In this document: in pieces, positions 1 through 64,000 of the stretch | Position numbering within the stretch: the first letter of the stretch is position 1 | Layout: the number at the start of each line of letters is the position of its first letter | Program-made: the position numbers and the translations under genes | Assembly: GCF_002160915.1 (NCBI RefSeq) | Contig: NZ_NFLM01000007.1 | Span: forward strand, 1-64,000 | Origin: Faecalibacterium sp. An121 | Lineage (GTDB): Bacteria; Bacillota; Clostridia; Oscillospirales; Ruminococcaceae | Direction of reading: 5' to 3' | DNA: 64,000 bases | Notes under the pieces: model-generated | Database searches by the model: none | Told to the model about the DNA's origin: nothing | The model's input: only the letters and a program-made list of their open reading frames with translations

Positions 1-1
1 C

Positions 2-115
2 GAAACCGGCCTCTATACGGATCTTGTCACCGGTGAAGCCGTCGATGCCGGAAACGTCCCTCTGGAGCCCTTTGGCTTCCGGTGGCTCTGGAAAGGAACA
101 CCCGCCCATCCCTGA
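2..115 (+). CDS. C-terminal end of a probable glycoside hydrolase (partial)
   Basis: An open frame enters from the left edge and stops at TGA 113-115, giving 37 residues that include DLVTGEAVDAG and LEPFGFRWLW. A 'DLxTGE ... L-P-F-G-F-x-WL' ending is typical of the C-terminal beta domain of many GH13-type enzymes (relatives of alpha-amylase and sucrose phosphorylase), so a cytoplasmic sugar-cleaving enzyme is likely. The catalytic domain lies outside the window and the substrate cannot be told. The gene ends about 90 bases before a tRNA-Ala-like sequence and may lie on the other side of an old integration boundary. Confidence 0.55.
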   Translation, partial: ETGLYTDLVTGEAVDAGNVPLEPFGFRWLWKGTPAHP

Positions 116-188
116 CCGAGATCCATGCAAAAAATCCCCGCTCGGACGAATGCCGCATCGTTCATTTGCATTCCTCGTATGGATCGCA

Positions 189-289
<101 letters not shown>

Positions 290-294
290 AAAGG

Positions 295-328
295 CCTGCA
301 ACGCAAGTTGCGGGTCTTTTTATTTTTT
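295..328 (+). terminator. Intrinsic terminator after the tRNA-Ala-like gene
   Basis: CCTGCAAC (295-302) pairs with GTTGCGGG (307-314, one G-T pair) around a GCAA tetraloop and is followed by a T-rich run to 328. It lies six bases after the CCA end, where a tRNA transcription unit should stop. Confidence 0.85.
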
Positions 329-336
329 GCTATAAT
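308..336 (+). promoter_or_regulatory. Promoter for the radical SAM gene, built into the terminator
   Basis: TTGCGG (308-313), a 17-base spacer and a perfect TATAAT (331-336) form a sigma-70 type promoter. The -35 box is the descending arm of the terminator hairpin, so the stop of one unit and the start of the next share sequence. The next gene starts at 393. Confidence 0.6.
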
Positions 337-392
337 TTTTAGCAGACCGGGCAATGAACATCTTTTTCTTCTTATCAGGATGGAGGTATTTC

Positions 393-1422
393 ATGAATTT
401 AACCATATGCCTGGATATGAACGGATGTCCGAACAGGTGCAAACACTGTTGGATCGGCCATATGCCAAACCCGCATATCAGTAACGATGAGGCCCGAGCT
501 GTTGTCAATACATTCAAAATATATTTTAAGCGTATTACTTTCTATTCCTGGCTGCGAGAACCAGATTATTGCACTGATTTCAGAGCAAGATGGGCGGCTG
601 ATCTTGCTCTTTCGTCTGGAGGATAAACCGCAGAGGTTTGAACTGGCAAGTTTCTATCAAATCGTCAGAGATCCTGCATATGTGAAATTTCTCAAAGAAG
701 TGGGAACAAAGAAGGTGCAGCTCACCCTGTTCGGATTAGAGGCAACAACCGACCGCTATGTCGGTCGAAAAGGCGCGTTTCAAGAGATCCTCAAAGCTAC
801 CGAGATCCTGATTGCAAACGATATTGCTCCCAGATGGCAGCTCTTTATCAATGAGGAAAATAAAGACGAGATCGTAAAACTGCTCGCTCTGATCCAGGAA
901 CTTCGATTGAAGGAACGATGTCCTCCCTTTACATTCTTCATTCAGGAAGGTTCCTGCGACGGCGAAAACGCGAAATTGTATCCCTTGAGGATCAAAAAAG
1001 AATCCGTCACCGAAGATCTTATCCCCTATTATTGGGATTTCGAAAAGAAGCAAACCGAACAGGACCTGGTCAAGCAGTTCAAGGCCAGCGTGCAGGAATA
1101 TTATGTGCCGTCGAATCATCAGGGAGACATTGTGATCTATATTTCCGGCAAATGGGATGTTTTCTTCCATTTTACAAATATGACCTCCGAATGGATCATA
1201 GGGAATTTAAAAACCGACGATCCCGCAGAACTATGCAGAAGGATCCAAGAGGAAGATATTCCAGCGCTCCGTGCCGCCAGGAGGGTCACATTGTCCGAAC
1301 TGGCCGGCCGATATGGAGATCCCAGTTCCACAAGGCTATTTGAAGAAAGCGATTATAAAATGTTTCTGTTGAATCGCTACCTGACTGATACGCTCAGACT
1401 TGCCGATGTCTCGAAAAGCTAG
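393..1422 (+). pseudogene. Radical SAM protein gene with a frameshift
   Basis: GGAGG (382-386) precedes ATG 393. The first 77 residues carry the iron-sulfur signature CPNRCKHC (CxxxCxxC) near the N-terminus, as in radical SAM enzymes, then hit TAA at 624-626. The protein clearly continues in the next frame from about 619 (DKPQRFELASF...) to a stop at 1422, with an intact alpha/beta barrel-like remainder and a C-terminal extension. Removing one base from the GGAGGA stretch at 618-623 would restore a single frame of about 343 codons. This is therefore a broken gene, a programmed frameshift or a sequencing error; a broken gene is the simplest reading. The substrate is unknown. It stands alone between the tRNA-Ala-like locus and the immunity array. 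Confidence 0.8.
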
Positions 1423-1489
1423 CTTTCAGCAGCCCTTACCATCTGTAGTATATAACAGTATCCCCCTCCCCTTTTCCATGATTTTATGA

Positions 1490-1495
1490 TATAAT
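1490..1495 (+). promoter_or_regulatory. -10 element (TATAAT) starting the leader of the large array
   Basis: TATAAT at 1490-1495 is preceded by an AT-rich stretch but no good -35 box. It lies about 260 bases upstream of the first array gene. No gene is supported in 1423-1755: the stretch holds this element, a leader, a block shared with the second immunity cluster (1669-1699) and a terminator. Confidence 0.5.
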
Positions 1496-1668
1496 CACCA
1501 TAAACACCTGCCAAACCATGTTGTGATGTCCGGCTTTTGCCTCCAAGCGAAACGAGACCCCTTATGACAGCTGTACCTCTATGGGATGGGACTGTATTCT
1601 TTTTCCTCTCTCCTGGTCCCGCCGCGATCACTTTCTCTGAGCGCCAGCGCCCCCGTCCTGGGCGCGGC

Positions 1669-1699
1669 CTGGTTTTGTGCGGCCTTTTTGCCCTGCGCC
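1669..1699 (+). repeat. Leader block shared with the second immunity cluster
   Basis: CTGGTTTT-G-TGCGGCCTTTTT followed by GCCCTGCGCC recurs at 49782-49814 with one substitution (G to A) and two extra bases. Both copies lie downstream of a TATAAT box and upstream of the first gene of an immunity-type cluster, and no other copies were noticed in the window. Confidence 0.7.
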
Positions 1700-1740
1700 C
1701 TTCTGCCCATGCGGCAGGAGGATGCAGGGCTTTTTCTTTT
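1690..1740 (+). terminator. Intrinsic terminator between the leader and the first array gene
   Basis: GCCCTGC (1690-1696) pairs with GCAGGGC (1724-1730), with an inner CTGCC/GGCAG pair, followed by TTTTTCTTTT. It ends only a few bases before the Shine-Dalgarno of the first gene. A terminator here makes sense as an attenuator that controls read-through into the array. Confidence 0.75.
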
Positions 1741-1761
1741 ACCTGAAAGGAGCCAATGAAG

Positions 1762-2877
1762 ATGCATTTAAAATACACCTGCCCCGGCTGTGGGACCCCT
1801 TTGGGCTATGACGGATTGTGCTGGAAATGCAAGTGCGAACAGGATCGGAATGCGGCGCTCGCCTGGACGCCGGAGCAGATCGCGGAGAAGCAAAGGAACC
1901 TGATTCAGAATATCCAGCGGCTGGCGGATATGGAGGACCCGGAGCTCACCGACTTCTGGCAGCTGCTGAGCTACCGGGACGCCATCACCCCGGAGATCCA
2001 GCGGGCAGCACTGGCCGCAGAGGTGTTCTGGCCCTGTGAGATCTATTATCACGCTCCCGCCGATGTGAGGGATGGCCTGATCCATGCGTTACTGTCTACG
2101 GAGAATTCCAGCGAAGCCTCCAACCTGATGAGTTGCCTTGCTATGCAGGGGGATGACAAGGCACTGGCGGCACTATTCGAACTGGAGCGGAACCCCCGGC
2201 CCTGGCGCAAGGGCCTCTATGTGGACCCATCCAGCTATGCGCAGATCGGAGGCTGGACCTTCGACAAGGAGGGCCAGAAAATCCAACTCAACTTCGACAC
2301 CTGTTATCCTATGGTCAAGGGAACCACTGGCGAGAAATCTCCCGTCCGCATTGGCCGACCACGGGAGGACATCTGCCCCCACTGCGGCGGGCGGATGGTG
2401 GATATGCTGGTGCTGGATGGCCGGGATGAGCGGCTGAAATTTCTGAGGTTGGATGGTATCCTGACTGCCACCTGCTGCCCCAACTGCGTGGGATTCCTGA
2501 AAGGCCCCGCCTTCAACCGCTTTTCTCTGGACGGCGGTGTGGAGGTATTCCCTTCCGAACTGTTTGACGGAGCGGAGAAAATAGATTGCTATGTCAGTCC
2601 CGAGGACTACAAGACCCTCACCGAAAATCCCTTTGTGCTGGGCAGGGCGTCTGTGCCCCTGTTTTATGGATGCGCCAGCGAGGATGTGAACACCGTCGGC
2701 GGCTTTGGCAACTGGGTGCAGGACGCGGAGTATACTGCCTGCCCCCACTGTGGAAAGCCCATGAAATACCTGGCCCAGATCCAGTGGGATACGGTATTCG
2801 ACTGCGCGGAGGGCACGCTCTACATCGAGTTCTGCCCGGACTGCCAGATCGTATCCATGCAGCACCAGCAGACCTGA
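1762..2877 (+). CDS. Zinc-ribbon protein with DUF1963 (YwqG)-like C-terminus
   Basis: First gene of the array. AGGAG at 1748-1752 fits ATG 1762 (9-base spacing) better than ATG 1756. The 371 residues contain CxxC pairs at the start (CPGC, CWKC), a second pair set near the middle (CPHCGG, CCPNC) and a third at the end (CPHCGKPMKYLAQI, FCPDC). The last part, with 'GGFGNWVQ ... CPHCGKPM.YLAQI', matches the DUF1963/YwqG fold, which recurs in predicted immunity loci. The role is therefore probably neutralising a toxin in the cytoplasm; the target is unknown. Confidence 0.75.
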   Translation: MHLKYTCPGCGTPLGYDGLCWKCKCEQDRNAALAWTPEQIAEKQRNLIQNIQRLADMEDPELTDFWQLLSYRDAITPEIQRAALAAEVFWPCEIYYHAPADVRDGLIHALLSTENSSEASNLMSCLAMQGDDKALAALFELERNPRPWRKGLYVDPSSYAQIGGWTFDKEGQKIQLNFDTCYPMVKGTTGEKSPVRIGRPREDICPHCGGRMVDMLVLDGRDERLKFLRLDGILTATCCPNCVGFLKGPAFNRFSLDGGVEVFPSELFDGAEKIDCYVSPEDYKTLTENPFVLGRASVPLFYGCASEDVNTVGGFGNWVQDAEYTACPHCGKPMKYLAQIQWDTVFDCAEGTLYIEFCPDCQIVSMQHQQT

Positions 2878-2890
2878 GAGGAGAACCGAT

Positions 2891-4273
2891 ATGAGTTTAC
2901 CGAAACGAGATGGCGTACATGGCCGCTATTATCTGATCCACAAACCAGATACAGACCCCAAAGTGCTGGAACACGCCGATCGGTGCATTCAGGATGTGCT
3001 GGATGGGACCGCCAAAGAAAACCATTCCGGCTTCCCGGTGGTCGTTCGGAACCAAAGCGGGGCCTCCTTCCTTCCCAGCCAACTGCTGGAGCGGTATCTG
3101 TCCAAACTGCCCTTGAAGGGCTTTCCCTATGAGGACGCAGTCGCCTTCTGCGATTCCCTGCGGCGGCTGGCGGGCTGGAAGGAGATCGATCACACACTGG
3201 GACAATACATCAAACACCAGGTGCAGGAGCGGTATTTTGAGGTTGGGGAGAAAGAGGATTTCTTTTCAGCTTACCCTCCCTGCACCGTGTGGCCAGAGCT
3301 GCGGCCAGAGGATGTGGATGATGGCCTGCTACACTTTGCCTGCTATGTGGCGGTCTGTTATACGGTATATGGAGCCAGCTACGACTCCCTCACCACCGAG
3401 CACATTCTCGGCCTGGTTTCCCAGCTTCGCCCGGATATGGTAAAGGAGCTGAAAACGGGCGGCAGCGGCAAACTGCCGCCCAACATCCAAAAGCGGAAAA
3501 CGAAGCACCTGACCGCCTCGGCCAACGACGCCTTTGCCACCATCCGCATCACCGCCAGGGACTGCACCGAGGGGTGCTGCGACGAGGCGCTGAGCTATCT
3601 GGTGGAGGTGCTGGAGCAGCCGGAGTTCCCCCGCAGCTACTCCATCGAGTTTCGCGGACCGGAGAAGCTCTACCTGCCCATCCCCGGTCTGCCCAAGAAG
3701 GGCGTCAACCAGCTCTTTGCCTGCGCGGTGCGGTACCCGCGCCTCCATGTCCGAATGGAGAATTATGCTCGGCTGGCCATGCAGGAGGATGAGGTGTACC
3801 AAAACCTCTCCGATGAGATCTGCGCCCTGCCTGGCACCTTCGCCGTGTTCGCTCTGGGGCTGGAGGGGCCAAAGTGGTGGGGACTGGTGTGCGACTACCT
3901 GGACCGCTGTGACGATGAGCACTCTTCGCTCCAAGAAAAGTTCATCCACGCGCTTTTCAAGAAATACGGCTTTACCGCCCAGTCCCTGCCGGTGCTGGTC
4001 CACGGTGTCCAGTCCATGCAAAATCTGAAGCCCGCAAAGGAGTTCCGCACTCTGATCGCCAATGAGGAGAGCCTGGATGCGCTACTGGAGATCAAGGGGC
4101 ATCTGGAGGACTATCTGCCCGAGGAAGGGGCGCATGACCAGCGGGCTCGGGACTACCTGTGGCGGGAGATGCTCTGGGCCATCTGGGGCCCGGCCTCCGA
4201 AAACAGCGGCGGCAGGGTCCTCAAGGTCGCACCAGAGGAGCTGAAAGAGAAATACCGGCAGGTATTTGCGTAA
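2891..4273 (+). CDS. Uncharacterised 460-aa protein (possibly DUF6138-like)
   Basis: Starts at ATG 2891 behind AGGAG, 13 bases after the previous gene. No signal peptide, membrane segment or catalytic motif is evident. The N-terminal half is helical and rich in aromatic residues; a CTEGCCDEAL stretch lies near residue 225. Length and context resemble DUF6138 proteins, but I cannot confirm that by eye. It sits between a DUF1963-like and a DUF2262 gene, so an immunity-type role is inferred from position only. Confidence 0.7.
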   Translation: MSLPKRDGVHGRYYLIHKPDTDPKVLEHADRCIQDVLDGTAKENHSGFPVVVRNQSGASFLPSQLLERYLSKLPLKGFPYEDAVAFCDSLRRLAGWKEIDHTLGQYIKHQVQERYFEVGEKEDFFSAYPPCTVWPELRPEDVDDGLLHFACYVAVCYTVYGASYDSLTTEHILGLVSQLRPDMVKELKTGGSGKLPPNIQKRKTKHLTASANDAFATIRITARDCTEGCCDEALSYLVEVLEQPEFPRSYSIEFRGPEKLYLPIPGLPKKGVNQLFACAVRYPRLHVRMENYARLAMQEDEVYQNLSDEICALPGTFAVFALGLEGPKWWGLVCDYLDRCDDEHSSLQEKFIHALFKKYGFTAQSLPVLVHGVQSMQNLKPAKEFRTLIANEESLDALLEIKGHLEDYLPEEGAHDQRARDYLWREMLWAIWGPASENSGGRVLKVAPEELKEKYRQVFA

Positions 4274-4283
4274 GGAGAACGCC

Positions 4284-5126
4284 ATGAAAAAGAGAACGGT
4301 CAAGGACTTTATTGCTCTGTACACCCCGGAAGACGAGGAAAAGCTGACGCTGATCCAGACTGGTACCAGCGCGGACAAAACCTTTTTGGATACCTTTTGG
4401 ACAGCCCATACCCATGCCCTTGCCATGGCGGACACCCGGACGGGACAGGTGATCTCCGGCCGATGCTATCTGAGCTGGCCGCTGACGGACAAGGAACGGG
4501 AAGCCGGCGACTATTCCAAGCGGTTTATAAAGGGTCAGGTCTACCGGATTAAAGCTCGCAGTTGGAAAGGTGATGCCCTCAGCGAACCTCAGTGGTATGT
4601 CACACAGGTGCTGGAGGAGGGCATCCCCTGCCCGGCCCTGGAGGAGCTCTGGGCGGAGTACACAAAGCCCGTCCTTCTGGAGGACGAAGTGCTGGGGACC
4701 CTCACGCTGGACCGTGAAATGAGTTATTTCAGCGGGACCTGCCAATGGCTGGGAAAAGAGGTCCAGATCTCGCTGGATGTGGAGATTGAAAATCAGGCAT
4801 CCTGGACGCGCACCCGGAATGTCATGAAAAAGCTGCTGGCGGAACAGGAAACTTGGGACAGGTCCCTGCGGGCGCTGGCCGCCCGGAAGCTCACCACTCA
4901 GGCCAACGAGTGGCTGGCGGACAATGACCAGATCGACCGGGACCCGGAGAAAGACCCCATTACCGAGGATGAGTTCGCCCGGCGTATCCTGCTCACCGAG
5001 TTTACAGTATCTCCCGGTGGTCGGTTTACTGCTTGGTATGAGGATGACGATCTGTTCTGGGGCCATGTGATCACTGTGGATGGGACACTGAAAAAAGGCC
5101 CCGTTGACGCTGATATACAGGGCTGA
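4284..5126 (+). CDS. DUF2262 family protein
   Basis: AAGGAG at 4272-4277 sets ATG 4284 as start (280 residues). An N-terminal 130-residue region precedes a DUF2262 domain that starts at VLGTLTLD and contains a W-rich core (CQWLGKEV), WDRSLRALAARKL, NEWL and a C-terminal GGRFTAWYEDDDLFWGH motif, all hallmarks of DUF2262. The family is common in bacterial immunity gene clusters; biochemistry is unknown. A clear paralogue lies at 11125-11964 in the same array. Confidence 0.85.
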   Translation: MKKRTVKDFIALYTPEDEEKLTLIQTGTSADKTFLDTFWTAHTHALAMADTRTGQVISGRCYLSWPLTDKEREAGDYSKRFIKGQVYRIKARSWKGDALSEPQWYVTQVLEEGIPCPALEELWAEYTKPVLLEDEVLGTLTLDREMSYFSGTCQWLGKEVQISLDVEIENQASWTRTRNVMKKLLAEQETWDRSLRALAARKLTTQANEWLADNDQIDRDPEKDPITEDEFARRILLTEFTVSPGGRFTAWYEDDDLFWGHVITVDGTLKKGPVDADIQG

Positions 5127-5153
5127 CTACGTCTGTTTACAGGGGAGGCATCC

Positions 5154-5240
5154 ATGATGTGCGAGCACTGTGGGCAGATCTTCACCTGTGTGGTCAACAC
5201 CTGGCGGGGCAGCGGCCACTTCAAAAAAGGCAGGAACTGA
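5154..5240 (+). CDS. 28-aa CxxC microprotein
   Basis: GGGGAGG (5142-5148) precedes ATG 5154, and a 28-codon frame ends at TGA 5240. The peptide has a CEHCG pair near the N-terminus and a basic end (HFKKGRN). It fills the gap between two long genes and has its own ribosome site, so it may be translated. It could equally be the stump of a zinc-ribbon immunity gene. Confidence 0.4.
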   Translation: MMCEHCGQIFTCVVNTWRGSGHFKKGRN

Positions 5241-5259
5241 CAGGAAAGGCGGTACGGAA

Positions 5260-7275
5260 ATGAACCAGAGAGATGAAGCAAAACTGCTGGAGCAGCTGGA
5301 GCAGTGGAATGAGAAGGACGAGTTTTCCCGGTGCATCCAGGCCATCGAAGCCATCCCGGAGCGGGAGCGCGGCTATCTGCTGACCGTCATGCTGAGCCGG
5401 GCCTACAGCAATCTGGCGGTACTGGGCGATCACAGCACTCACGGTGAGGACGATGAAGTAGACGGGAATCTTATTCGGCACGCCATTGAGCTGCTGGAGT
5501 CCGTCCGCGCCCAGGGGGAGGGCGACCCCTACTGGAACGCCCGGATGGGCTATTCCTGCCTGATGGCATACAGTTCCGCATCTACCACCTATGAATACGC
5601 AAAACGATGGCTGTCCCTGGCCCCGGAGGACCCGGACGCCCAAAAGCTGGTGCGGGACTGTGAGGCGTATCTGGAGGAGGAAAAAGCCCTGGCACTGGAC
5701 TGGAGCGAGCGGGAGGAGATCATCCGGCAGGAGACCATTCCCCCTGCCGACGATGACATCCTCGGCCATGTGAAGGTACATATTGACCGGTATTTCGGTG
5801 TCTATACCCAAGTCCTCACGGACGACAGTGACCCGGAGTATCCCCTGGAGATCGCCGTCATCCCGCCCCGGCTGGAGCACGACTATTACACCCTGGTCAC
5901 CCTGGGCCTGAGCCGGCACCGGATGGGTTTCCCGGAGGAGCGGCGGGACGAAAAACTGGAGCGGGCGGAGCTGCTCATCAATCTACCCCGGGACTGGAAA
6001 CTGACCAAGGCGGACTGCCGGGAGGAGAGGTGGAACTGGCCCATCCGGATGATGCTGGCCACCGCACGCTTCGCCATGGAGGACCCGGAGGTGGGGCTTG
6101 AATCCAGGACTACGTTGTCGGAGGGCGAGGAGGGCGCCCCTCTTGCGGAGGACACCGACCTGCGGGGCGAGATCCTGCTCTGTCCCGGTGTGTTTGGGGA
6201 GGACTCTTTTTTCTGTCGCCTGCCGGACGGGGACGAGGTCAACTTCTATCAGGTGATCCCCCTCTATTGGGAGGAGCTTCAATATAAGCTGGAGCATGGC
6301 TCGGACGCCCTGCTGGACCTCTGTCCGGACGAGAGTCTGGAGGTCATTGATCCCCACCGTCTGAATGTGGTCACCGACCGGGAGCAGCTGGGCTACGACC
6401 CGGCGGAGATGGACAACGCCGCCGGCCAGATTCAGAAGATCCGGGCGCTCCACCTGCCGGTGGACGAACTCAGCGCCTGCAATCTCATGGCCTTCTATCT
6501 TAGCTGGGCCATGAAGCGTGGGCAGATGAGCAACCCCTTCCTCTCCCAATACCGGGAGGTGGTAGAGGCAGTCCAGGCTGGAAAGGGGCCTGACCTGCGG
6601 GAATTTATCCGTGACCGGCTGGACGGAAAGCTGTCCACCCAGTGCTTTGACCGGAGAGGTTCTGGCTTTGCCCAGTGGTACGCCCAGGACAACCGTTCTA
6701 ACCCCTATGTCTACCGCCGGGACTGCCGGGACATCGCCCTGGCCGGACTGGAGGGCCGCGTCTGGAACAGCATCGCGGAGCAGGAGGCGGCCTACCTGCT
6801 TCTGCCATATACCGAAGAAATCCGTCAGAGTGTGGAGCAGCTGCTGGATGAGCGGTATCAACAGTATCTGGAATCGGAATTTGTGGATGACCCGGAGGAA
6901 CGTGTGGCGCGGGCAGCGGAGGGGAAACCGGCTGTCCTGCCCGACTGGGACGGTCCCCTGCTCTGCTACACCTCCGACCGCGTCGCCCAGAACGGGTGCA
7001 GGGTGCGGCTCATGGACCGGCTGCTTCCGGAACGGGAGGATATGGGCTGGGAGAGCGGCTGGGCCTTCTACTCCGGGGACGAGGAAGATGTGTACGGCGA
7101 AGGGGATGAATACGATGAGTCTCACTGCGGCTTCTATGATATCCGGGACATCTGCCGCATCGACCCAGACATTATCCGATTTCTGAACCTACCTTACGGA
7201 ACCATGCAGATGCGCGGTGAAGATGGAGCATGGTATGAGGTGACCCGCGAGGACAAAGGTGAGGAGGAAACTTAA
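5260..7275 (+). CDS. Modular TPR - SUFU - DUF7832-like - DUF2185 (Imm33) protein
   Basis: Starts at ATG 5260 (671 residues). Residues 1-140 are TPR-like helices (EQWNEKDEFSRCIQAIEAIP). Residues about 167-364 form a SUFU (suppressor of fused) domain with DYYTLVTLGLSRHRMGFP, LINLPRDWK and NWPIRMM. Residues about 397-543 match the helical domain now called DUF7832 (MAFYLSWAMKRG). Residues about 560-671 are DUF2185/Imm33 with ESGWAFYSGDEEDVY. SUFU and DUF2185 are established predicted immunity superfamilies. The same order, with a different last domain, is found inside the giant protein at 24265-29661. Confidence 0.85.
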   Translation: MNQRDEAKLLEQLEQWNEKDEFSRCIQAIEAIPERERGYLLTVMLSRAYSNLAVLGDHSTHGEDDEVDGNLIRHAIELLESVRAQGEGDPYWNARMGYSCLMAYSSASTTYEYAKRWLSLAPEDPDAQKLVRDCEAYLEEEKALALDWSEREEIIRQETIPPADDDILGHVKVHIDRYFGVYTQVLTDDSDPEYPLEIAVIPPRLEHDYYTLVTLGLSRHRMGFPEERRDEKLERAELLINLPRDWKLTKADCREERWNWPIRMMLATARFAMEDPEVGLESRTTLSEGEEGAPLAEDTDLRGEILLCPGVFGEDSFFCRLPDGDEVNFYQVIPLYWEELQYKLEHGSDALLDLCPDESLEVIDPHRLNVVTDREQLGYDPAEMDNAAGQIQKIRALHLPVDELSACNLMAFYLSWAMKRGQMSNPFLSQYREVVEAVQAGKGPDLREFIRDRLDGKLSTQCFDRRGSGFAQWYAQDNRSNPYVYRRDCRDIALAGLEGRVWNSIAEQEAAYLLLPYTEEIRQSVEQLLDERYQQYLESEFVDDPEERVARAAEGKPAVLPDWDGPLLCYTSDRVAQNGCRVRLMDRLLPEREDMGWESGWAFYSGDEEDVYGEGDEYDESHCGFYDIRDICRIDPDIIRFLNLPYGTMQMRGEDGAWYEVTREDKGEEET

Positions 7276-7509
7276 ATGAACGGCGAGCAGATCACGGCTT
7301 TTTTACAGGAGCATTGGAACTGGGTGACCCTGATCATCGGCGCTGTCCTGCTGATTGGGGCCATTATGAACTGGAACTGGCTCTGCGACCCCACCGGCAA
7401 GCCGTACTCTCACCGCTATGGCCGCGGCTCCCGGCGAGTGATCTTCTTCCTGCTGGGGCTTGTGCTGATTATAGTGAGCGTCTGGAGCCTTGTGCTGACA
7501 ATCAAGTAG
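7276..7509 (+). CDS. Imm17-like two-helix membrane protein
   Basis: Starts directly after the previous stop codon, so translation is probably coupled. The 77 residues contain two hydrophobic segments (about 16-32 and 55-75) separated by a short loop with NWNW and a GRGSRR basic patch. This is the layout of immunity protein 17: two transmembrane helices with a tryptophan pair between. It is expected in the cytoplasmic membrane and would act against a membrane-active or membrane-passing toxin (inference). Confidence 0.75.
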   Translation: MNGEQITAFLQEHWNWVTLIIGAVLLIGAIMNWNWLCDPTGKPYSHRYGRGSRRVIFFLLGLVLIIVSVWSLVLTIK

Positions 7510-7522
7510 GAGGAAATATCCT

Positions 7523-7741
7523 ATGACCCAAGAAGAACAGATCCGCCTCTATCGGCTGATGGAAAAGCTCAACTGGTTTTTCCACCAGGAGATGCACTAC
7601 CTGGATCGGGAGACGGCAGAGAAGACTGCGCAGGAGTGTTACCCGAAGATTCGGGATTTTACATACGACATTTTATGGAACGACCTGCCCAAAGAGGTCC
7701 AGAAGCAGCTCATGGACGAGGAGGAAACATCGTGTCCATAA
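7523..7741 (+). CDS. Small helical protein of unknown function
   Basis: AGGAGG just after the previous stop precedes ATG 7523. It encodes 72 residues, mostly helical and acidic, with aromatic clusters (LNWFFHQEMHYL) and no recognised domain. Its last codons overlap the GTG start of the next gene, suggesting coupled translation. Confidence 0.7.
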   Translation: MTQEEQIRLYRLMEKLNWFFHQEMHYLDRETAEKTAQECYPKIRDFTYDILWNDLPKEVQKQLMDEEETSCP

Positions 7742-8319
7742 CCGCCTATCAAGTGGAAGCCGTCGGCCATGACCGGACCGGCAGGGACTTCGGCTATGTG
7801 AATATCATGTACCGCTATGGCGATAAGAAATCCTGCCCCCGGCCAGATCAATGTGAAAAGATAGAGGTCATGTGGGCGGATGAGAGCGTCTATGGGCCAC
7901 CCGCCCCCGGCAACAAGGTGGGCGATTTTATCCAGACCTGGCTGATGGGCTCCTGGAACTGTGGGGTGTTCACCCACCGGGAAATTGCCCAGCGGCTCAT
8001 GGATACCTTCACCGGCCTGAAGGTCAAGGAGCTGGCGTGGTTCGAGAACCCCAGGAAAAAGACGCTGAAAAACGGAAAGCCCCGTGCGCGCCGGGCCAAG
8101 TGGCTGCCGGAACAGGAGGTGGATCTGGTGTACCTCTACTCCGACCACTATCTTGACGCCAGAAATCCTACTCCCGCCGAAACCGACTTCTTCACTGTCA
8201 CAAGGCTGGACGCCTGGGGTAAGAGCACCTGGTTCATGTGTACCCCAGAGGCCGCTGAGAAGCTGATCGGCATGGATTACGACAATCTGGCCGTCAAGGA
8301 AACCACCATTGTGGGATAG
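7732..8319 (+). CDS. Uncharacterised immunity-type protein, GTG start
   Basis: GAGGAGG (7718-7724) points to GTG 7732, overlapping the previous stop by 10 bases. Of the 195 residues the middle is aromatic-rich (IQTWLMGSWNCGVFTH) and followed by a basic stretch (RKKTLKNGKPRARRAK). No family was recognised. Its place in the array is the only functional hint. Confidence 0.75.
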   Translation: MSITAYQVEAVGHDRTGRDFGYVNIMYRYGDKKSCPRPDQCEKIEVMWADESVYGPPAPGNKVGDFIQTWLMGSWNCGVFTHREIAQRLMDTFTGLKVKELAWFENPRKKTLKNGKPRARRAKWLPEQEVDLVYLYSDHYLDARNPTPAETDFFTVTRLDAWGKSTWFMCTPEAAEKLIGMDYDNLAVKETTIVG

Positions 8320-8329
8320 GAGAAAATGA

Positions 8330-9469
8330 ATGATGACTTTGGAACAACTGCCCCCCAAGGGCATAAAGCGAGAACAGGCCATTTTGGAGCTGGGCAAGGA
8401 TGAAGCAAACGGCGAACTGCTTTTCCAGCTTGTGAATACAGAAAAGGGCAAATGCAAAACGGCTGCTCAAAAGGCTTTGGCGCAGCTGGAGTATGCCCCT
8501 GCTGCCCCACTGTGGGCCAAACTGGTCAAGGGCAAATGGATGGGCAGCAATATCATGTCGGATACCTGTTCCGACTGTGTATCGGAACAGATCGCCCCAG
8601 TTATTCTGAAGACTCTCTCCCAGCTGCTGGACGAGGGGGACACAAAGCCACTGGATATAGAACAACTGAACTTCTGTTTCCATTTAATGTTGGGGAAAGC
8701 CTCGCCTAAAATGCTGGAGGTCTACCGCTTTCTGGCGGAAAACATCCAGCGGATCGCCCAGCTGAAACGCACGCCTGTTTATTCTCGTGATGATTGTACC
8801 TCCTGGTGGATTACGGACGGGCTTCGCATTTGGGATGCCACACCCAAGGAAAAAGAGAAAATTCCCGCTGTGGTACTGACCGCCTCCCTGATCCGCAACC
8901 CGGATGAGCGACTGCAAGCATTGGCTGATGAGCTGAATGAACGCTACGGCGGCAGCTGGCTGATGCCGGTCTTTATGAAGGCGATCATCACCCAGCCCAA
9001 GGAGCAGGTGTATGAGACCTATTCGCCCCTTCTGGATACGCCGCAAAAAGGCTATTTGTTCCATGCGCTGGGAATGCTCCATTACCGCTGTTATCCGGAA
9101 GGCTGGACCTATGAACGCCTGGGCCCGGATGGAATGATCGCTCTGATTTTCTGGGGGGATTATAGCTATGGAACCTATGACACAAGGTTTATGATTGAAC
9201 GCTATGTGGATCTGGATGAGCGGTGGCTCTTTGATCTGGCCAAGGACCCGGAGGGCCGCAAACCTGCGGTGACATGGCAGACCTACAACCGTGGCGGTAC
9301 GTTGTACGGGAGCTATGACGAAATGTTCATCAGCCTGCTGCCCCGCAAGGTGGAGAACCCGCAACTCAGGCGCGTCCTGCGGGATTACTTCCGTATTCGC
9401 AGCGAAAAAGTGAAAGTGGAAGAAAGTATTACTGTTTACAAAGATGCTGCTGAGCGGTTCGGGGATTAA
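8330..9469 (+). CDS. HEAT-repeat-like protein of unknown function
   Basis: AGGAG (8318-8322) precedes tandem ATGs at 8330 and 8333. The 379-residue protein opens with a short HEAT-like unit (REQAILELGKDEANGELLF, then KTAAQKALAQLEY) and continues with long helices. No catalytic motif is visible. HEAT and ankyrin scaffolds are common in predicted immunity loci, which fits its position. Confidence 0.75.
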   Translation: MMTLEQLPPKGIKREQAILELGKDEANGELLFQLVNTEKGKCKTAAQKALAQLEYAPAAPLWAKLVKGKWMGSNIMSDTCSDCVSEQIAPVILKTLSQLLDEGDTKPLDIEQLNFCFHLMLGKASPKMLEVYRFLAENIQRIAQLKRTPVYSRDDCTSWWITDGLRIWDATPKEKEKIPAVVLTASLIRNPDERLQALADELNERYGGSWLMPVFMKAIITQPKEQVYETYSPLLDTPQKGYLFHALGMLHYRCYPEGWTYERLGPDGMIALIFWGDYSYGTYDTRFMIERYVDLDERWLFDLAKDPEGRKPAVTWQTYNRGGTLYGSYDEMFISLLPRKVENPQLRRVLRDYFRIRSEKVKVEESITVYKDAAERFGD

Positions 9470-9505
9470 GCAGAATGGAGAGACTGCCCGAAGGGGTGAT
9501 ACGGC

Positions 9506-9847
9506 ATGATCGGAACGAATGAAAACCAAGCGGTGCTCCATGTGGAGGTCACCTTCTGGAGCGGCAAGCGAAAGGCACCCCCCAGTCTGATCAGCGGGAA
9601 ATACTGCCCCCACTTTGTGGTAGAGGGGACTGCCGACTATCTGGGTGTGTGTTTTCTGGATGGAAGCGAGTGCGCCTTTGATGAACCGGCGCTGGGCAAC
9701 GCCCAGCCCCTCTGCCCGGATACCGTGGACTATGGCCCTCTGGCCGACGGCGCGGAGTTTCTGATCTACGAGGGGGCCAACGCCGTAGGAGGAGGCCGGG
9801 TGCTGGGCCGGACTATTCCCCATCCAGTAAAGAAACAGAGGAAGTAA
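9506..9847 (+). CDS. EF-Tu domain III-like small beta-barrel protein
   Basis: AAGGGG precedes ATG 9506; 113 residues. The pattern VEVTFW...PHFVVEGTADYLGV...FDEP...VDYGPLADGAEFLIYEG resembles the short proteins related to the C-terminal beta-barrel of EF-Tu seen in immunity clusters. Oddity: after residue 100 the neighbouring frame stays coding-like (SAPVIEGEFEE, stop at 9880-9882), which suggests an old frameshift moved the stop codon forward. Confidence 0.65.
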   Translation: MIGTNENQAVLHVEVTFWSGKRKAPPSLISGKYCPHFVVEGTADYLGVCFLDGSECAFDEPALGNAQPLCPDTVDYGPLADGAEFLIYEGANAVGGGRVLGRTIPHPVKKQRK

Positions 9848-9886
9848 GCGCCCCTGTAATCGAGGGCGAGTTTGAGGAGTAAAGCC

Positions 9887-10507
9887 ATGACATCCATAGA
9901 CTTTCTGAACAAGGTACATAAAAGCCTGGACTCGCAGGAATATCGTCTTTCCTATTCTCCGGCCAAGTCCAAGAATTATATGCTGTACTGCAATGGCAGC
10001 TTCATCGGCGGCCTGTTCGATGAGGAGCTGTGCTTCGTCTACGCCGATAGCGTGAGTGAACTCCTGGGACACCCGGAGCCGGTCTATCGCGGCTACTCCA
10101 GCGCCGCCCAGCACCGGATGCTGGTGATCCCGGAGGAACACTGGGCGAAGGCGCTGAAACTGCTCTATGCCGAGAAATTCGACTGGAGCCGGTTGGTGTA
10201 CGACATTACCTACACCAGCATTGGTACGGCTGTGATGGAGGACTTCTACGACGAGAATGTGGTATTCCTGCGGTTCTGCTTTGAAAAGGAGCTTCTGAAA
10301 AAGAACCCGCTGGACCGGCATGGCCGTATCCTGCGGATGGTCTATCTCAATCAGGACCTGACAAATATCGGTAAGAATTTGTTTCCTGAGTTGCTGGACA
10401 AGTTCCTTGCTTTTTATGATCGGAAAGGAAAAACCAGTCTGGAAACCATGCTGAATCGGTGGTACGCTGCGCTGGAGAAGGAGTACCGCAGTCAGATAAC
10501 GGGATAA
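9887..10507 (+). CDS. TfoX N-terminal-domain-like protein
   Basis: GAGGAG (9874-9879) precedes ATG 9887; 206 residues. The first 90 residues (YMLYCNGSFIGGLFDEELCFVY followed by a proline/glycine-rich turn and LVIPEEHW) resemble the TfoX/Sxy N-terminal fold; the second half is helical. TfoX N-like domains occur alone in many Firmicutes with unknown roles. Nothing here suggests a competence function. Confidence 0.6.
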   Translation: MTSIDFLNKVHKSLDSQEYRLSYSPAKSKNYMLYCNGSFIGGLFDEELCFVYADSVSELLGHPEPVYRGYSSAAQHRMLVIPEEHWAKALKLLYAEKFDWSRLVYDITYTSIGTAVMEDFYDENVVFLRFCFEKELLKKNPLDRHGRILRMVYLNQDLTNIGKNLFPELLDKFLAFYDRKGKTSLETMLNRWYAALEKEYRSQITG

Positions 10508-10519
10508 GGGGGCGACAAC

Positions 10520-11110
10520 ATGACTGAAGAAAACAGAACCTATATCACCCATCTTAAGGTCACGGATGTCCCGTGGCACCGGCTCACCACCGCCTATGGC
10601 CGGGGGACGGAGTTTCCCACCCACCTGGCGGTGCTGGAGCGGATGGAGGATATGGAGACAGTCAAAAAGTCCCTCGATCAGCTTACCGCCAACCTGGAGC
10701 ACCAGGGTACATTGTGGCACGCCACCCCCTTCGGCATGGTGTTTCTGAGCCGGATTCTGGAGAAGGCCCTTGCGGAGAGCGGCCGGAACCCCGCGGCCCA
10801 TTTCCTGGCCGGGGAACTGCTGGACTTCTTTGCCTGCATCCTCCAGTGTTTCCGCGACGGGGATGAGATGGAGCACGCCGAGCCGCTGCCGCTGTTCTCC
10901 GATCTGCTGAGGGAAGAATACCTGTGGTCAGAGGAATACGACGAGGAAGAAGATGAGATGCGCTACGAGGAGGATGAGGTCTTCCCCGATGACCTGTTCT
11001 ACAGTTTCTATTACTACTCCTGGCAGGCGGTGAAAGCCTACCAGGATGTATTGGAGCAGGTCCCGGCAGAGTTTGCCGAGCCTGCCGCCGCAGTGCTGGA
11101 ACTGCTGTAA
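10520..11110 (+). CDS. Uncharacterised acidic protein
   Basis: Starts at ATG 10520 behind AAGGGGG; 196 residues. It has a conserved-looking core (DVPWHRL, YGRGTEFP, LEHQGTLWHATPFGMVFL) and a strongly acidic loop of Glu and Asp around residues 135-160. No named family was recognised. Confidence 0.7.
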   Translation: MTEENRTYITHLKVTDVPWHRLTTAYGRGTEFPTHLAVLERMEDMETVKKSLDQLTANLEHQGTLWHATPFGMVFLSRILEKALAESGRNPAAHFLAGELLDFFACILQCFRDGDEMEHAEPLPLFSDLLREEYLWSEEYDEEEDEMRYEEDEVFPDDLFYSFYYYSWQAVKAYQDVLEQVPAEFAEPAAAVLELL

Positions 11111-11124
11111 AGGAGGATACACCG

Positions 11125-11964
11125 ATGTTTGAAGAATTCTATGAGATGTACGAGCCCGAGGAGCAGGAAGTGGTCGCTCTGATCAATCGCTGCATTGGCG
11201 GCGGATATAACTGGAAAGGCAGCTTTTGGGAAATGACCGTTGTGACGCTGGGCATGGTGTTCTGTGACACCGGCAAGGTCAGCACCAAGGAGGAGCGTCT
11301 GGAGTGGCCGGTCACCGAGGAGGAACGCAATAGCGACAAGGGCTGGGGACGCTTTGGCAAGGAGCAGATCTGCCGCCTGAAGATCCGCCGGATGAAAGAA
11401 GAACGGGTAAAAGATCTGGTGGTGCGGCCCTGGTGCATCTCCCAGGTGGTCAAGGCCCATGAGGACTGCCCGGAGCTGCAGGCCGTTCTGGACGAATACC
11501 ACAAGCCGGTGGTGATCCAGGACCAGGTGCTGGGAGAACTGAAACTGGACAAGGACTATGATACCTTTGAGGGTGAGATCCAGTGGTGCGGAAAGGATGT
11601 GAGCCTTTCTCTGGAAGTCAACGCGGAGAGCAAGCCCTCCTGGACCCGTGCCCGCAGTGCCGCCAAGAAGCTACTGGCCGACTGTGAAACCTGGGACAAG
11701 GCCATGCGGGAGCTTGCGGCCAAGAACCTGACTGGGCTGGCCAACGACTGGCTCTCCCAGGATGAAGAAAATCCCCGTAACCCGGAAACAGACCCCATCA
11801 CAGAGGAAGAACTGGCCCGGCGGATCAGCATGACGAGCCTGTCCGTCACCTCCGGCGGCAGCTTCACCGCCTGGTTTGACTGCGACGAGATGTTCACCGA
11901 CCATGCGGTGACGGTCTACGGCTCCCTGAAAAAGGGCCTCAAAACTGCCAACATTGAGGGGTAA
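11125..11964 (+). CDS. DUF2262 family protein, second copy
   Basis: AAAGGAGG precedes ATG 11125; 279 residues. The C-terminal half repeats the DUF2262 pattern of the gene at 4284: VLGELKLD, IQWCGKDVSLSLEV, LANDWL, DPITEEELARRI, GGSFTAWFDCDEMF and a GSLKKG ending. The N-terminal halves of the two proteins also align in layout (a WPVTEEER / WPLTDKER segment). They are paralogues that have diverged within the array or arrived separately. Confidence 0.85.
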   Translation: MFEEFYEMYEPEEQEVVALINRCIGGGYNWKGSFWEMTVVTLGMVFCDTGKVSTKEERLEWPVTEEERNSDKGWGRFGKEQICRLKIRRMKEERVKDLVVRPWCISQVVKAHEDCPELQAVLDEYHKPVVIQDQVLGELKLDKDYDTFEGEIQWCGKDVSLSLEVNAESKPSWTRARSAAKKLLADCETWDKAMRELAAKNLTGLANDWLSQDEENPRNPETDPITEEELARRISMTSLSVTSGGSFTAWFDCDEMFTDHAVTVYGSLKKGLKTANIEG

Positions 11965-11977
11965 GGAGGATAACATT

Positions 11978-12481
11978 ATGAAACTGAACTGTAAACGCAT
12001 TGATTTTACATATACACCCGGCGAGGAAATCTTCAACTTTCCCGAGGAATCGGGACTACCCTTTATCTTCGATGTAGAGGAAGAACTGACCGGCGATCCT
12101 GCTGCCATGGATGCGGTGGGAGAAATGCTGGATGAGGCGGAGGAACTGGCGGAAAAGGCCAAGGCCGCCATCCAAGGGGCGCTGGCAGATGAGGACAGCC
12201 CCTATCACAGCCTTGTGACGTACTTCATGCAGTTCCACCGGGACGATGTAGGTCCGGATATTGCGGCGGAGCTTTTCCCAGGAAGCGACCCAGCCAAGCT
12301 GTCCTTTGCCGAGATGGTGGATTTTCTGCGGCTCAAGCGGTTCGGCAGTCTGGTGGATGACGAGATGGATCAACAAGTTTTCATTATGGATCTGTCCTTC
12401 AACCCGGAGATCACCGACGAGCTGCTGGTGGTCTATTTTGATTCGAACCAGGAGATTTTCTGTATCACCCATGAGAGCTGA
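11978..12481 (+). CDS. DUF2004 family protein
   Basis: AAGGAGGA (11963-11970) precedes ATG 11978; 167 residues. The second half carries the DUF2004 pattern: SPYHSLVTYFMQFHRDDV, FGSLVDDEMDQQVFIMDLSF, and TDELLVVYFDS with a final HES. DUF2004 proteins are small predicted immunity-type proteins of unknown target. Confidence 0.75.
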   Translation: MKLNCKRIDFTYTPGEEIFNFPEESGLPFIFDVEEELTGDPAAMDAVGEMLDEAEELAEKAKAAIQGALADEDSPYHSLVTYFMQFHRDDVGPDIAAELFPGSDPAKLSFAEMVDFLRLKRFGSLVDDEMDQQVFIMDLSFNPEITDELLVVYFDSNQEIFCITHES

Positions 12482-12492
12482 GGAAAGTACCT

Positions 12493-12903
12493 ATGGAAAA
12501 AGCGACCGCTGTTAATACCTGCTTAGGTGTTTTGATGGGACGGGACTGCATCTATCTGGATCAGGTGAAACAGGATGCTCTAAACAATCTGACCTTTACA
12601 GGGGACATCAATGGCCATCTGGTTTCCCAGCATAGGGACGAAAAAGACTGGTTTCCCTACACACTCACCTTCCGGCAGGTGCTGGCCTATTTTACCTGTG
12701 AATTGGACACCTATGAAAATCTGGCTGGGACGGAGTATCTGGATGGCAGTTCCTTCGATTTGATCGAGGACAGCACCTGGCTGAAGTCTTTGCCGGTGCG
12801 GGAGGATTTTGATAAAAGCCTCTATCAGCACTACCGGCTGTTTACATACGATGATGTTTACAACATCATTGCGGTTTCCTATGAGTTTGCGGCAGAGTTG
12901 TAA
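12493..12903 (+). CDS. Uncharacterised 136-aa protein
   Basis: ATG 12493 lies 12 bases after the previous stop with an AGGAAAG ribosome site. The protein has TLTFRQVLAYFTCELDTYEN and a DVYNIIAVSYEF ending; no family was recognised. Its codon use and spacing match the neighbours. Confidence 0.65.
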   Translation: MEKATAVNTCLGVLMGRDCIYLDQVKQDALNNLTFTGDINGHLVSQHRDEKDWFPYTLTFRQVLAYFTCELDTYENLAGTEYLDGSSFDLIEDSTWLKSLPVREDFDKSLYQHYRLFTYDDVYNIIAVSYEFAAEL

Positions 12904-12979
12904 ATGTCTGAAACATGGAATATCTATCACAGAACCTCTTCACTTATTTGGAGGGCATCTTGAACGGGGAGGAATGATG

Positions 12980-13297
12980 ATGCGGTATGTCTCTGTCATC
13001 TTTACTCCGGAGCCAGGCCAGTGGGGGCTGCGGGGCGACCCATTCCTGTGGCGGCTGTTGAAGGAGCGGTATCAGGCGGCGGAGCTGCCCTACCCGCCCG
13101 AGGCGCTCCGGGAGGACATCCTCCGCGTCTTTGCGGATCTGACCGGCGAGCTGCCCGCGCCGGGCAAACACTACTATGTGGAGCGGTTTGCCAAAACCCA
13201 TGTGGGCATGTCCACCGGCTGGGTAAGCGGCGACTTTTGGCTGGACACGGCCATCCCGTTGCTGATGGAGCGGCTGGCACGGGCCAATCGTTCATAA
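12980..13297 (+). CDS. Uncharacterised 105-aa protein
   Basis: GGGGAGGA (12966-12973) sits too close to ATG 12974, so the third of three consecutive ATGs (12980) is the likely start. The protein contains PYPPEALREDIL and ends with GMSTGWVSGDFWLDTAIP, a compact alpha/beta layout of unknown family. Confidence 0.6.
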   Translation: MRYVSVIFTPEPGQWGLRGDPFLWRLLKERYQAAELPYPPEALREDILRVFADLTGELPAPGKHYYVERFAKTHVGMSTGWVSGDFWLDTAIPLLMERLARANRS

Positions 13298-13324
13298 AAT
13301 GACGCTAAGAAAGGAGATACAACG

Positions 13325-14050
13325 ATGCAGCCTATCACCAACACAGAGCCAGTGGACAATGAGTTCTTCCTCCAGAATCGAGCGGTCTATTTCTCCGGCC
13401 TGTATGAAAACGGCCTGCTCAAAGGCGTCTTACCCGAAGATTTTCTCTGCTGGCATTACTGGGGCAAAACCTCTGTGGCCTGCTTCATGGGCGGCATCCG
13501 CCTGCGGGGGGCGGACCCCGCCTCCTTCCGGGTGCTGAATTTTGCCTACACCATGGACAAAACGGCGGTCTACACCACCAGCGGGCGGGTCCCCGGCGCG
13601 GACCTGTCAACCTTCGAGACACTGGATGACGGCCAAAACGACTCAGGCGCGCCCCAGGGCTACGCCAGGGACAGCCGGCAGGTCTATTTCCACAATGGGG
13701 ACGGCAGGGTGAAAATCATCAAAGGTGCGGAGGTCTCCACCTTCCGCTCCCTGGGCGACACCTATTTTGCCAGAGATGCCAAGCGGATCTATGCCTACGG
13801 CAAGCCGCTCCCCAGGGTGGAGCTGACTTCCTGGGAGCTGCTCCCCTGCTGGTATTCCCGCGATGCCAGGCGGGTGTACTACCTCAACCGGGAGATTAAG
13901 GGGGCGGATCGGGACAGTTTCACGGTCTGCACCCCGCCGGATGCGCCCCCGCTTGCCGATCATCTGGCCCGAGACAGAAACCATTTTTACTGGAACGACG
14001 AGATCACCGAGGAGGTGCAGTGGATGGAACAGCTGCGCGGGATGACGTGA
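13325..14050 (+). CDS. DKNYY family protein
   Basis: AAAGGAG precedes ATG 13325; 241 residues. The protein is built of repeated units of the form 'Y-A-R-D ... V-Y-Y ... I-x-G-A-D-x-x-S-F' (for example YARDSRQVYF, FARDAKRIYAYG, YSRDARRVYYLNREIKGAD), the signature of the DKNYY family, predicted to form beta-repeats. A second DKNYY gene lies at 18148. Confidence 0.8.
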   Translation: MQPITNTEPVDNEFFLQNRAVYFSGLYENGLLKGVLPEDFLCWHYWGKTSVACFMGGIRLRGADPASFRVLNFAYTMDKTAVYTTSGRVPGADLSTFETLDDGQNDSGAPQGYARDSRQVYFHNGDGRVKIIKGAEVSTFRSLGDTYFARDAKRIYAYGKPLPRVELTSWELLPCWYSRDARRVYYLNREIKGADRDSFTVCTPPDAPPLADHLARDRNHFYWNDEITEEVQWMEQLRGMT

Positions 14051-14074
14051 GAACCATAAACGGAGGAAACGACG

Positions 14075-14620
14075 ATGGATCATTTGGAATTACTGCGGGA
14101 AAACCCCGATTTGGCAAAGGAATTTGATGTTCTGTTTGACTTCTCCCTGCTGGATGAACTGACAGAGCGGGATGAGGCGGAGGGCCGGTGCACCTTCACC
14201 CTGCCCGGCATGGCCTTTGCAAGAGACGGCTCCGGCGGGGAATACCACCTACTGGAGGACGGCTCCATCGGCTATTACAGCAGCGAGGGAGAGGCGGGCC
14301 GCTTGGCCGAGAGCATGGACGACCTCTTTTCCCTGATCGTGAGCTGCATCTGTTGGCACGACTGCTGTGACGCAAAGCAGTATGTGGATGCCAAAACACT
14401 GGAGGAATACGGGCAGAGGCAGCGTAATATCAACTTGGAAGATATGGATATGGACAGCTGGCGGCGGGTTGCTGATGCGCTCGGCATCCCTACCGATGAG
14501 CCGCTGGCTCCGGTTCTGGAGCGGTTCCGCAAAGCAACACAGCGCCAGCCTCTGTATCAGTGTATGTTCCATGAGGATGATGGCAGCCTGACCGAATCAT
14601 ACGGTTTGATGTTTGAATGA
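14075..14620 (+). CDS. SUKH (SMI1/KNR4)-like protein
   Basis: GGAGGAAA precedes ATG 14075; 181 residues. The middle has FARDGSGGEYHLLEDGSIGY followed by ESMDDLFSLIV, which matches the conserved core of the SUKH superfamily, the most widespread predicted immunity fold. Assignment rests on this motif alone. Confidence 0.6.
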   Translation: MDHLELLRENPDLAKEFDVLFDFSLLDELTERDEAEGRCTFTLPGMAFARDGSGGEYHLLEDGSIGYYSSEGEAGRLAESMDDLFSLIVSCICWHDCCDAKQYVDAKTLEEYGQRQRNINLEDMDMDSWRRVADALGIPTDEPLAPVLERFRKATQRQPLYQCMFHEDDGSLTESYGLMFE

Positions 14621-14636
14621 GAAAGGAAGAATCAAA

Positions 14637-14963
14637 ATGAAAGCGTTTGACCCCCATTACAAACTGCTGGACGAGATGTATCAAGACGATTACTATCCTG
14701 CCTTTCTGGTGGACAAGGTAAAGGACGAGCTTCAGAAGGTCATCGACCTGCTGGAGAGCGGCGAAACCGACACCGAAGCGGTGCAGGAAAAACTGGACGA
14801 GGCGGTCTGCGGCATCAATGATCTCCAGGAGGAGTTTGACGAGAACGACAGCGAGATCGAAACGGTGGCTCGGGACTGTATCGGCGTAACCGTGGACTAC
14901 ATTTTGAAATGGTTTGGCATTCCCATTGATATGGAGGAGGCCATCCGGGAAAGGGACTGGTGA
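14637..14963 (+). CDS. DUF5713 family protein
   Basis: AAAGGAAG precedes ATG 14637; 108 residues, almost all helical, starting MKAFDPHYKLLDEMYQDDYY and continuing VKDELQKVIDLLESG and INDLQEEFDEN. This matches DUF5713, a short helical family found in immunity clusters. The stop overlaps the next gene's GTG start. Confidence 0.75.
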   Translation: MKAFDPHYKLLDEMYQDDYYPAFLVDKVKDELQKVIDLLESGETDTEAVQEKLDEAVCGINDLQEEFDENDSEIETVARDCIGVTVDYILKWFGIPIDMEEAIRERDW

Positions 14964-15319
14964 AGACGATGACGATTGAAGATATGTTTGGGGATCTGCA
15001 CAAGATCGACATTCTGGCAGAAAAACCCGAATCAAAGGAAGTTTTGATGGTCCTCGTCTGCAACGGATTCATTGACGGCTCCCCGGAAACGCAGAAGGCC
15101 CTGCTCGACAAGATGGAAGGCTATCTGAACCACACCCAGAGCGAGGAATTTCAAAAGGAATATGGGGATTGGTCCGTGATTTTGCGTGTGACCCTTGACC
15201 GGGAGCCGGATGAGCGCATCCTGGCCCTGCTCAGTAAGTGCCCCGCATGGGCAGAGGACTACGGCGTAAAGCTGGAAATTGAAATTGGAGGAAAACCGGT
15301 CCGCATTGTAGAGAGTTGA
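14960..15319 (+). CDS. DUF6572-like protein
   Basis: GTG 14960 overlaps the previous stop (GTGA); ATG 14969 is an alternative. The 119 residues include EVLMVLVCNGFIDGS, LLDKMEGYLN and a C-terminal IEIGGKPVRIVES. This resembles DUF6572, which often pairs with DUF5713-type genes. Coupled translation with its neighbour suggests they work in one module. Confidence 0.65.
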   Translation: MKTMTIEDMFGDLHKIDILAEKPESKEVLMVLVCNGFIDGSPETQKALLDKMEGYLNHTQSEEFQKEYGDWSVILRVTLDREPDERILALLSKCPAWAEDYGVKLEIEIGGKPVRIVES

Positions 15320-15355
15320 CCAATGCTCAAACTGAATCAACAGGAGGGAACCATT

Positions 15356-16087
15356 ATGCCGACTGCCGAATGGCTGAACAAATACGAATCCATTAAGGAC
15401 AAACTGGCCTGCAAAGCGGACCTGGACGCCCATTTCACAGAGAAAGTGATTGGGAATATGGGTGTGGATGTGCTGGACATTGGGTCCGTCCATTTCCCTA
15501 CCGGAACCATCTTTGCCTGCGATCCGATGGTGGAGTTGGAGGATACACCGTCCTTTATTCAGACGATCCCCGCCGGGACTTATCCCGTGAAGATCTGCGT
15601 GGTGCCCAGTGAAAAATACGGCGACCGCTACGCCTGCGTCAAGGTGGAGGTCAGCCGGGAAAAGCCTGTCCGCTATGAGCTGGGCATGACTGGCAAAGAG
15701 GATCTGGACGAGGGACTGGATGAGGACGATTATTTTGGCTTTGGCGTAGACGCCGGGATGAGCTGTGTGGCGGACATCCAGACCCAGACGGCTTTCAAGA
15801 CTTACTGGGCCAAGCGGCTGGAGGAAGACCCGGACATCGACCCCTACAACGACCTGTTCTGCGATCTTCTGGAGGAAAACGCCAAAGCCCACCCCAAGTA
15901 TCAGAGCAGCTACGGCGACTGGCTCAACTGGACGGTGCCGGACACGGACTGTAATCTGCCCATCTTTGCCTCCGGCTGGGGCGACGGCTACTATCCCGTC
16001 TACTTCGGCTATGACGCAAAAGGTGAAATCTGCGCCGTGTATGTGCGTTTCATCGACATTGAAGCCAGCTATGGAGAACAGGAGTAA
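15356..16087 (+). CDS. DUF4241 family protein
   Basis: AGGAGG (15342-15347) points to ATG 15356 rather than the upstream ATG 15323; 243 residues. PTGTIFACDPMVEL, the central TIPAGTYPVKICVV, the paired Asp/Glu region, and FASGWGDGYYPVYFGYDA near the end are the DUF4241 pattern. DUF4241 is frequent in immunity loci; function unknown. Confidence 0.8.
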   Translation: MPTAEWLNKYESIKDKLACKADLDAHFTEKVIGNMGVDVLDIGSVHFPTGTIFACDPMVELEDTPSFIQTIPAGTYPVKICVVPSEKYGDRYACVKVEVSREKPVRYELGMTGKEDLDEGLDEDDYFGFGVDAGMSCVADIQTQTAFKTYWAKRLEEDPDIDPYNDLFCDLLEENAKAHPKYQSSYGDWLNWTVPDTDCNLPIFASGWGDGYYPVYFGYDAKGEICAVYVRFIDIEASYGEQE

Positions 16088-16097
16088 ATGACACACC

Positions 16098-16382
16098 ATG
16101 GAATTACCAAAACGGGAGCGGACAGCGGACCGAATCGTGAGGGATACCTATTGGAAATATGAAACATTTGGCTCGGATGGTCAATGCGAATTGTTCGGTG
16201 TGAGCATCTTTGACTATGACTGGCAGCCCACCGGCAAGCGAGTAAAAGTCAAAGACCCAATCTATCACCAGGAGCACACCTTTGAGGTCTGGCAGGTGGA
16301 GATCGACGGGAAAATCCGCCGCTTTGCCGCTGGAGAGTTCTCCAACTGCGTATGGGGATTCTATCTGGAAAAGAACGGATGA
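16098..16382 (+). CDS. Small protein sharing its 5' end with the gene at 52316
   Basis: 94 residues. The first ten, MELPKRERTAD, and the underlying DNA nearly match the start of the LRR gene in the second cluster (MEWPKRARTAD at 52316), after which the proteins differ completely. The rest has GVSIFDYDWQPTGKRVKV and ends FSNCVWGFYLEKNG. Ribosome site weak (AGGAGT, 13-base spacing). Possibly a chimera made by recombination. Confidence 0.6.
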   Translation: MELPKRERTADRIVRDTYWKYETFGSDGQCELFGVSIFDYDWQPTGKRVKVKDPIYHQEHTFEVWQVEIDGKIRRFAAGEFSNCVWGFYLEKNG

Positions 16383-16397
16383 GAGGAGCGTAGCGCC

Positions 16398-17879
16398 ATG
16401 AAAGCCACCGCCGGAGAGGTCTATACAGTCTACAACCAATATCTGAAACGCTACACCGCCTGCCAGGTGGCCTATATCGCGCCGCCGGACACGGTGAGCA
16501 AAGAATCTTGGGCGGTGGTCCTCTCTCTGGATTGGGTGGGCGACGCCCCTCTGACCGCGGAGGAACTGCCCCATCTCCGCCCGCTCTACAAGGACTTCAT
16601 GTACTGGTCCCGCGACCTCCACCTGCTGCGGGTGCCGTTGGAGGTCCCGCCTCAGTACACGCTTGTGGGCACACTGCCCCCCTTCACCGATGAGCCCTGC
16701 CGCTCCTACGGCGGCTGGAGTGACGGCTACGATGTGTACCTCCAGATCCGGTGGCAGGCCATCCCGGAGGAGCGGCGGCGGGCCTTCAAGGAGGCCATGG
16801 AGAGCGACGAGGTGACGGAGATCGGCGGTATCCCAGTGAAGGTCAGCAGCCACCGGATCATGGACTCGTATCCCCCCTTTGATTCGGCGCTGGAGCTGAA
16901 GGCGCTGCCCTGCCTCTCCGCCCTCATCTGTGAGCGGTGGCACCCGGATCTACTGGAGTTTCTGCGGGGGACCCCCTTCCTTGATGAACTGACCCTGCTG
17001 GACCACGGCCAGAGGACCCTGGACCTTCGGGGCACCAGCGTCAGAAAGCTGATGCTGGACATGACCGGGCTGCAGGAGCTGTGGCTGTGTGAGGGAACGG
17101 AGCAGCTCCTGTTCCAGAACAAGGGGCCGGACGCCTGTGCAATCCATGCCCCCGAAGATGGCAGCGGTTTGAACCTCCAATTTATCGGGGAATACCGCCC
17201 GCACACGGAACTGCCGAACCTACGAGGGCTGCATGGCATCGAGCTGAAGGACTTTGATCTGACCGGGCTGGCTGCGGTCCATCCCCATCTGAAGGAGCTG
17301 CGGCTCTGGGGTGCGCCGGGAAACTTGGGGAACTTCTCCGCCGTGGGAGGGTTCCGGGAATTGACGAACCTCTCCACCTATGATCTGTTCGGTTTTGGGG
17401 CGGATGACATCCCCACCCCGGAGCAGATGCCAAACCTCAGATGGTTCTGGATGACCAGCCTGCCGGAGGATGCGGCAAAGGCGGCTAAACGGCTCTGGAA
17501 AGGCAGGCCGGGCATGGACCTGCGGATCACCAAGCCCCGGAAACCGGAGTGGCTGGCGCAAAATTTGGACAATCCCTTCCGGGGCTGGGACGGCGCGGAG
17601 CATATCCCCGCTACTGCCGCAAAAAAGGCGGCCAATCAATACCGCAAGACCCGTGCCCTGCTGATGAAGCTGGCCGCGGAACCGGGCGGGGACGCCCAGG
17701 CCCAGGCGCTGGATGCGGTGGTGGCCTACACCCAGACCTTCAACCAGATGGGCTTCATTGAAACCGAGGAGCGGGATGAGATCTATCTGGCCCTGCGGGG
17801 TATCCTGGATGCCCTGCCGGGCGACACGCTCCAGAAAGATGCCCTGATTGAGAAGTTTGAGGAACTAAGAGATTTTTGA
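16398..17879 (+). CDS. Imm26-like N-terminus plus leucine-rich repeat protein
   Basis: GAGGAG precedes ATG 16398; 493 residues. Residues 1-95 resemble an Imm26-like domain (GEVYTVYNQYLKRYTACQV ... LRPLYKDFM). The centre has LRR-like strands (LPNLRGLHGIELKDFDLTG, HLKELRLWGAPGNL, FRELTNLSTYDL). The C-terminal 110 residues are helical. Close relatives are often database-labelled 'gliding motility protein' without evidence; an immunity role fits the neighbourhood better. Confidence 0.7.
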   Translation: MKATAGEVYTVYNQYLKRYTACQVAYIAPPDTVSKESWAVVLSLDWVGDAPLTAEELPHLRPLYKDFMYWSRDLHLLRVPLEVPPQYTLVGTLPPFTDEPCRSYGGWSDGYDVYLQIRWQAIPEERRRAFKEAMESDEVTEIGGIPVKVSSHRIMDSYPPFDSALELKALPCLSALICERWHPDLLEFLRGTPFLDELTLLDHGQRTLDLRGTSVRKLMLDMTGLQELWLCEGTEQLLFQNKGPDACAIHAPEDGSGLNLQFIGEYRPHTELPNLRGLHGIELKDFDLTGLAAVHPHLKELRLWGAPGNLGNFSAVGGFRELTNLSTYDLFGFGADDIPTPEQMPNLRWFWMTSLPEDAAKAAKRLWKGRPGMDLRITKPRKPEWLAQNLDNPFRGWDGAEHIPATAAKKAANQYRKTRALLMKLAAEPGGDAQAQALDAVVAYTQTFNQMGFIETEERDEIYLALRGILDALPGDTLQKDALIEKFEELRDF

Positions 17880-17891
17880 GGAGGGGCGAGG

Positions 17892-18161
17892 ATGGACCAG
17901 ACAGTAGTTTACAATGGCCAAGTTCTTACTCTGACGCGGTTTTGGGCGACGGGAGAGCCTTGCCTGTGGATCACCGATCCTCAGCAGATCGGGATGCCTA
18001 AAATGGAATTTGTGGGAGGCCACCCGGACGAATACTGCATTTTCCTGAAAAATCTGACTGAAGCAGAGCTGGCACAGATCACATCCCTGGACGGCACTCC
18101 ACTGGATATAAAAGAAGAACGAAACGACATGGAACGAGGTGAACACCATGGAATCAATTAG
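17892..18161 (+). CDS. Uncharacterised 89-aa protein
   Basis: GAGGAGGGG precedes ATG 17892. The protein has VYNGQVLTLTRFWATGEP and FVGGHPDEYCIFLKNL and ends with an acidic/basic tail (KEERNDMERGEHHG). It overlaps the next gene by 14 bases. No family was recognised. Confidence 0.65.
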   Translation: MDQTVVYNGQVLTLTRFWATGEPCLWITDPQQIGMPKMEFVGGHPDEYCIFLKNLTEAELAQITSLDGTPLDIKEERNDMERGEHHGIN

Positions 18162-18885
18162 AAACCCGCTTCCCAAGCCGCCAAAATACATAGATGTGGA
18201 CTATATGACTTTGCCTGACATCGACACCAACCCGCTGTTCTATGATGAGGACGCGCAGGAGATCCTGCTCTATTGGACGGACGGAGAAAAGGTCTTCTGG
18301 GGTTTTTCCCCGGTGTCCAGGGATGTAGAGCATTTTGTCTGGTTCAATCGGCTCTTTGCCAAGGATAGCAAACACTGTTTTCTCCAGGGCAAAAAGCTTC
18401 GGAATGTGGATCACGCCTCGTTCACGGCACTCAACAACTGCTACGCCAGGGATTGTAAAAGTGTCTGGACCACCGGCGGCCGGTTTGAGCCGGAGGATAT
18501 CCGCTCTTTCGTTGTCTGTGATGATGGAGTCAAACTGACGAAGATTAAAGAGATCCGGACCATGTCCGATGGGACACAGCGCCCCATCCGGCTGCGGATT
18601 CCCTACGGATATGCCAAGGACAGCAGGGCCGTGTACTATGAAAACTTTGCCGGCAAGATCAAGATTTTGAAAAAGGCGGATCCCGCCACCTTCGTCTCCA
18701 ACAACGACGGCTATTTCGCATGGGACGCCAAGTCCATCTTCTGGGGCGGTTATCTGCTGCCGAAGGCCGATCTGCAATCCTGGCGGATCGTGAATGCGGA
18801 AAAGGATCTCTCAAGGGATGACGAGCACTTCTATTTCCAGAATAAACGGGTCACAGAAGAAGAATGGAACCAGAAACTGCTCTGA
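18148..18885 (+). CDS. DKNYY family protein, second copy
   Basis: ATG 18148 lies inside the end of the previous gene; 245 residues. Repeats of the type FAKDSKHCFLQGKKL, YAKDSRAVYYENFAGKIK and AWDAKSIFWGGYLL place it with the DKNYY gene at 13325, though the two are not close copies. Both end with a short 'YF.N..I.EE.W' segment. Confidence 0.8.
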   Translation: MESIRNPLPKPPKYIDVDYMTLPDIDTNPLFYDEDAQEILLYWTDGEKVFWGFSPVSRDVEHFVWFNRLFAKDSKHCFLQGKKLRNVDHASFTALNNCYARDCKSVWTTGGRFEPEDIRSFVVCDDGVKLTKIKEIRTMSDGTQRPIRLRIPYGYAKDSRAVYYENFAGKIKILKKADPATFVSNNDGYFAWDAKSIFWGGYLLPKADLQSWRIVNAEKDLSRDDEHFYFQNKRVTEEEWNQKLL

Positions 18886-18904
18886 CGAGAAAGGACGTCC
18901 CCTT

Positions 18905-19384
18905 ATGGCACTGCAAGACAAGAACATCATGCCTCCCCCCTGGCTGGCCTTCCCGGAGATCGAGCGATACTCCATCGGCTGGCGCATGGGCTATGGGGAG
19001 GATTACATAGACCGGTTCGGCCATTGGTTGGACACCCTCATCCCGGGGGAGCGGGCGGAATACCGCGCCCTCTTTCCCGAGCCGGTGAGCTGGAAGGGGT
19101 GGTGGGATGACGAGGACAGCAGCGAGGTGCTGGTACACGGTGACTTCCTGGTGGAGGCGTGGCAGCCGGAGGGCAGGCCCAAGTACACCCGCCAGTGGCT
19201 CCAGCAGGAGTTTGCCGCCGGGCGGAAGCGGGAGCTGTGCCTGTTCTGGGGCCATCAGCTATCCGAGGACGGCCAGCTGACAAAAAGCTGTCTCAGCCAG
19301 TGGTGGATGGAGGACTTCTATACGATGGCTGACTCCTACCTCTGCATGGAGCAGTATATGATGGCGGGCAAAGCCTCCGCGTAG
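18905..19384 (+). CDS. Truncated NADAR-domain protein with N-terminal extension
   Basis: AAAGGA precedes ATG 18905; 159 residues. Residues 1-100 form an unrecognised domain (IGWRMGYGEDY, LFPEPVSWKGWW). From about 110 the sequence FWGHQLSEDGQLTKSCLSQWW...MEQYMMAGKA is the opening of a NADAR (YbiA-like) domain. That family includes ADP-ribose-removing antitoxins. The domain then stops at TAG after about 50 of the usual 140-150 residues, so the catalytic pocket is incomplete and the protein is probably a remnant. Confidence 0.7.
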   Translation: MALQDKNIMPPPWLAFPEIERYSIGWRMGYGEDYIDRFGHWLDTLIPGERAEYRALFPEPVSWKGWWDDEDSSEVLVHGDFLVEAWQPEGRPKYTRQWLQQEFAAGRKRELCLFWGHQLSEDGQLTKSCLSQWWMEDFYTMADSYLCMEQYMMAGKASA

Positions 19385-19399
19385 AAGGAGATTCTCTGT

Positions 19400-19543
19400 A
19401 TGCTGGCGGCGGACGGGATGCACCCGGAGAAGATTGCCCTCCTGCTACGGATGGAGGTGGAGACGGTGCGGGAGATCATGGCCGCCAAGCAAGCCCACAT
19501 TGAGAAATGCAGAAAGAAACTTGAACAGGCGGTGAAACCATGA
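19400..19543 (+). CDS. 47-aa helical microprotein
   Basis: AAGGAG (19385-19390) precedes ATG 19400, and the stop overlaps the next ATG (ATGA). The peptide (HPEKIALLLRMEVETV, then a Lys/Arg-rich helix) looks like a short helix-turn-helix plus a coiled segment. It has proper spacing and signals but no family. It may be a remnant of a regulator or transposase. Confidence 0.5.
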   Translation: MLAADGMHPEKIALLLRMEVETVREIMAAKQAHIEKCRKKLEQAVKP

Positions 19544-20256
19544 AAGACCTATGCCAATACGGAAATAGACGGGAGGATGAATGGGAAATCCTGCCCTGGA
19601 TACCCGATCCGCGCCCGCCCTTCAAAATTTGGGTCAATCCGGAGCAGATCGCGCCATTCTTCCTCATTCCCCACCACCCCTACGCCATCTCCCTTTTGCT
19701 GAAAATCAACGATGGATTCCGGACGGAAGAATTCCGTCGGCTGGGACTGACTGGAAGCAGCGGAGACTGGGAGCGGTTGGTCCGGGGCGTGATACGGGAG
19801 TTCGAGGAAAACAACAGCGGTGTGGGTCTGTTTCACTTCGACTCTGACGAAGATGTGTTCTGCGTGTATTCTCAATACATCGACGATTTGATGATGCTGG
19901 CCAAAATGATCCAAGCGGCCTGTGCCGATGAAAAAACGATGAGGACTTATCTGGGCGGAACCGAGTACATCAAGCTCGTTTGGGAGGACGCACCAGAGGG
20001 AGAGCCGACCATCATCCTCTATGAAGTGGATACCGAAAATGAGCGGCTGGCCATCCGCTCCATCGACATCTTTGCGGATGGCAGCACCCGCAACATCCCT
20101 GACCTCTATGATGGTGCCATCGAAATCACGCCGATCCCCACCGTGGAGGAATTGAACGTCCATGTCTGGGGCGAGGAGTTCCACGCCTGCGTAATAGAGA
20201 AAGCGGAATTTGAGTCCATCTGGGAGAGCCACACCTATGATGGAGCGTTAAAGTAG
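19540..20256 (+). CDS. Imm51-like plus DUF6881 fusion protein
   Basis: ATG 19540 overlaps the previous stop; 238 residues. The first 130 residues (FRTEEFRRLGLTGSSGDWERL, HFDSDEDVFCVYSQYID) resemble Imm51 with its GNGYDW-type motif changed to GSSGDW. From about 145, YIKLVWEDAPEGEPTIILYE ... PIPTVEELN to the end is the DUF6881 domain. Two immunity-type domains in one chain repeats the theme of this array. Confidence 0.75.
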   Translation: MKDLCQYGNRREDEWEILPWIPDPRPPFKIWVNPEQIAPFFLIPHHPYAISLLLKINDGFRTEEFRRLGLTGSSGDWERLVRGVIREFEENNSGVGLFHFDSDEDVFCVYSQYIDDLMMLAKMIQAACADEKTMRTYLGGTEYIKLVWEDAPEGEPTIILYEVDTENERLAIRSIDIFADGSTRNIPDLYDGAIEITPIPTVEELNVHVWGEEFHACVIEKAEFESIWESHTYDGALK

Positions 20257-20271
20257 CCAGGAGGAGACGCT

Positions 20272-21222
20272 ATGAACCAACCTATAAAAGCCAAAAATCT
20301 GCCGCTGTTCTCCATCATGGACCTGAACGAACTGCGCCGGGACACCCATCTGGAGGATGCTGTGTTTTCTGACTTCTCCGTGGGCTGGGATCAGAAGATT
20401 TATTTGTTATTCAAGCAGACGGCAGAATCCCAAGATAAAATTACCGCGAAGACCCCCGCTGACTACACAGTGGCGGAGTTAAAGATGGACTGGGCCGGGG
20501 GAGAAATTCTGGACATGGCGGTATTTCCGCTGGGGCGTCTCAAATTTCAACTTCATTACCTGCGGGCCATTGGTGAGAACTTTCTGCTGTTTCAGGCCCG
20601 GTGCGCCTACCGGGAAAACGGCCCCGAGCAAAACGCCTGGATCGTCAGCCGGGACGGAGCTGTGCTGTCCTGTTTCTGCCTGGGGGATGGCATTCAAGAC
20701 TGTGTGGTAAAAAAAGATGGCACCATCATTACCAGCTACTTTGACGAAGGTGTATTTGGTAATTACGGTTGGGATGAACCTCTGGGCGCTTGCGGCCTGA
20801 TTGCATGGACATCGGAGGGAACTCCACTCTGGAAGAATGAAAAGTATCCCATCTACGACTGCTACGCCATCAGCCTGGACGAAGAAGAAAACCTGTGGTT
20901 CTATTACTACAATGAATTCCGGCTGGTGCGGACGAATTTCAAAGAGGACGCTGTGTTTGAACTGCCGATCGAGGGAAGCGGAGCTTTTTCTGTCGCCCCG
21001 TCTGGTGATACCTTTCTGTTCGAGGGCGGGTACCAGAAGCACGGCAAATTCTACTTCCTGACCGCCCGGGGCGGCCGCCTCGGGCAGAAGCAGAAGGCCG
21101 TTCCCACCTGCGACGGAAAGAAGGTTTCTGTGGAGCGGTGCAGCCTGCTTCGCAGCCGGATGCTGTTCCTCGGAAAAAACGGCGTACTCTATGGAGGCAT
21201 TTGGGGGAGCGATGGCCTATGA
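20272..21222 (+). CDS. Uncharacterised beta-propeller-like protein
   Basis: AGGAGA precedes ATG 20272; 316 residues. The sequence is a run of beta-strand-like units with W/Y and D-G turns (IYLLFKQT, NAWIVSRDGAVLSCF, WFYYYNEFRLVRTN, FLFLGKNGVLYGGI), as in propeller proteins. No motif points to an enzyme. The stop overlaps the start of the next, broken gene (ATGA). Confidence 0.65.
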   Translation: MNQPIKAKNLPLFSIMDLNELRRDTHLEDAVFSDFSVGWDQKIYLLFKQTAESQDKITAKTPADYTVAELKMDWAGGEILDMAVFPLGRLKFQLHYLRAIGENFLLFQARCAYRENGPEQNAWIVSRDGAVLSCFCLGDGIQDCVVKKDGTIITSYFDEGVFGNYGWDEPLGACGLIAWTSEGTPLWKNEKYPIYDCYAISLDEEENLWFYYYNEFRLVRTNFKEDAVFELPIEGSGAFSVAPSGDTFLFEGGYQKHGKFYFLTARGGRLGQKQKAVPTCDGKKVSVERCSLLRSRMLFLGKNGVLYGGIWGSDGL

Positions 21223-21629
21223 AACAGGCAGATATTTATACCGAGGCTCTGGTCTGTCTGCGCACCATTCTTCAGACGGACCACCCGGAATTCCAAAACT
21301 GGATCGACTAGCTGGAGCGGGACATTCAGGACTGGACCCAGCGGCGGGAGGTTGGCCATCACCTCCGGGCCTACGGAGGCATGGGTTCGTTCAACGACCT
21401 GCCCAATATGCGGGGAAATCACGACTACATCTTTGAGTTCCTCAAGTCCGTGTGCTATGCCTTCGGCCACCTCTACGGCAAGCGTGAGGGTGTTTCTCCA
21501 GAGGCCCTGATGGAAGAATGCGCCCGCGACACAGAGCAGGCGTCCTACCACCCGCGCAAGGAGCTGAACCGAGCCATTGCCCGCCATTTGAGGCAGGGCA
21601 ATCTACAGGAGAACCTGGATAGGTTGTGA
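21219..21629 (+). pseudogene. DUF6966-like gene with an in-frame TAG
   Basis: ATG 21219 overlaps the previous stop. The frame reads MKQADIYTEALVCLRTILQT and goes on to FQNWID, then hits TAG at 21309-21311. The same frame continues without another stop for 106 codons to 21629 (YGGMGSFNDLP, ASYHPRKELNRAI, ENLDRL), which is clearly the rest of one protein of about 136 residues with a DUF6966-like core. A single sense-to-amber change explains it. The rest of the frame is intact, so the loss is recent or the stop is read through at some level. Confidence 0.8.
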
Positions 21630-21638
21630 GGTGAGCAC

Positions 21639-22304
21639 ATGGCAAAGGGCATCCGTGAACGCCTGCTGGAGCAGGCAATCAAGTTTCATCAATGGCAGGA
21701 AGCCACTTATCCCGGCAAAACCAGCGAGGAACTCGGCGGTGAGTGGGAAGTCGATTATCCATACTGGAATGATACTTACAGTGCCTTCTGCCAGGTGTTG
21801 ACCCAAATGGATGCAGAAACGGCAGACAGCGTCCTGCTGGATGAGATGGTCTATCTGATCGCCAGGGACAACGAAGCGGAGGGGTTTATACAGGAGACCA
21901 CTTCCCATCCCCAATGGTTCGAGTGCCTCTGCCGCAGGGCCGCAGCCTCCAATGAAAGTGAGGCCAAGTGGCAGTTTGCCGCTTATCTGCCAGAATGTCC
22001 ATGCAGCCAGGAAGTCAAAGACATGATCCTGGACTTCGCAAAGGACCCCAATGAATATGTGAGCCGGCGGGCGCTTTTGGCGATGCCCGCTCTGCGTCCT
22101 GACTGTGTGGAACAGTTCGCTCCGCTGTTCTGGGAGCGGAACTGTTATTCCCTCGAATTACAGGAATACCAGCGGATCGCGGTTCTGGTCTCGCTGGACG
22201 CCATCCATTCCGGCCTGCTTCCACAATACTTGGAGCAGGCCAAGCAGGATGGCCGGCGCTATCTGCTGGAACACGCAGAAAGGATCGAAGGAGGACTACT
22301 GTGA
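21639..22304 (+). CDS. Uncharacterised helical-repeat protein
   Basis: GAGGTGAG precedes ATG 21639; 221 residues. Helix pairs such as CSQEVKDMILDFAKDPNEYV followed by RRALLAMPALRP suggest short HEAT-like repeats. The stop overlaps a GTG start (GTGA) that has a perfect AAGGAGG ahead of it. Confidence 0.7.
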   Translation: MAKGIRERLLEQAIKFHQWQEATYPGKTSEELGGEWEVDYPYWNDTYSAFCQVLTQMDAETADSVLLDEMVYLIARDNEAEGFIQETTSHPQWFECLCRRAAASNESEAKWQFAAYLPECPCSQEVKDMILDFAKDPNEYVSRRALLAMPALRPDCVEQFAPLFWERNCYSLELQEYQRIAVLVSLDAIHSGLLPQYLEQAKQDGRRYLLEHAERIEGGLL

Positions 22305-22360
22305 ACGAAAATTTATTCCGCTTTAAGAAAGAAAAAGGTATTTGGAGAACGACAAAATAA
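22301..22360 (+). pseudogene. 5' stump of a lost gene (19 codons)
   Basis: GTG 22301 has a perfect AAGGAGG (22288-22294) and overlaps the previous stop, exactly as real starts in this array do, but the frame ends at TAA 22358-22360 as the base composition turns AT-rich. It looks like the beginning of a gene whose body was replaced by the AT-rich segment that carries the next gene. Confidence 0.5.
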
Positions 22361-22387
22361 AATTTGAGATGGAGATTAAGAGCTAAT

Positions 22388-22798
22388 ATGACAGATATTC
22401 ACGACTTAGTGCCAAAAAATAAATTTGATAGCTCAAATATAGAGAGGCTAAAACACCTTACTGACAATGAGATTGAGCCGATATTACCCTCTCTTTTGGA
22501 GTGGATACAGGACTGTAATTGGCCTGTTGCTGGTGATATTTTGCCGGTGCTCGCTTTACACCAATCAGCCCTTGTCCCTTTAATTCATAGAGTTTTAAGT
22601 CCACATGAAAAAGACGACATATGGAAGTATTGGATTATCACCTGTCTGGCACCTCTTTTTTCCGATGAGAGCATAAATTGTATTCTCTCAGATATACAGA
22701 GGATTGCAAAAAGTCCTACACAGGGCGAATTAAGAGAAGAAGTACATGAAGCCGCTGTCATCTTCTTGCAGAACAGACTATCAAAAACAGGTCGATAA
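22388..22798 (+). CDS. DUF5071 family protein, AT-rich insert
   Basis: 136 residues starting MTDIHDLVPKNKFDSSNIERL, with PSLLEWIQDCNWPVAGDILPVL and a WKYWIITCLAPLF helix, the DUF5071 signature. The gene and its flanks (about 22310-22800) are visibly AT-rich against GC-rich neighbours, and its ribosome site is weak. It was probably acquired later than the rest of the array. Confidence 0.8.
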   Translation: MTDIHDLVPKNKFDSSNIERLKHLTDNEIEPILPSLLEWIQDCNWPVAGDILPVLALHQSALVPLIHRVLSPHEKDDIWKYWIITCLAPLFSDESINCILSDIQRIAKSPTQGELREEVHEAAVIFLQNRLSKTGR

Positions 22799-23024
22799 CT
22801 TCCCATTTATCGGGGAGATAGCAAAGCCAACCGAGCCAGCAACGGTCAAGATGAACTGCACATTTCATAAGCCGCCGCTGACAGCCTCGACTGTCTTTGC
22901 TGATAGGCAATCAAGCCGGTCTTTCGGCAGATGGCAGATATCAAAAAGGAAAATCTGGACACCCGGCTGTGGGGCCGGTGTGGAACCTACTATTTACAGA
23001 AAAAAGACTGAAGGAGGCGTCGAT

Positions 23025-23873
23025 ATGGATGTCATCAAACTGCCTAAAAAATTCCGCATGGTCTGCTATGAGATCATGGACGGCAAGGACGGGGCCCTGG
23101 ACACCCTGGAGACCTTTGCCGACAAATATCCCCATCAGGTGGCGGCGGTGAAGGCGGAGGCGGCCTATTTTGAGCTGGGCTATGAACATGCGCTGGATCT
23201 GGATCTCACCGTCCTCCCCTGGCTGGAGGAGTGGTATTACAGCAATGTGAGCGATGAACACATGACTGCTATGACGGTGGCCGCCATCCAGCTCCACCGG
23301 GAGCAGGAGATGATCGATGCGCTGACAAAGGAACAGGCGCGCATCCGGGCGGAGAACGGCCGGCCCCAGCGGGACCGCTTCTGCGATATCCTGATGGACT
23401 GCCTCCGGCGGGGCGTCATGCCCTTCTCGGACAACGACCGGAACTACCCCTACCGTGATCCGGAGGAGCCCCAGACGAAGGAGCAGCTTTGGGCAAAGCT
23501 GGCGGAGCAGAACAAGAAGCTCTCCCCGGACGATCCCGACGCCAAACGGAAGCTCTACAACCACTGCTGTATGTTCGGCACTGCCAAGGATGCGGTGGAG
23601 CTGTTCGAGGAGATTCAGGGCGTGCCCATGGCTGACTCCTCCTATCGGGACGCAATCGCCCGCTATCTCTATTTAGGCGAACGGGAGAAGGCGCTCCAGA
23701 CAGCGGAGCGGTTGGCAACATCGCGGCTGTGGGCGGTGGCCGGGCCGACCCAGGTGCGCCCCATGTCCTTCTTTGAGGACCCGAACCTGCGGGAGTTTTT
23801 GCTGGAACCGGAATCCCTCCGGCGCATCCGGGAAGCTGCCTTTATTGATGACGGGAGTTTGATCCGAAAGTAA
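23025..23873 (+). CDS. TPR-like protein of unknown function
   Basis: AAGGAGG (23011-23017) sets ATG 23025; 282 residues, with helical pairs (LDTLETFADKYPHQVAAVKA, then AKDAVELFEEI, REKALQTAERLAT). The 226 bases before it hold only a short open stretch ending DTRLWGRCGTYYLQKKD that may be the tail of a destroyed gene; no complete gene was seen there. Confidence 0.7.
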   Translation: MDVIKLPKKFRMVCYEIMDGKDGALDTLETFADKYPHQVAAVKAEAAYFELGYEHALDLDLTVLPWLEEWYYSNVSDEHMTAMTVAAIQLHREQEMIDALTKEQARIRAENGRPQRDRFCDILMDCLRRGVMPFSDNDRNYPYRDPEEPQTKEQLWAKLAEQNKKLSPDDPDAKRKLYNHCCMFGTAKDAVELFEEIQGVPMADSSYRDAIARYLYLGEREKALQTAERLATSRLWAVAGPTQVRPMSFFEDPNLREFLLEPESLRRIREAAFIDDGSLIRK

Positions 23874-23898
23874 ATTGATTGGGAATGGAGGATCTGCC

Positions 23899-24249
23899 AT
23901 GAGCAAGGAACTGGAACTGTATAAAGCATTTATTGACGGCCTTGTGGATCGGAAGAACAGCATAACGGCCCGGTGGGTCAAGGGGGATGGCTTTCCCAGG
24001 ACGGAGGACAACAAGGCGAAAAATGAATTTCTCGCCGCACTGACACCGGAGCAGAAAGGTGTGCTGGCTGAGATGCTTCAGGACGAACATGTTGCGGGTA
24101 TTCACGATACCCTTGCATATATCAATGAGATGATGGATCTGGATGGGCTGGAGCTGCGTCAGGACGAGGTATCCCTTCCCAACGACTATTTTGAGAGCCT
24201 GCACTATGACTTCATCAGCCGTTGTGACGGCGATGAATGGCCGGAATAA
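23899..24249 (+). CDS. DUF6547-like protein
   Basis: GGAGGA (23887-23892) precedes ATG 23899; 116 residues. ELYKAFIDGLVDRKNSITAR, LTPEQKGVLAEML and GIHDTLAYINEMMD fit the DUF6547 pattern as I remember it. Helical, cytoplasmic, no catalytic motif. Confidence 0.65.
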   Translation: MSKELELYKAFIDGLVDRKNSITARWVKGDGFPRTEDNKAKNEFLAALTPEQKGVLAEMLQDEHVAGIHDTLAYINEMMDLDGLELRQDEVSLPNDYFESLHYDFISRCDGDEWPE

Positions 24250-24264
24250 AAGGAGGCGTGACGG

Positions 24265-27200
24265 ATGTATATCCAAAAATACTGGGGCAACTACATTGGC
24301 GGCTCGGATGACAGCCTGAACCTGGTGGAGTTTCTGGTGGACCAGAAGAAAGAGGAGGTTCCCCTGGGCGAAATCTTCGCCAAAATCGGACTGGACAAGC
24401 AGAACTGGGACTTCCGCCAGACTGTGGAGTATCTGGAGTTCACCCACTCGGGTGGCGTGGAGATGGACTTTCACTTCGCCATTGATGTGGTCACTGACCT
24501 GGCTGCCATCCTGCTGGAGTGCAGCGTCAGCGGCAGTGTAAACCTCCAGGACCTGGACGAGTACAACACCCCCGCCCGCTGCATCCGCATCACCGCCACG
24601 CCAGAGGAACACGACGCCATGAAAAAAGCCCTGACGGACTTTGCCCAGAATCCGCTGGAATATGACCTCAGTGAGATGATGGATGAGGACGAGATCCGGG
24701 AGATGGCCCGGGATGTGGAGGCCCTGCGGAAGGAGCTGTACGAGTCCGGCGGCCGCAACCGGGACTTCATCATCCCTCTGCTGAACACCCCTACCCCATG
24801 CGCCTTTGAGCGGGATGAGAATGGCGTGTTCCAGCAGATCAAAGACTGGAAACCGGAACAGGACGAGGAGGAACAAGATATGGATATTTTGAAGCAGTGC
24901 CAGAAATGGAATGAGGAGAACGAATTCCAGAAAATCATCGACGCGCTGGAGGCCATCCCCGCCGAGGAACGCACCCCGGAGATGGACAGCGAACTGGCCC
25001 GGGCCTACAACAATCTGGCGGACCCACATAAGCCGACTTGCAGAGAAATGCTTAAAAAAGCCCTCGCTCTGTTAAAGCCCCATGAGGAATACTTCGAGGG
25101 AGACTACTACTGGAACTTCCGCATGGGGTATGCCTACTACTATCTGGACCAGGAGGGCCGCGCCCTGCGGTACTTTGAAAAAGCATTGGAAGCTCGTCCC
25201 GGCGACGAGGATACCAAAGAGTTTATCGAATGGTGCAGGAAGGGCATTTCCCTGCCGCAGTTCTGGGAGTGCTTCCGGGAGCGGACAGAGAACTGGTGGG
25301 AAACCTTTGCCGAGATGGAAGCAGAATTGCGGCAGATGATGGACGACGACAAGGACCATACCCGCGGCGCCGAACTCGTAGCCCAAATGGAAGGGGCTTT
25401 GAACCAGGCGTTTGACGAAATCTCCTTCGAGATGGGCTTCAATGGCGAGAAGCATGAGCTGATCCTCACCCCGGAGGGTGACAAGGTCAAGCTGTTTGAG
25501 CTGATCTACTTCCAGAAGCACGCCCCCAGGGAGGTGCTGGAGCATTGGAACATCCTGGTGGGCCGTCAGCCCCTCCAGAATATCGGCCTGCGCACCGAGG
25601 ATGGCTGGGACATCTCCGGGGAGGATGTGCAGGTCTGGCTGGAGGAGCAGGGTGAAAACAGCTTTGCCATCTCCGCCTACTGCGAAAAGCTGCTGCCTAT
25701 GCTCCGGGAGGCGGAAGGCCGTGTCTGGTGGATGCTCACCACCCTCACCGACCAGGTGCTGGGCGAGATCTCCCACATGTGGTACATTGACGATTTCGAT
25801 GTACTGGATCAGCCCAAGGCAGAGCCGTCCTTCCTCCTGTCCCAGCTGCCTGACAAACTGAAAGAAAAGGGAGCGAACCTTACCACCGATCCGGAAGCCT
25901 ATCTGGAGAGCTACCTTGGCTACGAAATGGAACCCAACAAGGACCCGGACGCTGACTGGCGGCTGGATGTAATGGCCGGCTCCACCTGCTGTGTGCCGCT
26001 CATCAATGGCTATCTGAACGGGGACAACGATTTTATGGATGCTCTCCATGCCGACGGCGCAGTGGCGGGCTTCTTCTGCTATCCCCTGGACACCCTGCGG
26101 GAGGAAAAAGGATCGGAGAAGATCTTCGCCTTCCGGGACAAGTTGGAGGAATTGTTCAGCACCGGCGACGGCCCGGAGATCCTCACCCTCACCGGCGGAG
26201 CCACCGGCCTTTTCTGCGGCTATGTGGACTTCATCGCCTGGGACATCCAAACGGCGCTCCAGATGGCCAAGGAGTTCTTTGAGGGCACGGACATCCCCTG
26301 GGCCAGCTTCCACACCTTCCGCCGGGAGGCGGGCACAGTAGCCCTGAAAAAGCCGCCCGAGAAAGAGCCGGAGGGCAGCGAGGATACCGCTGAGCTGGAC
26401 GAGACGCTGTCCGGTATGGACTACATCCCCTACACCCCAGAAAACGCCGAGGACTTTTTTGCACAGATCGAGCAGTGGAACAATGAGGATGCGTTCCTCC
26501 GCTGCATCCAGGCGCTGAACGCTATCCCGGAGAACCAGCGGAACTACCGCACCGCCTACGCCATGGCGCGGGCGCTGGAAAACTACGCAGTTTTGGGCGA
26601 CCATCAGGAGGAGCTCCCCTACTACAAGGCAGAAAAAGCCCTGCTCCGGGCCATCGAGGTGCTGGAGTCCGTCCGGGAGGAGGGCCAGGACAAAGCCCAG
26701 TGGAATATGCGGATGGCCTATGGCTATCAGTATCTCAACCGGCAGGAAGAAAAGGCCATCCCCTATGCCCAGCGGTGGGCGGAACTGGCCCCCGAGGATG
26801 AGGACGCTCCGGCTGTGATCCAGGAGTGCCAGAAAGAGATCGACAAGCGGGGCAAGGCTGTGGACGAGGACGAGAGTGACACCGACCGCACCGGCGTCTT
26901 CACCGGCTTTGTGCTGCTGTCCAAGGGAGAATGGGACAAACAGCAGTTCATCCGGGACATAAAGGAAAAGTGGGACATCCCCGTGGATGAATCCGACGCC
27001 AGCGGGGAGAAGGACGACGACGTCCTGGTGTTTGAGGTGGGCGATATGCTCGCCGCCGTCAGTCTGAATAACTATCCTATCCCCGGCGGCGAGGCCGAGG
27101 TCAACGCGGAAAACAACTATATGTGGGAAGATGCGGTCAAGGTTGCCAGGGAGCACCGCGCCCACATTCTGGTGGCGGTGCTGGGCAAAGAGAAAGATCT

Positions 27201-29661
27201 GCTGGAAAAGGGCAGACTGTTCACCAAGGTGGTGGCCGCCTGCTGCCGCCAGAAGTATGCCACCGGCGTCTATACCAGCGGCGTGGTGTTCGAGCCCCGG
27301 TTCTATGAGGGCTTTGCCGATATGCTGAAGGGGGACGAACTGCCCATTTTCAACTGGATCTGGTTCGGCCTCTGGCGGAATGAGAAGGGTCTGAACGGCT
27401 ACACTTACGGCATGGAGGCCTTCGGCAAAGACGAGATGGAGGTACTGGGCGCCGACGCTGAGCCGGGTGACCTGCGGGACTTTTTGGCCAGCCTCGCCTC
27501 CTATGTGCTGGGAAGCGATGTGGAGCTCCACGACGGGGAAACCATCGGCTTTACGGCGGATGACAAGCACGCCATCACCCGCAGCCCCGGCGTCGGTCTG
27601 CCGGAGGACCAGATGACCCTGAAAATCTCCTGGGAGCCGTCGGAGGGCGGCCCGGAGGACGAAGGAGAAGATGACCCGGACCCTGAAACGCCCCATGAGC
27701 CGGAGGGCGAAGCGCCCAATGGTGAAGAAACTGGCGCTCCCGAGGTCTACTCCGAGGAGGAAATGGAGGCCATTGAAGGGCACATCCAGCAGTATTTCGG
27801 CAATTTTGAGACCGTGTTTCACGAGTTGAGTTCCCCCGACATCCATGTGGACATCTGCGTGGTGCCGCCTTCTGAGGAACATGACTATTACACACTGGTG
27901 ACGATGGGCATGGGCGCCCACCGGATGAATGTGCCCGAGGAACTGGCCGAATACAAGCTGGAGCGGGCGGAGCTGGCCATCGCCCTGCCCAAGGACTGGA
28001 AGCTGAAGCAGGAGGACATGAAAGACGATCGGTGGTACTGGCCCATCCGCCTGCTGAAATCCCTGGCCCGTCTGCCCATTGCCAGCGACACCTGGTTGGG
28101 CTGGGGCCACACCATGGACAATCAGGAGCCTTTTGCACCGGATACGGAGCTGTGCGCCGCCATCCTGACCGGCCCCCAGGGAACGGAGGACGGCAGCGAA
28201 TTCTGCACCCTGCCCGGCGGCGAGGAGATCAACTTCTACCAGGTGATCCCCCTCTACCGGGACGAGCTGGAGTATAAGCTGGCCCACGACGCGGACGCCC
28301 TGCTGGACAAAATGGAGGGCATCAGCTTTGTGGTGAAGCCTGACCGTCAGGATGCTATCACTCGTGGCACCCTTTCCAATGATGATTTTGACGGTGAGAT
28401 GGACGATGCCTCCTATCATATCGAGAGCATTGAGGAGAAGGGTCTGCCCATTGACCCCATCAATGCCTACAACCATATGGCCATCTACTTGCGTTGGTGC
28501 ATGGAGCATGATTTGATGGGCGAGGAATTTCTGAAAGAATACGGCGAAGTGATCAAACAGGTCAAAGCCGACCCTGCCAGTGTGGACCTGCGGGCATTCA
28601 TCCAGAATGAGTTGGACGGCTGCTTGTTCTCTGTGCTATTCAATCAGCAAGGCCGTGCTTTTGCAGGCTATTACTATGGAGAGGGCGACAGCCCCTACTA
28701 TCCTGCCGATGTTGATGACAACGCCCTCCGCTTCTTCGGCCCGGAGCGGTATCACTCCAATGAGTTCCAAGATGAAGCCTACCTGTTTATCCCCTTTGAC
28801 GAGGACTACTACCAGGCCATGGCAAAGGTAATCGAGAAACGCTTTGAAAACTGGCAGGGACAGGACTTCGACGAGGATACGCTGGAACCCTCCGAACTGG
28901 CTGAGGCGTTGATGGAGTATCTGGACTGCGAGTGTACCTATTTTCCCTCCATGAAGGACGATGATCCCATCATGTCGGCATACAGCTATGCCAAACGGGA
29001 AAGTGTCAAAGAAGGCTTTGTGCCGGTGCTCATCAAGGCGGATGATGAAACGCTGTTGGAGTGTCTGGTGATGAACGCCGACCCGGAGAATGATGCGGAC
29101 ATTTACGAATTTGACCTTAAAGCTGTAACGGAGTACCGGAAGAAGATGCTCTCCGCCCCCATCAAGGACGGAAAGGCGGTTTTGGAGGAATTGACCGGCC
29201 AGCGCAAGGAAGAAGCCGAGGACGATGATATGGACTGGAATGAGGAAGTCCTGGGCGAGATGGAGGGCGGCTATGAGAATAACCGTTTCTCCTGCTACTG
29301 GAATTCTGACACCGATATGACCTATCCCCTTATTCTGGCTAAGATCCCGGTGAAGAACCCCTGGGAGATCTTTGCCTACCTGCCCTTCGGAAACTGGAAC
29401 GACTGCCCTGACACACCCCAGCTGATGGCAGCGGCCAAATACTGGTTCGAGCAGTACGGTGCGGTGCCCGCCGCCATGACCCACGACGAGCTGGAGTTCC
29501 TGCTCCCGGTCCCCGTCCCCAAGGAGAAGGCCATGGATGCGGCGGTAGAGCTGTACGGTTTCTGCCCCGATGTGATCGACCAGGGGCCGGAGGACGCCAC
29601 CGTGGGCGCTTTGGCCGATGTGCTGCGGCAGTCCACCGTCTGGTACTTCTGGTGGGATTGA
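24265..29661 (+). CDS. Giant 1,798-aa multidomain immunity protein
   Basis: AAAGGAGG precedes ATG 24265. Domains in order, by rough residues: 1-205, unnamed (WGNYIGGSDDSLNLVEFL); 206-330, TPR; 331-697, unnamed; 727-864, second TPR; 876-1126, DUF4261 (FTGFVLLSKGEW, LNGYTYGMEAFGKDEMEV, ETIGF); 1169-1356, SUFU (DYYTLVTMGMGAHRMNVP, WYWPIRLLKSLARLP); 1395-1532, DUF7832-like (MAIYLRWCMEH); 1555-1798, DUF4253 (PWEIFAYLPFGNWNDCP, ending WYFWWD). An in-frame ATG at 24880, spaced 7 bases from GAGGAGGA (24865-24872), marks the start of the first TPR, as if two genes had fused or a shorter form is also made. No signal peptide or membrane segment is seen. Confidence 0.85.
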   Translation: MYIQKYWGNYIGGSDDSLNLVEFLVDQKKEEVPLGEIFAKIGLDKQNWDFRQTVEYLEFTHSGGVEMDFHFAIDVVTDLAAILLECSVSGSVNLQDLDEYNTPARCIRITATPEEHDAMKKALTDFAQNPLEYDLSEMMDEDEIREMARDVEALRKELYESGGRNRDFIIPLLNTPTPCAFERDENGVFQQIKDWKPEQDEEEQDMDILKQCQKWNEENEFQKIIDALEAIPAEERTPEMDSELARAYNNLADPHKPTCREMLKKALALLKPHEEYFEGDYYWNFRMGYAYYYLDQEGRALRYFEKALEARPGDEDTKEFIEWCRKGISLPQFWECFRERTENWWETFAEMEAELRQMMDDDKDHTRGAELVAQMEGALNQAFDEISFEMGFNGEKHELILTPEGDKVKLFELIYFQKHAPREVLEHWNILVGRQPLQNIGLRTEDGWDISGEDVQVWLEEQGENSFAISAYCEKLLPMLREAEGRVWWMLTTLTDQVLGEISHMWYIDDFDVLDQPKAEPSFLLSQLPDKLKEKGANLTTDPEAYLESYLGYEMEPNKDPDADWRLDVMAGSTCCVPLINGYLNGDNDFMDALHADGAVAGFFCYPLDTLREEKGSEKIFAFRDKLEELFSTGDGPEILTLTGGATGLFCGYVDFIAWDIQTALQMAKEFFEGTDIPWASFHTFRREAGTVALKKPPEKEPEGSEDTAELDETLSGMDYIPYTPENAEDFFAQIEQWNNEDAFLRCIQALNAIPENQRNYRTAYAMARALENYAVLGDHQEELPYYKAEKALLRAIEVLESVREEGQDKAQWNMRMAYGYQYLNRQEEKAIPYAQRWAELAPEDEDAPAVIQECQKEIDKRGKAVDEDESDTDRTGVFTGFVLLSKGEWDKQQFIRDIKEKWDIPVDESDASGEKDDDVLVFEVGDMLAAVSLNNYPIPGGEAEVNAENNYMWEDAVKVAREHRAHILVAVLGKEKDLLEKGRLFTKVVAACCRQKYATGVYTSGVVFEPRFYEGFADMLKGDELPIFNWIWFGLWRNEKGLNGYTYGMEAFGKDEMEVLGADAEPGDLRDFLASLASYVLGSDVELHDGETIGFTADDKHAITRSPGVGLPEDQMTLKISWEPSEGGPEDEGEDDPDPETPHEPEGEAPNGEETGAPEVYSEEEMEAIEGHIQQYFGNFETVFHELSSPDIHVDICVVPPSEEHDYYTLVTMGMGAHRMNVPEELAEYKLERAELAIALPKDWKLKQEDMKDDRWYWPIRLLKSLARLPIASDTWLGWGHTMDNQEPFAPDTELCAAILTGPQGTEDGSEFCTLPGGEEINFYQVIPLYRDELEYKLAHDADALLDKMEGISFVVKPDRQDAITRGTLSNDDFDGEMDDASYHIESIEEKGLPIDPINAYNHMAIYLRWCMEHDLMGEEFLKEYGEVIKQVKADPASVDLRAFIQNELDGCLFSVLFNQQGRAFAGYYYGEGDSPYYPADVDDNALRFFGPERYHSNEFQDEAYLFIPFDEDYYQAMAKVIEKRFENWQGQDFDEDTLEPSELAEALMEYLDCECTYFPSMKDDDPIMSAYSYAKRESVKEGFVPVLIKADDETLLECLVMNADPENDADIYEFDLKAVTEYRKKMLSAPIKDGKAVLEELTGQRKEEAEDDDMDWNEEVLGEMEGGYENNRFSCYWNSDTDMTYPLILAKIPVKNPWEIFAYLPFGNWNDCPDTPQLMAAAKYWFEQYGAVPAAMTHDELEFLLPVPVPKEKAMDAAVELYGFCPDVIDQGPEDATVGALADVLRQSTVWYFWWD

Positions 29662-29819
29662 TGAGGGTTCGGCAAACGATAGAAAATAAAACACTCACCA
29701 TTCAGCTGAACGGAACGGAAAACCAGAATGCAACGTTGTCCGAATTTAGAACCTTGAAGGATTTCTATAACAAGTGTCAGGACTTTCAAGGGGATGATAG
29801 TTGTGGGTATCTATTGTGA
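29661..29819 (+). CDS. 52-aa small protein overlapping the giant gene's stop
   Basis: ATG 29661 shares its A with the TGA of the giant gene. The peptide (TIENKTLTIQLNGTE, FYNKCQDFQGDDSCGYLL) is AT-richer than its neighbours and ends shortly before the next ribosome site. It could be a whole small protein or the start of a shortened immunity gene. Confidence 0.5.
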   Translation: MRVRQTIENKTLTIQLNGTENQNATLSEFRTLKDFYNKCQDFQGDDSCGYLL

Positions 29820-29834
29820 CTGAGAGGTGGCAAC

Positions 29835-30386
29835 ATGGAGAAGAAGGATTTCCCCAAGGAAACCAAGCCCCGCGAGATCTTCGTCTATACCTGTGAGCGG
29901 ATCGCGGAGCCCTTGATTCCGCTGGGTTACAAATACCGCAAGAGCAAAAATGATATCTACAAAAAAGACGGCATCTTTGTGTTCTCTTTTTACTTTTCCC
30001 CCTCCATCCGCTTTGGCTCCACCACTTTTACTGCCTTCTTCGATGTGAGTTCCCCGGTGATTGCCCGATGGCGCAGCGAGAGGGAGAGGCATGAGGAGAC
30101 TTATGACGGTATCGTAGGCACCTCCATCGCCCGGCTGACCCGCCGGTATGATGATTTCCCCCGCTATGAGGTGTCCACCCTGCTGGAGCGGGAACGCTCT
30201 ATCCAGGAGATTTCCGGGCAGATCCAGGACTATGCCCTGCCGTTCTTTGCCCGGTTTTCCGACTTGCCGAAGCTGCTGGATGATGTGGAACGGGAGGGGT
30301 TCTTTCCCCATCGGAAGGGGTTCGATGTCCCTAAGCGGAATCGGGAGTTCATCGAATGCTTCCGGGAGTATCTCCAAAAGCAGTAG
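29835..30386 (+). CDS. DUF4304-like protein
   Basis: GAGAGG precedes ATG 29835; 183 residues. CERIAEPLIPLGYKYRKSKN and FVFSFYFSPSIRFG resemble the N-terminal fold of DUF4304, followed by an Arg-rich middle (RWRSERERHEE) and DYALPFFARFSDL. Frequent in polyimmunity-type loci; function unknown. Confidence 0.6.
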   Translation: MEKKDFPKETKPREIFVYTCERIAEPLIPLGYKYRKSKNDIYKKDGIFVFSFYFSPSIRFGSTTFTAFFDVSSPVIARWRSERERHEETYDGIVGTSIARLTRRYDDFPRYEVSTLLERERSIQEISGQIQDYALPFFARFSDLPKLLDDVEREGFFPHRKGFDVPKRNREFIECFREYLQKQ

Positions 30387-30406
30387 GATTCAGCAGAGAG
30401 GAACAA

Positions 30407-30904
30407 ATGCCTATGTCAAACAGACGAGTATCCACCTGGAGTGGAATCCGAAACAAGCTGGAAAATGATTACCTGTGCCCGGCGCTCCGGGGTCACATCC
30501 AATATTTTGCCACCAGTTACAGCAAAAGCGCCGACCATGAGGGCCGGGCAGCCATTCGCATGGACGGCGTGGAAGTGCTGCGAAGCAACTACTACACCTA
30601 TTTCGAGAATGTGTGGACGAAATTTCATCACCTGCGGTCCACAACGCTGAAAGATTGCGACTGTGCAAAAGAGGCCATCAACCAGGCTCATGCCTTTGCA
30701 CTGGAGCAGGGCACCTTTGACCAAAAGGTATTCTATGAGGCGTTTGGGATCTTTGACAACCAGAGCATTGAGAAAAGCCTTGTCAGCGAGAATCCCCCGG
30801 ACTGGGACCTGCCCGCCGGGACGGTGCAGAGCGGCCTAGAAACCCTGCTCTCCCATCTTGGACTGGTGCAGGGTGGCACCGCCCTGCTGTATGAAATGAC
30901 TTGA
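30407..30904 (+). CDS. SF0329 family-like protein
   Basis: GAGAGGA precedes ATG 30407 (another ATG at 30413); 165 residues. The start WSGIRNKLENDYLCPALRGH followed by IQYFATSYSKS and a GRAAIRMDG turn matches the small SF0329 family of uncharacterised proteins. The C-terminal half (FEAFG-type helix, NQSIEKSLVSENPPDW) is unique. Confidence 0.6.
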   Translation: MPMSNRRVSTWSGIRNKLENDYLCPALRGHIQYFATSYSKSADHEGRAAIRMDGVEVLRSNYYTYFENVWTKFHHLRSTTLKDCDCAKEAINQAHAFALEQGTFDQKVFYEAFGIFDNQSIEKSLVSENPPDWDLPAGTVQSGLETLLSHLGLVQGGTALLYEMT

Positions 30905-30955
30905 CGGGACTATGCCCATGCCAAGGATGCAGGTCAAGGAACGGAGAGAAATACC

Positions 30956-31315
30956 ATGGTGAGAGATGGACTTGTGTTCAAAATAGATGAGGATTGGCAG
31001 GTCATATTCAATCAGTACAGCTTCTGCGAACTGGTGAAGCATCTGCTGGTGAAGCTGGTGGGGATCTCCTATGAAGAAGCCTCTCAGATTGTGGAACGCT
31101 CACCGCTGGCAGAGCCAGTGGCCGATGCCTTGGGAGTGGCGATATTCAGCCATGACCTGCCTTATTACTGGGCAATGTTTTTCTACTATGGGAATGGTTA
31201 TTGGTGGGAAGACAAGGGTATTCCAGCGCAGCCAGAGGATATGGATTCCTATGAAGCTCTGGAAAAGCGGATTATGGAGAAATACCACTTAAAGGAGCCG
31301 TTTATATGGACATGA
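30956..31315 (+). CDS. Uncharacterised 119-aa protein
   Basis: GGAGAG precedes ATG 30956. Short alpha/beta protein with ISYEEASQIVERSPLAEPV and an aromatic segment (YYWAMFFYYGNGYWWED). Its end overlaps the start of the truncated barstar gene. No family was recognised. Confidence 0.7.
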   Translation: MVRDGLVFKIDEDWQVIFNQYSFCELVKHLLVKLVGISYEEASQIVERSPLAEPVADALGVAIFSHDLPYYWAMFFYYGNGYWWEDKGIPAQPEDMDSYEALEKRIMEKYHLKEPFIWT

Positions 31316-31389
31316 GAGAGGTGTTCACCATTGGCGGTCGTCGCTTTTCTAACATAGCCGGTTTTTATGACAAGGTGGAGCGGCTCTGA
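31306..31389 (+). pseudogene. Truncated barstar-family gene at the array's right end
   Basis: AAAGGAG (31291-31297) precedes ATG 31306. The 27 residues MREVFTIGGRRFSNIAGFYDKVERL fit the first strand and helix of barstar-type RNase inhibitors, then TGA follows. Adding one base at about 31386 would let the frame continue as L-T-K, as barstars do, but homology ends within a few codons. The sequence beyond belongs to a remnant on the opposite strand. The gene was therefore cut by the event that set the array's boundary. Confidence 0.65.
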
Positions 31390-31399
31390 CCAAACCAAA

Positions 31400-31677
31400 A
31401 AGGAGGCAATGCTGCGGAAATCGTATATGGACAGCTTCAGGGACTTTTCATACAGCGCCATCCGAATGTCCTTGCCCACCTGCGCCGAAAGGGCGGCACA
31501 GGTGTACCCGCCCAGGATGGCGCAGACGCTGGAGATGAGAGAGGCCGCCGCCATTTTGAGCCCGGTCGCAAACAGTACTTCCAGGGTGGCCCCCGACGTC
31601 CCCAGATTGAGCATTTCCGCTTCCTCGACTTTTGTCAGGCCCGGGCGTTTTCTTATCTTCCCTGGCTGGCAGACCAT
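31400..31677 (-). pseudogene. Remnant of an ABC transporter transmembrane domain
   Basis: Read on the minus strand, about 90 residues (VEEAEMLNLG, LKMAAASLISSVCAILGG, SAQVGKDIRMALYEKSLKLS) match the first transmembrane helices and the 'G-x-D-L-R-x-x-L-Y-x-K' motif of ABC exporters. The expected N-terminal helix is missing or unclear, and everything after this point, including the ATPase domain, is lost where the barstar gene begins. 31390-31916 holds only this remnant and a MarR terminator. Confidence 0.6.
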
Positions 31678-31824
31678 TGCGATGGCCAGTCCTCCGATGA
31701 TGCAGCTATGAAACGATGGCTCCGCCCTGCGGCGGAGAGCGCCCTCCGGCCGCCGGAAAAATCAAACGTCCCCGGCAGAAGGGGCATTGGGGGGAATGGT
31801 TCCGATGCATCCCGCAACCTCCAA

Positions 31825-31863
31825 AATAAAAAAGCGCCCGGTTACGTTTCCATAACCGAGCGC
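31825..31863 (-). terminator. Terminator after the marR gene
   Basis: On the minus strand GCGCTCGGTTA (31863-31853) pairs with TAACCGGGCGC (31844-31834), followed by a T-rich run (complement of 31825-31833). It lies between the marR stop and the ABC remnant. Confidence 0.85.
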
Positions 31864-31916
31864 ACTCGACATCTTCTCCGGCTCCTGCAGCTACGGCTGC
31901 AAGCCTCCGATGAACA

Positions 31917-32375
31917 TCAGATCTGATTCATTTTTGACTGCTCCATCTCGCTCCGGATCAGGCAGCTTATCTTCCTGGTCAGGGAGATCAGAGCATTGTG
32001 TTCGTCACTGCTTAGTTTTTTCCATGCGTTTTCCTCGATGCGGTGCATCCGCATGATATGCGCCTCAACGAAAGCCCTTCCTTCCTCCGTCAGCAGAGAG
32101 CGCTTGGAACGCTGGTTTTCCTCATAGGGTTCCAAACGGATCAGGCCCTTTTTGCGCAGCTGCTTGAAAGCGGAATTCAATGTCTGCCTGCTGACAAAAA
32201 GCCGTTCGCTGATCTGGCTTTGGGTGGCCGCGCCTTCGTAGATCAGCAGCAATGACCAATATTCCACTTCGGAAAGCCCGCAGGATTTGGGGAACAACGT
32301 ATAAACATCGTCCAGTTCCCAGGTCGCTTCCCGGAACGCCGCCAGACTGGCTTGCATCTCCAGACTCTGTTCCAT
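31917..32375 (-). CDS. MarR family transcriptional regulator
   Basis: GGAGG (32386-32382) sets the start at ATG 32375; 152 residues. It has a winged helix-turn-helix: LSEVEYWSLLLIYEGAATQS, then ISERLFVSRQTLNSAFKQL as the recognition region and a wing with RSKRSLLTEEGRA. MarR regulators often control a neighbouring efflux pump. The ABC transporter remnant just downstream was probably its target operon, now broken. Confidence 0.9.
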   Translation of the reverse strand: MEQSLEMQASLAAFREATWELDDVYTLFPKSCGLSEVEYWSLLLIYEGAATQSQISERLFVSRQTLNSAFKQLRKKGLIRLEPYEENQRSKRSLLTEEGRAFVEAHIMRMHRIEENAWKKLSSDEHNALISLTRKISCLIRSEMEQSKMNQI

Positions 32376-32426
32376 CCTTCCCCTCCTATCATCCCAAATC
32401 ATACATTACGATTTCGGACATCCAGC

Positions 32427-32455
32427 AGTATAACGGATCAGGCTTTTGTTGTCAA
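32427..32455 (-). promoter_or_regulatory. Promoter of marR
   Basis: Minus strand TTGACA (32455-32450), 17-base spacer, TATACT (32432-32427): a near-consensus sigma-70 promoter about 50 bases ahead of the marR start. Confidence 0.85.
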
Positions 32456-32667
32456 GGCTTTTTTGAAAAATTTTACAGACGCCGTCTCCGGCCGCTCGTT
32501 TGCATACGGGCACTCATCAAACACAGTCCATCGGTCATTGTTTCAATACAAAGGCTCATTCTGCAAAAGCAACCGATAGAAATTCAAAGATTTTACCATG
32601 TCATTCACGCATAGATAGACCGTACTTCATTTCATTGCGAACACATCCCTGAATTTTCAAAGGCCGC

Positions 32668-33204
32668 CTATTTCTTGATCAGCTTCAGCTTAATGTTTTT
32701 TCTGTCGGCGATTTCCTGAAATACTTCTACGGCATAAGCGCAGCGCTCTTTTTCTGACGCAAACGCCCTGTCATTGGATTCGATCCTGTTCATCGCTTCC
32801 CGTATTTCGGAAAGTTCCAGTAAATTTACCGCCACGCAATAGAAATTTTTTCTACGTCCATCGTTGTATCCGGCAAGCAATTTTGAAAGGATTTGCGCTT
32901 TTTCTGTTTGCTCCAGATTATATGCACCAATGCCTGCGCTTTTCGCTTTTTCTAAATCCCGCTTTTGATGTCTGTGCGTGATAAAAGAATCGTATTCGTC
33001 AATATGCTCATATTTTTCACACGGATACTGCTTGCACTCATAGCAATATTCGATTTCCCCGTGTTCCAGGCTGCACTTTGCGATTTTGCATGATGGACTC
33101 CCGTTGCCGCATCCGCCGCAATGGTTTCCCAAAAGCATAGGGCATAGCCCACAATTCAATCCGCAAAGGGAAAGTCGCTGATTTTTTCTCTCAAAGTCCT
33201 TCAT
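32668..33204 (-). CDS. DUF3795 family cysteine-rich protein
   Basis: AAGG at 33217-33214 fits ATG 33204 better than ATG 33213; 178 residues. The N-terminal cysteines (LCGLNCGLCPM, HCGGCGNGSPSCKIAKC, YCYECKQYPC) are the DUF3795 pattern, probably binding zinc or an iron-sulfur cluster. AT-rich compared with the flanks. Function unknown. 32376-32667 holds only the marR promoter. Confidence 0.85.
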   Translation of the reverse strand: MKDFERKNQRLSLCGLNCGLCPMLLGNHCGGCGNGSPSCKIAKCSLEHGEIEYCYECKQYPCEKYEHIDEYDSFITHRHQKRDLEKAKSAGIGAYNLEQTEKAQILSKLLAGYNDGRRKNFYCVAVNLLELSEIREAMNRIESNDRAFASEKERCAYAVEVFQEIADRKNIKLKLIKK

Positions 33205-33227
33205 ATATTTCATCCTTCATATATATT

Positions 33228-33992
33228 TCAGCGCTGAGCGCGCCGGCACGCCCGGATGCAGGCCAGAAGGTAGCTTACCTGAAGCGCCCCGAAAATCACA
33301 AGGACAACCAATACCGGCAGAAGCCCGGTTCCTGCCATGAAGTTCATCAGGGTCAGCACCAGATAGACGATCATACAGGTCACCGTGGTGGTTCGGTAAG
33401 CCTGAAAAGAGGCTTGGCCGATTTGGGCCCGCTCAGCCTCGTCGCAGCTGGTAAACCAGATCTTCTGAAACTTCAAGTCATAGACGCTGCCCTTTTTCTC
33501 TGGGTTTATGCTGCGGGTCAAATCCACCACCTTCTGCTGCAAAAGGATGATACAGGCCATAGCGATCAAAAACAAGACCACATTCAGCGGGGCATAGGTA
33601 TACTGGAAGCTGGCAGCCAGAAAAAAGAACGCAAAGACTGTCTCAAGGTTGGTAAACAGCAGCATGAGCAGCAGCAAGAAATTCATCCGCCGGCGAATCT
33701 CATCCTCGGCGCCTTCTTCCATGTCAGGATCCCAGTTCCCATACAGCCTGCGGGCCGAACGGTAGTACAGCCATGCAGGAAACAGCAGCACCACACCGCT
33801 TACCGGGATCCCCCAGGGACCGGCCATATTCATCACTCGGTCCATCCCGACCCGGATGGCTTCCAGTGTCTCCGGCTTTGCCGCTATCGCAACCAAAAAT
33901 CCACCGATACCGCCCAATACGGTGAACCCTGCCACAAGTGCCAGGAATTTGGGCAGCGCACGGAGGTTGTCCTGTTTCACAAAATCTTTCAT
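33228..33992 (-). CDS. DUF3169 family membrane protein
   Basis: GGAGG (34006-34002) fits ATG 33992 with 9-base spacing; 254 residues. Six hydrophobic segments are visible (for example FLALVAGFTVLGGIGGFLVA, GVVLLFPAWLYY, FLLLLMLLFTN, VVLFLIAMACIILL, and two near the C-terminus). DUF3169 proteins are regularly encoded right after a small XRE-type repressor, as here, and their role is unknown. Confidence 0.85.
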   Translation of the reverse strand: MKDFVKQDNLRALPKFLALVAGFTVLGGIGGFLVAIAAKPETLEAIRVGMDRVMNMAGPWGIPVSGVVLLFPAWLYYRSARRLYGNWDPDMEEGAEDEIRRRMNFLLLLMLLFTNLETVFAFFFLAASFQYTYAPLNVVLFLIAMACIILLQQKVVDLTRSINPEKKGSVYDLKFQKIWFTSCDEAERAQIGQASFQAYRTTTVTCMIVYLVLTLMNFMAGTGLLPVLVVLVIFGALQVSYLLACIRACRRAQR

Positions 33993-33993
33993 C

Positions 33994-34200
33994 TCAGTCA
34001 TCCTCCTGATACGAAAAAATGTCTTCCACCGTGACCCCGCAGAGTTTTGCCAGCTTGAGCGCCAATGTCACGGAGGGAGAGTAATCGCCCCGTTCGATCT
34101 GGCTGATGGTCTGACGGGACACGCCTGCCAGGCGCCCCATCTCCTGCTGATTGACTCCCAGCCGGGCCCGGTGTTCCTTGAGCCGATTGTAAAGCGGCAT
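33994..34200 (-). CDS. XRE family helix-turn-helix regulator
   Basis: GGAGGGAC precedes ATG 34200; 68 residues forming one helix-turn-helix domain (NRLKEHRARLGVNQQEMGRL, AGVSRQTISQIERG, LKLAKLCGVTVEDIF). Its stop touches the start of the DUF3169 gene, so the two are translated together. The palindrome just upstream of its gene is the likely operator, suggesting autoregulation. Confidence 0.9.
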   Translation of the reverse strand: MPLYNRLKEHRARLGVNQQEMGRLAGVSRQTISQIERGDYSPSVTLALKLAKLCGVTVEDIFSYQEDD

Positions 34201-34237
34201 ATTTCGTCCCTCCAATTTGACAACTAAAGCCGTCATT

Positions 34238-34257
34238 ATGACAACTATAATTGTCAT
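34238..34257 (-). promoter_or_regulatory. Palindromic operator of the HTH/DUF3169 operon
   Basis: ATGACAA-CTATAA-TTGTCAT is a perfect 7+7 bp palindrome at 34238-34257, just downstream of the -10 box. A further TGACAAC copy occurs at 34218-34224, 21 bases from the TGACAAC in the palindrome, that is, on the same DNA face. Binding here would block transcription start. Confidence 0.75.
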
Positions 34258-34261
34258 AATC

Positions 34262-34290
34262 AGAATACCACTGACAAAGATCCTTGTCAA
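34262..34290 (-). promoter_or_regulatory. Promoter of the HTH/DUF3169 operon
   Basis: Minus strand TTGACA (34290-34285), 17-base spacer, TATTCT (34267-34262). The putative operator begins directly after the -10 element. Confidence 0.8.
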
Positions 34291-34367
34291 CAGGAAAAAC
34301 AAACTTTTCCAAAAAACGTTGCGACCGTCCCCATAAAAATCGCTTTTTGGTCGCTCCATGATACAAC

Positions 34368-34850
34368 TCAAGTCAATTCTTCGATGTTCTCGTACAGGAT
34401 CACCGCAGCCTTTTCCTTCTCCATCCCCGGGCCTGTATGCGGACTGTCCAGCGCAAGGCGCAGTGTCTTGCGCACCGGGTCCAGGGCCTGGACGGCGCCG
34501 GTCACGGTCTTGTAGCGGCCCGCCGGCGGGTCGGCCGGGCAGAGCAGGTCGGGCACAAAATACCGCACTGTGATGGTCATGCCGCGGCGCAGAGCAGCCA
34601 GCCGGGCCGAGAGGGCGGCCTTCTCCTCCTCGGACAGCTCTGCTCGGGCCACACGCAGGGTCTGGGCACCTTCCTCCGCCAGCTCGTCATCGAAGCCCCG
34701 CAGCGCCGCAAAGGGGCTGAAGATCTTGGCCCGGCTGCCCAGGCTCATGCGGGGATGTTTAACGGAGGGCTCGGGACGCTCCATCTGCAAAAGATCGGCG
34801 TATTTCTGGCCGGCGATGCGACCTTCTTTGGTGTTTTTGTAGTCGTCCAT
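34368..34850 (-). CDS. YolD-like partner protein of the Y-family polymerase
   Basis: GAGGG precedes ATG 34850; 160 residues. The first half has HPRMSLGSRAKIFSPFAALR, the second half a small beta domain (GMTITVRYFVP, DPVRKTLRLAL). Small proteins of this kind follow UmuC/DinB-type genes in Clostridia and Bacilli (YolD-like). The gap to the polymerase stop is 10 bases, so the two form one operon. The role in lesion bypass or its control is inferred. Confidence 0.75.
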   Translation of the reverse strand: MDDYKNTKEGRIAGQKYADLLQMERPEPSVKHPRMSLGSRAKIFSPFAALRGFDDELAEEGAQTLRVARAELSEEEKAALSARLAALRRGMTITVRYFVPDLLCPADPPAGRYKTVTGAVQALDPVRKTLRLALDSPHTGPGMEKEKAAVILYENIEELT

Positions 34851-34860
34851 ATTCTCGCCC

Positions 34861-36339
34861 TCACTCGGCCTTGTGGCCGCCGATCCGCCCGTTGCGGTCC
34901 CGCATAGTGGCGCCCTCCAGGTAGTTGGAACCCTTGAGCACCGCGTTTTTGCCAAAGCGCTTCTTGAGGCCCAGCATGGCCTCCTGGAGGCTTTTTTCTT
35001 TTTCCAGCTTGGCGGCGTCGGTGAAAAAGTCGGTCTGGAAGATGCCGGGATCCTTTACCACCCGATTGGCGGTGAGGGTCAGGCGGCGGACCGTCAGCTT
35101 GGGATTGGCGATGCGGTCGAACAAAGCCGCAGCCGCGGCCTGCAGCTGGCTGCCCAGGTTGGTGGCCGACTCCAGCCGGACGCTGCCGTGACTGGGCTTG
35201 GGCAGGGTGCGGCCATACCGGTCGATCTGCACCGGGCCACGGTAACCGCCGCTGTCGCAGTTTTCCCGGTCGTAGCCGATGTCCAATGTAAGCCCGTCGG
35301 TGACAAGCCCCTTGTCCATCAGCTGATAGACCAGGCTGTCGGTCATCTCCTGGACGATCAGACGTGTTTTTTCGCAGGTATAGGGACAGGAGAGCACCTG
35401 CCCTTCACAGAGGCTGTTTGTTTCAGGCTGGTAGGCGTTGATCTCCTTCATGCCGCAGGGTTCGATGCCCCAGGCGTGGTCGATCAAAATTTCCGCGTCC
35501 ACCCCGAACTCCCGGTACAGCATATCCTCGTCGCAGAGGCTGGCCCGGGCCAGCTCCCCCATGGTGTGGATGCCGTGCTTTTCCAGCCGGCGCACCGTCC
35601 CGGGGCCCACCTGCCAGAAGTCGGTGAGGGGTTTGTGGTCCCACAGCAGGTAACGGAAGGCTTTCTCGTTCAGCTCGGCAATGCGGACGCCGTCCTGGTC
35701 GGGGGCGGCGTGCTTGGCGGTGATGTCCATGGCCAGTTTGGCCAGATAGAGGTTGGAGCCGATACCCGCCGTGGCGGTGATGCCGGTGGTGTACAGCACC
35801 TCCCGGATCATGGTTTTGGCCAGGTCGTGAGGAGCCATATTGTAATAAGTCAAATAGGGCGTGGCGTCGATGAATACCTCATCGATGGAGTAGACCACCA
35901 TGTCCTCGGGGGCCACATATTTCAGGTAGATGCCGTAGATCTGCCGGGACACTTTTTCGTAGTAGGCCATCCGGGGCGGGGCCACCAGGTAACTGATCTC
36001 CAGAGAGGGGTCCGCCGCCAGGGTTTTGGCGTCATAGCTGGGAGCGGCGAGGGACCATTTGCCGTCCTTTTTCACGGCGGTGCGGCTGCGGATGGCCGCC
36101 CGCAGCCGGGCGTCGTTGGCCTCCTTGACTTTCTGCACCACCTCGAACAGCCGTGCCCGCCCCGGGATGCCCAGAGCCTTGAGGGAGGGCGACACCGCCA
36201 GGCAGATGGTCTTTTCGGTGCGGCTGGCGTCTGCTACCACCAGGTTGGTGGTCAGCGGGTCCAGGCCCCGGGCAGCGCACTCCGCCGAGGCATAGTAGCT
36301 TTTCAGGTCGATGGCAAAATAGGTGCGCGGGCCGGACAT
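34861..36339 (-). CDS. Y-family (UmuC/DinB-type) DNA polymerase
   Basis: 492 residues, longer than DinB and similar to Gram-positive UvrX/UmuC proteins. Catalytic residues are present: the N-terminal AIDLKSYYASAEC metal-binding Asp, and SIDEVFID with the Asp-Glu pair. Two helix-hairpin-helix-like regions (GIGSNLYLAKLA, FWQVGPGTVRRLEKHGI) and the C-terminal little-finger domain follow. It would perform error-prone translesion synthesis. No LexA box was clearly seen upstream. On mobile elements and accessory regions of this family of bacteria such genes are common. Confidence 0.92.
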   Translation of the reverse strand: MSGPRTYFAIDLKSYYASAECAARGLDPLTTNLVVADASRTEKTICLAVSPSLKALGIPGRARLFEVVQKVKEANDARLRAAIRSRTAVKKDGKWSLAAPSYDAKTLAADPSLEISYLVAPPRMAYYEKVSRQIYGIYLKYVAPEDMVVYSIDEVFIDATPYLTYYNMAPHDLAKTMIREVLYTTGITATAGIGSNLYLAKLAMDITAKHAAPDQDGVRIAELNEKAFRYLLWDHKPLTDFWQVGPGTVRRLEKHGIHTMGELARASLCDEDMLYREFGVDAEILIDHAWGIEPCGMKEINAYQPETNSLCEGQVLSCPYTCEKTRLIVQEMTDSLVYQLMDKGLVTDGLTLDIGYDRENCDSGGYRGPVQIDRYGRTLPKPSHGSVRLESATNLGSQLQAAAAALFDRIANPKLTVRRLTLTANRVVKDPGIFQTDFFTDAAKLEKEKSLQEAMLGLKKRFGKNAVLKGSNYLEGATMRDRNGRIGGHKAE

Positions 36340-36364
36340 GGCGCTCTCCCTTCCTTCTCAGAAT

Positions 36365-36664
36365 TCACGCGGTGACAGTCTTTTCCACAAACCACCGGCC
36401 CACCCGCCCGATGAACTGTGAGCCGATGTGCTCAAAATACAGTTGTTTCTCCCGCCCCTGGATCAGGACGGTAAAGCAGTCTCCTGCCCTGTCGTTGCCC
36501 ACCGCCCCCGCCGGGCGGAAATCCCGCACCGCCTCGATGGCAAAGGTGCGCCCGTCCGCCCAGGTGATGGACAGGGGCACCATGGAACCGGTGGTGTCGA
36601 ACTCGGATGTCACTTTGACGTAGATGCGCTCAGTGTGGGCCTTTGCAGCTCTGCGGCCTTCCAT
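36365..36664 (-). CDS. Small beta-rich protein upstream of the polymerase
   Basis: AGGAAGG (36680-36674) fits ATG 36664; 99 residues with a beta-strand pattern (ERIYVKVTSEFD, PLSITWADGRTFAIEAV, CFTVLIQGREKQLYFE). It is the first gene behind the promoter at 36706-36734 and lies 25 bases ahead of the polymerase, so it belongs to the same operon. Function unknown, likely linked to the polymerase. Confidence 0.75.
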   Translation of the reverse strand: MEGRRAAKAHTERIYVKVTSEFDTTGSMVPLSITWADGRTFAIEAVRDFRPAGAVGNDRAGDCFTVLIQGREKQLYFEHIGSQFIGRVGRWFVEKTVTA

Positions 36665-36705
36665 GGGAGTCACCTTCCTGACAGTGGTTTTGATCCTTTG
36701 TATAT

Positions 36706-36734
36706 ATGGTATCGCAGAGGGCTAAAGTTGTCAA
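36706..36734 (-). promoter_or_regulatory. Promoter of the Y-family polymerase operon
   Basis: Minus strand TTGACA (36734-36729), 17-base spacer, TACCAT (36711-36706), with an AT-rich discriminator. It serves the genes at 36365-36664, 34861-36339 and 34368-34850. Confidence 0.7.
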
Positions 36735-36776
36735 TAGATATCATTAAAACAACCTTATGTTTTGCTTTTATCCCAT

Positions 36777-36808
36777 AAAAAGGCCCCGCTCCCGGGACGG
36801 GCGGGGCC
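36777..36808 (-). terminator. GC-rich hairpin with a minus-strand T-run
   Basis: GGCCCCGC (36782-36789) and GCGGGGCC (36801-36808) form an 8-bp stem; read on the minus strand it is followed by five T residues. No minus-strand gene now feeds into it, so it may insulate the polymerase promoter from upstream transcription. Confidence 0.6.
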
Positions 36809-36853
36809 AAAAGAGCGGTCTTGTCCTTGGGATCACGTCACACGCGTTAGGGC

Positions 36854-36976
36854 GTATCTGAGAAGTCGAATCTGCCGAGAGATCCTCCCAAAAGTACCGC
36901 CTCCGGATGATGGAATGCAGCGCGGCGGACGGCGCTTTTGGGTAGAATCGAACCGCGTGGAGGAATTTTCAGATAC
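36854..36976. repeat. MITE-like palindromic repeat element
   Basis: GTATCTGA (36854-36861) and TCAGATAC (36969-36976) are perfect 8-bp terminal inverted repeats. Inside lie CCCAAAAG and CTTTTGGG, again perfectly inverted, around a GC-rich centre. Such nested palindromes of about 120 bp without coding capacity are typical of small non-autonomous repeats. The rest of 36665-37277 holds only promoters and the hairpin at 36782. Confidence 0.65.
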
Positions 36977-37207
36977 ATTTTAAGCATAACAAAAATCGCC
37001 GGCTGCGTAAAGCGATTTCTGAAAAATACATTTGGCCGCGGGAATCTTTTTTCTGCGCAGGCGCAGCATTTTGGATATCTTTTTCGTGCGGCGGATCGGA
37101 TATCGCCCGGGTATATTTTTTGCTTTTTTGGCTCCTCGGATCCGGAGGTTCGATAAGAAGTTTTTTATTCCCAAAATGTGAAATATTTTATTTCGACAGA
37201 AAAGATA

Positions 37208-37236
37208 TTGTGAAAGCATAAAATTTATATTATATT
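37208..37236 (+). promoter_or_regulatory. Promoter of the coiled-coil protein gene
   Basis: TTGTGA (37208-37213), 17-base spacer, TATATT (37231-37236) in a strikingly AT-rich stretch (about 37150-37260), a usual mark of a strong promoter. The gene starts about 40 bases downstream. Confidence 0.7.
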
Positions 37237-37277
37237 TTCAATAGGAAAATTCACCCCATTTTAGGAGGAGTATGATC

Positions 37278-37622
37278 ATGCCCAGACTCAAAGGAAGCAA
37301 GAATAAACCCAAGACCGGCAAGCTGTCCTCTGCAGCCGATTACGCCGCCGCCATTGAGGCAAAGGCTGCCGAAAAAGCGCAGCTGGAGCAGAATATTTCG
37401 GAGACGCTCGATCAGATCAACGCCCTGAAAGCCCAGCTCAAAGCCAACCGCGCCGCGCTCAAAGCCACCGACAACGCCATTGCCAAGCTGGAAACCAAAA
37501 AGGTCAACGCCGAGGCCAAAGCCGCTCTGGATGCACAGAAAACGGAGCTGGACTCCACCGTCCAGAAACTGCTGACCGAAGGCATGACCATGGACCAGAT
37601 CATCGGCAAACTGAACCAGTAA
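37278..37622 (+). CDS. Small Ala/Lys-rich coiled-coil protein
   Basis: AGGAGG (37263-37268) fits ATG 37278 better than ATG 37272; 114 residues. A basic N-terminal tail (MPRLKGSKNKPKTGK) is followed by one long predicted coiled coil rich in Ala, Lys, Glu and Gln, and a short C-terminal helix (MTMDQIIGKLNQ). The layout resembles small nucleic-acid-associated or structural proteins. Single-gene unit with a strong promoter and terminator; probably well expressed. Function unknown. Confidence 0.8.
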   Translation: MPRLKGSKNKPKTGKLSSAADYAAAIEAKAAEKAQLEQNISETLDQINALKAQLKANRAALKATDNAIAKLETKKVNAEAKAALDAQKTELDSTVQKLLTEGMTMDQIIGKLNQ

Positions 37623-37753
37623 GCCATTTCGCCGGTCACCCGGTCAAGCAACGATCCCGCAGAGGGAGCCTCTTTTTGCGCGCAGCCGCGCGGCAGGAAC
37701 AGGCTCCCCTGTTTTTTGCGGTCTTTTCCCGCATCTGTTCTGCAAAATAAAAA

Positions 37754-37798
37754 GACGCCGTTTGCACAGCTCCATCGAATGAGCCGGCAAACCGCGTC
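37754..37798. terminator. Bidirectional terminator between the small gene and the ech operon
   Basis: GACGCCGTTTGC (37754-37765) pairs with GCAAACCGCGTC (37787-37798), flanked by A-runs on the left and T-runs on the right. It serves the plus gene at 37278 and the minus ech operon. Two smaller hairpins with T-runs (about 37667-37680 and 37700-37720) precede it. Confidence 0.85.
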
Positions 37799-37839
37799 TT
37801 TTTATCTTTTCCCGCCCTAACGCAGTCTGACGGCAGCCT

Positions 37840-38421
37840 TTATTTGAGGGTCAGGCATTTCTTGGGACAGGCGGCGGCGCACAGGCCGCAGCCAACGCAG
37901 GCTGCTGCGTCCAGTTTCCAGGTCTTGGAAGCGCGGTCCACCGTGATGGCGTTCTGGGGACATTTTCTGGCGCAGAGGGTGCAGTAAACGCACTTGCCGG
38001 CATCGTTCTCCGGCTTGCCGTCGGCCTTGCCCGCCGGCGCGGCATCCGGTGCCTTGGGCCGGGTAAAGGTCTCGCTGGCCTTCTGTGCGGCAGGCGCCGT
38101 GTAGCCCGGCACAATGGCAAGGCACTTTTTGGGACAGACGTTGACACAGTTGCCGCACTGGACACAGTCGAACCGGTTGATGGTCCAGGTACCGGCGGCC
38201 CGGTCCACCTGCAGCGCGCCGGGCGGGCAGCTGTGGGCGCACAGACCGCAGCTGATGCAGTCCTCCACGCAGATTTCCACATGGCCGCGCATCCGCTCGG
38301 GATACTGGGCCGGCTCGAAAGGATAGCCTGTGGTGCACGGCTTGGAGAACAGGTTCTTGATCACTGTGCCCGCAAAGGGGAACAGCTTCCAGGGCGTCGT
38401 CTGATCGTGTTTGTGGTCCAT
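37840..38421 (-). CDS. echF: Ech hydrogenase subunit F, ferredoxin-like with four cluster motifs
   Basis: GAGAGG precedes ATG 38421; 193 residues, last gene of the operon. Four CxxCxxCxxxC motifs are visible (cysteines near 55-65, 86-96, 144-154 and 175-185), each followed by Pro, as in [4Fe-4S] ferredoxins. The two pairs are separated by a Pro/Ala/Lys-rich linker (105-141). Known EchF proteins carry two clusters, so this one has a duplicated ferredoxin half and could hold four [4Fe-4S] clusters. It would pass electrons from ferredoxin to EchC. Confidence 0.9.
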   Translation of the reverse strand: MDHKHDQTTPWKLFPFAGTVIKNLFSKPCTTGYPFEPAQYPERMRGHVEICVEDCISCGLCAHSCPPGALQVDRAAGTWTINRFDCVQCGNCVNVCPKKCLAIVPGYTAPAAQKASETFTRPKAPDAAPAGKADGKPENDAGKCVYCTLCARKCPQNAITVDRASKTWKLDAAACVGCGLCAAACPKKCLTLK

Positions 38422-38426
38422 CTTTC

Positions 38427-39506
38427 TCACCTCTCCGTGCAGCTGATACAGGGATCAATGGTCAGGATCAGCAGCGCAACGTCAGCCAGCTGGCAGCCCT
38501 TGAGCATCTCCAGCATGGGCGGGATGTTGCTTGTGGTGGGGGTGCGCAGGCGGAACCGGTCGATGAATTTGGTGCCGTTGGCCTTGACGTAGTAGATCGC
38601 CTCGCCCCGGGGCTGCTCGATCCGCATGAAGTGCTCGCCGTTGGGGTTCCCCTTGACAGGCACCGCAATGGGTCCCTGGGGGATCTTGTCCACAGCCTGA
38701 CGGATCAGGTCAAAGGACTGGAAGATCTCCTTGATGCGCACCTCGCACCGGGCAAAGGAATCGCCGTCCGATGCGGTGACCGGCTCAAGCTCCAGGTCGC
38801 CGTAAGCCGCATAGCCCAGCTTGCGGACATCGTATTCCACCCCCGAAGCGCGCAGCATGGGTCCCACAGCCCCCATCATCCGGGCGTCTTCGGCGCTCAG
38901 CACGCCCAGCCCATGCAGACGGGTGCCCACCGTGTAATCCCGCAGAAAGGCCTCCGCGACCGGGCGCAGCTCCTGCGCCATGTCGTTGACCGTCCGGACC
39001 AGCGTCTTGAGCATGGTGTCATCCATATCTTTCAATACGCCCCCCACGCAGTTGACCGAGAAGATGACCCGGCCGCCGGTGGTCATGTCGAACATGTCCA
39101 GGATCTGTTCCCGCAGCTTCCAGCTCTGCATGAACAGGCTCTCAAAGCCCATCGCATCGGCCAGCAGGCCCAGCCAGAGCAGGTGGCTGTGGATGCGGCT
39201 CATCTCCATCCAGATGGTGCGCAGGTAGGCCGCCCGGGGCGGGATCTCCACATTCATGATCTTTTCCAGGCACTGGCAATATCCCAGCCCATGTCCAAAG
39301 CTGCAGATGCCGCACACCCGTTCCGCGATGTAGACATATTCCTTGTAATCCTTGGTCTCGACCAGTTTTTCCAGTCCGCGGTGGACAAAGCCGATGCTGG
39401 GCACCGCCTTGACCACCACCTCATCCTCCAGAACCAGGTCCAGATGCACCGGTTCCGGCAGGACGGGATGCTGCGGCCCAAAAGGCACGATACTCTGTTT
39501 TGCCAT
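38427..39506 (-). CDS. echE: Ech hydrogenase large (NiFe) subunit E
   Basis: 359 residues. The NiFe ligands are present: RVCGIC at 63-68 and DPCISC at 351-356. Only three residues (TER) follow the last cysteine, so there is no C-terminal peptide to be removed, as is typical of Ech-type group 4 enzymes. It is homologous to NuoD. It overlaps echF by a few bases when the upstream GTG is considered, otherwise a 5-base gap. Confidence 0.95.
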   Translation of the reverse strand: MAKQSIVPFGPQHPVLPEPVHLDLVLEDEVVVKAVPSIGFVHRGLEKLVETKDYKEYVYIAERVCGICSFGHGLGYCQCLEKIMNVEIPPRAAYLRTIWMEMSRIHSHLLWLGLLADAMGFESLFMQSWKLREQILDMFDMTTGGRVIFSVNCVGGVLKDMDDTMLKTLVRTVNDMAQELRPVAEAFLRDYTVGTRLHGLGVLSAEDARMMGAVGPMLRASGVEYDVRKLGYAAYGDLELEPVTASDGDSFARCEVRIKEIFQSFDLIRQAVDKIPQGPIAVPVKGNPNGEHFMRIEQPRGEAIYYVKANGTKFIDRFRLRTPTTSNIPPMLEMLKGCQLADVALLILTIDPCISCTER

Positions 39507-39512
39507 TCCCTC

Positions 39513-39860
39513 TCACCCCTTATGCTTGAACGGCGTCTCCTCCGCGATGCGGTAGAGCTTGCCGTGATAATCCTGCACCATATCCTCGATCTGGACGCCG
39601 AACAGCTCGGCTGCCTCGTTCTCCTGCAAAAATGCGCCGGGGTAGATCTGGGTGATGCTGGGGACCTTTTCGTTTTCCCCCACCATCAGGCGCAGCGTGC
39701 GCATATCGTATCCCTTGCCAAAGGAATAGCTCAGCTCATAGCCTTCCGGCAGGCGGGCGGCGCAGATCTGTACGACCCGCCAGCCGTCCATCTTGAACCG
39801 CAGCACCGCTGGCACAAACCCGGCCATCTCCATCGGCTCAATGGTATTGCATGCTTCCAT
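39513..39860 (-). CDS. echD: Ech hydrogenase subunit D (NuoC-like)
   Basis: AAGGAGG precedes ATG 39860; 115 residues. YSFGKGYDMRTLRLMVGENE and QENEAAELFGVQIED follow the 30-kDa subunit (NuoC) pattern. It docks between the catalytic subunit and the cluster subunits. Order A-B-C-D-E-F is as in characterised ech operons. Confidence 0.9.
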   Translation of the reverse strand: MEACNTIEPMEMAGFVPAVLRFKMDGWRVVQICAARLPEGYELSYSFGKGYDMRTLRLMVGENEKVPSITQIYPGAFLQENEAAELFGVQIEDMVQDYHGKLYRIAEETPFKHKG

Positions 39861-39877
39861 TCCCGTTGTCCTCCTTT

Positions 39878-40330
39878 TTATGCGCGGCCGCTGCGGCGTC
39901 GGGCGGCATAGTCCTCCCGCTTGCGCTGCAAGATCTCCAGCGCCTGTACCACGCCGTCGATGATGGCCTGGGGGCGGGCGGCGCACCCGGGCACATAGAC
40001 GTCCACCGGGATGATGGTATCCACGCCGCCCTTGATGTTGTAGCAGTCCTTGAACACGCCGCCGGTGCAGGCGCAGATGCCCACCGCCACCACCACTTTC
40101 GGCTCCGGCATCTGGGTATAGATCTGCTGGATGACGCTTTCGCTCTGGTGGTTGACGCCCCCGGTGATGAGCAGGATATCCGCCTGGAACGGGTCGCCGG
40201 TGTTGATGATGCCAAACCGCTCGATGTCGTATTTGGGCGTGGTGCAGGCCAGCACCTCGATGTCGCAGCCGTTGCAGCTGCTGCCGTCGTAGTGCAGCAG
40301 CCAGGGCGATTTTGCCAGTTTGTTTGTCAT
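39878..40330 (-). CDS. echC: Ech hydrogenase small subunit C
   Basis: AAGGGGGCG precedes ATG 40330; 150 residues. Cluster ligands CNGCD, GICACTGG and VPGCAARP match the NuoB/EchC pattern for one [4Fe-4S] cluster next to the NiFe site. Cytoplasmic face of the membrane complex. Confidence 0.95.
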   Translation of the reverse strand: MTNKLAKSPWLLHYDGSSCNGCDIEVLACTTPKYDIERFGIINTGDPFQADILLITGGVNHQSESVIQQIYTQMPEPKVVVAVGICACTGGVFKDCYNIKGGVDTIIPVDVYVPGCAARPQAIIDGVVQALEILQRKREDYAARRRSGRA

Positions 40331-40344
40331 TGTGTTCGCCCCCT

Positions 40345-41208
40345 TTATCGGATCAGCATGAGGATCAGACCGTTCAGGCCGCCGGTCAGCAGGGTGAACA
40401 CCCAGCAGCTGTCCAGCAGCGCCTTCCACTTGACGCGGGCGCTGACGTTGTCCCACAGGATCTCGAGGAAGTAGACCAGCAGGCAGGCGGCAATGGCCAC
40501 CGGCCAGCTGATGGGATTGCTGTTGAGGAAGAACAGCGCCACCAGCCCCAGCATCAGGGTCATCTCGTAGTATTCGGCGATGTTCATGACCGCCAGGGCC
40601 GGGCCGGCCATCTCGGTGGTCAGGCCCTTGACGATCTCCTGGTGGGCGTGGTGGCTGGTGGACAGGTCGAAGGGCGACTTGCGCAGCTTGATGGCCATGG
40701 TGAACATCATCCCCAGCAAAAAGCCCGGCATGGTCGCCACAGCGCTGACCGGCTGGCTGATGATATCCGCCACCTGGAACGAGCCGGTCGCCAGATAGAA
40801 GCCCACCGCCAGCAGCAGGGTCATGGGCTCGTAGGCCATGATCTGGATCATTTCACGGCCGGCCCCCAGCGTCGAGAAGGGGGAGGAGTCGCTGGATGCC
40901 GCCATGACCAGGAACATATCCGCCGTGGACAGGATGAACAGGCACATGAGGATATCCGCCCCTGCGAACAGCAGCGAACCCGACACCGCCAGAAAGATCA
41001 GATAGCTCAGCAGCAGAAAGATCTGCACGCTGTTGACCGCCAGCATCTGCTTGGTGAACAGCTTGCCCAGATCGTAGAAGGGCTGCAGCAGAGGCGGGCC
41101 CTGACGGCCCTGCATCCGGGCCGAGATCTTGCGGTCCACTCCGTCCAGCAGCGCGCCGGCCAGCGGGGCCAGCAGCAAATAGAGGATCACACTGACAACC
41201 TGCATCAT
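40345..41208 (-). CDS. echB: Ech hydrogenase membrane subunit B (NuoH-like)
   Basis: ATG 41208 overlaps the echA stop (ATGATGA), so translation is coupled; 287 residues. Multiple hydrophobic helices, plus GRQGPPLLQPFYDLGKLFTK and the conserved SPFDLSTSHHAHQEIV loop, mark the NuoH/HycD family that links the catalytic arm to ion pumping. Confidence 0.95.
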   Translation of the reverse strand: MMQVVSVILYLLLAPLAGALLDGVDRKISARMQGRQGPPLLQPFYDLGKLFTKQMLAVNSVQIFLLLSYLIFLAVSGSLLFAGADILMCLFILSTADMFLVMAASSDSSPFSTLGAGREMIQIMAYEPMTLLLAVGFYLATGSFQVADIISQPVSAVATMPGFLLGMMFTMAIKLRKSPFDLSTSHHAHQEIVKGLTTEMAGPALAVMNIAEYYEMTLMLGLVALFFLNSNPISWPVAIAACLLVYFLEILWDNVSARVKWKALLDSCWVFTLLTGGLNGLILMLIR

Positions 41209-43100
41209 ACCGCACCCCCAATCACCATGCACAGCATGACGGCGATCACACCGGCCGAAACGATCACCGACGGCCGCATCAGGCGGCGCCGGCCAAACTC
41301 AAAGCGCAGATACCAGTTGCTCAGGTATAGGTGCTCCGGTTCGCCGTAGCTGTTGACGAAATAGGTATTGTCCCCCATGTTCGCGCCGCCCATATAGATG
41401 GGCACATAATCCCTGTGAGCGCTGCGGGTCAGCAGGAACATCAGGGTGGGCACGAACAGGATCGACACCAGCATGACCGCCATGGTGGTCAGCACATCCA
41501 TGGACAGCACCTCGTGGGAGGCGCCGAACAGGGCGCGGACGATGGGGTCAGCGATGCGGGAGGAGACCAGCGGGAACAGCAGGCAGAGCAGCAGCATGGC
41601 CCCCGCGTGAATGAACATCGAGAGGTACTGGTTCCCGTAGGTCTTGTCCCGGGCGATCTCCTTGGTGTGGTGCAGGGAGACCAGCTTGCTCAGCCACTTG
41701 GTCCAGTACAGCATGGTGGTGGCGCTGCCGTATGCCAAAAACAGCACCAGCAGATAGTTGTCGGCGTCCACAAAGGATTTCAGCGCCACCCACTTGGAGA
41801 TCAGCATTCCGAAGGGGGCCAGGTACATCCCCGCGATGCCGATGCCCATCAGGTAGGTCAGCTTGGGCAGGCGGAGCAGCAGCCCGTGCATGGACTCGAT
41901 GTCACGGCTGCCCAGGCTGTTCTCAATGGAGCCCACCGCCTGGAACAGCAGGGACTTTGCCACCGAGTGGAAGATGGTCAGCAGCACGGCGGCCCAGATC
42001 GTCTCCTCCACGCCGATGCCGGCGCAGGCCACGATCAGGCCCAGATTGGAGATGGTGGAGAAGGCCAGCACCTTCTTGCCGTCGTTCTGGGCAATGGCCA
42101 TCATGCTGCACACGATAAAAGTGAACCCGCCGATGAAAGAGACCATCACGCCGCTCAGGGTGCCGGCCAGCGCCGGGGCCAGCCGGATGAGCAGATAGAC
42201 TCCCGCCTTGACCATGGTGGCGCTGTGCAGCAGCGCGCTGGAAGGGGTAGGCGCCACCATCGCGCCCAGCAGCCAGGAGGAAAAAGGCATCTGGGCCGAC
42301 TTGGTCAGGGCCGCAAAGGCCAGCAGCACCACCGGGATGGCCGCGCCCGATGCCACCACCTGGGTCAGCTGGACGGTATCGTTCACCGCCGCCGCATAGG
42401 CAATGGCCACGGCAAAACCGAAGCCTCCCAGCAAATTCATCCACAGAGCGCGGAAACTGTTGTTCACCGCCTCCTCGGTGCGGGTGTAGCCGATCAGCAG
42501 GAAGGAGACCACGCTGGTGATCTCCCAGAAAAAGTACATCCAGACCAGGTTCTCAGACAGCACCAGCCCGAACATGGCCGCCAGGAAAAGGAACAGCATC
42601 GAGAAGAAAAAGCCGCTGCGGTCGATGTAGTCCTCATGGTGCTGGTGATAGGCCTTCATGTAGCCCACCGCATAGATGCAGATGAAGCCGCCCACAAATG
42701 CCGCGATGATGCACAGCAGCATGGCCAGGCCGTCCACCCGCATATGCGCCGCCGGGCTGACCGGGTCGGTCAGCTCGGACCAGGCCACCAGCAGCGTCTG
42801 CCCCGCCGACAGCAGGATGATGGGGTACTTGCGGTGCCGGATGGAAAGCAGGATGATCAGCCCCATCAGGACCAGCTCGCCCAGCAGCATGGCATGGTCG
42901 ATCAGCTCTGTCTCGACGTACAGTTCCACCCGGCCCGCGCCGCCTGCCATCCAGGCAGCCAGCAGCGCCGAAGCCAGAACCATCACGCCCACAGCCGCCC
43001 CATACACAGCGCCGCCGCGCACCCTGCGGTCCTGGATGCAGGGCAGGACGGCCGCCGCAAGGGCCGGCCATACGATCAGTAGGATTGGTATTGCGCCCAT
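41205..43100 (-). CDS. echA: Ech hydrogenase membrane subunit A (NuoL-like)
   Basis: GGGAG precedes ATG 43100; 631 residues, first gene behind the promoter. An antiporter-like NuoL/MrpA subunit: many transmembrane helices, the FFWEITSVVSFLLIGY glutamate helix, the lysine-bearing LTKSAQMPFSSWL segment and HSATMVKAGVYLLIRL. It would move H+ or Na+ in step with electron flow to protons. Confidence 0.95.
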   Translation of the reverse strand: MGAIPILLIVWPALAAAVLPCIQDRRVRGGAVYGAAVGVMVLASALLAAWMAGGAGRVELYVETELIDHAMLLGELVLMGLIILLSIRHRKYPIILLSAGQTLLVAWSELTDPVSPAAHMRVDGLAMLLCIIAAFVGGFICIYAVGYMKAYHQHHEDYIDRSGFFFSMLFLFLAAMFGLVLSENLVWMYFFWEITSVVSFLLIGYTRTEEAVNNSFRALWMNLLGGFGFAVAIAYAAAVNDTVQLTQVVASGAAIPVVLLAFAALTKSAQMPFSSWLLGAMVAPTPSSALLHSATMVKAGVYLLIRLAPALAGTLSGVMVSFIGGFTFIVCSMMAIAQNDGKKVLAFSTISNLGLIVACAGIGVEETIWAAVLLTIFHSVAKSLLFQAVGSIENSLGSRDIESMHGLLLRLPKLTYLMGIGIAGMYLAPFGMLISKWVALKSFVDADNYLLVLFLAYGSATTMLYWTKWLSKLVSLHHTKEIARDKTYGNQYLSMFIHAGAMLLLCLLFPLVSSRIADPIVRALFGASHEVLSMDVLTTMAVMLVSILFVPTLMFLLTRSAHRDYVPIYMGGANMGDNTYFVNSYGEPEHLYLSNWYLRFEFGRRRLMRPSVIVSAGVIAVMLCMVIGGAV

Positions 43101-43149
43101 AATACACGCTCCCTTTAGAAGAAAAACCGTTTATTTTGTCACTTTTGTC

Positions 43150-43178
43150 ATTATACTCCCCTTTTTCCCGGTTGACAA
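43150..43178 (-). promoter_or_regulatory. Promoter of the ech operon
   Basis: Minus strand TTGTCA (43178-43173), 17-base spacer, TATAAT (43155-43150). Directly after it, TGACAAAA is repeated (TGACAAAAGTGACAAAA), a possible operator. The 203-base echA-hypA gap holds this and the hyp promoter. Confidence 0.8.
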
Positions 43179-43250
43179 GAGCGCAGGCCGATTTGTTTAT
43201 TTTTTCACAAGCGGAGTGCCGGTGCTCTGGCATTTTCCCCTGGGCGGTGC

Positions 43251-43256
43251 TATAAT
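43251..43256 (+). promoter_or_regulatory. -10 element of the hyp operon promoter
   Basis: Perfect TATAAT at 43251-43256, with a poor -35 (CTGGCA, 43227-43232, 18-base spacer). hypA starts 48 bases downstream. Back to back with the ech promoter, so one regulator could control both operons. Confidence 0.65.
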
Positions 43257-43303
43257 GAAAGAAGTCTGCGGGGCGGCCGCCCCGGGAAAGGAAGGGACGT
43301 CCC

Positions 43304-43648
43304 ATGCATGAGCTGGCCATCACCCAGAGCATCCTGGATATTTCGCTCAAGGCTGCCCAGGCGCAGCACGCCCGGCGCATCCGGACCATCCGGCTGACCA
43401 TCGGCCCCTTTTCGGGGGTGGTGCCCGAGTGCGTCCAGATGTACCTGGACGTGCTGGCCAGAGGCACCATCGCCGAGGGTGCGAAGATCGAAGCAAAGAC
43501 CCTGCCGCTGCGGGTGCGCTGCCGCACCTGCGGGCAGGAGGGCGAGATCGACCGGCGCCATATCGCCTGCCCTTTCTGCGGCGGCCTGGACCTGCAGCGG
43601 CTTTCGGGCCGTGAATTACTGGTAGACAATCTGGAGGTAGACGTATAA
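43304..43648 (+). CDS. hypA: Hydrogenase nickel incorporation protein HypA
   Basis: GGAAGGGA precedes ATG 43304; 114 residues. MHELAIT start (His2 binds nickel), and a zinc site made of CRTCG and CPFCGG. Delivers nickel to the hydrogenase large subunit with HypB. The stop overlaps the hypB start (ATAATG). Confidence 0.95.
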   Translation: MHELAITQSILDISLKAAQAQHARRIRTIRLTIGPFSGVVPECVQMYLDVLARGTIAEGAKIEAKTLPLRVRCRTCGQEGEIDRRHIACPFCGGLDLQRLSGRELLVDNLEVDV

Positions 43649-44304
43649 TGGAGATCAAAGTCCTGCATCAGGTCATGGAGTGGAACGACGACGTAAGTGC
43701 CCAGGTGCGCGACACCCTGCGCGAGCACAAGGTGTGCCTGATCAATGTGATGGGCAGCCCCGGCGCGGGCAAGACCAGCCTGCTCACGGCGCTGATCGCC
43801 CGCCTGCGGGAGCAGTTTGCCATCGGTGTCATCGAGGGGGACATCACCGGGCAGATCGACGCCGAGAAGATCGCCGCCCTGAACATCCCCGCCGTGCAGC
43901 TGAACACCGACGGGGCCTGCCACATTGAGGCCATGAGCATCCAGCACATCCTGCCCCAGTTCGACCTGGACGGGCTGGACGTGCTGTTCGTGGAGAACAT
44001 CGGCAACCTGGTCTGTCCCGCCGAATTCGACATCGGCGAGAACTTCCGGCTGACGGTGCTGAGCATCCCGGAGGGAGACGACAAGGTCGCCAAATATCCC
44101 CTCATGTTCACCGACACCGACTGCCTGGTCCTGACCAAATGCGATATGCTGCCCTATTTTGATTTTGACCTGGAGCGCGTCACGGCCGACTACCGCGGCG
44201 TCAACCCCCAGGGGCCGCTGTTCCGGCTGTCGGTCCGCACCGGCGACGGCCTGGATGAGCTGGCCGCCCATCTGGCCGGCCGCATCCGTGCCGCGCTGGC
44301 CTGA
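43648..44304 (+). CDS. hypB: Hydrogenase maturation GTPase HypB
   Basis: 218 residues. P-loop GSPGAGKTS at 36-44, GDITGQIDAEKI switch region, ENIGNLVCP metal-binding motif and TKCD base-recognition motif (NKxD type). The N-terminus lacks a His-rich nickel-storage stretch. Works with HypA in nickel insertion. Confidence 0.95.
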   Translation: MEIKVLHQVMEWNDDVSAQVRDTLREHKVCLINVMGSPGAGKTSLLTALIARLREQFAIGVIEGDITGQIDAEKIAALNIPAVQLNTDGACHIEAMSIQHILPQFDLDGLDVLFVENIGNLVCPAEFDIGENFRLTVLSIPEGDDKVAKYPLMFTDTDCLVLTKCDMLPYFDFDLERVTADYRGVNPQGPLFRLSVRTGDGLDELAAHLAGRIRAALA

Positions 44305-46588
44305 GCCGGGCGCCCGCCGGGTCCATATCCTGGCCGCCGGCATCGTGCAGGGGGTGGGGTTCCGTCCCTTCCTCCACCGGCTTGCCGCACGTCTGGGGCT
44401 GGGCGGCTGGGCCCGCAACACCCCCGCCGGGGTAGAGATGGAGCTGGAAGGCCCGCCCGACGCCATCGAGGCGTTCATCCGCGCCCTGCGCACCGAACCG
44501 CCGCCCCTGGCCGCCGTGGAACAGCTGGACGTGCAGCCCATGGCCGCTCTGGGGGAGACTTCCTTTGCCATCCGGCCCAGCACCGCCGGCAGCGCGGCCA
44601 CCCTGGCCTCCCCCGATCTTGCCCCCTGCCCCGCCTGCCTGCGGGAGATGGCCGACCCGGCCGGCCGGCGTTACCGCTATCCCTTCATCAACTGCACCGA
44701 CTGCGGGCCCCGGTTTTCCATCCTCCGGGCCCTTCCCTATGACCGGGCCAACACTTCGATGGCCGGCTTTGCCATGTGCCGGGACTGTGCCGCCGAGTAT
44801 GCCGACATCCGCAGCCACCGCTACCACGCGCAGCCCAACTGCTGCCCCGTCTGCGGCCCCCATGTCTTTTATCTGGACCAGGAAGGCCGGGCGATCCCCG
44901 GCGACCCCATCGCCCTGGCCCAGCAGGCTCTGGCCGCCGGCCGGACGGTGGCGGTCAAGGGCGCCGGCGGCATCCACCTGGCCTGCAACGCCCGGGATGA
45001 GGCAGCCGTCCTCCGCCTGCGGCAGCGCAAGCACCGGCCCGAAAAGCCCCTGGCCGTCCTCTGCCGCGATCTCGACACGGTGCGGCAGCTCTGCATCCTG
45101 TCGGATCCGGAAGCCGCCCTGCTGCAAAGCCCGCGGCGGCCCATCGTCCTGCTGCAAAAGCGCCCCGGCACGACGGGCCTTGCCTGCCTGAGCGAGAACC
45201 GCCGCCTGGGCATCCTGCTGCCCTACACCCCCCTCCATGTCCTGCTGGCGGACGGCACCGCAGGCGGCCCGGCGGCTCTGGTCCTGACCAGCGCCAACCG
45301 CCCCGGCTGCCCCGTCATGACCGATAACGCCGAGGCCCTGGACGGTCTGGCCGGGATCGCGGACGGCTACCTTCTGCACGACCGCCCCATCGTGAACCGC
45401 TGCGACGATTCCCTTGCAGCGCTCTGGCAGGGGCGGGAATACTTTTTCCGCCGCAGCCGGGGCTATGCCCCCCAGCCGCTGGCCATGCCGTCCGATGAAG
45501 CCGACGGGATACTGGCCTTCGGGGCCGAACAGAAGGCGGGCTTTGCCGCCGGGCGAGACCGCCATGTCTTTCTCAGCCAGCACATCGGCGACCTGAAAAA
45601 CGCCGAGACGCTGGACCATTACCGCACCGCCCTCGAAACGCAGCTGCACCTGTTCGGGATAACCCCCCGGATGCTGGTGTGCGATCTGCACCCCGACTAT
45701 TTTTCCACCCGGGAGGCGCAGTCGATGGCGGCCAAGCGGGGCCTGCCCCTTTTGCAGGTGCAGCACCACTGGGCCCACATGGCGGCCTGCATGGCCGACA
45801 ACCAGCTGGAAGGCCCCGCCTTTGGCATCGTGTGGGACGGCACCGGTCTGGGCAGCGACGGCAGCATCTGGGGCGGCGAGTTCCTGCGCGGGGGCTACGA
45901 CGGGTTCCGGCGGGCCGGCTCGATCCGGCCCGTTCCCCTGCCGGGGGGCGACGCGGCGGTGCGGCAGATCGGCCGCATCGGCCTGGCGCTGGCCTGGGAT
46001 GCCGGCGTGCCCGCCGAAGTTCGGGAGGCCCTGCCGCTGCTGCGCGCCCTGCCCGGACAGACGGCCCTGCTGGCCATGCTGGAAAAAGGCATCGCATGCC
46101 CCGGCGCCAGCAGCATCGGACGGCTGTTCGACGGCGTCTATGCGCTTTTGTCCGGCCGGGTAGACGCCGGCTATGACGGCCAGGCCCCTGCCCTGTTGGA
46201 GTCGCTGGCCTGCGAGGAGATCCCCGGCCGGGACTATCCCACAGCCTACGGCCCGGAAGGGGAAGTCCGCCGGTTCGACACCCGGCCTCTGGTGGCCGCC
46301 GTGTGCGCCGACATCGCGGCGGGGGTGTCCCCTGCCGCCATTGCAAGAGGTTTTATGGACGCTCTCGCCCGGATGGCGCTGGAGCAGTGCCGGGCCCTCA
46401 ACCCGGACCGGCTGCCCGTGGTGCTGTCCGGCGGGGTCTTTTTGAATCAATATCTGCTGCGCGCAGCAACGCGTCTGCTGGAGGGGGACGGGTACGCCGT
46501 ATTCAGCCACCACCGCGTCTCCGCCAGCGACGAAGGTCTGGCTCTGGGCCAGCTGGCCCTTGCGGCCCGCGCACGGCAGGCAGAATGA
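44288..46588 (+). CDS. hypF: Carbamoyltransferase HypF
   Basis: No ATG lies near the N-terminal homology, so GTG 44288 (overlapping hypB by 17 bases) is the best start; 766 residues. Acylphosphatase domain first (GIVQGVGFRPFLHRLA), then two zinc-finger pairs (CPACL, CTDCGPRFS; CRDC, CCPVCGP), a YrdC-like domain (GAGGIHLACNA) and the Kae1-like C-terminal half (HHWAHMAACMAD, WDGTGLGSDGSIWGGEF, SGGVFLNQYL). Makes the cyanide ligand precursor from carbamoyl phosphate and passes it to HypE. Confidence 0.95.
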   Translation: MPRWPEPGARRVHILAAGIVQGVGFRPFLHRLAARLGLGGWARNTPAGVEMELEGPPDAIEAFIRALRTEPPPLAAVEQLDVQPMAALGETSFAIRPSTAGSAATLASPDLAPCPACLREMADPAGRRYRYPFINCTDCGPRFSILRALPYDRANTSMAGFAMCRDCAAEYADIRSHRYHAQPNCCPVCGPHVFYLDQEGRAIPGDPIALAQQALAAGRTVAVKGAGGIHLACNARDEAAVLRLRQRKHRPEKPLAVLCRDLDTVRQLCILSDPEAALLQSPRRPIVLLQKRPGTTGLACLSENRRLGILLPYTPLHVLLADGTAGGPAALVLTSANRPGCPVMTDNAEALDGLAGIADGYLLHDRPIVNRCDDSLAALWQGREYFFRRSRGYAPQPLAMPSDEADGILAFGAEQKAGFAAGRDRHVFLSQHIGDLKNAETLDHYRTALETQLHLFGITPRMLVCDLHPDYFSTREAQSMAAKRGLPLLQVQHHWAHMAACMADNQLEGPAFGIVWDGTGLGSDGSIWGGEFLRGGYDGFRRAGSIRPVPLPGGDAAVRQIGRIGLALAWDAGVPAEVREALPLLRALPGQTALLAMLEKGIACPGASSIGRLFDGVYALLSGRVDAGYDGQAPALLESLACEEIPGRDYPTAYGPEGEVRRFDTRPLVAAVCADIAAGVSPAAIARGFMDALARMALEQCRALNPDRLPVVLSGGVFLNQYLLRAATRLLEGDGYAVFSHHRVSASDEGLALGQLALAARARQAE

Positions 46589-46604
46589 AAAGGAGTGAAA
46601 CACC

Positions 46605-46826
46605 ATGTGTTTGGCCGTACCCCTCAAGATCCTGTCGGTGGAAGGCAAGCAGGCCGTGGGCGAGGCCGGCGGGCTGACCCAGAAGCTGCGGGTCGATTTT
46701 GTCCCCGGCATCCAGCCCGGCGACTACGCGATGGTCCATGCCGGCTTTGCCATCGAAAAGCTGACCGAACAGCAGGCCAAAGAAAACCTGGCCTGCATCC
46801 AGGAGGCCATCGATGCCGCCGAGTGA
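46605..46826 (+). CDS. hypC: Hydrogenase maturation chaperone HypC
   Basis: AAGGAG precedes ATG 46605; 73 residues starting MCLAVPLKIL, with the essential Cys2, and VHAGFAIEKL near the end. Carries the Fe(CN)2CO unit with HypD and delivers it to EchE. Overlaps hypD by 14 bases. Confidence 0.95.
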   Translation: MCLAVPLKILSVEGKQAVGEAGGLTQKLRVDFVPGIQPGDYAMVHAGFAIEKLTEQQAKENLACIQEAIDAAE

Positions 46827-47913
46827 GGCGGCCTTCCGCCGCCCCAAAAACGCCGCCGCCCTGGTGGACGCCATCCGCGGCCTGACAGCCGGGCCGCGGC
46901 CCCTGCGCATCATGGAGATCTGCGGCACCCACACCATGGCCATCGCCCAGGCGGGGCTGCGCAGCCTGCTTGCGCCGGGGGTCCGGCTGGTGTCCGGGCC
47001 GGGATGCCCGGTCTGCGTGACGCCGGCCGGCGCCATCGACGCGGTGCTGGAGCTGAGCGGGCGGCCGGGCATAGTCATCGCCAGCTACGGCGATCTGCTG
47101 CGGGTGCCCGGCACCGTCCGGGGGAACACCCTGCTGCGGCGCCGTGCCCTGGACGCGAAGGTCCTGACCGTCTATTCCCCCATGGACGCGCTGGCCGCCG
47201 CCCGGTCCGACCCTTCGGCGGAAGTCGTCTTTCTGGGGGTGGGCTTTGAGACGACTGCCCCCGGCACTGCCGCCTGTATACTGGCTGCCGCCGAGGAGGG
47301 CATCTCCAACTTTTCGGTGCTCTGCCTGCTCAAGCGGACCGAGCCCGCCCTGCGTGCCCTGATCGAGGCGCCGGACTTCCAGGTGGACGGCTTTTTGTGC
47401 CCGGGGCACGTCGCGGCCATCACCGGGGCGGAGGCCTTCTCCTTCCTGCCCGAAGAATATGGCCTGCCCGCCGTGGTCAGCGGCTTTGAGGCCGGGGATA
47501 TCCTCTATTCCGTCTGGCGGCTGGCGCAGATGCACGCCGCAGGCCGCCCTGCCCTGGAAAACGAGTATACCCGCCTGGTGCGCAGCGCCGGCAATCCCGC
47601 AGCCCGGACCGCCATGGAGCAGGTATTCCAGCCGGTTTCCAGCGTGTGGCGGGGCCTGGGGGAGATCCCGGCCAGCGGCCTTGCCCTCAGGCCCGCCTTT
47701 GCCCCCTGGGACGCAGCCAAAAAATTCGGATTCACGCCGGCGCCGGAGGCCGAGACCCCCGGGTGCCGCTGCGGCGCGGTGCTGCGCGGGGTGTGCGCCC
47801 CGCAGGACTGTCCCCTGTTTGGCCGCGCCTGCACCCCTGCCGACCCGGTGGGGCCCTGCATGGTGTCCTCAGAGGGGGCCTGCGCGGCGGCGTGGAAATA
47901 CAGGGAAGCTTAA
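46813..47913 (+). CDS. hypD: Hydrogenase maturation protein HypD
   Basis: 366 residues. MEICGTHTMAI, GPGCPVCVTP, GFETTAP and the C-terminal cysteines (GCRCGAVLRG, CPLFGRAC) are the HypD landmarks; the late cysteines hold the [4Fe-4S] cluster. Scaffold for building the Fe(CN)2CO unit. Confidence 0.95.
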   Translation: MPPSEAAFRRPKNAAALVDAIRGLTAGPRPLRIMEICGTHTMAIAQAGLRSLLAPGVRLVSGPGCPVCVTPAGAIDAVLELSGRPGIVIASYGDLLRVPGTVRGNTLLRRRALDAKVLTVYSPMDALAAARSDPSAEVVFLGVGFETTAPGTAACILAAAEEGISNFSVLCLLKRTEPALRALIEAPDFQVDGFLCPGHVAAITGAEAFSFLPEEYGLPAVVSGFEAGDILYSVWRLAQMHAAGRPALENEYTRLVRSAGNPAARTAMEQVFQPVSSVWRGLGEIPASGLALRPAFAPWDAAKKFGFTPAPEAETPGCRCGAVLRGVCAPQDCPLFGRACTPADPVGPCMVSSEGACAAAWKYREA

Positions 47914-47925
47914 GAGAGGTAGATC

Positions 47926-48927
47926 ATGCAGGATATCATCACATTGGACTATGGCAGCGGCGGCCTGAAAACCGCGCAGCTGATCGACGAGATCCTGGTG
48001 CCGGCCTTCGCCAACACCGCTCTCAGCCAGCTGGGGGACGGCGCCGTGCTGCCCGCACTGGACGGCCCGCCGGTCTTTTCCACCGACAGTTTCGTTGTGT
48101 CGCCCTGGCGCTTCCCCGGCGGGGATATCGGCAAGCTGGCCGTCTGCGGCACCGTCAACGACCTGTGCATGGCCGGGGGCGTCCCGCACTATCTGAGCTT
48201 TTCCCTCATCCTGGAGGAAGGCTTTGCCCTGGACGATCTGCGGGCCATTGTGGACTCGGCAGCCAGGACCGCCCGGCAGGCCGGGGTGCAGATCGTCACC
48301 GGCGACACCAAAGTGGTGGAGCATGGCCGGGGCGACGGCATCTACATCAACACCGCCGGCGTAGGCGTGCTGCGCGCTCCCGGCCTGGGGCGCGGCGCTT
48401 TGCGGGAGGAGGACGTCGTGCTGGTCAGCGGCAGCGTGGGCTGCCATGGGGCAGCCGTCCTGATGGCGCGCGGGGACCTGCCCTGCGAGGGCGCCCTGCT
48501 GTCCGACTGCCGTCCGCTGCACCAGCTGAGCGCCGCCGCCCTGGAGGCCGGCGGGGTGCGGATGCTGCGGGACCCCACCCGCGGCGGCGTTGCCACCACC
48601 CTGAACGAATTTGTCGAAGGCTCGTCCCTGTGCATCGAGCTGGAGGAAGACGCCATCCCGGTGGACCCGCCTGTGGCGGCCGCCTGCAGCCTGCTGGGCC
48701 TGGACCCCCTTTATTCCGCCTGTGAGGGCCGGATGCTGGCAGTCTGCGCCCCCGAGTCGGCCTCTGCCGTCCTGGCGGCGCTGCAAGCGGTGCCCGGCGG
48801 CGAGGGCGCGGCCCAAATCGGCCGGGTCACCGCCAGACGGCCCGGCCAGGTGGTACTGCGCAACAGCTTTGGCGGCAGCCGCATCCTCGGCAAACTGACC
48901 GGGGCGCAGCTCCCCCGCATCTGCTGA
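47926..48927 (+). CDS. hypE: Hydrogenase maturation protein HypE
   Basis: GAGAGGTAG precedes ATG 47926; 333 residues. LDYGSGGLKTAQLI start, the PurM-type ATP site (DPTRGGVATTLNEF) and the C-terminal PRIC, whose last cysteine carries the thiocyanate made with HypF. Completes the set hypABFCDE. Confidence 0.95.
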   Translation: MQDIITLDYGSGGLKTAQLIDEILVPAFANTALSQLGDGAVLPALDGPPVFSTDSFVVSPWRFPGGDIGKLAVCGTVNDLCMAGGVPHYLSFSLILEEGFALDDLRAIVDSAARTARQAGVQIVTGDTKVVEHGRGDGIYINTAGVGVLRAPGLGRGALREEDVVLVSGSVGCHGAAVLMARGDLPCEGALLSDCRPLHQLSAAALEAGGVRMLRDPTRGGVATTLNEFVEGSSLCIELEEDAIPVDPPVAAACSLLGLDPLYSACEGRMLAVCAPESASAVLAALQAVPGGEGAAQIGRVTARRPGQVVLRNSFGGSRILGKLTGAQLPRIC

Positions 48928-48950
48928 TCCTTTTGCCCGCTCCAACAAAA

Positions 48951-48979
48951 ACGTGGAGGCCCACAGGTGGCCTCCACGT
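48951..48979. terminator. Bidirectional terminator between hypE and yjdF
   Basis: ACGTGGAGGCC (48951-48961) pairs perfectly with GGCCTCCACGT (48969-48979) around a 7-base loop, with an A-run before and a T-rich run after. It ends the hyp operon and the convergent yjdF gene. Confidence 0.9.
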
Positions 48980-48983
48980 TTCT

Positions 48984-49403
48984 TTATGTTCCGCTGTGTT
49001 TTTTCTTTTTCTTTTGCTGTCTTTGCCGGAACCGGCGCTCCCGCTCGGCTTCCCGTTCCTTTTGCAGCGTCTGTTTTTGTTCCTGCTTTGCCTGTTCCCG
49101 CTGGAGCTGGAGGGCCGTCTGCGCCTTTGTGGAAGTCCCGCGCCTTTGGAGTTCGCGCCGGGCAGCCCGCCGCATCCGCTTCGGGTTCCATTTTTTCTCG
49201 CCCGGGCCGTCATCCGGGACTCCGGGGCTGAACCGGAGCTTCCCCCAGTTTTCCAGCACAAAGGCATAGATCTCACCGTCCCGGGGTTCCGGGCCAAAGG
49301 TGATCTTGCAGGCTTCCAGGCGGGCGCCGTCCGTCCGCTGGACGATGCCCACCCAGAAGGGGTCTTCAAAAAAGACGGTCAGCGAACACAGATTTTTTTG
49401 CAT
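48984..49403 (-). CDS. yjdF: YjdF family protein
   Basis: GAGGAG precedes ATG 49403; 139 residues. LTVFFEDPFWVGIVQR, TFGPEP, WNPKRMRRAARREL and a long Lys/Arg/Gln-rich C-terminal helix (FRQRQQKKKKKH) are characteristic of YjdF. In Firmicutes this gene is typically preceded by the yjdF RNA motif, a riboswitch candidate reported to sense azaaromatic compounds. The protein's function is not known. Confidence 0.9.
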   Translation of the reverse strand: MQKNLCSLTVFFEDPFWVGIVQRTDGARLEACKITFGPEPRDGEIYAFVLENWGKLRFSPGVPDDGPGEKKWNPKRMRRAARRELQRRGTSTKAQTALQLQREQAKQEQKQTLQKEREAERERRFRQRQQKKKKKHSGT

Positions 49404-49531
49404 GGCAAACACTCCTCGTTGTACGGCGAAGAATGGACGACCGAGGAGGAGGGTTACTGACAGCATGCGCTGCGCCCGGACTACCAGCCGGGACTGTGTT
49501 TTCTGCTTCGCTCTTATTCTGAATGTATTTT
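49404..49531 (-). promoter_or_regulatory. yjdF-type structured RNA leader (candidate riboswitch)
   Basis: The minus-strand transcript from the promoter at 49532-49560 has a leader of about 120 bases before yjdF. It contains the self-pairing stretch AGTCCCGGCTGG/TAGTCCGGGCGCAGCGC and a second arm near CCTCCTCCTCGG that could hide the ribosome site. Position, length and gene match the known yjdF motif; I could not verify the consensus base by base. Confidence 0.65.
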
Positions 49532-49560
49532 ATTATACCAGCCCATCGACTGGTTTGCAA
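49532..49560 (-). promoter_or_regulatory. Promoter of yjdF
   Basis: Minus strand TTGCAA (49560-49555), 17-base spacer, TATAAT (49537-49532). The long leader that follows fits a riboswitch-controlled gene. Confidence 0.75.
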
Positions 49561-49647
49561 GCCGCCTTCCGGCTCTCCATCCAATCCACCGGCTCTTTCT
49601 CATGCTGATATATTTTCCTCCTCATCCCCTTTTGCCGGGATTTGTGG

Positions 49648-49653
49648 TATAAT
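49648..49653 (+). promoter_or_regulatory. -10 element leading the second immunity cluster
   Basis: TATAAT at 49648-49653, with no good -35 box, about 350 bases ahead of the first gene. 49561-50004 contains this box, a CTGTATC/GATACAG hairpin (about 49759-49780), the shared leader block (49782-49814) and no gene I can support. Confidence 0.5.
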
Positions 49654-49781
49654 GATCGTATCCAGCCATCCATAGAAGAGGTTTTGCATGAACGCCTTTC
49701 CTCTGCCATTCGACGCCGAACTTTTCTCCGGCTTTCGATCTTTTCTGTTCGAAGGGCCTGTATCTGCGCTCCGGATACAGT

Positions 49782-49814
49782 CTGGTTTTATGCGGCCTTT
49801 TTACGCCCTGCGCC
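49782..49814 (+). repeat. Leader block shared with the large array
   Basis: CTGGTTTT-A-TGCGGCCTTTTT, two extra bases, then GCCCTGCGCC: the counterpart of 1669-1699. Both follow a TATAAT box in the leader of an immunity-type cluster. Confidence 0.7.
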
Positions 49815-50004
49815 GGATCACGCAGAATGAAATGTCGTGCGGGACAACCGAAAGGTTCTGCGGTATCTGGAAGAACACCATATCAACTCAGCAAGCCACA
49901 GCTTGAAACATTATCTGCCGTGGTTCTCAGACTGTTTTTCGGTGAACTGCTTTTTTAGGCGGAAACAGAAGTGTCGTTGGCAGAAATTACGCGAGGGGAT
50001 AACT

Positions 50005-50706
50005 ATGGTTAAAATTTATCGTATTTGGTTCAATACAGAGAGAATGGACAGAGAGGATCACTACAAAATCACATTATTCAGTCGCCCTCGTGTATCTATT
50101 CATGTGGATGAGTACATTTGGAGTTTCATCGAAGAAAACATTGTGAAGCCACACAAGCTTATGCGCAGTGAGAAGCATGGGTATCTGTTGGACATTGCGT
50201 TTGGCCAATTTGACCCGGCAAAACACCGGTATTTTCCGCTTTCCTCATACAACGGCTTGCTTCGGGAAGGGGTCGAGATGGACAGCGCCAACAGAAGCTA
50301 TTTCCGCGAGGACTTTGCAGGCGGCAAGGATCGGACTACCTGGTTCTCTCCCAATAAAATATGGACAAACTGCGGTGACAAGGTTCTGAATGTGGACATC
50401 AAAGCTGCCAACGTGAGCGAGAATATTACCCCCAGAGAATACGCAGATTTGCTTTTCGATGGCATTGGAGCGGCCTTGGTGTTCAATTTCAAAAGGCTCA
50501 AGCGCGAGGAGTTTGATGGGCTGAAGCCCAAGATCGACTGGAGCATCGTAGAAAGCTTCCCCTTTCCCGCACCCTTTGAGGAACAGCGGTACATTGGGGA
50601 TGGTGGCAAAATTCATGTGTATTCCTGGGATGGCCGACAGAAAAAGACTCTTGTAGGCCCCTATTCCGTGCGAGAGTTATATCTGGAGCATTTCGGAGAA
50701 TCGTGA
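50005..50706 (+). CDS. Uncharacterised 233-aa protein, first of cluster 2
   Basis: GAGGGG (49994-49998 region) precedes ATG 50005. The protein starts MVKIYRIWFNTERMDREDHY, has an aromatic, mixed alpha/beta body (YFPLSSYNGLL, WFSPNKIWTNCGD) and ends VRELYLEHFGES. Less GC-rich than the genes around it. No family was recognised; immunity-type role only by context. Confidence 0.7.
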   Translation: MVKIYRIWFNTERMDREDHYKITLFSRPRVSIHVDEYIWSFIEENIVKPHKLMRSEKHGYLLDIAFGQFDPAKHRYFPLSSYNGLLREGVEMDSANRSYFREDFAGGKDRTTWFSPNKIWTNCGDKVLNVDIKAANVSENITPREYADLLFDGIGAALVFNFKRLKREEFDGLKPKIDWSIVESFPFPAPFEEQRYIGDGGKIHVYSWDGRQKKTLVGPYSVRELYLEHFGES

Positions 50707-50720
50707 GGAGGAATTTTGCC

Positions 50721-51041
50721 GTGCAAGTCTGGTCAAAGATGGATTTTGACACTGGAAAGGTCATTTTTCTGGATGCCACGCGAAAAGAAGATATGCTGCA
50801 AGTGGAATATCCGAACTGCTTTCTGCTGGATATGGGCGGATATCAGGACAGATACATCATTTCTGTCATTCATAACTTCGATTGGGCGAATCCAGTCCAG
50901 CAGTATGAAACGACAGAAACAAATCAGCTTCCCAAGTTGTTGACGGAGGCGGTTCGCCTTGTGGAAAAGGAATCACAGTCTGCCGGAGCAAATGGAAAGA
51001 GGTCTTATTATGAACGAGAATTGGTTCCGCCCCGCATTTGA
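50721..51041 (+). CDS. Uncharacterised 106-aa protein, GTG start
   Basis: GAGGAGGA (50705-50712) fits GTG 50721. Short alpha/beta protein with FDTGKVIFLDATRKEDML and CFLLDMGGYQDRYIISVIHN, ending in a basic tail. It overlaps the next gene by 32 bases. No family was recognised. Confidence 0.65.
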   Translation: MQVWSKMDFDTGKVIFLDATRKEDMLQVEYPNCFLLDMGGYQDRYIISVIHNFDWANPVQQYETTETNQLPKLLTEAVRLVEKESQSAGANGKRSYYERELVPPRI

Positions 51042-52011
51042 TCGGATGGATGCCGCCGGGAAGCAGGCGCTGATGGAAAGCCTGGCCGCCCGCTATCAAA
51101 TGACCTTTCTGGGCCTGCATACCTTTGACCGGTGGGGGCAGAGCTGTACCACCGGTCTGTTTGAGAAAGACGGCCGGGAGTTCGTCTTTGTCCCCGGCGA
51201 TACCGTCACCCTGGGCTGGGAACGGTTCGCTGTGGGGCTGGATCCCGACAGCCGGAAGGAGCTGGACGATCTGTTTCAGGAATGGGAGATCGAACAGGCC
51301 CCGGAGGAGCTGGTCCGGGCGGTCATGGCCCCCGTGCGCCAGGCGACCATCGGCCCCATGCTGGTGGGGCGAAAGCTGGAGGAGCTCTGCTGGGAGCCGG
51401 TCAAGATGTCCGATCCCAGAGTGACCGCCCATCCGGACTGGCTGAAGAAGTTCCGGGACTTCGCCTGGAGCGATCTCGACAGCCTGACCCTGCATCAGTC
51501 GGCCCGCATTGAGCGGATGAAAAACGGCTTTCAGATCTGGATCTATAACCGCACAGACCACGATGCGCTTCTTGCCGGGCTGGAACAGCAGGGACTTTCG
51601 CTGCCTACGGCGGACGAGTGGGCCTACCTGTGCGGCGGCGGGTGCCGCACCCTGTTCCCCTGGGGGGATGGGATGGATTACTCCATGCACCTGCATCACT
51701 TTGAAAGTGAGGAAGATCAGGGCAAGTCCTACGACATGGAGGAGCCCAACTTCTTCGGCTTGTCCATCGCCTACGATCCCTATAAGCGGGAGGTGGTGAA
51801 AGCCGATGCGTTTACCACCTGCGGCGGCGACGGCGGCTGCAACATCTGCGGCGGACTTGGAATTTTTCTCGGCTACCTGCCCTGTTCCCCTCACTGCAAG
51901 CCGGAAGTGCAGGAGGACAAGGAATTGAACGGCGACTATGACTTCTGCCGGCCCGTGATCCGGGTGCAGACATCCGGGTGGAAAATGGGTCAACCCGGAG
52001 ACGCGGGGTGA
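51010..52011 (+). CDS. FGE-sulfatase (SUMF1)-like domain protein
   Basis: AAAGAGG precedes ATG 51010; 333 residues. SLPTADEWAYLCGGGCRTLFPWGDGMD matches the hallmark of formylglycine-generating enzyme-like domains, and a Cys-containing GGCNICGGLGIFLGY segment lies near the C-terminus. The catalytic cysteine pair of true FGE is not evident. FGE-like proteins also occur as non-enzymatic partners, so I do not infer sulfatase activation. Confidence 0.65.
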   Translation: MNENWFRPAFDRMDAAGKQALMESLAARYQMTFLGLHTFDRWGQSCTTGLFEKDGREFVFVPGDTVTLGWERFAVGLDPDSRKELDDLFQEWEIEQAPEELVRAVMAPVRQATIGPMLVGRKLEELCWEPVKMSDPRVTAHPDWLKKFRDFAWSDLDSLTLHQSARIERMKNGFQIWIYNRTDHDALLAGLEQQGLSLPTADEWAYLCGGGCRTLFPWGDGMDYSMHLHHFESEEDQGKSYDMEEPNFFGLSIAYDPYKREVVKADAFTTCGGDGGCNICGGLGIFLGYLPCSPHCKPEVQEDKELNGDYDFCRPVIRVQTSGWKMGQPGDAG

Positions 52012-52020
52012 TATTGCCAA

Positions 52021-52269
52021 ATGATCGAAGCAATTATGAAAATCCACACCACTTCTTCTTCGGTTACATTTGAATGTGGGGATGCTGCCATGATTGGAAA
52101 TGGTGAGTTTCGGGCTTCATCCGGAAAAGTGAATGGGTTTATCCTGTATGCCGACACTTTGCGGTATGAAAACGGGGCGAAGCTCTCACGGGATGAGCAG
52201 GAACATCTGAAGCGCTTGTATCAGCGCTTTGCATTGGACCATGAAGATTTCATAGATTGGGATATTTGA
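52021..52269 (+). CDS. Imm74-like small protein
   Basis: ATG 52021 (ATG 52036 possible); 82 residues. KIHTTSSSVTFECGDAAMIG followed by GFILYADTLRYENG and a Ser-Arg-Asp-Glu helix resembles the short immunity protein 74 fold. Low-complexity evidence, but length and layout agree. Confidence 0.55.
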   Translation: MIEAIMKIHTTSSSVTFECGDAAMIGNGEFRASSGKVNGFILYADTLRYENGAKLSRDEQEHLKRLYQRFALDHEDFIDWDI

Positions 52270-52315
52270 GAAGAGATTTCCCAGCAGATCGAACGCAGGA
52301 GCAAGGAGGCAAGCT

Positions 52316-53275
52316 ATGGAATGGCCAAAACGGGCGCGGACAGCGGATTGGGAAAACGGTTTCCTGACCTTCGACAAAGAGAAGCAATTGGAAGTCCCGG
52401 AGCTGACCGCAGAGATCATGGAGCGGCTGGCCGGTTACCCCCTGGCGGGTTTCCATGTGAAAGGCTATCCGGTGACCGATGAACTGCTTGCACCCTTTGC
52501 CGGGCACAAAAGCATGGCCAACTTCGGTGTGGAAGACGGCGCGCTCACCGACGCCTGTTTCCCTGTTTTTTCTGCTATGCCCAAGCTACGTATCCTACTG
52601 CTGACCGGAAACGCCAGGATTGATGGAAGCGGCCTGTCCGCCCTGCAAAGCTGTAAGCTGGATCTGCTGGCCCTTGACCACACCGGGCTGGACGATGCCG
52701 GGCTGCGCCAGGCGGCCTCCATCCCCAAGCTCTCCCATATCTGGATTGACCATACTGCTGTGACCTATGAGGGCCTGCTGGCTATCACCGGCAACAACTA
52801 CATCAAGCCGGTGTCCCATGTACAATTCACCCAGGAGCAGATGGAACACTTCTTCCAGCTTCAGCGGGAAAAGGCCAAAAAGCCCGTCCAGCTGGACGAA
52901 CAGGCGGCGGAGGAATGCCGCAGGGTGCTTTCCGCTTTCTTTGCCGAGATGACGGAATGGGAGCAGTACATGGAGCAGGCCGGGTTTGAAGATGCCGAGG
53001 CTGCGCCTCGCCTGCTGGCAATCTGGGAGAAGTATGTGAGCGAAAAGCCCCGCCCCGGCTACCGGCCTCTGGGCCTCTCGTACAGCGCCCAGGGCACCTA
53101 CAACGGGGAGCAGTTTCTGGACGCGGAACAGATCACCCGGAACAAGCTCTACATCTACACCCGGGAGAAAGCCATCGGCTTTGACCGCCGCTTTCTCATG
53201 AAGCGCGTGGGCGAGGGTTGGATGATTGACGCGGTGCAGGAGCGGCTGGACGGCTGGCAACGGACAGGATTGTAA
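52316..53275 (+). CDS. Leucine-rich repeat plus NTF2-fold immunity protein
   Basis: GGAGG ahead of ATG 52316; 319 residues. LRR-like strands (LRILLLTGNARIDGSGL, LDLLALDHTGLDDAGL, SHIWIDHTAVTYEGL) are followed by an NTF2-fold immunity domain ending RNKLYIYTREKAIGFDRRF and VGEGWMIDAVQERL. The N-terminal decapeptide MEWPKRARTAD is shared with the small gene at 16098, pointing to exchange between the two clusters. Confidence 0.8.
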   Translation: MEWPKRARTADWENGFLTFDKEKQLEVPELTAEIMERLAGYPLAGFHVKGYPVTDELLAPFAGHKSMANFGVEDGALTDACFPVFSAMPKLRILLLTGNARIDGSGLSALQSCKLDLLALDHTGLDDAGLRQAASIPKLSHIWIDHTAVTYEGLLAITGNNYIKPVSHVQFTQEQMEHFFQLQREKAKKPVQLDEQAAEECRRVLSAFFAEMTEWEQYMEQAGFEDAEAAPRLLAIWEKYVSEKPRPGYRPLGLSYSAQGTYNGEQFLDAEQITRNKLYIYTREKAIGFDRRFLMKRVGEGWMIDAVQERLDGWQRTGL

Positions 53276-53289
53276 GGGAGGCATAATGG

Positions 53290-53859
53290 ATGCTATATCG
53301 GTTTACGGAAGTATTAAACGATCTTGTTAATTATTTTCTCCTTGGTGACATTTTGTTGCTGGAGGACTGGAAGCAGGCAAATCATCTTTCAGATGATTTA
53401 GCGATGGAGTTTACCACAAACGAAAGCGGCGACCGGGCGTTTGCCGAAGGGATCGTGATCCCCATGACCGGCATTGAGAACTATCCCTATACCATATTGT
53501 TCAACCTCTCTGCTGACAGGCCGGAACTGTGCAAAGAAAAGAACCGATTGCAGTTTCGGAAAAGCGGCTATTTTCTCAAAGTAGCTCATCATACCCTGCT
53601 GCTGTTTACATGGCCGGTATTGAAACAGTTCACGCCTGAAAAGGTGAACGATCTGATTTCTTATTATAAAGTGCATAACAAGCCGATCCTTGCGCTTGCG
53701 AATGGCTGGTACCGTATCGAGATTTTGGGCGGAGAGACCTTGCAGGACGGGGACTATGAACCTACATTTGAGTTTTTGATACAACCAGCCACAAATGAAG
53801 AAGTCACCATAAATGCAGATATGAATTTTAGCTTTGAAATTACAAGCTCTGCTTATTAA
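53290..53859 (+). CDS. Uncharacterised 189-aa protein, last of cluster 2
   Basis: GGAGG precedes ATG 53290. Mixed fold (LVNYFLLGDILLLEDWKQAN, YTILFNLSADRP, ANGWYRIEILGGETLQDGDY), more AT-rich than its neighbours. No family was recognised. A terminator follows within 20 bases. Confidence 0.7.
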   Translation: MLYRFTEVLNDLVNYFLLGDILLLEDWKQANHLSDDLAMEFTTNESGDRAFAEGIVIPMTGIENYPYTILFNLSADRPELCKEKNRLQFRKSGYFLKVAHHTLLLFTWPVLKQFTPEKVNDLISYYKVHNKPILALANGWYRIEILGGETLQDGDYEPTFEFLIQPATNEEVTINADMNFSFEITSSAY

Positions 53860-53878
53860 GAGAATCAAAAATGAAAAA

Positions 53879-53912
53879 GCGGCCGCACCCCGCTCGGGTG
53901 CAGCCGCCTTTT
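53879..53912. terminator. Bidirectional terminator after cluster 2 and the bgl operon
   Basis: GCGGCCGCACCC and GGGTGCAGCCGC (53879-53907) form a stem around CGCTC, with AAAAA before and TTTTT after. It ends the plus-strand cluster and the minus-strand beta-glucoside operon. Confidence 0.9.
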
Positions 53913-53922
53913 TGCATTTTGT

Positions 53923-56968
<3,046 letters not shown>

Positions 56969-57056
56969 GGCGAATCTCTCCTTTGTATCTGCATCAGGCC
57001 GGCGCGCGCTGCCGTCCCGATCCATTCAAAATTGGGGACAAGGCCAAGCGGCCCTG

Positions 57057-57884
57057 TCAGTCGTTTTTCTGCTGGACCCGGTAAATGTGCAGGATCAGGT
57101 ACAAAAGCTCCTCATCGTTGCACTGCCAGTCCCAGGTGGAAGCAAAGTACTCCACCACTTTTTTGGCGCAGGCGTACACCTCGGGGTACTCCCTGCGCAT
57201 CTGGCCCAGCAGGCCCACCCCCTGGTCCTCCACCTGTTTGCCGGTGGAAAGGCGCTGGATCAGATACCGCAGATGCATGGCAAAGCGGGAATACTGAAAG
57301 CTGTCCTTATCCAGGGTGATGTGCAGTTCCTTTTCAATGATGTTATCCACATCGGATGTGATCTTCAGGGCCATCATCATGGAGTGGATATCCCCCGACT
57401 CGCTGCCCGCGTTGATCAGGTGCAGCGCCACATTGATGGCCTCATAGGCGGGCAGGCGGGTGCCGGTATACTGTTCCAGGATATCCAGCGCCTTTTCCCC
57501 CAGAGCTGTTTCTTTGGGATAGAGGTGGCGCACGTCATAGGACAAAGGGGTGGCCAGGGCAATCCCCTTTTTCACCCGCTCGACGGCAAAGTTCAGATGG
57601 TCTGCCAGGGTAAACGGCAGGTTGGGGCTCAGTTCGCACTCCAGCTCCAGTTCCGCCTGCTCGGCAATATCGGCGCTGGCCTCCAGCACCGCCGACGGGA
57701 TCCCCGCCGCCATCTGTACATAGCGGGGGTCCATATCGTAAAAGGTCCGCTGGATGGCATTGTAATCGGTCAGCTCATAGGGCATATCGGGAAATCCGAT
57801 CCCCTTGCCCAGCACCACCACTTCGGTTCCGCTGCCGTCCAGACCAAGGGCCGCGTTGTTGTTGATCTTTTTGATGATTTGCAC
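57057..57884 (-). CDS. licT: BglG/LicT family transcriptional antiterminator
   Basis: GTG 57884 is the likely start (VQIIKKINNNAAL, the standard opening of the CAT RNA-binding domain, preceded by GGGGGGAAAA); 275 residues. Two PRD domains follow with their phosphorylatable histidines in ADHLNFAVERV and ALHLINAG (PRD1), and FAMHLRYLI and LILHIYRV (PRD2). It should relieve termination in the bgl leader when beta-glucosides are present. Confidence 0.92.
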   Translation of the reverse strand: MQIIKKINNNAALGLDGSGTEVVVLGKGIGFPDMPYELTDYNAIQRTFYDMDPRYVQMAAGIPSAVLEASADIAEQAELELECELSPNLPFTLADHLNFAVERVKKGIALATPLSYDVRHLYPKETALGEKALDILEQYTGTRLPAYEAINVALHLINAGSESGDIHSMMMALKITSDVDNIIEKELHITLDKDSFQYSRFAMHLRYLIQRLSTGKQVEDQGVGLLGQMRREYPEVYACAKKVVEYFASTWDWQCNDEELLYLILHIYRVQQKND

Positions 57885-58036
57885 TTTGCACTTTTCCCCC
57901 CAACCAACCCAGCAGCCTTTTGCAGACAAAGAAAAAGCCCCTGAAGCAGCCTACCACAACACTCCGCCCCTGGATGTAAGGGAAAAGAAGTGTGCAAGTA
58001 GCGCCTCCGGGGAGTAACGCCTCGATTTCTGCAAGA

Positions 58037-58065
58037 AGGATACCACATTTGCCGCCCGGCGTCCA
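58037..58065 (-). promoter_or_regulatory. Probable promoter of the licT-PTS-bgl operon
   Basis: Minus strand TGGACG (58065-58060), 17-base spacer, TATCCT (58042-58037). About 150 bases of leader follow before licT, long enough for the RNA target of the antiterminator, although I could not identify a convincing RAT/terminator pair. 57885-58196 holds only this and the lgt terminator. Confidence 0.5.
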
Positions 58066-58119
58066 TTCGCAGAGAGCACAAAAAAGCCGCCGTATTTTTG
58101 TAAGACAGCACAGACAGAC

Positions 58120-58161
58120 AAAAAGGTCCCGGCCGGGCGGCAGATGCGCACGGTCGGGACC
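58120..58161 (-). terminator. Terminator after lgt
   Basis: Minus strand: GGTCCCGACCG (58161-58151) pairs with CGGCCGGGACC (58135-58125, one G-T pair), followed by five T residues. Confidence 0.85.
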
Positions 58162-58196
58162 CAGTTCTGGCCAGCCAGGACAGGCGGCCTGCGGGA

Positions 58197-59276
58197 TCAG
58201 TTTTCAGCTTCTTCCTGTCCGGGAGCGCCATCCTGCAGCCGGGCCTCCAGCATCTCCTTGATGCGGACATTGTAGGCCGCGGTGCGGGTCAGGAACTCCT
58301 TGCGGGGCAAAGCGGCGTAGGCTTCCTCCACCGGCAGGACCACGGCGTCCATTGCGATCCCCTCTTTTTTGGCCACCTGACGCTGCAGCTTGCGGTTGTC
58401 GGCGGTGACGGCCAGATGGACCATCAAAGCCTGGTTGCGGTACCTGCGGCTGAGGATCACCTCGGCAATCAGGCCGCCCACCACGGCCACGGCCGCCAGC
58501 AGCTGGGAGGCGCGCAGCCCCAGAGAGGGCACCAGCAGCAGGCTGTCGGTGCGCAGTCCCTCGATCCAGAAGCGGCCGGCGCCATACCAGATGGCGTACA
58601 GCAGGGCCATATCCCCGTTGAAGCGGCGGTACTTCATATACAGCCGCAGCAGCACAAAGCCCACCAGGCACCACAGGCTCTCATACAAAAAGGTGGGGTG
58701 CACCGGCATGGTGGGGTCGATGGTCACCCCGGCGGGGGCGGTGACGGTGCTGCCCCTGAGGTATGCCTCGGTGGCGGCGCTGTACATCCCCCAGGGCAGG
58801 GTGGTGTTGCAGCCAAATGCCTCCTGGTTGACAAAGTTGCCCCAGCGGCCAATGCACTGGCCGATCAGGAAGCATATGCCCGTGAGGTCCAGCACCGGCA
58901 GCACCGGCAGCCTGCGCCATTTGCAGCCCAGGGAACCAAAGACCACCGCGCCGATGATGCCGCCGTAGATGGCAAGGCCGCCGTCCCGGATGGAGAGCAT
59001 ATCCCAGATGCTGTCGTACGAAAAGGGCGCCATGGCCACATAATAGGCCCGGGCCGACAGGATGCCCATGATCACGCCGACAACGACGACGTCGGTCAGA
59101 CCGTCCCCATCGATCCCAAACTCGGTGCAGTGGCGGAAGGCGAACAGGATCGCCAGCACGATGCCCAAGGCGATCAGCACGCCATACCAGTAGATATTGA
59201 TGCCGCCAATGGTAAAGGCCACCCGGTTGACCTCAAAGCTCAATCCCAGCCCCGGGAAAGTAACAAGGTTCGACAT
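58197..59276 (-). CDS. lgt: Prolipoprotein diacylglyceryl transferase
   Basis: GGAGGA precedes ATG 59276; 359 residues. Membrane protein with the Lgt signature GRWGNFVNQEAFG, the DGGLAIYGG loop and HPTFLYESLW. It attaches diacylglycerol to the cysteine of prolipoproteins at the outer face of the membrane. A charged C-terminal tail of about 80 residues (KLQRQVAKKEGI onward) is longer than in typical Lgt. Four-base gap to the M16 gene: same operon. Confidence 0.95.
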   Translation of the reverse strand: MSNLVTFPGLGLSFEVNRVAFTIGGINIYWYGVLIALGIVLAILFAFRHCTEFGIDGDGLTDVVVVGVIMGILSARAYYVAMAPFSYDSIWDMLSIRDGGLAIYGGIIGAVVFGSLGCKWRRLPVLPVLDLTGICFLIGQCIGRWGNFVNQEAFGCNTTLPWGMYSAATEAYLRGSTVTAPAGVTIDPTMPVHPTFLYESLWCLVGFVLLRLYMKYRRFNGDMALLYAIWYGAGRFWIEGLRTDSLLLVPSLGLRASQLLAAVAVVGGLIAEVILSRRYRNQALMVHLAVTADNRKLQRQVAKKEGIAMDAVVLPVEEAYAALPRKEFLTRTAAYNVRIKEMLEARLQDGAPGQEEAEN

Positions 59277-59280
59277 TGTC

Positions 59281-60576
59281 TCATTCCTCCTCTGTTCCCG
59301 CCCCGGCATCGCCAGGCAGGATCTTGACATAGGCCATGCGCTCGGGCCGCAGGATCCCCTGCATGGCCCGGTCGGCGTCCTCAGCGGTCAAGCCGGCCAG
59401 CATCTCGATCTGCTGGGCCACCGTCTGCCCCAGCAGGGCGAAGTCCGCCATCTGGCTGGCGGCGTCCTCCACGTTCTCCAGATTTTCCACCAGCTGGCCG
59501 TATTTTTCGTTTTTGCACAGGGTAAAGATCTCCCGGCCCACCCCCTGGCTGCGGATCCGCTCGATCTCCTCGAGCAGCAGCTGCCGGACGGTGTCGGGCT
59601 GGTCGCTCTCCCCGGTGAACAGGATGCAGCAGCACCCGTCCACCCGCAGCACTTCTCCCCCAAAGCCCGGATTGACCAGTCCCTGGTCGTAGAGGCGGCG
59701 GTACAGTCCCGACATTCCTCCGCACAGGCAGCACAGCACCAGGTCGTACAGCGCCTCGGTGCGCCCGTCCCCGGGGGCCAGGGGTTCCTCCTTGAATCCC
59801 ACCCCAAAGCAGGGCTTTGCCACCGCCATATGCAGGGTCTTTTCCGTCTGCACCAGGGTCATGGGTTCATCCGCCCAGATCCGCTGGGCCGCCGGCGCTG
59901 CGGCGGGCTGATCCAGCCCGGCCCGGGCGCAGGCTTCCAGCACCTGTTCGGCGGTGATATTGCCCGCGGCCGCCAGCACCAGATTGGAAGGAGCGTAAAA
60001 GGCCCGGCAGCAGTCGTACAGCATCCCGGGGGTGATGCGGGCGATGCTCTCGCAGGTGCCCGCGATGTCGCTGCGGATGGGATGGCTGTGGTACAGGCAC
60101 TGACACAGCTCGGTGATCAGCCTCCAGTCGGGGCTGTCCTCGTACATTTTGATCTCCTGGGCAATGATGCCCTGCTCCTTGGCCACCGTCTCGGGGGTGA
60201 AATAGGGATGGGTCACCATCTCCAGCAGCACGTCCAGGCTTTCCTCCACCTGGCTGGTAGCGGTGAAATAGTAGCAGGTGCGGTCAAAGCTGGTGAACGC
60301 ATTGGCGTTGGCCCCGGTGCGGGCGAACTTGGCAAAGGCGTCCCCCTCCTGGTCTTCAAACATCTTGTGCTCCAGGTAGTGGGCCACACCGGCCGGCAGG
60401 GTCAGCTCCTGATCCCCCAGCCGGAAATGGACGTCGATGGAGCCGAAGCGGGCCGCCACGATGGCATGAGCGGCGGCGTAGCCCGGCATGGGCCGCACCA
60501 GCACCGTCAGTCCCGAGGGCAGCAGATAGCGCTGGTTGCCGGCACAGTCCAGCACAGCGCGCAGATGGTCAGACAT
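59281..60576 (-). CDS. M16 family zinc peptidase, catalytic subunit (YmfH-like)
   Basis: ATG 60576 overlaps the partner gene's stop by 8 bases; 431 residues. The inverted zinc motif HYLEH (66-70) and the downstream Glu (EIKMYED, about 141) are intact. M16B peptidases of this type pair with an inactive partner to form a closed chamber that degrades peptides. Substrate unknown. Confidence 0.9.
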   Translation of the reverse strand: MSDHLRAVLDCAGNQRYLLPSGLTVLVRPMPGYAAAHAIVAARFGSIDVHFRLGDQELTLPAGVAHYLEHKMFEDQEGDAFAKFARTGANANAFTSFDRTCYYFTATSQVEESLDVLLEMVTHPYFTPETVAKEQGIIAQEIKMYEDSPDWRLITELCQCLYHSHPIRSDIAGTCESIARITPGMLYDCCRAFYAPSNLVLAAAGNITAEQVLEACARAGLDQPAAAPAAQRIWADEPMTLVQTEKTLHMAVAKPCFGVGFKEEPLAPGDGRTEALYDLVLCCLCGGMSGLYRRLYDQGLVNPGFGGEVLRVDGCCCILFTGESDQPDTVRQLLLEEIERIRSQGVGREIFTLCKNEKYGQLVENLENVEDAASQMADFALLGQTVAQQIEMLAGLTAEDADRAMQGILRPERMAYVKILPGDAGAGTEEE

Positions 60577-61849
60577 AGGGCCCCTCCTTCCGTGTCAGCA
60601 GATAGCTCACCGACAGGCTGAACCGGCGCAGCACCGCCCGCACCTGGTCCTCCGTGACGGCGGCCAGGTCGGCCCGGGCCTGGGCCGGCGTGGTGATGGG
60701 GCCGCCCCGGATGATCTCCATGGCATACCAGCTCTCCAGGCCGCCCAGGGAATCCTCTACCCCTTCCAGTCCGGCGATCAGGCCCCGGCGGCAGTCCTCC
60801 AGCTCCTGGGGGGTGATGGGCCCGGTGCACAGGTCGGCCAGTTCTTCCTGGATGGCCTCCTCCGCCCGGGCGGCGTTGCCCGGCTCCACCCCGCTGTTGA
60901 CGGTCATGCTGCCCGTAAAGCTCTGGAACGAGGAGGAGCAGTAGTAGCACAGGTTATCCCGTTCCCGCACATGGAGGAACAGCCGGCTGGTGACGCTCCC
61001 CCCATACAAGGCCATGGCCAGCCTGTAAGCGGCCATTTCCTTGAGATCCATGGGCCGGCCCAGGGTGAACGCCATACAGAGCTTGGCCTGCACCATGTCA
61101 AAATACTCAGTCTTATGTACCGTCTGCTGGCGGGGCATGGCCATAAAGGGGGCCACGGCCCGGGGCCGGCGGCAGACGGCGGCCAGCTCGGCCAGAAAAG
61201 CCTGCTCCACCCGCTGCGCCTGGCCGGGGGTGCAGCCCAGGACCATCACCTCGATGGCGGCGCTGTCCACCATTTCCCGGTATGCCTGAGCCAGGGCCAG
61301 GCCGTCCAGTCCCTCCACTTCCTCCAGATAGCCTTCCTGGCGGATGCCCATGGGGCTGTCCCCATAAAATACCCGGGCCGCCTGGCGCATACAGTACAGG
61401 CGTTTGTCGTTCAGTTCGTCCTCCAGAGACTGGCGCAGCATCTGCTTTTCGATGGCCACCGCCTCCGGGTCAAAGGCGCCCTGCCGGATGCAGGGGTGAA
61501 AGGCCACCCCCAGCGCCAGCTCCAAATAGGCCCCGCACAGGTCCTCCCCGGCCAGGGCAAACCGGTCCTTGATGCCGCTGACACTGATGCACAGGTTGCG
61601 GTTGGCCCCCATGGGGCGGCCGTCCACCGTCAGGTCAGCCCCATACAGCCGGGCCAGGCGCTTGGTCAGGTCGGTCATGTCGGGGCAGCCCGCGTAGCCC
61701 CGCTCCATCACAAGGGGCAGCAGGGCGTGGGCCGTGGCGGTATCCCGCCGGGCGGGAAAGGTAAAATGGATGCTGATCCGGCAGCGGTTGAGCTTTTCGG
61801 CCGGGTCATACGAGAGATGCACCCCAGGTGCAAGCTGTTTACGTTCCAA
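60569..61849 (-). CDS. M16 family peptidase-like, non-catalytic subunit (YmfF-like)
   Basis: AGGAGG fits TTG 61849 (LERKQLAPGVHL); 426 residues. It aligns in layout with the next gene but has LPLVMERGY where HxxEH should be, so the zinc site is absent. It keeps the substrate-side RERDNLCYYCSSS segment typical of M16 C-terminal halves. Forms the heterodimer with the gene at 59281. Confidence 0.88.
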   Translation of the reverse strand: MERKQLAPGVHLSYDPAEKLNRCRISIHFTFPARRDTATAHALLPLVMERGYAGCPDMTDLTKRLARLYGADLTVDGRPMGANRNLCISVSGIKDRFALAGEDLCGAYLELALGVAFHPCIRQGAFDPEAVAIEKQMLRQSLEDELNDKRLYCMRQAARVFYGDSPMGIRQEGYLEEVEGLDGLALAQAYREMVDSAAIEVMVLGCTPGQAQRVEQAFLAELAAVCRRPRAVAPFMAMPRQQTVHKTEYFDMVQAKLCMAFTLGRPMDLKEMAAYRLAMALYGGSVTSRLFLHVRERDNLCYYCSSSFQSFTGSMTVNSGVEPGNAARAEEAIQEELADLCTGPITPQELEDCRRGLIAGLEGVEDSLGGLESWYAMEIIRGGPITTPAQARADLAAVTEDQVRAVLRRFSLSVSYLLTRKEGPYV

Positions 61850-61891
61850 TCTGTGTCCTCCTGGCCCGGGGGTTCCGGGCCGCAAAGTGGG

Positions 61892-62722
61892 TCAACTCAG
61901 CTGGTTGACCGCCAGGAATTCTTCCAGCGAAAGGCCGCTGGCGGCGATGCCCCGGGCGTTCTCCACCCCCACATACCGCCAGTGCCAGGGCTGGTACACC
62001 ATGCCGGTGGCAGCCTGGCAATCCTGCGGCCACCGCAGAATAAAGCCGTAGTCGGCGGCGTAGGCCCGCAGCCACTGGAAAGCGTCGGTGTTTTCAAAGC
62101 CGGTGTCCAGCGAATCGTACTCCTCCGACAGGATATCGGCGGCAAGGCCGGTGCCGCTCTCATTGCAGCCGGGCTGGGGCACGATGGCCGAGGCCCGGGC
62201 CTGGGCCTCCTCCTCCGTCATCCCCTGGTCCAGATAAGCCTGTTTGCGGGCGTCGAACTGTTCCTGCCGGCGCTGCTGGTCCTGGTATCCCTCCACCAGA
62301 ACCAGATGGACCCCCACCTCTCCGGCGGCCTGGGCCATCTGCCGGTAGGCCGCGGCGGCGGCAGTCTCCAGCTGCTGGCCGGTGGCGTCGTCGGCCACCG
62401 CCAGGGCGGGCTCCTGCGCCTGCTCCAGCGGCAGGTTGTTGTTGACCAGCGCCAGATAGGGGTCGCTCCCGTCAAAGACATAGCCGCTCAGATCATAGCT
62501 GGGGGCAGTGAACTCCTGCCGTCCGGCCAGCAGGCGGCTGACGCGGGGCAGCACCCACAAGATCAGCCCGGTCATCAGGCCCACCGCCAGCCCACAGACC
62601 GACAGAAAGAGGATCCAGTTGCGGATCAGGCGCAGCCTGCGCCGCCGCCGGCGGGCCAGCCACTGCTGGCGTGTCAGGCGTGGCCGGGAGGGCTGCGCCG
62701 TAGGTTGCTGTTTTTGTTCCAT
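61892..62722 (-). CDS. VanY-like (M15B) protein with replaced catalytic residues
   Basis: 276 residues: a basic N-terminal tail (about 1-35), one transmembrane helix (about 36-58), and an extracellular D,D-carboxypeptidase-like domain. The fold landmarks are there (TGLAADIL, AYAADYGFILRWP, WHWRYVG). The first zinc His is Ser189 in NESGTG (family: SEHQTG), the catalytic Glu is Gln244 in QPWH (family: EPWH), and the SGYRS Arg region reads EGYQD. Asp196 and His247 remain. It is probably a non-catalytic, cell-wall-binding homologue. First gene of its operon. Confidence 0.85.
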   Translation of the reverse strand: MEQKQQPTAQPSRPRLTRQQWLARRRRRRLRLIRNWILFLSVCGLAVGLMTGLILWVLPRVSRLLAGRQEFTAPSYDLSGYVFDGSDPYLALVNNNLPLEQAQEPALAVADDATGQQLETAAAAAYRQMAQAAGEVGVHLVLVEGYQDQQRRQEQFDARKQAYLDQGMTEEEAQARASAIVPQPGCNESGTGLAADILSEEYDSLDTGFENTDAFQWLRAYAADYGFILRWPQDCQAATGMVYQPWHWRYVGVENARGIAASGLSLEEFLAVNQLS

Positions 62723-62837
62723 GTTCGCTCCATCACTTGGTATTGAGGTTTGCCCCTGCGCCGCTGGCGGGCCGGGCGGCCCCTCTGCATTTCCGACAGC
62801 CCCCGGTAACGCCGCACGGAGCTCTCAGATACGTCTT

Positions 62838-62866
62838 AGTATACCGCTTTTCCCGGCCCGTGTAAA
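62838..62866 (-). promoter_or_regulatory. Promoter of the vanY-like/M16/lgt operon
   Basis: Minus strand TTTACA (62866-62861), 17-base spacer, TATACT (62843-62838). The first gene starts about 115 bases downstream. It transcribes the four genes at 62722-58197. Confidence 0.8.
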
Positions 62867-62910
62867 CGGCGGAAAGGGTGAAAAAACCATGGACAAACCC
62901 CGCCGGGCAC

Positions 62911-62937
62911 AAAAAAGGCCGCCAACAGCGGGCGGCC
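62911..62937 (-). terminator. Terminator after lysC
   Basis: Minus strand GGCCGCC (62937-62931) pairs with GGCGGCC (62923-62917), followed by six T residues. Confidence 0.85.
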
Positions 62938-62953
62938 GGGGGCTTTTTCAGGT

Positions 62954-64000
62954 TCAGTCGAACAGGCTGTCGTGGATGGCGCTGACGGCGCGGTCCGCTT
63001 CTTCCCTGTCGATGATGCAGGAGATCTTGATCTCACTGGTGGAGATCATGTGGATATTGATGTTGTTGTTGGCCAGGGCCTCGAACATACTGGCGGCCAC
63101 GCCGCTGTGGCTCTGCATACCGGCGCCCACGATGGATACCTTGGCGTAGCTGTTGTCACAGCTGACCTGGTTGAATTTGGCGCTCTCCTTCAGGGCGCGC
63201 ATGGCAACGGGCGCATCCCCCTGGGAGCAGGTGAAGATGACGTCCTTCTTGCCGTCGCGGCCGGTGGACTGCAGGATGATGTCCACATTGATGTTCTTCT
63301 GTGCCAGCATCCCGAAGATCTTAAAGCTCATGCCGGGCTCGTCGGGCACATTCATGATGGTGATGACGGCGACGTCGGTGTCCTTTGCAACACCCTTGAT
63401 CAGCATACCTTCCATATCCTTTGCAACCTCCTTAACCAGTGTGCCGGGCATCGGATTCAGGCTGGAGAGCACCTCCAGCTCCACATTGTACTTTTTGGCC
63501 AGTTCCACGCTGCGGTTGTTCAGCACCTGCGCGCCCAGTGAGGCCAGCTCGAGCATCTCGTCAAAGGTGATCTCGGGCAGCTTGCGGGCATTGCGGACCT
63601 TGCGCGGGTCGGCGGTGTACACGCCCTCCACATCGGTGTAGATCTGGCAGCGGTCGGCGTGCAGGGCTGCGGCAATGGCCACCGCGCTGGTGTCCGAGCC
63701 GCCCCGGCCCAGGGTGGTGATATCGTCCAGCTTGTTGATGCCCTGGAAGCCGGCCACCACCACCACGCGGTTGCGGGCCAGCTCCGAGGTGATCCGCTCG
63801 GTCTCCATCCGGGTGATGCGGGCTTTGGTGTAGGCCCGGTTGGTGCGGAAACCCGCCTGCCAGCCGGTCAGGCTGGTGGCGTGGCAGCCGATCTCGTTCA
63901 GGGCCATGGCCAGCAGCGCGATGCTGATCTGCTCGCCGGTGGCCAGCAGCATATCCATTTCCCGGGCGGAGGGGTTGTGGGTGATCTCCGCCGCCTTCGC
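62954..64000 (-). CDS. lysC: Aspartate kinase (5' end outside window)
   Basis: The frame is open through the right edge, so the start lies outside. The visible 349 residues include VVAGFQGINKLDDITTLGRG, GGSDTSAVAIAAALHADRC and a YTDVEGVYTADPR segment of the kinase domain, then two ACT domains (VAVITIMNVPDEPGMSFKIF; AKVSIVGAGMQSHSGVAASM), the allosteric site for lysine and/or threonine. First step of lysine, threonine and methionine synthesis. The conserved N-terminal KFGG motif is not in view. Confidence 0.93.
   Translation of the reverse strand, partial: AKAAEITHNPSAREMDMLLATGEQISIALLAMALNEIGCHATSLTGWQAGFRTNRAYTKARITRMETERITSELARNRVVVVAGFQGINKLDDITTLGRGGSDTSAVAIAAALHADRCQIYTDVEGVYTADPRKVRNARKLPEITFDEMLELASLGAQVLNNRSVELAKKYNVELEVLSSLNPMPGTLVKEVAKDMEGMLIKGVAKDTDVAVITIMNVPDEPGMSFKIFGMLAQKNINVDIILQSTGRDGKKDVIFTCSQGDAPVAMRALKESAKFNQVSCDNSYAKVSIVGAGMQSHSGVAASMFEALANNNINIHMISTSEIKISCIIDREEADRAVSAIHDSLFD

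Follow-up and report, generated by a model that had tools for sequence, protein, structure and literature searches.

Polyimmunity proteins, in which several immunity domains are joined in a single polypeptide, were described by Zhang et al. in 2012 (PMC3482391). They carry up to 10 domains and are exemplified by gi 160893617 of Clostridium sp. L2-50, and fusions of Imm68 with SuFu, SUKH, Imm33, and TPR domains already appear there, with no toxin given for Imm68 in the table. The same work describes heterogeneous polyimmunity loci, wherein co-oriented immunity-type genes are separated by short gaps, toxin genes are missing, and recombinases are sometimes adjacent; recombinases of the XerC/D type are noted beside polyimmunity loci. 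Polyimmunity proteins and extended polyimmunity loci are said there perhaps not to occur in the same bacteria, which is a tendency and not a definition. In the portions of the text that were available, the word “conjugative” and the names DUF4261 and DUF4253 are absent. A second set of related systems comprises the AID and rAID loci of Bacteroidales, which are arrays of orphan immunity genes found in several gut species and linked to tyrosine recombinases (PMC12247911). The rAID genes are short single genes (about 100–300 codons) directed against type VI secretion (PMC12247911).

Here we examine a 1,798-amino acid (aa) chain encoded in a 64,000-nucleotide stretch of Faecalibacterium DNA (the window). 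Judged by its domains, the chain is a polyimmunity protein of the kind described in 2012, and the kind itself is not new: Imm68, SUFU, DUF4261, DUF7832, and DUF4253 lie in one polypeptide, and relatives add Imm33 and SUKH. As in the described proteins, several unrelated immunity domains and TPRs are combined in one Firmicutes chain within a toxin-free operon. Unlike them, this chain lies inside an extended polyimmunity operon, it contains DUF4261, DUF4253, DUF7832, and a region that we call X1, and its relatives reside on a conjugative element. Some of these four modules may correspond to Imm66, Imm67, or Imm69 of the earlier work. The surrounding operon resembles the heterogeneous loci in the orientation and spacing of its genes, but it includes two multi-domain chains, and a conjugative element carries its relatives as cargo. 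The likeness to AID and rAID loci lies in the occurrence of orphan immunity arrays in several species of gut bacteria and in a similar way of working. In contrast to rAID, we find a giant fused protein in Bacillota, and relatives carry it on an element that has transfer genes. No repeated intergenic motif, a conserved trait of rAID arrays, was seen in the operon, and no recombinase was present among the Pfam-scanned window genes. Literature searches on polyimmunity, DUF4261/DUF4253, and orphan immunity with mobile elements, which covered titles and abstract openings of mostly non-subscription sources, returned no such chain on a conjugative element.

We propose, with a probability of roughly 0.7, that the chain is a polyvalent immunity protein that exchanges modules and is spread by integrative conjugative elements.

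One open reading frame joins immunity-type modules and two TPR blocks

The chain is encoded by an intact single ORF that begins with an ATG, with the sequence AAGGAGG located 8 nt before it. Its parts are as follows.

24265..29661, plus strand: polyimmunity chain, 1,798 aa (Pfam, conservation, selection)
24268..24738, plus strand: Imm68 (PF15583), aa 2–158 (Pfam, E 1.3e-41)
24769..24840, plus strand: Imm33 remnant, aa about 169–192 (whole 86-aa domain at the same place in relatives)
24877..25251, plus strand: TPR block a, aa 205–329 (sub-threshold Pfam, model, profile)
25252..26364, plus strand: X1, alpha/beta region, aa 330–700 (model; without a Pfam match)
26437..26859, plus strand: TPR block b, aa 725–865 (homology to block a, model)
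26869..27636, plus strand: DUF4261 module, aa 869–1124 (Pfam aa 1046–1121, E 5e-20)
27721..28386, plus strand: SUFU module, aa 1153–1374 (Pfam aa 1192–1362, E 7e-49)
28387..28896, plus strand: DUF7832 module, aa 1375–1544 (Pfam aa 1379–1497, E 1.5e-34)
28897..29658, plus strand: DUF4253 module, aa 1545–1798 (Pfam aa 1691–1798, E 1.6e-30)

The Imm68, DUF4261, SUFU, DUF7832, and DUF4253 matches all lie above the curated Pfam cut-offs. A sequence-only reading of the window had proposed this ORF, with the last four of these domains, and its coordinates proved exact. That reading began the chain with a TPR, a position that is instead taken by Imm68, which it had overlooked. Its claim of two TPR blocks holds by structure and homology but not by Pfam, whose TPR matches in the window chain reach 17.2 bits against a cut-off of 27, although they exceed the cut-off in relatives L043, L044, L048, and L051. 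A profile comparison links block a to designed TPR proteins (E 2e-5), and block a in turn shares 34% identity with block b (hhalign probability 99.5), which marks the two as homologous; an AlphaFold2 model places helical repeats at both (block pLDDT 73–95). The two blocks flank X1 and are the sole related pair found by hhalign among the modules of the chain.

X1 is an alpha/beta region in the AlphaFold2 model (mean pLDDT 83.8, pTM 0.61). A Foldseek comparison of the modeled TPR-X1-TPR segment with the PDB gave no match at E <= 0.001 among 1,210, and the best 50 of these were mainly TPR-type and other helical-repeat proteins. For a model of SUFU-DUF7832-DUF4253 (mean pLDDT 72, with a poor SUFU portion), Foldseek was uninformative, and a PDB sequence search with the chain found no relative at E 0.01. 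On the minus strand opposite the chain, an ORF of 1,145 aa spans 25072–28509 and is probably an effect of composition.

Relatives carry Imm33 after Imm68, and most of this domain has been lost in frame from the window copy. By DNA alignment with relative L034, ~84 codons are missing in frame and the final ~24 residues of Imm33 remain. Imm33 does occur in the operon's second chain.

The chain is part of a co-oriented operon

The genes around the chain run in the same direction, and the features to which we refer are listed here.

1756..31315, plus strand: polyimmunity operon, ~29 kb, about 35 predicted ORFs, gaps mostly short
5170..7275, plus strand: second chain, 701 aa, with a TPR-like block, SUFU, DUF7832, and Imm33
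23899..24249, plus strand: DUF6547 gene, whose end lies 15 nt upstream of the chain
29835..30386, plus strand: DUF4304 gene after the chain (Pfam)

Twelve of 30 scanned ORFs in or beside the operon scored above Pfam cut-offs, namely the two chains and the matches to DUF6138, DUF7021/DUF2262 (twice), DKNYY, DUF5713, DUF4241, DUF5071, DUF6547, DUF4304, and SF0329. Most of these matches are to DUFs, families for which an immunity role is putative. No toxin family was found among the 30 Pfam-scanned ORFs of 487–31708, a set that excludes three larger ORFs in 18139–20256 and several short ones. The two DUF7021-DUF2262 paralogues occupy 4284–5126 and 11125–11964. Scans for promoters (5 found, 4.3 expected) and terminators (13 found, 10.1 expected) were uninformative. 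From 31.9 kb onward the scanned genes are unlike those of the operon and include MarR, DUF3169, a UmuC-type polymerase, hydrogenase, and complex I-like genes. The polymerase gene, together with a sub-threshold YolD-like neighbor, lies at 34368–36339 on the minus strand.

Chain architecture is conserved and under purifying selection

Within the same family, 64 of 197 genomes match some part of the chain, the genome of the window included. An extra open frame in genome G004 was rejected, as it passes through N. A separate scan of named genomes, which used two patterns in Imm68, yielded 64 loci, so that chains without Imm68 are under-sampled. These loci are not independent, since some share a genome and L082 and L083 are 99.98% identical, and 8 of the 64 contain N. 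Module order is identical in the best ORF of every locus, of which 57 are informative and 7 show Imm68 only. The complete module set is present in one ORF in 32 loci (L109, one of these, contains N), and a SUKH domain lies between TPR block b and DUF4261 in 15 of these chains and is absent from the other 17. The remaining loci lack a module, reach a contig edge, or contain breaks, and 4 of them have SUKH without SUFU. The whole chain is thus conserved in other genomes with the same order of modules, and conservation of the whole chain is what the sequence-only reading had named as support for its proposal.

Selection was measured with 25 of the 32 complete chains; L067, L076, L079, L080, L090, L099, and L109 were omitted by hand before any result, without a formal rule. 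All eight scored modules are under purifying selection (median dN/dS 0.09–0.21; each module has one to three saturated pairs).

These data bear on whether errors of sequencing or assembly joined separate genes, an outcome that the sequence-only reading had named as the one that would overturn it. Modules do form separate genes in some loci, and frames are broken in some relatives, including L070, L077, and L103, which contain no N, so that some copies of the chain are not intact. However, the 32 complete in-frame chains include records titled complete genome (L066, L068, L072, L078, L084, and L089), purifying selection extends along the frame, and all of those assemblies would need to share the same errors. 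We consider such a merger to have a negligible chance of being the explanation.

Modules are gained, lost, and probably exchanged

SUKH, Imm33, SUFU, and TPR block b are each absent from some chains. Identity to the window chain also changes by module. For DUF7832 it is 97–98% in three relatives (L054, L056, and L062), 89–94% in 9, and 68–80% in 13, and for DUF4261 it is 69–70% in the 8 SUKH-containing chains used and 80–86% in the 17 others. Such a mosaic is as expected from module exchange. A further 522-aa ORF (G000:C12; L003 1384–2952) has the same TPR block (47% identity) and a different C-terminal part.

Domains that are joined in the window chain occur as neighboring genes elsewhere, in agreement with the proposal of the sequence-only reading that immunity-type domains otherwise found separately are combined here with two TPR blocks. 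L052 has one gene each for TPR-X1, DUF4261, SUFU, and DUF4253, in this order. In L146, a row of genes encodes Imm68-TPR-X1, an RtcB-like protein, a product with no match, SUFU, DUF4261, and SUFU-DUF7832-DUF4253. The RtcB-like gene (L146 3832–5040) stands between the parts of the split chain. Single-module frames were common in the search of family genomes, and DUF4261 elsewhere forms single genes of about 260–290 aa. Because of the separate genes in the same order and the common single-module frames, the chain resembles a fusion product, and it probably arose by the joining of adjacent genes of a polyimmunity operon. In the opposite direction, the separate module genes would be products of fission of the chain.

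The same observations weigh on a scaffold model, wherein the chain would organize one large TPR-bound complex devoted to one function in the cell and the immunity-like domains would be binding modules and not antidotes. The fixed module order in the named loci and the retention of TPR blocks in most of their chains are consistent with this model. However, modules come and go and also occur as separate genes, as would be expected of independent units more than of one machine, and we regard the scaffold model as improbable.

In some hosts, relatives of the chain reside on an integrative conjugative element

In Hungatella, Holdemania, Emergencia, and CCNA10, the chain lies on related DNA that includes a relaxase gene. 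Seven other genomes or records were searched, and these 4 have the relaxase frame (470–471 aa), located 9–21 kb upstream of the chain. As for the rest, the nearest relaxase in the Faecalibacterium genome G199 is a 593-aa frame on the opposite strand about 10 kb away, G201 has a sub-threshold relaxase match about 30 kb away, and the searched record OY725843.1 yielded none. Elements with the same ends measure 69,320 bp in Hungatella, 74,604 bp in CCNA10, and 64,161 bp in Holdemania. Emergencia has most of the element in common up to the right end, and the right end is also present in OY725843.1. The Hungatella copy encodes a T4SS coupling protein (VirD4), TrbL_2, TraG P-loop ATPase (VirB4-like), CHAP, and CD1107-like, in addition to the relaxase, a tyrosine-type integrase, ArdC-N, an SNF2-type giant protein, and WYL, IrrE-type, and PemK/MazF-like proteins. 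Judged from these sequences, the element in Hungatella, CCNA10, and Holdemania is a 64–75-kb integrative conjugative element.

At the left end, the same element sequence follows three different host sequences, which by eye resemble 3′ parts of tRNAs, although ARAGORN calls no tRNA there. An identical 3′ part of a tRNA is brought in at the right end, where a full tRNA-Arg(cct) results in CCNA10 and Holdemania; in Hungatella there is a tRNA call at neither element end. When the flanks are joined, CCNA10 yields a complete tRNA-Arg(cct), Holdemania an irregular tRNA, and Hungatella none.

The window operon is collinear in pieces with the cargo of the element, from 4.8 to 30.9 kb. Window base 1 is also the first base of the contig (C60), on which no relaxase gene was found, and no tRNA gene was found in the 64-kb window. 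Matches to the 465-aa integrase of the element occur in 9 of 15 genomes or records and matches to VirD4 in 13 of 15, and these searches did not place the element beside the chain in the genome of the window. Apart from the element hosts, only G201 is tied by coordinates, through a VirD4 relative (30% identity) about 27 kb from the chain. About 20 kb outside the operon, the window encodes a 333-aa protein (51010–52011) that has no Pfam match; its counterpart, at 78% identity, is the cargo protein whose gene immediately precedes the chain in the Hungatella element.

Location on an element raises the question of whether the modules serve the element instead, by blocking toxic effectors of recipient defense or toxin–antitoxin systems during establishment. 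In Hungatella, the cargo operon starts about 1.8 kb after the relaxase gene and could enter early, the element also has genes for a protein with an ArdC-N domain and for a PemK/MazF-like toxin, and leading regions of plasmids are known to hold anti-defense genes (PMC11541004). Nevertheless, the transfer origin and direction on which this timing depends are putative, and PMC3482391 associates Imm33, SUKH, and SUFU with polymorphic toxins and gives none for Imm68. Moreover, PADLOC gave no match for the chain, and one of the 10 proteins scanned (window 1756–2877) weakly matches a HEAT/ARM model. We therefore view a pure counter-defense role as unlikely. It is similarly doubtful, if conceivable, that the conjugative element both spreads the fused multi-antidote gene and uses it in its own establishment, such that effectors of recipient defense and the toxins of rivals are disarmed alike. 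If this were true, the chain would serve the element and the host at once.

The chain has moved between classes of gut Bacillota

Chain DNA is 88.5–96.8% identical among Hungatella, Holdemania, Emergencia, a Faecalibacterium, and CCNA10 (10 pairs), and the rpoB loci of these five hosts are 66.8–76.8% identical over aligned parts (10 pairs). Hungatella belongs to the class Clostridia and Holdemania to the class Erysipelotrichia. On these sequence comparisons, the chain has been transferred between different classes of gut Bacillota.

More distant occurrences were also recorded. A genome of Atopobium minutum (L087) contains the SUFU-DUF7832-DUF4253 part at 93–95%, and two metagenome-assembled genomes, which may reflect binning errors, contain a chain without SUFU (L088, Spirochaetaceae) and Imm68-Imm33 (L104, Sutterella). 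Two phage records gave partial and weak matches. Nine plasmid records match, and the full chain is present in one of them, OY725843.1 (L118), whose integrase is identical to that of the Hungatella element. The plasmid label of this record is doubtful because the sequence runs beyond the right end of the element into DNA like the tRNA-Arg host side of CCNA10, and the record may be a chromosomal piece.

A proposed polyvalent and mobile immunity protein

We favor the view that Imm68, X1, DUF4261, SUFU, DUF7832, and DUF4253 act as separate antidote units, each most likely directed at a different toxin delivered by competing bacteria, which it would bind and block, as their family membership suggests. 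To our knowledge, no function has been tested for DUF4261, DUF4253, DUF7832, or X1. The TPR blocks would serve as spacers and as sockets at which modules join or drop out. The sequence-only reading had proposed several neutralizing surfaces on one molecule or, alternatively, a putative common partner held by the TPR blocks. Such a chain would be born by fusion of neighboring polyimmunity-operon genes and would then change through gain, loss, and allele exchange of modules such as SUKH, Imm33, and SUFU. Related operons would travel as cargo on integrative conjugative elements with tRNA-Arg(CCU) as their insertion site, and the chain would thereby pass between classes of gut Bacillota.

Searches of 8 carrier genomes or records detected LXG toxins in none and WXG100 in one, so no kin toxin of that type was seen among them. 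Antidotes that outnumber kin toxins would be in keeping with a defense against non-kin, as argued in PMC3482391.

Beyond the 2012 description, the present findings comprise near-identical chains across classes of gut Bacillota, which in some hosts reside on a conjugative element. This suggests a Gram-positive counterpart to the orphan immunity arrays known from Gram-negative Bacteroidales. X1, DUF4261, DUF4253, and DUF7832 are candidate new antidotes. Defense against many toxins may pass on as one gene, and the gain and loss of its modules can be read from genomes.
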